Shown here piece by piece: positions 1 through 18,611 of a DNA stretch of 18,611 bases; position 1 is the first letter of the stretch, and each line of letters opens with the position of its first letter. The DNA is from Bacteroidales bacterium. Its GTDB lineage: Bacteria; Bacteroidota; Bacteroidia; Bacteroidales; Paludibacteraceae. Below the pieces are notes generated by a model. That model was not told the origin of the DNA and ran no database searches. It saw only the letters and a program-made list of their open reading frames with translations. The position numbers and the translations under genes are program-made. The stretch lies in NCBI GenBank assembly GCA_900771035.1, contig CAAGML010000123.1:1-18611 (forward strand). The letters run 5' to 3'.

Positions 1-375
1 AGGTATATCGCTCCATCATACAATGTTGTGAGTTATGGTAGTAAGATAAACCGTACGCATGACTGTTGCCTGCCTCATGCCAATCCTGTCTGCAGGAGTT
101 TTGAGATAGTGGTCAATTCACCTGACAAGTCTGACCTTAACATCGTGGAATGGTATATTGACGGAAGTCAGAAAAGTGGCAGGATTGTTTTCTTTCTTGA
201 TGGCAAAGGGGATAATAGTGCCGAATATGAATCTATCGTATATTTCGAAGATGCGTATTGCAGTGCCATTTCCGAGCATTATGACATAATGGAAAACGCA
301 GTCCGTCGTCTGAAACTTACCATTGTCCCGATGAGCATGAAAGTGTGTGACATTGAGTTTGTACGACCTGAATAA
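1..375 (+). CDS. tssD: T6SS tube protein TssD/Hcp-like (5' partial)
   Basis: The reading frame is open from base 1, so the start lies outside the window; 124 residues are visible. Hcp-type proteins form the hexameric rings of the T6SS inner tube that is fired out of the cell. The visible part matches the Bacteroidota TssD pattern in order: a YNVVSY strand at the left edge, SFEIVVNS, then a D-L-N-I-V-E-W segment like the family's DLFEW, and an FEDAYC...EHYD segment like the family's F-x-DAYCVKY-x-E-x-F-D, ending with a strand rich in I/V. By comparison with family members of about 130 residues, only some 8-10 codons should be missing. The next gene starts 17 bases downstream. The TssD identity is fairly secure; whether this copy is the main tube or a cargo-carrying variant cannot be told from the sequence. 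Confidence 0.8.
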   Translation, partial: RYIAPSYNVVSYGSKINRTHDCCLPHANPVCRSFEIVVNSPDKSDLNIVEWYIDGSQKSGRIVFFLDGKGDNSAEYESIVYFEDAYCSAISEHYDIMENAVRRLKLTIVPMSMKVCDIEFVRPE

Positions 376-392
376 TTTATGCTATTTATGCT

Positions 393-875
393 ATGAGTTT
401 CGTATTGTCAAACCATCTGAAGGCAGTGTTCCTGAAGGGAAACATTCTGGATGTTGATGCCAGGTTCAGTCAGTATGATTGCCTGACAGCGCAGAGATTT
501 GATTACAATTTCGAGAGGACATGCAATTCCAAGGGCATACCATTTGGATCGACGACGCATCCTGTTGTCAGTTTTTCGCTCAGGTTTATGGACGACCTGA
601 AAGTGAAATCCTTCTTTTCGTTGATAAACTCGATGGATGTGGCTGAGTTCTCCTTTGTGTTTGGTGTCACGTTTGATGAAAACAGGAGAATCAGCAGTTA
701 TGAAAACGCTGTCGTGGTGAGAGGGTATGTGGTTGGCTTGGAACAGGACTATACTTATAATGTGTCATCCGAGGGCGAGTTTCAGAGGCTGTTGAATGTG
801 GAATTTCTTGCCTTGGATGTTACCTATGCCGGAAGTCAGTCAAACAAGACCCTTGTCATATCCCGTAAGATTTGA
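393..875 (+). CDS. Second Hcp/TssD-like tube-fold protein
   Basis: A 160-residue protein with no signal peptide or membrane segment. Its pattern resembles the Hcp/TssD beta-barrel: a Q-R-F-D-Y-N-F strand, a G-x-P-F-G-S loop, V-S-F-S-L-R-F, a short helix (LKVKSFFSLIN), a strand pair around FSFVFG, and a closing VVGLEQDYTY...LLNVEFLALDV segment. It is longer than the preceding TssD and clearly diverged from it, so it may be a specialised ring, a tube cap or initiator, or a cargo-binding Hcp. A 9-base direct repeat (tttatgcta twice, 376-393) lies just before the start codon. The last codons overlap the TTG start of the next gene. The Hcp-like fold is inferred from pattern and position, not from strong sequence identity. 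Confidence 0.55.
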   Translation: MSFVLSNHLKAVFLKGNILDVDARFSQYDCLTAQRFDYNFERTCNSKGIPFGSTTHPVVSFSLRFMDDLKVKSFFSLINSMDVAEFSFVFGVTFDENRRISSYENAVVVRGYVVGLEQDYTYNVSSEGEFQRLLNVEFLALDVTYAGSQSNKTLVISRKI

Positions 876-1687
876 AAAGGGTTGCGTTGATAATGCTTCT
901 GTCGCTCATTGCCCGAATGGCAATGCCGCAGCAGTGGGTGACGTTTATGACCAGACCGGGGAATGTGATTCTCACTGTTGACGAGACCCGTATTGTGGTC
1001 AGGGACGGACGTGCGAAGATGTTGCTGGCTCCGGGACCACATAAATATTCTGCCGAATCGCCGTATTTCGAGACATTGGCGGATACTTTTGAACTGAAAG
1101 ACACAGCCCGTCGCGACATTCTCGTTGTGTTGCAGTCGGTTTACTCATATATTGATGTGGAGACACATCATAGCAATGCGGACATATACATAGACCGCAG
1201 GAATATAGGGAAAGACAAGACCGTCTCAAGCAGGATAACCGCAGGTGACCATCGTCTCACAGTGATAGATGACACCATCTGTCTGTTTGACGGGAAAGTG
1301 GTGTTGCAGAGGGCAGAGAGAAGGCATATTGATGTCGCTCTTCTGAATGCTGAGCCATTCAGATGGGATCCTGCCAGATGGATGATACCGTTGACGGCAA
1401 TGACTGAGGATGGAACGCCTCCGGACAGCACCTTGATGGATGAAGTTCATGTCCAAATGGAACTCGGTGAGTGTGGCGTGAATGTCACTTGCAATGTTGC
1501 AGGTGCGGATATATATATTGACGGAAAATACGCTGGTACAGCACCGTTGGTGATACCTGGTCTGGTGGCGGGCAGGAAATATCTGGTGACTTTGCAGAAA
1601 GATGGCTACAGGAATGTCTCGGCGACTTTTTCTGCCGAACCGGATAGTGTGGCTGAAGTTGAATTGAAAATGAAAAAGAAAATATAA
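872..1687 (+). CDS. Exported protein with tandem PEGA-like domains
   Basis: A 271-residue protein starting at TTG, where the start overlaps the previous stop (TTGA). This start is preferred over the internal ATG at 893 because it gives a complete signal peptide: basic MKR, a hydrophobic stretch, then a likely cut near MAMPQ-QW. The mature part reads as three beta-sandwich units of PEGA type: about 24-90 (diverged), about 93-157 (contains ADIYIDRRNIG), and a clear one at about 203-271 (ADIYIDGKYAGTAPL...GRKYLVTLQKDGYR). PEGA domains are common in surface and periplasmic proteins and are thought to bind carbohydrate or protein. Placed inside a T6SS operon, it probably contacts cell wall or outer membrane near the machine. 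The role is inferred; the C-terminal PEGA unit is the firmest call. Confidence 0.7.
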   Translation: MKRVALIMLLSLIARMAMPQQWVTFMTRPGNVILTVDETRIVVRDGRAKMLLAPGPHKYSAESPYFETLADTFELKDTARRDILVVLQSVYSYIDVETHHSNADIYIDRRNIGKDKTVSSRITAGDHRLTVIDDTICLFDGKVVLQRAERRHIDVALLNAEPFRWDPARWMIPLTAMTEDGTPPDSTLMDEVHVQMELGECGVNVTCNVAGADIYIDGKYAGTAPLVIPGLVAGRKYLVTLQKDGYRNVSATFSAEPDSVAEVELKMKKKI

Positions 1688-1692
1688 GCGAT

Positions 1693-3480
1693 ATGGCTGA
1701 TTATTATCCCAAAATCTGGAAGGAGGCTTTGCAGAAATTTTATGACTGTGTGGAGAAGGATTTGGAGGAGATTCGCAAGGAAAAGGCTGAAATCCAGAGC
1801 ATGAAAGCTGAAGTGGAAAATATGGTCAGTGGACAGTATATTTGCGACAGCAAGAGAATAGTGCTTTCTGCCCCCGAAATCATCATAGGCAATGTCGATT
1901 ATGACGGTATGCTGAAGAGTGATTCTCCTTTCTCTCGTGTGATTATACGTTCCAATGATATCAATATCGAGGGCGCAAGTCCTACAGGCTCGACATTTGG
2001 TGGCTCTATTACCCAAAAGGCATCGGTCATATCCACCATTGCCGTTGACCCAGGTGCCGACGGACTGGAAAATGTTGTAGGAGAACGCTCGGCCATTATT
2101 CAGCAGGCTCGCAGTATCAGTCTCAATGCAAATGATGCTGAAGACGTGTTTACGTCAATACCTCCTGTGCCGACTGATGGAATCGTTGTTAATTCTGACA
2201 CGAGGATTGATATAAGTGCGACACCGTCAAACGAAGGCCAGACCAGCATTGTGGAGAATGCCAAGAAAGGTCTTGAAAGTGCCAAGAGTACGTTGAAAAG
2301 TTCTGCAGAAACTAAGAAGAAGGAGGTCGAGAAACTACTGGATGATATGGAAGAATGTCTGAAAGATCAGGAAGGTCTGACCGATGACGAGTTTACATGT
2401 GCTACAAGCATCAGCACAATTTATGACCTGAACAAGCAGTTGGAATTGCTCAAAATGGCGATGGGACCTGCCGTTGCAGAGTATATGTCGCTGGTTTCTC
2501 GTCTTGCAGAGGTGAACCGTCAGGTGAAGGCCTTAGATGAGGCAAAGAAGAAACTGAGTTCAGCCAAAGGCGATTTCAAGACAAAAAGCAATGGTGCAGT
2601 GGTCTCAATCAATGGAGAGTCAATCAACCTGCTCTCGATTGACGGTGACGGCAATCTGCGTACTAATCCTGGCGCTTCCATCAACATGCAGGCTCAGAGC
2701 GTGAATATAACTTCGCATGACGCGAAGGGTGCGTTGATGGAGAAAGGGGAGATGAACATAAATACCAAGACAATCAATATCTCGACAGCCGATACAAAGG
2801 TCAAGGACGATAAAAACTGGGAGAATCCTGCCGTTGGCGACATCAATGTCGTATCAAAGAACATCAGTGTCGCTGCTGTTGATTATGAGACAAAAGACTC
2901 TAAGCAGGAGCTCAAGGAACAGACCAAGGATGGAAAGGTTTCGCTCAGGGCCGAGAATGTCGAGATCCTTTCTGCCGACAAGGAGGGTAAGTCGAACGGC
3001 ACCTTCACCGTCAATGCAAAAGCTGTGGAAATCAAGTCAATGGATGTTGACAAGACGAAACTGACCGACAAGCAGCTTGCCGCAGGCAGTACCATGGTAT
3101 TGCTCAGCGAGAAGATGTGGGAAGGCAGCAAGGACGACAAGAACAAGAGCAAGCAGTTGCAGATTGCCAGCGAGAAGGTGGCTGTCATTGCCAAGACAAC
3201 GGCAGAGGTGCAGCAGGATAAAGCCGTTGTCCAGCTGGATGGAGGCAATCTCTCTGCCGGTGGCTCCAAGACGGCACTGTTTGGCGACCTTACCGTCAAT
3301 GCCAAGAGCGAATTCAAGGGCGATGTCAAGGCTGGCAAGGCAACTATTGACAACATCGAGGCTAAGTCCTCATTCAAGTCAACCAATATCTCTGATGGCA
3401 TAGCCGTGCCTGCACCACCACCAAGTGCAAAGCTCTCGGCAAAACTTAAGGAAGAGGAAGCTCCTAAGAAACAGGGTTAA
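1693..3480 (+). CDS. Coiled-coil and beta-solenoid spike-associated protein
   Basis: A 595-residue protein without signal peptide or membrane segment. Residues 1-45 form a charged helix. Residues about 45-190 are short beta repeats of the kind ICDSKRIVLSAPEIIIG and ISLNAND, as seen in VgrG and phage spike C-terminal stalks. Residues about 195-290 are a long Lys/Glu-rich coiled coil. Residues about 300-570 return to short alternating strands (SINMQAQSVNITSHD, MNINTKTINIST, VSLRAENVEILS) suggesting a beta-solenoid. The tail is Pro/Lys rich (VPAPPPSAKLSAKL). It has no OB fold or gp27-like domain, so it is not itself a VgrG. It sits 3 bases before the PAAR-like gene, which suggests a spike extension, effector carrier or secreted effector. 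No enzymatic motif was recognised. Confidence 0.6.
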   Translation: MADYYPKIWKEALQKFYDCVEKDLEEIRKEKAEIQSMKAEVENMVSGQYICDSKRIVLSAPEIIIGNVDYDGMLKSDSPFSRVIIRSNDINIEGASPTGSTFGGSITQKASVISTIAVDPGADGLENVVGERSAIIQQARSISLNANDAEDVFTSIPPVPTDGIVVNSDTRIDISATPSNEGQTSIVENAKKGLESAKSTLKSSAETKKKEVEKLLDDMEECLKDQEGLTDDEFTCATSISTIYDLNKQLELLKMAMGPAVAEYMSLVSRLAEVNRQVKALDEAKKKLSSAKGDFKTKSNGAVVSINGESINLLSIDGDGNLRTNPGASINMQAQSVNITSHDAKGALMEKGEMNINTKTINISTADTKVKDDKNWENPAVGDINVVSKNISVAAVDYETKDSKQELKEQTKDGKVSLRAENVEILSADKEGKSNGTFTVNAKAVEIKSMDVDKTKLTDKQLAAGSTMVLLSEKMWEGSKDDKNKSKQLQIASEKVAVIAKTTAEVQQDKAVVQLDGGNLSAGGSKTALFGDLTVNAKSEFKGDVKAGKATIDNIEAKSSFKSTNISDGIAVPAPPPSAKLSAKLKEEEAPKKQG

Positions 3481-3483
3481 ACT

Positions 3484-3870
3484 ATGGGAAAGTTCGTGAC
3501 AAACGGAGCATTGCTCCAATGCTCGATGGGTGCAGCACCTGTGCCTTTGACCGTGATTGGCATGAGGCCGATGTGCCAGAACATGCCAATGGCAAACATT
3601 ATGGATTTCGCTCCAATGGTCAACATAAAACCTTTCGGGGTCTGCCGTTCGATGGCAAATCCCACAGTGGCATCGGCAACGGCTGCTGCTATGGGTGTGC
3701 TTACGCCAATGCCTTGTATCCCAGTGGTTACAGGCCCTTGGTCACCTGGGGGGCAGGTTAAGGTTTGTATGTTGCCTGCGCTTTTGGACAATTGCAAGTG
3801 TATGTGTGCATACGGTGGCAACATATCTATCAACTTTCCCGGAAATGCTGCCATGGCAACGGGAAAATAA
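3484..3870 (+). CDS. PAAR-like spike tip protein (DUF4280 type)
   Basis: A 128-residue protein with the layout of the DUF4280 family: N-terminal VTNGALLQCSMGAAP, a stretch of hydrophobic and Met-rich residues (MCQNMPMANIMDF), a conserved FGVCRSMANPTVASATAAA segment, the CIPVVTGPW motif, and a C-terminal Cys-containing C-K-C-M-C-A-Y-G-G-N-I-S-I segment. DUF4280 proteins are treated as PAAR-like tips that sharpen the VgrG spike and can carry effectors. Cys residues are plentiful and could bind metal, as the tip of a PAAR cone does. The gene lies between the solenoid protein (3-base gap) and the RRF-like gene, two genes before vgrG, which fits a spike module. Its length is normal for a stand-alone domain, so no effector is fused to it. 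Confidence 0.85.
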   Translation: MGKFVTNGALLQCSMGAAPVPLTVIGMRPMCQNMPMANIMDFAPMVNIKPFGVCRSMANPTVASATAAAMGVLTPMPCIPVVTGPWSPGGQVKVCMLPALLDNCKCMCAYGGNISINFPGNAAMATGK

Positions 3871-3891
3871 TAACAAAATTACAGTAATAAT

Positions 3892-4575
3892 ATGAAACGA
3901 TCTACAACAGCAATAATTATTGAATACACAAATGTGTTGAGTGGCTATGTGGCCCTTTTTTCATACCGATTGGCTAACCTGTGTATTAAGGCAGATCCAG
4001 TCTCTCTGCTTGGCGTAACTGTTGACGATGATGGATTGACTATGAACATCGAAGATGTGGCTTTTGTTGGAAAAGGAGATGACCAATACAAGATTAATGT
4101 TTATCCCAAGGATGAAAAGAAGATTTTGCTTGTGGGTAAGGGTATAGTGGAGGAACATCCTGAGTTCAAGCAGGAAATGGAGACCATGACGACCCCAGAT
4201 GGAATGGAAATCAGGTATATAAAGCTTACAATGCCGGAGGTCAATGAGGACCGCATGAAACTCATGACAAATGCTGTCAAGACCTTGCATGACGAATGTG
4301 TCGCCAAACTCAAGGCTGGCAATGCTTTCTATATGGGAAAACTGACGCTTGATCAGGTTGGAGCCAGCAAAGAAGATATTGATGAAGCCAAGAAACAGTT
4401 TGATGATACGACCGATATGTACAACAAGGCATGTGAGGACATATTGGCTGAAAAGACAAAAGAGATAGAGGATGCATTTCAGGCTTATTTGGAGAAGAAA
4501 CAGAAGAAAGAAGAGGAAAAAGCCGAGACAGATGCGGCAATGGGAAAAGATGCTGTGAACAACCTTAAACTCTAA
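3892..4575 (+). CDS. Ribosome-recycling-factor-like protein in T6SS operon
   Basis: A 227-residue cytosolic-type protein. Compared by eye with E. coli RRF it aligns along the whole length: SLLGVTVDDDG (38-48) with SLLDGIVVEYYG; IEDVAFV (53-59) with LRQLASV; YKINVYPKDEKK (66-77) with LKINVFDRS; IRYIKLTMPEVNEDRMKLM (107-125) with IRVPLPPLTEERRKDL; and ASKEDIDEAKKQFDDTTD (158-175) with ISEDDDRRSQDDVQKLTD, then ILAEKTKEIE. Spacing is almost the same throughout. The functional Arg-Arg-Asp of RRF is replaced by Asn144-Ala145-Phe146, so it is unlikely to recycle ribosomes. A charged tail of about 30 residues (KKQKKEEEK) is added. The genomic slot between PAAR-like and vgrG genes usually holds adaptors or chaperones that load effectors, so an adaptor role is my inference. 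An effector that touches ribosomes is the alternative. The fold call rests on manual alignment from memory. Confidence 0.65.
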   Translation: MKRSTTAIIIEYTNVLSGYVALFSYRLANLCIKADPVSLLGVTVDDDGLTMNIEDVAFVGKGDDQYKINVYPKDEKKILLVGKGIVEEHPEFKQEMETMTTPDGMEIRYIKLTMPEVNEDRMKLMTNAVKTLHDECVAKLKAGNAFYMGKLTLDQVGASKEDIDEAKKQFDDTTDMYNKACEDILAEKTKEIEDAFQAYLEKKQKKEEEKAETDAAMGKDAVNNLKL

Positions 4576-4582
4576 ATGGTAT

Positions 4583-7500
4583 ATGGAAAAGACTGGAAAA
4601 GTTTTCGAATTGACGGTATGTAACCTGGGATGTGAGAAGAATGTAGCAAAGGATGCCGTATTTGATTGCGTCAACGAGAAGAATATCGATATTATTGTCG
4701 GAAAGTCGGGAAATGATTTCATCGTATCACGGATTGTTGGAATACTGGTCAGTGTTGAAGTGAACAAGCGAATTGGTACGCACAACAACATCAAGGCTCG
4801 TTTGAAATTAGTTCAGCAGACATCTGCAACAGACATGTCGCCGAAACTGAATGTCACTCTGCTGAAAAATGCTTTCCTCAAACGTGAGGTCAAGCTCAAT
4901 GCGATCGTGGATGATGAAAGTTATATGATTGCTGAAAAGTACTATGTTTTTGGTGTCAGACCGGTATATAACAAGAATGGTGCCACATATTATGTGGATT
5001 TGAATATCTACAGCTGGGATAAACTGATGGATATCGTCAAGTACAGCAAATCGTATGCCAATAAGAGGCTGGGCGATGATATCCTGAAAGGGTTTATGAG
5101 TGGGTATCAGAATGCTCCTGGATGTCAAACCTCTGGCATGAGAGTGCTAATTGACAATGAAACTGGAGATAGCCCAAAAGACAATAAAAACGAAAAGACT
5201 GCCGAACTCGCATTCCCGGTATTGGAGCAGTATGACGAAACGGAATATAACTTCCTGTTGCGCAATGCCAACAAATGTGGGGAATTCTTCTATTTCGAAA
5301 ATGGGACATTGAATCTGGGTCTTACCCGTGTGATGAAAAAATCGAATGGAGCAAACGAAGAGGAAGTTGTTACTGAAATTAAGGAGTTGTCATACGCCTC
5401 GATAGAATCGCTCTCTGACGAAAATAATGATGACGAGACGTTGACGGCTTTTTATCAGGATGTTGCCGGTAGAAAACTTTCAGCGAACAAACCTTATAAA
5501 CCAGTGAAGCTTAATGGCAATCTTGGTACACCTGCGCCTCCAAAAAAAGATGAGCCAAAAGATTGGGACTGTGTATTTGCCCCATTATGGTCTAGGGTGC
5601 TGGCAAGACTTTTCCAGTACGACAACATTGTGTCTTTTGGAATTGATAATGCCACTGAAGAAGTGTCTGTCAGTAGCTACAAAGATGTTATGAGTAACAG
5701 CTTTAATACAAATGTAGTTAATAAATACAAACCAAGTACTCCACAAAACTCTCAATTACGTTCTGGAAACAATAACGGGAATCAGGCTTATTGCAAATAC
5801 GTTCCTGATGACAAGTTGTTCAAGTTGATGGATAAGGCAAAACTTAATGTTTCTGACAACCAGTATCGCATCACTTTTGATGATGGACAGTTGAACCTGA
5901 AACTTGGTGATCTGGTGTCGTGCAGTGGCATTGGCAATGACGGACGATTTGTCGTTGTTGACGTTCATTCTGTGTTCGAGAAAGAGGATGTTGCTGCAGA
6001 AACAAAGATTGTCAACAGAATGGAAGTGACAGTCATTCCTGTTTACGATGATTGTCCAATTCCTCTGCCTGCCGATACCTGTCCAAAGTCACCTGCTAAT
6101 TTGCAAGGTAGTTCACCTGCCAAATTGCAGGGTAGTTCGCCTGCTAATAAGTTGCTATCTAATGATAGTCCTGGTTTTACTATGCGCAAAGCGACAGTTA
6201 CAGACAGTGAAGATCCATACAGGTTGAATCAGGTTTTGGTGACATACGATGGCGATAAAAATTCATCTGCCGAGTGGGTTAAAGTGTTGACGCCATTTGC
6301 CTCCAAGGAGAAAGGTCTCTCATGTAAACTGGGTGTAAATGACAAGGTGCTTGTTTGTAGTATAACCAAGGATGGCGTAACGGAATCATTTGTTGTAGGT
6401 TCCTTTTATGATGAAACAAATATTCCTCCATGCGGACAGCGAAAGTTTTCCTCAATAATTCGTTCGAAAAACGGCCAGTATATTGGTTTTGAGGAGGCGA
6501 AGTCTCCAGGTGGCATCCTGGCAAGTTTCTTACCAATCCTGAGTACGATGAAAAGCTTGATTCCTCCGCTGTATTCGGCTGTAGCGGCAATGGAACCCAA
6601 AAAAGGCCATGAAGAAGAAACTAAGCTGGCATTGGGCGGAATAGAAATCTCAGATAATTACGGACTTTTCACCATCGGTGCATCGTCAACCAGCAGGAAA
6701 GTTACAATATCGTCACCTTTCGGCACAGTGGGCATTGATGCCGCTATGGGTATAACAGTGTCTGCTCCGAACGGTAATGTCAAGATTGTAGGTAAGAATG
6801 TTGATATTGTGGCGGGAAACAACTTGACTTTGAAATCTGGTGCCAATATTGATTCTGGCCTGCTGACCACGAGAAGTCTAACTCTTAATGGGGCAATGTC
6901 TGAACTAAAGACACTGCAAGATGCCGTTTCAGGATTGTTTGATTTTCCAGCCTTGAGGTTTGTTGTTGAATTGTTGTTCAAACCAGTGGCAGGTACTTTG
7001 AAAGTTCATTCTGGCAGGTATCTCATGCTTGAAGCAGGCGATAATGAGGCATCTCTGCCGGAAGGAATGTTTCATAGGATTTTTTCTAAAAGAAGCAAAA
7101 CGGTGTTGGATAGTGAAGGTAAGTCTGAAGGTGTAGATGATGCAATCAGACGTATGGCGAATAAGATCGAAACTTGGGCTTATCTATTAAAAGTGTATAA
7201 AAATACATGGGTTCAAGAATATATGAATGCTTCTGAAAAGCGAGCAAGTTTATTGAAAATTATTATGAATGATTATGATCAAATAAAGGATAATAGTTCA
7301 TTTGTTGAAATTTCAGAAGTTAAAGTTAATGATTTAATAGATAGATGGATTAAGGGTGAAGCTGATATAACAAAAGAGGGTGTTGAAGGAGAACTTCATC
7401 GTAGGGTAGGCGGTGTATATCGTAAAAAAGTTGTTAGAGCCGTTAATTCGATTCGGGAGTCATACAAAAAACTATGGAATGATGATGATGATTTTGGGAA

Positions 7501-8014
7501 AAATCTTTTTACTGGAGCAGATAACAACAATGCAATAAATAATGCATACAATAAAGCTAAGGGTATAAGAAAACCAATGACAGACAATGATAAGCTTTTT
7601 AAGATTACGGATAAAAGTGTGTTGATAAATACCCTGTTTATCAACAGTGCGGAAATGAAAAAAACGTTGCGTGGAGGTGCACTGAGTCTTATTAAAAAGT
7701 ACTTTGATTATGACATATATAAAGAAGAAGATTTAAAAGATGATGCGAAATGGAATGCACTGATTGAATCAGTGGCGCCAAAGAATGAAGACTACATAAA
7801 GACAGCGTTAGCTAACTTTGGCATTGATATATTAGAAAACCTAATTCCAATTGAGTCGTTTAACACTTTTTGTTGGAGTAACGAAGCGAAAGGAGAGATT
7901 CTAATGTCTCAGAATGAAGGTTCGACATTATCCATCAATGGACAGGCTATCAAAGAGAGTTCTTCTGGTCTGGTGGGTTCTGTCAAAGCTGCGATGAGAA
8001 ATGCGACATTATGA
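4583..8014 (+). CDS. vgrG: VgrG/TssI spike protein with C-terminal insert domain
   Basis: An 1143-residue protein, long for a Bacteroidota VgrG. The N-terminal half is gp27-like and contains the typical QYDETEYNFLLRNANKCGEFFYFENGTL segment (around 215-242). A linker at about 503-523 has Ser-Pro-Ala repeats. The gp5-like OB fold follows at about 533-616 (VKVLTPFASKEKGL, GDKVLVCSI-like strand, FVVGSFYDE). Residues about 685-760 are regular short strands (VTISSPFGTVGID, NVKIVGKNVDIVAGN, LTLKSGANI) forming the triple-stranded needle. Residues about 833-1093 are a helical, Lys/Asp/Asn-rich domain encoded by markedly AT-rich DNA, followed by a return to needle-like sequence (GEILMSQNEGSTLSINGQ). 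The trimer forms the spike hub on which the baseplate assembles. The stop overlaps the E1-like start (ATGA). The second ATG before the gene (4576) is in another frame and closes early, which supports 4583. Confidence 0.85.
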   Translation: MEKTGKVFELTVCNLGCEKNVAKDAVFDCVNEKNIDIIVGKSGNDFIVSRIVGILVSVEVNKRIGTHNNIKARLKLVQQTSATDMSPKLNVTLLKNAFLKREVKLNAIVDDESYMIAEKYYVFGVRPVYNKNGATYYVDLNIYSWDKLMDIVKYSKSYANKRLGDDILKGFMSGYQNAPGCQTSGMRVLIDNETGDSPKDNKNEKTAELAFPVLEQYDETEYNFLLRNANKCGEFFYFENGTLNLGLTRVMKKSNGANEEEVVTEIKELSYASIESLSDENNDDETLTAFYQDVAGRKLSANKPYKPVKLNGNLGTPAPPKKDEPKDWDCVFAPLWSRVLARLFQYDNIVSFGIDNATEEVSVSSYKDVMSNSFNTNVVNKYKPSTPQNSQLRSGNNNGNQAYCKYVPDDKLFKLMDKAKLNVSDNQYRITFDDGQLNLKLGDLVSCSGIGNDGRFVVVDVHSVFEKEDVAAETKIVNRMEVTVIPVYDDCPIPLPADTCPKSPANLQGSSPAKLQGSSPANKLLSNDSPGFTMRKATVTDSEDPYRLNQVLVTYDGDKNSSAEWVKVLTPFASKEKGLSCKLGVNDKVLVCSITKDGVTESFVVGSFYDETNIPPCGQRKFSSIIRSKNGQYIGFEEAKSPGGILASFLPILSTMKSLIPPLYSAVAAMEPKKGHEEETKLALGGIEISDNYGLFTIGASSTSRKVTISSPFGTVGIDAAMGITVSAPNGNVKIVGKNVDIVAGNNLTLKSGANIDSGLLTTRSLTLNGAMSELKTLQDAVSGLFDFPALRFVVELLFKPVAGTLKVHSGRYLMLEAGDNEASLPEGMFHRIFSKRSKTVLDSEGKSEGVDDAIRRMANKIETWAYLLKVYKNTWVQEYMNASEKRASLLKIIMNDYDQIKDNSSFVEISEVKVNDLIDRWIKGEADITKEGVEGELHRRVGGVYRKKVVRAVNSIRESYKKLWNDDDDFGKNLFTGADNNNAINNAYNKAKGIRKPMTDNDKLFKITDKSVLINTLFINSAEMKKTLRGGALSLIKKYFDYDIYKEEDLKDDAKWNALIESVAPKNEDYIKTALANFGIDILENLIPIESFNTFCWSNEAKGEILMSQNEGSTLSINGQAIKESSSGLVGSVKAAMRNATL
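6089..6151 (+). repeat. In-frame 24-base tandem repeat in the VgrG linker
   Basis: Two full 24-base units (6089-6112 and 6113-6136) and a partial third (to 6151) encode S-P-A-N-L-Q-G-S, S-P-A-K-L-Q-G-S and S-P-A-N-K. The units differ at a few positions (ctaat/ccaaa, caa/cag). They form a flexible Ser/Pro/Gly-rich linker between the gp27-like part and the OB fold of VgrG, and are a candidate site for length variation by slippage. Confidence 0.85.
7081..7860 (+). other. AT-rich insert encoding a variable VgrG domain
   Basis: This in-frame segment of vgrG is strikingly AT-rich; for example 7261-7320 has about 13 G/C in 60 bases by hand count, while the E1-like gene just downstream (8341-8400) has about 34 in 60. 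It encodes roughly residues 833-1093, mostly helical and charged, with no recognised enzymatic motif. It separates two stretches of needle-type beta sequence. The composition break suggests a separately acquired, possibly strain-variable cargo or receptor-binding domain. Confidence 0.6.
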
Positions 8015-9087
8015 TACGCATAAATGACACACATTTCTCGTGCTTTGTGGTTGTCGGTTGTGGTGCCTTGGGGAACGAGGTGTTGAAGAATCTGGCACTT
8101 ACAGGTGTTGGGAGACTGATAGTTGTTGATTTTGACTATGTGGAGGAAGTGAACCTTGATCGCTCAGTGTTGTTCGGGCGTGAGGATGTAGGGCGACCAA
8201 AAGTTGAGGCAGCATCTGACGGGATAAGAAGGCTGAATCCTGACGTGGAGGTCATTGCAATAAATGGCGACATTGCATACGATGTGGGCATTGGGTTGCT
8301 GAGAGAGGCGGATGCCATAATAGGCTGTGTGGACAGCCGTTGGGCGAGATATTGCATAAATCGCCTTGCCTTCAGGGCTGGGCGACAGTGGGTTGACGGT
8401 GGGATATTCGGGCTCACAGGCACTGCAAGGGTGTTTACGCCAGGGAAAAACTGCTATGCCTGTTCGCTGACGACTGACGAACTCAATGAGTTGAGGCGCA
8501 GGATGCCTTGTTCGGGCATTATCCGCAGGGCTGTCGAGTCCGGTCATACCGTGACAACCGCCATAGCAGCCTCGGTGATAGGAGCAATCCAGGCTCAGGA
8601 GGCATTGAGGATAGCGACGGGAGAGGAGTCGCCACTTGTAGGGCGTATGGCTGTCTATGAAGGCGAGACGATGGAGATGAGGGTGGTGCGTTTCGAGGCT
8701 TACGATGATGATTGCCCATGCCATGAGGAGTGGAGTCCTGTGATACAAACCGGAATAACTACTGATATGAGTGTCCGTGACGTGTTGGAGAAAGGTGGGG
8801 TGGAAAGTTTTGAACTGAGGGACGACTGTTTCGTGGACCACATCGTCTGCCGTAAGGATGACAGCCGTCACAGGGTTATGCTGCCGGGCAGGAAGGTGGC
8901 TGGCTTTGTCGAAAGTGACCCGTTGTTGGGACAGGTGCCGCTCAGCGGCTACTACCAGAATGAATACAAGGTTATAGACAAATCGTTCCCTTATCAGGAA
9001 CTTACGTTGAACGAATTGGGCGTGACGGGCAGGGATGTCCTTCGTGCCAGTTTCGTTGGTGAGGAAAAATACATAGCTTTGAAATGA
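8011..9087 (+). CDS. E1-like (ThiF/MoeB/UBA superfamily) activating enzyme
   Basis: A 358-residue protein that should adenylate the C-terminus of a ubiquitin-like protein. Visible motifs: nucleotide-binding VVGCGALGNEVL (Gly loop 16-21), acidic residues D40 and D42 (VVDFDYVEEVNLDRS), N48 and R51, K64 in GRPK, and the Mg-binding CVDSR with D108. A zinc site is likely from C148-x2-C151 and C235-x-C237. C167 in MPCSGI, shortly before the helix GAIQAQEALR, is the best candidate for the thioester Cys. Residues about 240-358 are an extra C-terminal domain absent from plain ThiF/MoeB and could be an E2-docking module. It overlaps vgrG and the TssG-like gene by 4 bases on each side, so it is translated as part of the T6SS operon. 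A thiamin or molybdopterin role is unlikely, since no such genes are nearby and Ub-like and E2-like genes are. Confidence 0.85.
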   Translation: MIRINDTHFSCFVVVGCGALGNEVLKNLALTGVGRLIVVDFDYVEEVNLDRSVLFGREDVGRPKVEAASDGIRRLNPDVEVIAINGDIAYDVGIGLLREADAIIGCVDSRWARYCINRLAFRAGRQWVDGGIFGLTGTARVFTPGKNCYACSLTTDELNELRRRMPCSGIIRRAVESGHTVTTAIAASVIGAIQAQEALRIATGEESPLVGRMAVYEGETMEMRVVRFEAYDDDCPCHEEWSPVIQTGITTDMSVRDVLEKGGVESFELRDDCFVDHIVCRKDDSRHRVMLPGRKVAGFVESDPLLGQVPLSGYYQNEYKVIDKSFPYQELTLNELGVTGRDVLRASFVGEEKYIALK

Positions 9088-9827
9088 TTAACGAGATAAA
9101 TGCCGAAATGATGCTGAACTACCTATATCCGGAGCTTTCGGGGGAGTGGGTGGCGCATTGCCGTGGCACGTTCTACCGTAACTACAGCGATGATGCGATG
9201 TCGGTGGATCCAGCCTCGAAATCGGTGGAACTGTCGCGTGACGGTTTCCTGAAAATGCTTCCACCTGAGTATATCTCGTTGGAGAAGGAGCAGGAGAGCG
9301 ATGAGCGTCTCAGGGAGAGGATTGAGACTCTGACCGAGGCTTTCCTGCCTGTCGATTCGCTGATGTTCCGTCAGCAGCTGCATGTCGAGCGGACGGTGGC
9401 GGGAATGTTGAGGATACGTACCGCTTTTGTCCTGAAACGCATTTTCGGCATAGACTTAGACGGTATCACGAACCCGTATGTGCGTGACGCAGCCTTGCTT
9501 CTGCCGTATGTCCGTCAGAGCCGTGGCGACATCGGCTGGGTGAGGCGTATGCTGGAGTCTGTTACCCTCTGTCCGGTCGAGATGACCGTCGGACGTTGGT
9601 CAGACGACGATTCTTCGCGCGCATGGATGCCTTACGTCCACTACAACGTTGTTTGCGATGGTCTGACACAAAGCGATTTCCAACGTGAATACGCCCGTCT
9701 GCAGGAATTGTCCGTTTTTGTCATGGAACATTGGATGCCTGCCGAGGTTGTGGTGAAAATAGATTTGATAACCCATATTCGCAAGGGTGAGTCGGCGATA
9801 CTGGACTACTCTTGTGAGATGGACTGA
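9084..9827 (+). CDS. tssG: TssG-like T6SS baseplate protein
   Basis: A 247-residue protein without signal or membrane segments. TssG joins two TssF copies to form the baseplate wedge that surrounds the VgrG hub. The features seen are typical but weak: a helical N-terminal part, a LLPYVRQSRGDIGWVRRMLESVTLCPVEM segment (from about residue 138) like the TssG pattern of LPF...G....L..LL..PV.I, and a C-terminal VFVMEHWMPAEVVVKIDL segment like the family's YFLPA-type ending. It is shorter than proteobacterial TssG (about 330 residues) but close to Bacteroidota versions. The start overlaps the E1-like stop (ATGA), and the TssK-like gene follows after 13 bases. The order TssG-TssK-TssE-TssF strengthens the call. 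Confidence 0.65.
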   Translation: MINEINAEMMLNYLYPELSGEWVAHCRGTFYRNYSDDAMSVDPASKSVELSRDGFLKMLPPEYISLEKEQESDERLRERIETLTEAFLPVDSLMFRQQLHVERTVAGMLRIRTAFVLKRIFGIDLDGITNPYVRDAALLLPYVRQSRGDIGWVRRMLESVTLCPVEMTVGRWSDDDSSRAWMPYVHYNVVCDGLTQSDFQREYARLQELSVFVMEHWMPAEVVVKIDLITHIRKGESAILDYSCEMD

Positions 9828-9840
9828 TAGCGTTGACCGT

Positions 9841-10977
9841 ATGAATATAAATTCTAAAATAAACCTCTCGCCAGGGGTGCAGTTGACAGCCGAGACGCTC
9901 AACACCCTTTTCGCCTCTTTCTACGAACGCCAACTGGCGGCTGTCCGTTCGGTGAACATTGGCAGGATTGGCGTGATGCCGGGGCATACCAACAGGGTGC
10001 GTGGCGTTTTTGTCCGCGACACCATCGAGGTGGAGATTCACGACCTGATGGCGGTTCTTCCTTCGGGCATTATCGCCAATATCGATGAGACTGCTGTAGT
10101 CAAAGTGCCATTGCTCTATGGCGACACGTACTACTTTACGGTCGGGGTGTCGGATGCTTTGGTCAGTTTTGAGTCGAACGGCGTTCCGTTCGTGCGCAAC
10201 GAATACAGCTTTGCCATCTCCTCGTTCGACGAGATGATTGCCGCATCTGCTTTCCCCCTCATCCGTTTCAGCGTTAAGGACGGAGTCTTTTCGATTGACG
10301 ACCAGTATATAATGCCGTGTCTTGCCACGGACGGAGATTCCCGTATTGCGGGATGTGTCGGTGAGATGGCAGACCGTCTGCGCACACTTGCCGGACATCC
10401 CAATATAGCCGACGAGGCACTGCGTACGTCGCTTCTTGGTTTTGCTTTCCGTCTTGATGGCTTTTGTGCAGGTGCGAGGAGAGTGGCTGATTTGGTTCTC
10501 ACCACCCGTGAGGTGGCCTCCGCCATTGATTATTTCATCGTCCGCCCGAACAGGCAGGAGGCTGAAGCTCCTATGGAACCATCCTTTTATGACATTGACC
10601 GATGGTTCGTCTGGTTGAAGGATTACATTGACGGCGCGACCGCAATACTGGACGGTGTGGTGGTCGAGAAGGAGAAGATTGACCTGGAGGCTATCAAACA
10701 GGAACTCCGTGCCGAAATCTATGACCATATACAGCCCGACCTTGAGCGTATGGTCAACGAGCGTGTCGATAACCTCTCCGACGCTTTGCAGTCACGCATC
10801 GAGGATGTCCTCAAGGATTACGTCAACGGCAAAGTGCTTGTCGAACTGCGCGATTCGCTCCGCCTACAGTTGGATGCCGACCTGCGTTCTTCCCTTTACG
10901 CCGACCTCTATCAGGCACTTTATGCTGTCCTTTTTGTACCAAAAGAGGATGAGGATGCCTTCGTCCCTCTGATTTAG
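9841..10977 (+). CDS. tssK: TssK-like T6SS baseplate adaptor with long C-terminal coiled coil
   Basis: A 378-residue protein. ATG 9841 is chosen over an upstream in-frame GTG (9787) because the latter would reach into the TssG-like gene and add residues unlike TssK. TssK trimers link the baseplate wedge to the membrane complex. The N-terminal two thirds fit TssK: INLSPGVQLTAETLN in the place of the family's W..G..L...HF, a phage receptor-binding-protein-like beta domain, and FPLIRFSVKDGVFSIDDQYIMPCL (about 138-161) like the family's P..R......v..d..y.PPcL. From about residue 274 on, the protein is a nearly continuous amphipathic helix (KEKIDLEAIKQELRAEIYDHI and on to 366) in the place of the globular domain that binds TssL/TssM in other systems. 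This suggests a different membrane partner. Confidence 0.7.
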   Translation: MNINSKINLSPGVQLTAETLNTLFASFYERQLAAVRSVNIGRIGVMPGHTNRVRGVFVRDTIEVEIHDLMAVLPSGIIANIDETAVVKVPLLYGDTYYFTVGVSDALVSFESNGVPFVRNEYSFAISSFDEMIAASAFPLIRFSVKDGVFSIDDQYIMPCLATDGDSRIAGCVGEMADRLRTLAGHPNIADEALRTSLLGFAFRLDGFCAGARRVADLVLTTREVASAIDYFIVRPNRQEAEAPMEPSFYDIDRWFVWLKDYIDGATAILDGVVVEKEKIDLEAIKQELRAEIYDHIQPDLERMVNERVDNLSDALQSRIEDVLKDYVNGKVLVELRDSLRLQLDADLRSSLYADLYQALYAVLFVPKEDEDAFVPLI

Positions 10978-10989
10978 TGATGATAATAT

Positions 10990-11445
10990 ATGGATTTTCT
11001 CTCTCTCCCATTGAGTGTCGTAAAAGGAAAATTGAGCCGTGAAAGCGATATGAAACGCTCGATTGACTCTAACCTCGCCACTATGATAGCGGCTGCCCGT
11101 TTTTCGTGCGTGGCTGATCCTGATTACGGTTTTGTCTTCAACAATTACCGTTTCAACATCTTCAACGAGAACGAAGGGGTGATTTTCGATTCTAAGCCAC
11201 AGACGACATTACCAACCGAACGGAATATATACAATCTCAAATTGAGTGGCAAATCCCTGAACGTAAATACGTTTGCCGCTGAAATAAGCAAGGTGGTCGC
11301 ATCTTACGAACCACGTTTAAGCGATGTGAAGGCTTCGATGACCTACGTTCGTGAACAGAAACTTGTATATGTGACTGTCAATGGCGTGATTGCTGAGACA
11401 GGCGAAGAATATACATTTACAACAACCGTTAAAGTCTGGAATTGA
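10990..11445 (+). CDS. tssE: TssE-like (gp25) T6SS baseplate protein
   Basis: A 151-residue protein of the gp25/TssE family, which connects the baseplate to the first sheath ring. It shows SIDSNLATMIAA (24-35), DPDYGF (43-48, matching the family's DP-x-Y/F-G) and a YEPRLSDV motif (106-113) with the conserved Glu-Pro-Arg-Leu, followed by strands ending in VKVW. Length is typical (130-160). The last bases overlap the next gene start (TGATG), so TssE and TssF are probably translationally coupled. Confidence 0.85.
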   Translation: MDFLSLPLSVVKGKLSRESDMKRSIDSNLATMIAAARFSCVADPDYGFVFNNYRFNIFNENEGVIFDSKPQTTLPTERNIYNLKLSGKSLNVNTFAAEISKVVASYEPRLSDVKASMTYVREQKLVYVTVNGVIAETGEEYTFTTTVKVWN

Positions 11446-13148
11446 TGGATAACAATACTATACTCGAAATCAGGCAGCGTTCCGCCGAACTTATGCGTCA
11501 GGCTTTGCTGATATGGCAGTCGGGGGTACATTCCGAGAACTTAGAGGGTACGGACAGTGACCCTGTTTTTCAGATGCTTATGACTGCCATGGCGTATCAG
11601 TTCAACGAGATGGACTCTAACCTTGAGTCAATCAGGCAACAGGTGATGGACGATTTTGCCGAAGTGTTGATGCCTTACCGTGTGAACGGTGTCGTACCGT
11701 CGTCGTTTGTTATGCAGTGCCAACCTTCCGGCGACCTGGCTGACGTGACGCTGGACAGCGACTCCGTCTTTACAGCTAAGGGAACGGACCTGCAGTTCAT
11801 ACCGTTGCTCCGTACACGTGTCCTGAACGCTTCGGTTGATAAGGTGGTACGTATTGACGGCAGGCGGTGGAAGGTCTCGCTGCTTTTCCCCGAGTCTGTT
11901 ACCACGCTCGATGGTTTCGCCTTTGCCATCAGCGACCTTATATTCCGTGACCTCTCATTAACGGTGAACGGACATCCCCTCCCCTTGATTAAACCCTGGG
12001 ATATCCACAATATGCCGATGACTGAGCCTTTCGACTTCGTCACGCAACTCTATAACCGTACCCCTGTCTTTGATGCCGGGTCGCTGCCTATGGACGTTAT
12101 GGCACGTCAGGATGTCTGCCTCTTCTGTGTGGGGAAGGGAACCGGTGGGACTCTCTCGTTGCCCGAAGAGACCCATAGCCTTGATTTCATATTCGAGTTC
12201 TTTGGGATTGACGACGATTTCGTACTTGACAAGACGAAACTGACCCTGAACGCCAACATCCTGGTCAACGCCAAGGTCAATGTCGCTTCGTTGTCGGAGA
12301 AATCCCCAATAGCACGGATTTCGGACACGGACGGTCAGAAGTTTATGAAACTCCTTACGCCTCCCAAAGACCAGATACTGAGCCAGTACAATGTCACCGT
12401 CCGCCGTGTGATGGCTGAGCGTTTCAACCTTAGCGGTTTGGTCAGGTTGCTGGACTGCTTGATAGCCAAGTTCCATTCCGACACATATGCCTTCCTGGCA
12501 TTCGGACAGCAGGAGGGCGACAGTGCGCTGAACAGTCTCATGCAGTTGATGACCCGGTTGCGCAATCAGGCCGCCGCCGGCAACAGGGACGTCAGCAAAG
12601 CCGACAGGCAGGGACTCTATCTTTTCCTCTCAGCCGCCGATGATAAGGTGGTGCGTCTGTCCGGCAGCTTTGATATCCGCTACCTGACCACCAACGGAGC
12701 TATTGATGAGTCGCAATTAAGTGCTAACACCTTGTTCACTATGCCTGTAGGTGTTGATGCACAGCAGTTTCGTATGATTTCCGTGCCTGTGTTAGGCTCA
12801 GATGGACGCTTGGCAGGCAAGGAGGGGGATGCCGAAGTGGCTTATTGGGTTTCGTCCTCGGACCGTATAGTGACACCTGCCGACATCCGTATGTTCTGTA
12901 TTGCAACGTTGATGGAAATGCTTTCCGTTGACAGGGATATGGTTCGTTCGGTGAATGTGTCGCGTATGCTCTCTCCCGATTCGCCTGTGGGGTATGCCGT
13001 CAGCGTAGAGGTGCGGCTGGTCGATTCGTCTTTGATGCGTAAGACTGTCGGCGACCGTATCCCCCGTTTGGAGTGTCTGCTCGAAAACCTGCTTCGCGTA
13101 CGTAGTATAGGTATTTATCCGATGAACGTTAAGATAGAAATGAATTAG
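11445..13148 (+). CDS. tssF: TssF-like T6SS baseplate protein
   Basis: A 567-residue protein. The ATG at 11445 overlaps the TssE stop (TGATG) and is preferred over the TTG one codon upstream. TssF is the main wedge subunit of the T6SS baseplate. Family-like features are the N-terminal helical part with ENLEGTDSDPVFQMLMTAMAYQ and VMDDFAEVLMPY, a long beta-rich middle, FEFFGIDDDFV near residue 255, and a C-terminal gp6-like ending DRIVTPADIRMFCIATL followed by alternating helices and strands. Length agrees with TssF (about 590-620 elsewhere). Two bases separate it from the ubiquitin-like gene, so both must be expressed together. Confidence 0.8.
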   Translation: MDNNTILEIRQRSAELMRQALLIWQSGVHSENLEGTDSDPVFQMLMTAMAYQFNEMDSNLESIRQQVMDDFAEVLMPYRVNGVVPSSFVMQCQPSGDLADVTLDSDSVFTAKGTDLQFIPLLRTRVLNASVDKVVRIDGRRWKVSLLFPESVTTLDGFAFAISDLIFRDLSLTVNGHPLPLIKPWDIHNMPMTEPFDFVTQLYNRTPVFDAGSLPMDVMARQDVCLFCVGKGTGGTLSLPEETHSLDFIFEFFGIDDDFVLDKTKLTLNANILVNAKVNVASLSEKSPIARISDTDGQKFMKLLTPPKDQILSQYNVTVRRVMAERFNLSGLVRLLDCLIAKFHSDTYAFLAFGQQEGDSALNSLMQLMTRLRNQAAAGNRDVSKADRQGLYLFLSAADDKVVRLSGSFDIRYLTTNGAIDESQLSANTLFTMPVGVDAQQFRMISVPVLGSDGRLAGKEGDAEVAYWVSSSDRIVTPADIRMFCIATLMEMLSVDRDMVRSVNVSRMLSPDSPVGYAVSVEVRLVDSSLMRKTVGDRIPRLECLLENLLRVRSIGIYPMNVKIEMN

Positions 13149-13150
13149 TT

Positions 13151-13468
13151 ATGGAAGAGTTCTTTTTGAATATATCATACCGGAACAAAAAGGTCAAGTT
13201 CCGTGTCGTAAACCCTTCTTTGCCTCTTGGTACGCTTATGTCGAACCTTCGTCACGCCACTGGCAAGGACGGACGGTTGATTTTTGACTTCCCGAACATC
13301 GACGAGACCGGTGCCCCTCTGGATTACTATTTCGGCAAGGAGGACACCACGGTCAACGAGATACGGGTAATGCGCCCTCGCATTGGCAAGGAGGAGCAGA
13401 CGCTCGCCGACTATAACATACAGAACGGCGACACCGTTTTTTTGGTACCTGACCCATTTCCGGGATGA
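13151..13468 (+). CDS. Ubiquitin-like beta-grasp protein ending in Gly
   Basis: A 105-residue protein. Two patches look strikingly like ubiquitin: RLIF (42-45), as in the ubiquitin strand QRLIFAGK, and TLADYNIQNGDTVFLV (84-99), which parallels ubiquitin TLSDYNIQKESTLHLV. The N-terminal FFLNISYRNKKVKFRVVNPSLPLGTLMSNLRHA gives the hairpin and helix of a beta-grasp. An insertion of about 30 residues (46-82) lies between the two matching patches. The protein ends exactly on Gly105 (PDPFPG), so a C-terminal Gly is exposed without proteolytic trimming, which fits a substrate for the E1-like enzyme upstream and the E2-like enzyme whose start overlaps its stop (ATGA). It has one terminal Gly, not Gly-Gly. 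A non-conjugated role like YukD of type VII secretion is possible but less likely here. Confidence 0.85.
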   Translation: MEEFFLNISYRNKKVKFRVVNPSLPLGTLMSNLRHATGKDGRLIFDFPNIDETGAPLDYYFGKEDTTVNEIRVMRPRIGKEEQTLADYNIQNGDTVFLVPDPFPG

Positions 13469-13980
13469 CTGGTCGTGACAGGCGTCTGGCTTACGAGTAT
13501 GGGGAATTGCTTAAACGTCTGGAACATCACCCCGAAATCCGGCTTGTCGTCGAACATAAGAACGCTAATGGCTTGCCAAACAGGTATCTTGTCTGGTATT
13601 CAGTACGTTCCATAGCAGGAATAGATGAGCAAACCGCCAAGCCTCTCTACGCTGACCGCTTCGTTATGCGGATTGATATTCCTTCAGACTATCCCTCCGT
13701 GGATGCTCCTGCGGTATTCCGTTTTCTGACCGAAGACCCTGAGACACATGTGAAAATAGCACACCCGTGGCATCCCAATATACGTTATTACGGTGATTTG
13801 GCTGGTCGTGTCTGCCTGAATGCCTTCGACAGTTTCACAGACCTGGCTTGGGGGGTGCTGAGGGTGGGGGAGTACCTTCGTTACGAACGCTATCACGCCG
13901 TCAACGAACCTCCTTACCCCGAAGACCAACGTGTCGCCGCCTGGGTGATACGTGTCGCCGAACCTAATGGATATATTTGA
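13465..13980 (+). CDS. E2-like ubiquitin-conjugating enzyme
   Basis: A 171-residue protein with a canonical UBC fold pattern: N-terminal helix (RRLAYEYGELLKRLEHHPEI), the beta meander (RFVMRIDIPSDYPSVDAPAVFRF) with the conserved YP (76-77) before a P-x-V-x-F strand, the HPN motif at 103-105 (HPWHPNI), and the catalytic Cys117 in GRVCLNAF. These active-site elements are intact, so it should accept a thioester-linked ubiquitin-like protein. HPN to Cys spacing is 12 residues, a little longer than the usual 8, due to the loop RYYGDLAG. A Trp (W129) and a helix WGVLRVGEYLRYERYH follow as in UBC proteins. The gene starts within the stop of the ubiquitin-like gene, which implies matched synthesis. 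Confidence 0.9.
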   Translation: MTGRDRRLAYEYGELLKRLEHHPEIRLVVEHKNANGLPNRYLVWYSVRSIAGIDEQTAKPLYADRFVMRIDIPSDYPSVDAPAVFRFLTEDPETHVKIAHPWHPNIRYYGDLAGRVCLNAFDSFTDLAWGVLRVGEYLRYERYHAVNEPPYPEDQRVAAWVIRVAEPNGYI

Positions 13981-13997
13981 CTTTTGCGCCAAAAAGC

Positions 13998-15140
13998 ATG
14001 AAACATATAATAATACTATTACTTGTCGTTTTGTTGCCTTTGATGGCGGAGGCTCAGAGCGTGCGTGAGATAACAATCTCGGCTGATAAGCCTTACACCG
14101 ACAATTTCTCGCTTGCCAACGAGTCAGGCGATATGGACGTAATGATTAAGTTCTCGTTCAACGAGGCTGACAATCAGCTGACCGTCTCTATGACCTCCTA
14201 CCGTGGCTTGTTCGTGTTCCGTGAGGACACACGCTATAAACAGGTCGTCAAATTCGGGAAACTGAGGATAAAAGAACTGCCATACGTAGTGACTGGTGAG
14301 GAGTTACCCTACAAAATGCCCTGCAAGTTCAAAAAACAGTTGGGCAGGCACCGCAAAAACTTCGTTTTCAAGCGTTGGCTGAACTATTCGGGGCTTCTGC
14401 CTGAACCTATGGAATATGTGATGGTCAACGATGTAGTCGAACAGAAGTTCGGCATCGTCGGCGACAAACGAACCTCTGTATCCGTTACCCTTGGCGATGT
14501 GATGATTATGGAGCCTAAGACCAACCTCTTCAAAGAGAGTTACTACAGGTTCCTGCGCTTCGTGCGTGTCAACACAAGGTACAACATAACCATCGAGCGT
14601 GACCCATGTTTTGCTATGGAGGAGCAGATTTCCATTGCCTCGCAGCAGAAAGTGGCGGCAACCCAGGCTCTCGAAGGCTTGCGTAACACCTTCCCTGAGC
14701 GTGTCACCAATATGCAGGAGACTTTCGACCTCTTCAGCAAGACCAAGGAAATGCTTGTCCAGCAGTACCCTAAACGCGATACGGTCAGCGATTGTCCACA
14801 GTTGCAAGCTCTTAACGACAGTTTCAATGTCGTGGTTGACTCCATACTCGCATTCAAATGTAAGTTGGCAGTTTCCAGCGACTCTACTATGTCCGTCGCC
14901 AACCCTACGTTCATCCTCTCGGCTGCTTACGCCATTGATATGAAGGTCTCCCGTTGGCAGCTTACCACTGATGCCCTTGAGCGTGCTGATATAATTAAAT
15001 TCTGTAACGAGCGCATTGAGAGCGTCAACGACTATGTCAAACGTCACGGCTTGCGTTCCAAAGGAATGCGTGAGGCATACGACATTATGCAGAAAGCCGT
15101 CAGTTACTATCAATCCACATGCCATATTCGTAAACAGTGA
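13998..15140 (+). CDS. Secreted protein of unknown function, T6SS envelope candidate
   Basis: A 380-residue protein. ATG 13998 is preferred over an upstream in-frame TTG (13977) that overlaps the E2 stop, because it begins a textbook signal peptide (MKHIIILLLVVLLPLMAEA, cut before Q20). The mature N-terminal part (20-200) is beta-rich with a charged middle (KFKKQLGRHRKNFVFKRW); the rest is mainly helical, with Cys residues that could form disulfides. I do not recognise the family. Together with the next two genes and the PEGA gene it makes up the exported part of this system, and so is a candidate for periplasmic ring or anchor in place of TssJ/M or TssN-R. That role comes from position only. 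Confidence 0.6.
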   Translation: MKHIIILLLVVLLPLMAEAQSVREITISADKPYTDNFSLANESGDMDVMIKFSFNEADNQLTVSMTSYRGLFVFREDTRYKQVVKFGKLRIKELPYVVTGEELPYKMPCKFKKQLGRHRKNFVFKRWLNYSGLLPEPMEYVMVNDVVEQKFGIVGDKRTSVSVTLGDVMIMEPKTNLFKESYYRFLRFVRVNTRYNITIERDPCFAMEEQISIASQQKVAATQALEGLRNTFPERVTNMQETFDLFSKTKEMLVQQYPKRDTVSDCPQLQALNDSFNVVVDSILAFKCKLAVSSDSTMSVANPTFILSAAYAIDMKVSRWQLTTDALERADIIKFCNERIESVNDYVKRHGLRSKGMREAYDIMQKAVSYYQSTCHIRKQ

Positions 15141-15961
15141 GACGTATTTTGAACATATTGGTATTGGTTTTTGCTATTCCATCATTGCTCTATGCTCAGG
15201 ACAACGGTGGAATGGACGATTACGATGCCTATACCCTCACCGTTCAGACTCGTCTCTCGCAGTTCAATTCCGATATGATGGAACTCTGTTCCCATGTCGC
15301 CACTGCCTCATCTGCCGGTATCATCGACCTGAAACGCAACTTCAATTCTCTCGATGTCAGGTGGAACACCTATTGCAATGCCCAGCAGGGATATATTGCC
15401 GACAAGGAGACGCTCCTTGCCATCGTCGCCCAGTATCAGCAGACACGGCAGATGGTGCTTGACTCGATAGACCATTGCTCCTTGCGTCTCAATGCCGAAA
15501 CCGTGTTCAACGATGCCCTGACATTCATGAACTCCAAGTTGCCCGAATACGATGCATTGATTAGGAAATGCGGCAAACTCTCGCTTTCCGAGAAGACCGC
15601 TCCGCAGCTGGAACGCCTTCAGACCAGTGAGCAGTTGACCTTTTCTGATGTTACCGCTAAGTACCAATCCGCCAAAGAGGCGGTCACTCTCAACCCTTCG
15701 CTCAAAAGCAAGGAACAGCAGCTCGACAATCTCTACCTTGACCTCTCCGCCAAGTCAGGACAGGTGCAGGAGGCTAAATATAAACCTTTCATCGAGCGTA
15801 TCAAGGATTACCTCCTCGGTTTCGCCGCCGTGGCCATCTTGCTGATGTTTGTCAGCATGATTCAGAACAAGATTGTCGCCACCAAGCAGATGAAAGAGTC
15901 GCTCAAGAAACTTAAGGAACAATATATTAAGGAAGGACAGGACGATATCCCGTCTATATGA
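15137..15961 (+). CDS. Exported helical protein with C-terminal membrane anchor
   Basis: A 274-residue protein whose GTG start overlaps the previous stop (GTGA). Signal peptide MRRILNILVLVFAIPSLLYA precedes Q21. The mature part, about 25-220, is a series of helices with heptad-like spacing (for example LDSIDHCSLRLNAETVFNDALTFMN in outline) suggesting a periplasmic helical bundle. One membrane segment follows at about 223-246 (YLLGFAAVAILLMFVSMI), then a Lys-rich tail (QNKIVATKQMKESLKKLKEQ), which by the positive-inside rule should lie in the cytoplasm. This is a type I topology well suited to carry signals or force from periplasm to baseplate. No family recognised; a membrane-complex role is inferred from topology and neighbours. 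Confidence 0.65.
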   Translation: MRRILNILVLVFAIPSLLYAQDNGGMDDYDAYTLTVQTRLSQFNSDMMELCSHVATASSAGIIDLKRNFNSLDVRWNTYCNAQQGYIADKETLLAIVAQYQQTRQMVLDSIDHCSLRLNAETVFNDALTFMNSKLPEYDALIRKCGKLSLSEKTAPQLERLQTSEQLTFSDVTAKYQSAKEAVTLNPSLKSKEQQLDNLYLDLSAKSGQVQEAKYKPFIERIKDYLLGFAAVAILLMFVSMIQNKIVATKQMKESLKKLKEQYIKEGQDDIPSI

Positions 15962-15983
15962 CACAGCCAACGCCTAAAACACA

Positions 15984-18335
15984 ATGAAAAAAACACTCTG
16001 GATATTACTTTTGTTGCTCGTATCTGCCATTGCGGTCTCTTGCGACAGTGAGGAGTCGGACGAACAGGATGCCGTCCAGCCCATTCTCTCAGTGACGGAG
16101 GTCGAAAACTGCGATAATTACAAGAGACTCAAAGTCTATGCCAAACTCCAGAACCCGCAAAACGTCGAAAATATGATGAGCATGGACAACCTGACAGTAC
16201 GTGAGTTCAACCACCGCAATATGGAGGTGAACGGCTCCCTGACAGCCAAGGTTACCGACATCAGGAATATCGGTTCGGATATGATTGACAGCATAGGAAT
16301 TAAACTGTTGGTGCTTGTCGATTTGACGCTCCCTCAGAACCTCGTCGATAGCCAGTTCATCTACGTGTCGATGATGAGGAGGCTATACACTTCCGATAAC
16401 CTTTTCCTCTCTTTCATTCACGAGGACAGTGTCTCCTGTTCCTATATGGCTTCCGACTACGTCTTGTCGAATTATTTCGTGTCTGAGTCTGACACACTGA
16501 CACACAAAAGCCTCTATCGCTCGATTTACCGGAAATGTTGCGAACTGAACGATTCCACCTCCTTTCTCGGGGCGAATCCCCTCTGTGCGATGATAGTCTT
16601 CTCTGACGGAAACGTGTATGGCATGGATGCCACCCCTATTGACCCCGACCACTATCAGTTGCAGACGGATATTCTTGATGAGATTGTCCGTAAGGGTCGG
16701 CCGCTCTATTATTTCAACCTTGACAATTCCTCCGTCGGGGGTGTCAACGATGCCGCCAATTTCATGCAGCTTGTGGCTGAAAGGTCGCATGGCAGATATA
16801 TGGAGTCTTTCGATTGGGTCGTCTGCGAAAACGACCTTTTAGAGAATTTCAACGTCAATTACAACGATTATCTGCTGACTCTCGAATACCCCTCTTCCCG
16901 TATTTTCGATGGCGGAAACAGACTGGAGATTTATCTGAATGCCAACGACTCCTCTTATCTCCTTGCCGACACCTCGTTCAAGGCAGGCTCGGTCTGCAAA
17001 CCCATAATCATCGATGGTGCGCCACAGTCTCAGGTGGTCTTGCAGGGCATCTTGCTTGCCATCCTGCTTGTCATACTCGTATATGTGGTCTGCCAGCTGG
17101 TTGTTCCTTATGTCTTGTATCAGATATTCCTGCGGAAACACACCACCACCTATGTCGGACCTAACACCACGCTGAACGGCGTTACCGTGGGTGACGTGTG
17201 CTATTTATGCAAAACCCCGTTCGGGGTTGGCGATAGGGTAGTGGCAAAGTGTGCCCACACCATGCACGAAGATTGCTGGAAGGAGAACGACTATCACTGT
17301 ACCGAGTATGGCCGCAAGTGCAGGCATGGTTCGCATTATTATAACCAGGACGACCTTTTCGACCCCAAGAATGCCTCTTTCTATATGGTGTGGCTCATCG
17401 TCGCCGTCTTTATCGCCATTCTGGCATGGGTGGGATTTATCGTCTATGACCAGGAGGTCACCTTCAATATCCTTCGGAACATCTATATGCGGATACTAAA
17501 CCTTCAGGCAGGCACGCCCGAATATTCCGCTGCCGTTGACAATCTTGAAAACTCCTTCGACCAGATGCCATCTTTCGGTGCTTTCCTGGGCTTCGAGTTT
17601 ACCTTCTGTCTTGGTCTCATCGCATGTATCGGACGGTTGACCGTTCGCAATCTCCTTGAGTTGTTTGTCAAGTCTCTTATATCCGGTGTGTGCGGTTTCC
17701 TCTTTTTCCTGATTGGTTTGGTTGTGAATCTGGTGACGGATGTCCACGAACTGTTGAACCTTTTGGATTGGGTGCCTTGGACTGCCACTGCTGTGGTGTC
17801 GGTTTTCTGTTCCACATACAACACCAGGCTCCGCACAAAAAGAAAAAAATTCTTCGGCATGGTTCTTGTCGGCATCATCTCCATGTTCATTTGGGACATC
17901 GTTTTCTCCTCATCCTCCTCCGACTACAGGTTGATGCTCTTTCTCTCTAACCTTATTTTCTCGCTCGGTCTTACGCTTTCCATAGCCGCTCCTATGCCAA
18001 GTTCCGAGAACTATGTTCTTCATGTCTCAGGCTGCATCAAGGATATGGATATTGCCATCAACAAATGGTTCAGGCAATCCGCTTCCTCCCGTGTCACCAT
18101 TGGCCGCTCCATCGACTGCGGTATCCAGACCTCGTGGGACATCCAGGGAAACGTCGCCGCCGTCCATGCCGAGGTAATCTCCTTCCGCCGTCAGATATAC
18201 CTCGTCCCCCTCGAAAACGGAGTCTATTCTGGCAAAAAAACGTTGAAGGTCAACCGTCGTTACCGCCTCTACCATGGACGTAGCTTCACCATCGGAACAA
18301 CCACATTCACCTTCCGCGAGCGCGACCTCCACTGA
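15984..18335 (+). CDS. Multipass vWA-like/RING-like/FHA-like protein, candidate E3
   Basis: A 783-residue protein. A leader with a lipobox-like end (IAVSC20) precedes an acidic stretch. Residues about 95-300 look like a vWA fold: KLLVLVDLT (incomplete MIDAS), AMIVFSDG, and a final helix FMQLVAERSHGRYM. A first membrane helix lies at about 352-380. A RING-H2-like zinc motif follows: C406-x2-C409-x13-C423-x-H425-x2-H428-x2-C431-x7-C439-x6-C446, with H448/H451 as alternative last ligands. Then come a membrane helix at about 466-490 and about five more before residue 690. The C-terminal FHA-like domain has VTIGRS (704-709), VHAEV (H728) and FTIGTTTFTF. Charge placement puts the vWA-like part in the periplasm and RING and FHA parts in the cytoplasm, where E1, Ub-like and E2 would be. 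The FHA phosphothreonine residues are partly replaced (AAVH instead of S-R-x-H). E3 activity is inferred. Confidence 0.75.
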   Translation: MKKTLWILLLLLVSAIAVSCDSEESDEQDAVQPILSVTEVENCDNYKRLKVYAKLQNPQNVENMMSMDNLTVREFNHRNMEVNGSLTAKVTDIRNIGSDMIDSIGIKLLVLVDLTLPQNLVDSQFIYVSMMRRLYTSDNLFLSFIHEDSVSCSYMASDYVLSNYFVSESDTLTHKSLYRSIYRKCCELNDSTSFLGANPLCAMIVFSDGNVYGMDATPIDPDHYQLQTDILDEIVRKGRPLYYFNLDNSSVGGVNDAANFMQLVAERSHGRYMESFDWVVCENDLLENFNVNYNDYLLTLEYPSSRIFDGGNRLEIYLNANDSSYLLADTSFKAGSVCKPIIIDGAPQSQVVLQGILLAILLVILVYVVCQLVVPYVLYQIFLRKHTTTYVGPNTTLNGVTVGDVCYLCKTPFGVGDRVVAKCAHTMHEDCWKENDYHCTEYGRKCRHGSHYYNQDDLFDPKNASFYMVWLIVAVFIAILAWVGFIVYDQEVTFNILRNIYMRILNLQAGTPEYSAAVDNLENSFDQMPSFGAFLGFEFTFCLGLIACIGRLTVRNLLELFVKSLISGVCGFLFFLIGLVVNLVTDVHELLNLLDWVPWTATAVVSVFCSTYNTRLRTKRKKFFGMVLVGIISMFIWDIVFSSSSSDYRLMLFLSNLIFSLGLTLSIAAPMPSSENYVLHVSGCIKDMDIAINKWFRQSASSRVTIGRSIDCGIQTSWDIQGNVAAVHAEVISFRRQIYLVPLENGVYSGKKTLKVNRRYRLYHGRSFTIGTTTFTFRERDLH

Positions 18336-18611
18336 CCCCGTATAAACGCATCACCCCGCAACGACAACCTCGCCAATACCTTCCACGAAAAAAAGAGTCT
18401 CTATAACGTTTCGTGTGAATAGCGTTATCACTACATACAAGCTCCGAAGAAGCGACATAGTCTATGGCAGGGCGGAAGCCCTGTTACCATAGCAATATCA
18501 AAAAACGCATTTCTGTGGCGTACACTAGCTAAGCCATCCCGCTAATGCAATCTCCCAGAACTTCCGGAACATCTGGAAAAGCGCAGCGTTCTATGAGAAC
18601 TATGACTCTAT
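18336..18611 (+). other. Downstream non-coding region with several inverted repeats
   Basis: The last 276 bases hold no supported gene. They contain a row of inverted repeats: ataacg...cgttat (18403-18428), a long stem-loop (18462-18492), a nested pair gcatt/tggc...gcca/aatgc (18507-18548), ccaga...tctgg around the palindrome ttccggaa (18555-18576), and gttct-atg-agaac (18588-18600). None is followed by a clear T tract, so a classic intrinsic terminator is not seen. A structured RNA, an intergenic repeat element or the 3' end of the operon transcript are all possible. An ATG at 18593 opens a frame to the window edge but is too short to judge. Confidence 0.5.
18462..18492. other. Strong stem-loop with GGAA tetraloop
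   Basis: The two arms are ctatgg+cagggc (18462-18473) and gccctg (18478-18483) plus ccatag (18487-18492), closed by a GGAA (GNRA-type) loop and interrupted by a 3-base bulge (tta). Twelve base pairs in total are perfect Watson-Crick. It lies about 127 bases after the last gene. It may protect or end the operon mRNA, or be part of a structured RNA; no U tract follows on either strand. Confidence 0.6.

What the first reader, a model, noticed from the sequence alone, without database searches (positions are those of the whole stretch)
8011..18335. Apparent complete ubiquitin-like cascade interleaved with a T6SS baseplate operon
Four cascade components occur on one strand within one tightly spaced operon: E1-like (8011-9087), ubiquitin-like protein with terminal Gly (13151-13468), E2-like with HPN and catalytic Cys (13465-13980) and a RING-like membrane protein (15984-18335). 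They are placed between vgrG and tssG and directly after tssF, with 4-base or 2-base junctions, so this is not a neighbouring defence island but part of the injection machine's own transcript. Known bacterial Ub-like pathways that I am aware of act in antiviral defence (CBASS, Bil-type) or sulfur transfer; I do not know of one built into a contractile injection system. Plausible roles: conjugation to a baseplate, sheath or effector protein to time assembly or firing, or marking of cargo for loading.
Basis: partly seen in the sequence, partly recalled or inferred. Interest (0 to 1): 0.95.

Follow-up and report, generated by a model that had tools for sequence, protein, structure and literature searches.

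The report
Ubiquitin-like cascade inside type VI secretion
Some bacteria, many of them from animal guts, carry genes resembling a full ubiquitin-tagging pathway (activator, tag, carrier and likely ligase) inside the gene cluster for a contractile injection machine, in the same order across dozens of genomes, so the tag likely helps control that machine, a role for bacterial ubiquitin that my searches did not find described.

Summary
Between 8011 and 18335 lie an E1/ThiF enzyme, a 105-residue ubiquitin-fold protein ending in Gly, an E2 with HPN and catalytic Cys, and a membrane protein with vWA, RING-H2 and FHA parts, on one strand among vgrG and baseplate genes, overlapping or at most 22 bases apart. 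It recurs: a genome scan gave 103 relatives of the ubiquitin-like gene; of the best 80 loci, 69 hold all ten core genes on one strand in one order, and ten of the other eleven are cut by contig ends. Catalytic residues are invariant. Four distant T6SS loci keep Ub and E2; three also keep E1, RING and a JAB gene, in another order. In 393 genomes of one order the gene occurs in 5, each with a T6SS sheath gene within 16 kb. TssN, the usual anchor with a built-in ubiquitin-like domain, matched in only 1 of 14 such genomes. Two genomes carry a related cassette on the contig of another injection system. Best reading: a T6SS subtype with its own conjugation cascade, likely acting on baseplate or hub. 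Activity and substrate are untested. My searches found no description; two key papers were unreadable.

The parts
28..375 (+). Hcp-type tube protein
   Evidence: PF17642 TssD 4.6e-8
3484..3870 (+). PAAR-like DUF4280 tip protein
   Evidence: PF14107 5.3e-28
4583..8014 (+). VgrG-type hub/spike protein
   Evidence: Phage_base_V 1e-6; vgr_GE 1.9e-5, under its cut-off
8011..9087 (+). E1-like activating enzyme (ThiF family), predicted catalytic Cys167, predicted Zn ligands C148 C151 C235 H238
   Evidence: PF00899 5.1e-54; these four Cys and the His in 75 of 75 aligned sequences
9084..9827 (+). TssG-like baseplate protein
   Evidence: no Pfam or NCBIfam hit; named because its family profile hits one gene of about 300 aa in other T6SS loci, E down to 2e-19, and by place
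9841..10977 (+). TssK-like baseplate protein (a GTG start at 9787 is also possible)
   Evidence: TIGR03353 3e-4, under its cut-off; profile hits the TssK-size gene of other loci
10990..11445 (+). TssE (gp25-like) with a clade-specific insertion bearing Lys84
   Evidence: TIGR03357 3.7e-7, under its cut-off; K84 70 of 70; insertion absent from the Ub-free rows except a different longer loop in L096
11445..13148 (+). TssF-like baseplate protein (TTG start at 11442 also possible)
   Evidence: PF05947 0.041, under its cut-off; profile hits TssF-size genes of other loci down to 1e-25
13151..13468 (+). ubiquitin-like protein, C-terminal PDPFPG
13465..13980 (+). E2-like conjugating enzyme, HPN motif 103-105, Cys117
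   Evidence: W102 H103 P104 N105 C117 invariant in 29 of 29 and in 12 of 12 including four distant members
13998..15140 (+). conserved protein (g13977) with N-terminal signal-like helix, unknown (TTG start at 13977 also possible)
   Evidence: present in 78 of 80 loci; hydropathy
15137..15961 (+). conserved protein (g15137) with N-terminal and C-terminal hydrophobic segments, unknown
   Evidence: present in 76 of 80 loci; hydropathy
15984..18335 (+). membrane protein: lipobox-like start, vWA domain (95-292), membrane helix, RING-H2 (406-446), further membrane helices, FHA domain (about 676-783); likely E3
   Evidence: model pLDDT 85.6; vWA and FHA fold matches; seven RING ligands 55 of 55, eighth 54 of 55

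Best explanation
This is a type VI secretion gene cluster that carries E1-like, ubiquitin-like, E2-like and RING-type genes in one run with its baseplate genes, and these likely form a conjugation cascade that would tag a part of the machine itself. Likely steps: the E1 adenylates the Gly end of the ubiquitin-like protein and passes it to the E2 cysteine; the membrane protein, with RING and FHA predicted in the cytoplasm and vWA in the periplasm, acts as E3; and the tag goes onto a baseplate or hub subunit as the baseplate docks, deciding when a tail is built or fired. Shown: genes, order, invariant catalytic residues, a ubiquitin fold in a confident model, no TssN match in 13 of 14 genomes. 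Inferred: chemistry, E3 role, topology, substrate. TssE, with its lineage-specific loop and invariant Lys84, is one concrete candidate substrate. In TssNQOPR systems TssN holds a fused ubiquitin-like domain proposed to dock the baseplate (PMC10781749); here a separate, conjugatable one may do that job.
For: Ten-gene order E1-TssG-TssK-TssE-TssF-Ub-E2-g13977-g15137-RING in 69 of 80 loci, all on one strand. In L020 the ten-gene block stands whole among SusD, TonB-receptor, hydrolase and dehydratase genes, so baseplate and cascade genes travel together even without tail genes nearby. Three distant T6SS loci with blocks swapped keep Ub-E2 together and E1 next to TssG. E1 and E2 catalytic residues invariant, RING ligands nearly so. 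Ub fold, with residue 105 as last partner of ubiquitin residue 76 in 13 of 50 listed rows; Gly end kept in four distant members. Ub is the most conserved of the ten (mean pairwise identity 76.8%; E2 60.6, E1 57.6, baseplate proteins 44.7-50.5, others 36.6-39.5). Ub in 5 of 393 genomes of the order, all TssC-positive and on the same contig (P 2.5e-6 leaving out the centre genome). JAMM-motif genes in three distant T6SS loci.
Against: No biochemistry. Ub, E2 and RING matches of single sequences are under Pfam cut-offs. No JAB gene is seen in the core of the window-type clade, and a search of ten such genomes found none (the tool warns an empty answer shows little), so reversal there is unexplained. 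Ub could be a non-covalent scaffold, as in EccD, to whose ubiquitin-like domain the model fits slightly better than to ubiquitin. TssN absence is not specific: 7 of 15 TssC-positive genomes without Ub also lacked a TssN match, and many genomes are incomplete MAGs. Two genomes carry the cassette without a TssC match, and in one of them the Ub frame runs two residues past the Gly. In L020 no tail genes were found within the stretches fetched. One genome has its E1 on another contig. Lys84 of TssE is not kept in two of three distant loci.
Confidence: 0.6

Rival explanations
1. The cascade tags cargo (effectors or VgrG tips) for loading rather than structural parts of the machine.
For: Among the window's gene families the one nearest upstream of E1 is a PEGA, RRF-like, PAAR or VgrG gene in 67 of 73 loci with E1; VgrG and the RRF-like gene differ strongly between the window and its sister locus (30% and 58% identity) while E1, Ub and E2 stay at 93-100%, as for a fixed loader of changing cargo; in genome G074 a PAAR gene and two eCIS_core genes lie upstream of the cassette.
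Against: Ub-E2 and E1 keep company with baseplate and membrane genes in both gene orders, and in L020 the block stands without the cargo-type genes.
Confidence: 0.2
2. The ubiquitin-like protein works without conjugation, as a structural adaptor like the ubiquitin-like domain of EccD or TssN, and E1 and E2 serve another role.
Against: The Gly end, E1 Cys167 and E2 Cys117 are invariant; an E2 with HPN and Cys has no known use without transfer (general knowledge).
Confidence: 0.12
3. It is a phage-defence or sulfur-transfer module that merely sits in the T6SS operon.
For: The Bil operon with E1, E2 and Ub is a defence system (PMC11354881 passages and its reference titles); the E1 resembles MoeB and CBASS E1-E2 models; in genome G074 an nSTAND NTPase gene precedes the cassette.
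Against: Order is fixed with T6SS baseplate genes in 69 of 80 loci; Ub, E2 and RING match no PADLOC model; the tail ends PG, not the GG of sulfur carriers (recalled), and an E2 is present.
Confidence: 0.08

Closest known systems
Bacteroidota T6SS-iii with TssNQOPR membrane complex (PMC10781749: passages, and section 11)
   Same: TssC of family PF17541, TssB-like, ClpB/ClpV-like, Hcp of family PF17642, TssE/F/G/K-like, PAAR-like and VgrG genes; a vWA domain in an envelope protein (TssR there); a ubiquitin-like fold in the system (TssN there)
   Different: no TssN match in 13 of 14 genomes checked; E1, E2, separate Ub and a RING/vWA/FHA protein added; no profile match between TssN and the RING protein or Ub. 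The paper reports the membrane complex, or part of it, in all 443 T6SS-iii found
Bil operon BilABCD (PMC11354881, passages)
   Same: E1, E2 and ubiquitin-like genes together; JAB gene in distant T6SS loci here
   Different: single-domain E1 and single ubiquitin-like domain; RING/vWA/FHA membrane protein; T6SS setting; no JAB seen in window-type loci
Predicted Ub/JAB/E1/E2 operons of Iyer and colleagues, row 6d, with a Bacteroides member (PMC1779556, passages)
   Same: Ub-like, E1-like, E2-like and JAB genes in one operon
   Different: their E2 lacks the classical histidine, ours keeps HPN; the passages seen mention no injection system
BubCD and CBASS E1-E2 enzymes
   Same: E1 fold: Citrobacter BubCD is a weak E1 match in the PDB (7.7e-7); CBASS-type E1-E2 models match part of the E1
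   Different: E1 and E2 are separate genes here; no cyclase among the 17 window genes scanned
T7SS EccD / YukD ubiquitin-like parts of a secretion machine
   Different: no E1 or E2 and no conjugation known there (recalled)
Ubiquitin-like protein of Bacteroides fragilis (PDB 8hm2, title only)
   Different: near-human ubiquitin by its title; not compared further
Archaeal E1/E2/RING/ubiquitin cluster (PMC5654768, search listing and start of abstract only)
   Same: E1, E2, RING and ubiquitin in one prokaryote
   Different: an archaeon; no injection system in what I saw

Membership tests
T6SS-iii | core tail and baseplate genes (TssB, TssC PF17541, Hcp, ClpV, TssE/F/G/K, VgrG) | tested here: met
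   sister contig by Pfam/NCBIfam; TssC and ClpV relatives upstream in 8 of 9 window-type genomes whose upstream stretch was fetched; window genes, several under curated cut-offs; cross-match with other T6SS loci
T6SS-iii | TssN membrane protein | tested here: not met
   PF17555 in 1 of 14 Ub-positive genomes, there on another contig; 8 of 15 Ub-negative TssC-positive genomes match; incomplete MAGs are among them
T6SS-iii | TssR | tested here: inconclusive
   PF17643 in 1 of 14 Ub-positive and only 2 of 7 control genomes
T6SS-iii | TssO, TssP, TssQ | not tested
   no model searched
E1 (ThiF/UBA) enzymes | adenylation domain plus a catalytic Cys | tested here: met
   PF00899 5.1e-54; Cys167 75 of 75; its role as the catalytic Cys is predicted
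E2 enzymes | UBC domain with HPN and catalytic Cys | tested here: met
   invariant motif; the 27 PDB sequences matched are E2-type entries; single-sequence Pfam match under cut-off; fold not predicted
Ubiquitin-like modifiers | beta-grasp fold and C-terminal Gly | tested here: met
Ubiquitin-like modifiers | covalent attachment to a target | not testable with these tools
   needs biochemistry
RING-type E3 | eight zinc ligands with RING-H2 spacing | tested here: met
   last pair spaced C-x6-C instead of C-x2-C (recalled norm); Pfam zf-RING_2 under cut-off
RING-type E3 | ligase activity | not testable with these tools
   needs biochemistry
Bil | ubiquitin-like protein with two domains and two-part E1 | tested here: not met
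   105-residue single-domain Ub, 358-residue E1 with one ThiF stretch
CBASS type II | E1-E2 fusion with a nucleotide cyclase | tested here: not met
   separate genes; only partial matches to E1-E2 models; no cyclase family
Extracellular CIS / BIS | phage-type sheath, FtsH-type ATPase, DUF4157 | tested here: not met
   sheath is TssC PF17541 and the ATPase is ClpB/ClpV-like on the sister contig; BIS gene list from PMC7394362 (parts 1-2 of 6 read)

The most novel reading that the evidence does not exclude
A class of contractile injection systems in Bacteroidota uses covalent ubiquitin-like tagging as its assembly switch: E1, E2 and a membrane RING/vWA/FHA ligase mark the baseplate at the membrane, taking over the docking job that TssN does with a fused ubiquitin-like domain. 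The same cassette serves extracellular injection systems in other Bacteroidota.
Probability: 0.35. Interest if true: 0.96.

Novelty: new variant of a known kind. Interest (0 to 1): 0.92.

Why it matters
The bacterial ubiquitin-like cascades I know of act in phage defence or sulfur transfer. A complete E1-Ub-E2-RING set built into a secretion machine would give bacterial ubiquitin signalling a role in building or firing a weapon, suggest how T6SS loci without a recognisable TssN may anchor, and offer a small natural system with cultured hosts for asking how such cascades evolved. It also points to a gut T6SS subtype that surveys relying on TssN models could miss.

Tried and rejected
Homology of the RING protein, Ub or g13977 with TssN: hhalign gave E 0.026 over 39 columns, 0.42 and 0.31, probabilities under 2%; rejected. 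Seven of the nine TssN rows used there are PF17555 matches; two (L108, L109) were picked by place only. A phage relative of E2: no match among phage records. Promoter and terminator scans of 4500-18611: 21 promoter-like sites against 18.8 expected and 20 terminator-like sites against 12.5 (sd 4.3) expected; not informative about the transcript. Sheath family PF05943 found nothing in ten genomes; the sheath here belongs to PF17541. E1 loss in L045: rejected, an intact E1 lies on another contig of that genome. A JAB gene in window-type loci: the loose JAMM pattern had scattered hits in the 80 loci and the stricter H[ST]HPG form one, in L020, which proved to lie in a dehydratase frame. Structure comparison of the RING protein listed the vWA and FHA parts; RING ligases were not among the listed rows, which hardly tests that part.

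Literature: searches listed no paper that I recognised as describing this linkage (104 matched 9,424 papers and listed 20, so it shows little). No mention of ubiquitin in PMC12210884 or PMC4714493; the latter says that 2 of 115 Bacteroidales T6SS loci fit none of its three architectures, and these were not identified here. PMC7159879 and PMC3482391 were seen in passages only. Two papers by Burroughs and colleagues on prokaryotic RING and ubiquitin domains (PMC5938088, PMC5881585) are not held, so earlier description of parts of this cannot be excluded.
Full report
What is there. The window is a run of + strand genes of a Bacteroidota-type T6SS: Hcp-like, PEGA, coiled-coil, PAAR-like DUF4280, an RRF-like gene, VgrG, then E1, TssG-, TssK-, TssE- and TssF-like genes, Ub, E2, two unknown genes and the RING protein. 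Junctions from VgrG to RING are overlaps of up to 4 bases or gaps of at most 22. The window's own genome is not held. The nearest relative found is a Paludibacteraceae MAG (L001) whose proteins from E1 to g15137 are 92-100% identical, Ub 100%, RING 76%, VgrG 30%. Upstream on that contig lie a ClpB/ClpV-like ATPase, a weakly matching TssB, TssC (PF17541, 1.4e-101) and further Hcp proteins. Relatives of that TssC and ClpV lie upstream in 8 of 9 window-type genomes whose upstream stretch was fetched; the ninth is L020. So this is a T6SS related to T6SS-iii.

Conservation. Of 103 genome places encoding a relative of Ub, the best 80 were kept; two of these (L079, L080) are contigs of one MAG. Presence by single-sequence search: E1 73, TssG-like 75, TssK 76, TssE 78, TssF 79, E2 79, g13977 78, g15137 76, RING 76 of 80. 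All ten are present in 69 of 80, all on + and in the same order. Ten of the other eleven end before the missing genes; one (L045) lacks only E1, which lies on another contig of that genome. Mean pairwise identity over the 69 is 76.8% for Ub, 60.6% for E2, 57.6% for E1, 44.7-50.5% for the four baseplate proteins, 36.6-39.5% for g13977, g15137 and RING; a few misassigned open frames are in these sets. Records named in the scan include Bacteroides, Parabacteroides, Prevotella, Alistipes, Mediterranea and Millionella. In L020 (Parabacteroides distasonis An863) the ten-gene block stands between metabolic and envelope genes, and no tail gene was found in the stretches fetched on either side; whether that genome has tail genes elsewhere was not searched with the right family.

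Distant relatives. In 393 genomes of the order of Bacteroides mediterraneensis, TssC is found in 18 and Ub in 5, all five TssC-positive with Ub 4.6-15.7 kb from TssC on the same contig. Leaving out the centre genome, which was picked for having Ub, the chance of this is 2.5e-6. The four others (L092/L099, L093, L094/L100, L095/L101) carry Ub and E2; three also have RING and E1, with E1 next to TssG, and the E1-baseplate and Ub-E2-RING blocks are swapped in order. L093 ends before E1 and RING. The three complete ones have a gene with a JAMM motif between E2 and RING; one passes the Pfam JAB cut-off, two are under it, and all three match the JAB protein of G074. A related frame lies on another contig of the fourth genome. 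In the 80 window-type loci no JAB gene was seen, and the JAB of L092 found nothing in ten such genomes, a search the tool warns shows little by itself.

Against other Bacteroidota T6SS. TssN (PF17555) matched 1 of 14 Ub-positive genomes, on another contig in a genome that also has a second TssC, and 8 of 15 Ub-negative TssC-positive ones. The 15 are Ub-negative, or for G200 and G033 E2-negative with no Ub match in the locus scanned. So TssN is nearly absent here, but its absence is not specific. In 14 loci of TssC-positive genomes without Ub no E1, Ub or E2 profile match at E <= 1 was found; one RING-profile match (0.0018, L105) is a coiled-coil lipoprotein. PMC10781749 states that the membrane complex or part of it is found in all T6SS-iii of 1253 complete genomes (section 11); the present type either escaped those models or was rare there.

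Outside T6SS. In 296 genomes of the phylum, E2 matched 4: the centre genome and three without a TssC match. Two of these (G074, G168) carry E1-Ub-E2, a JAB protein and a RING-profile match in one run. In G074 Pfam shows JAB, vWA and FHA domains and an ion-channel gene after them; its RING-like part has lost several zinc ligands and looks U-box-like by eye. Upstream of the G074 cassette lie an nSTAND gene, a PAAR gene and two eCIS_core genes. The only sheath match of each genome is on the same contig, about 21 kb away in G074 and 44 kb in G168, with gp25, tube and hub genes around it in G074; the G168 surroundings were not scanned. In G168 the Ub frame continues two residues beyond the Gly. The third genome (G190) has E2 next to a gene with a JAMM motif and no sheath match. 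The cassette may therefore serve more than one kind of contractile system, or may be an older separate module; two genomes cannot decide.

How it likely works, and limits. Shown: genes, order, invariant residues, fold. Inferred: that E1, E2 and RING act in sequence, that the target belongs to the machine, and that docking or firing is controlled. PMC10781749 reports that TssN has a ubiquitin-like cytoplasmic domain and interacts with TssK (passages); a separate ubiquitin-like protein could fill that place. TssE of this clade has an insertion with an invariant Lys84 (70 of 70), absent from TssE of Ub-free loci except for a different longer loop in L096, and the Lys is not kept in two of three distant TssE: a candidate, no more.

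Literature. The searches named under Tried and rejected found no description; full text is limited to openly licensed papers, and two relevant papers could not be read.

Noticed in passing
3892-4575: Gene related to ribosome recycling factor (PF01765 4.4e-11) inside the T6SS run, only 58% identical in the sister locus.
   Followed up: no
4583-8014: VgrG is only 30% identical to that of the sister locus L001 while E1 to g15137 are 92-100%, as if exchanged by recombination.
   Followed up: no
L117-L120: E1-Ub-E2-JAB-RING-like cassette on the contig of extracellular contractile injection genes, with an nSTAND NTPase gene just upstream of E1 in G074.
   Followed up: partly
L121 9294-10767: E2-like gene next to a gene with a JAMM motif in a genome without a sheath match.
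   Followed up: no
L045: E1 absent from the locus but intact on another contig; its RING protein has lost the eighth zinc-ligand Cys.
   Followed up: partly
10990-11445: TssE insertion with invariant Lys84, absent from most TssE of Ub-free loci.
   Followed up: partly
L020: Parabacteroides distasonis An863: the ten-gene block stands apart from tail and cargo genes, among SusD, TonB-receptor, hydrolase and dehydratase genes.
   Followed up: partly
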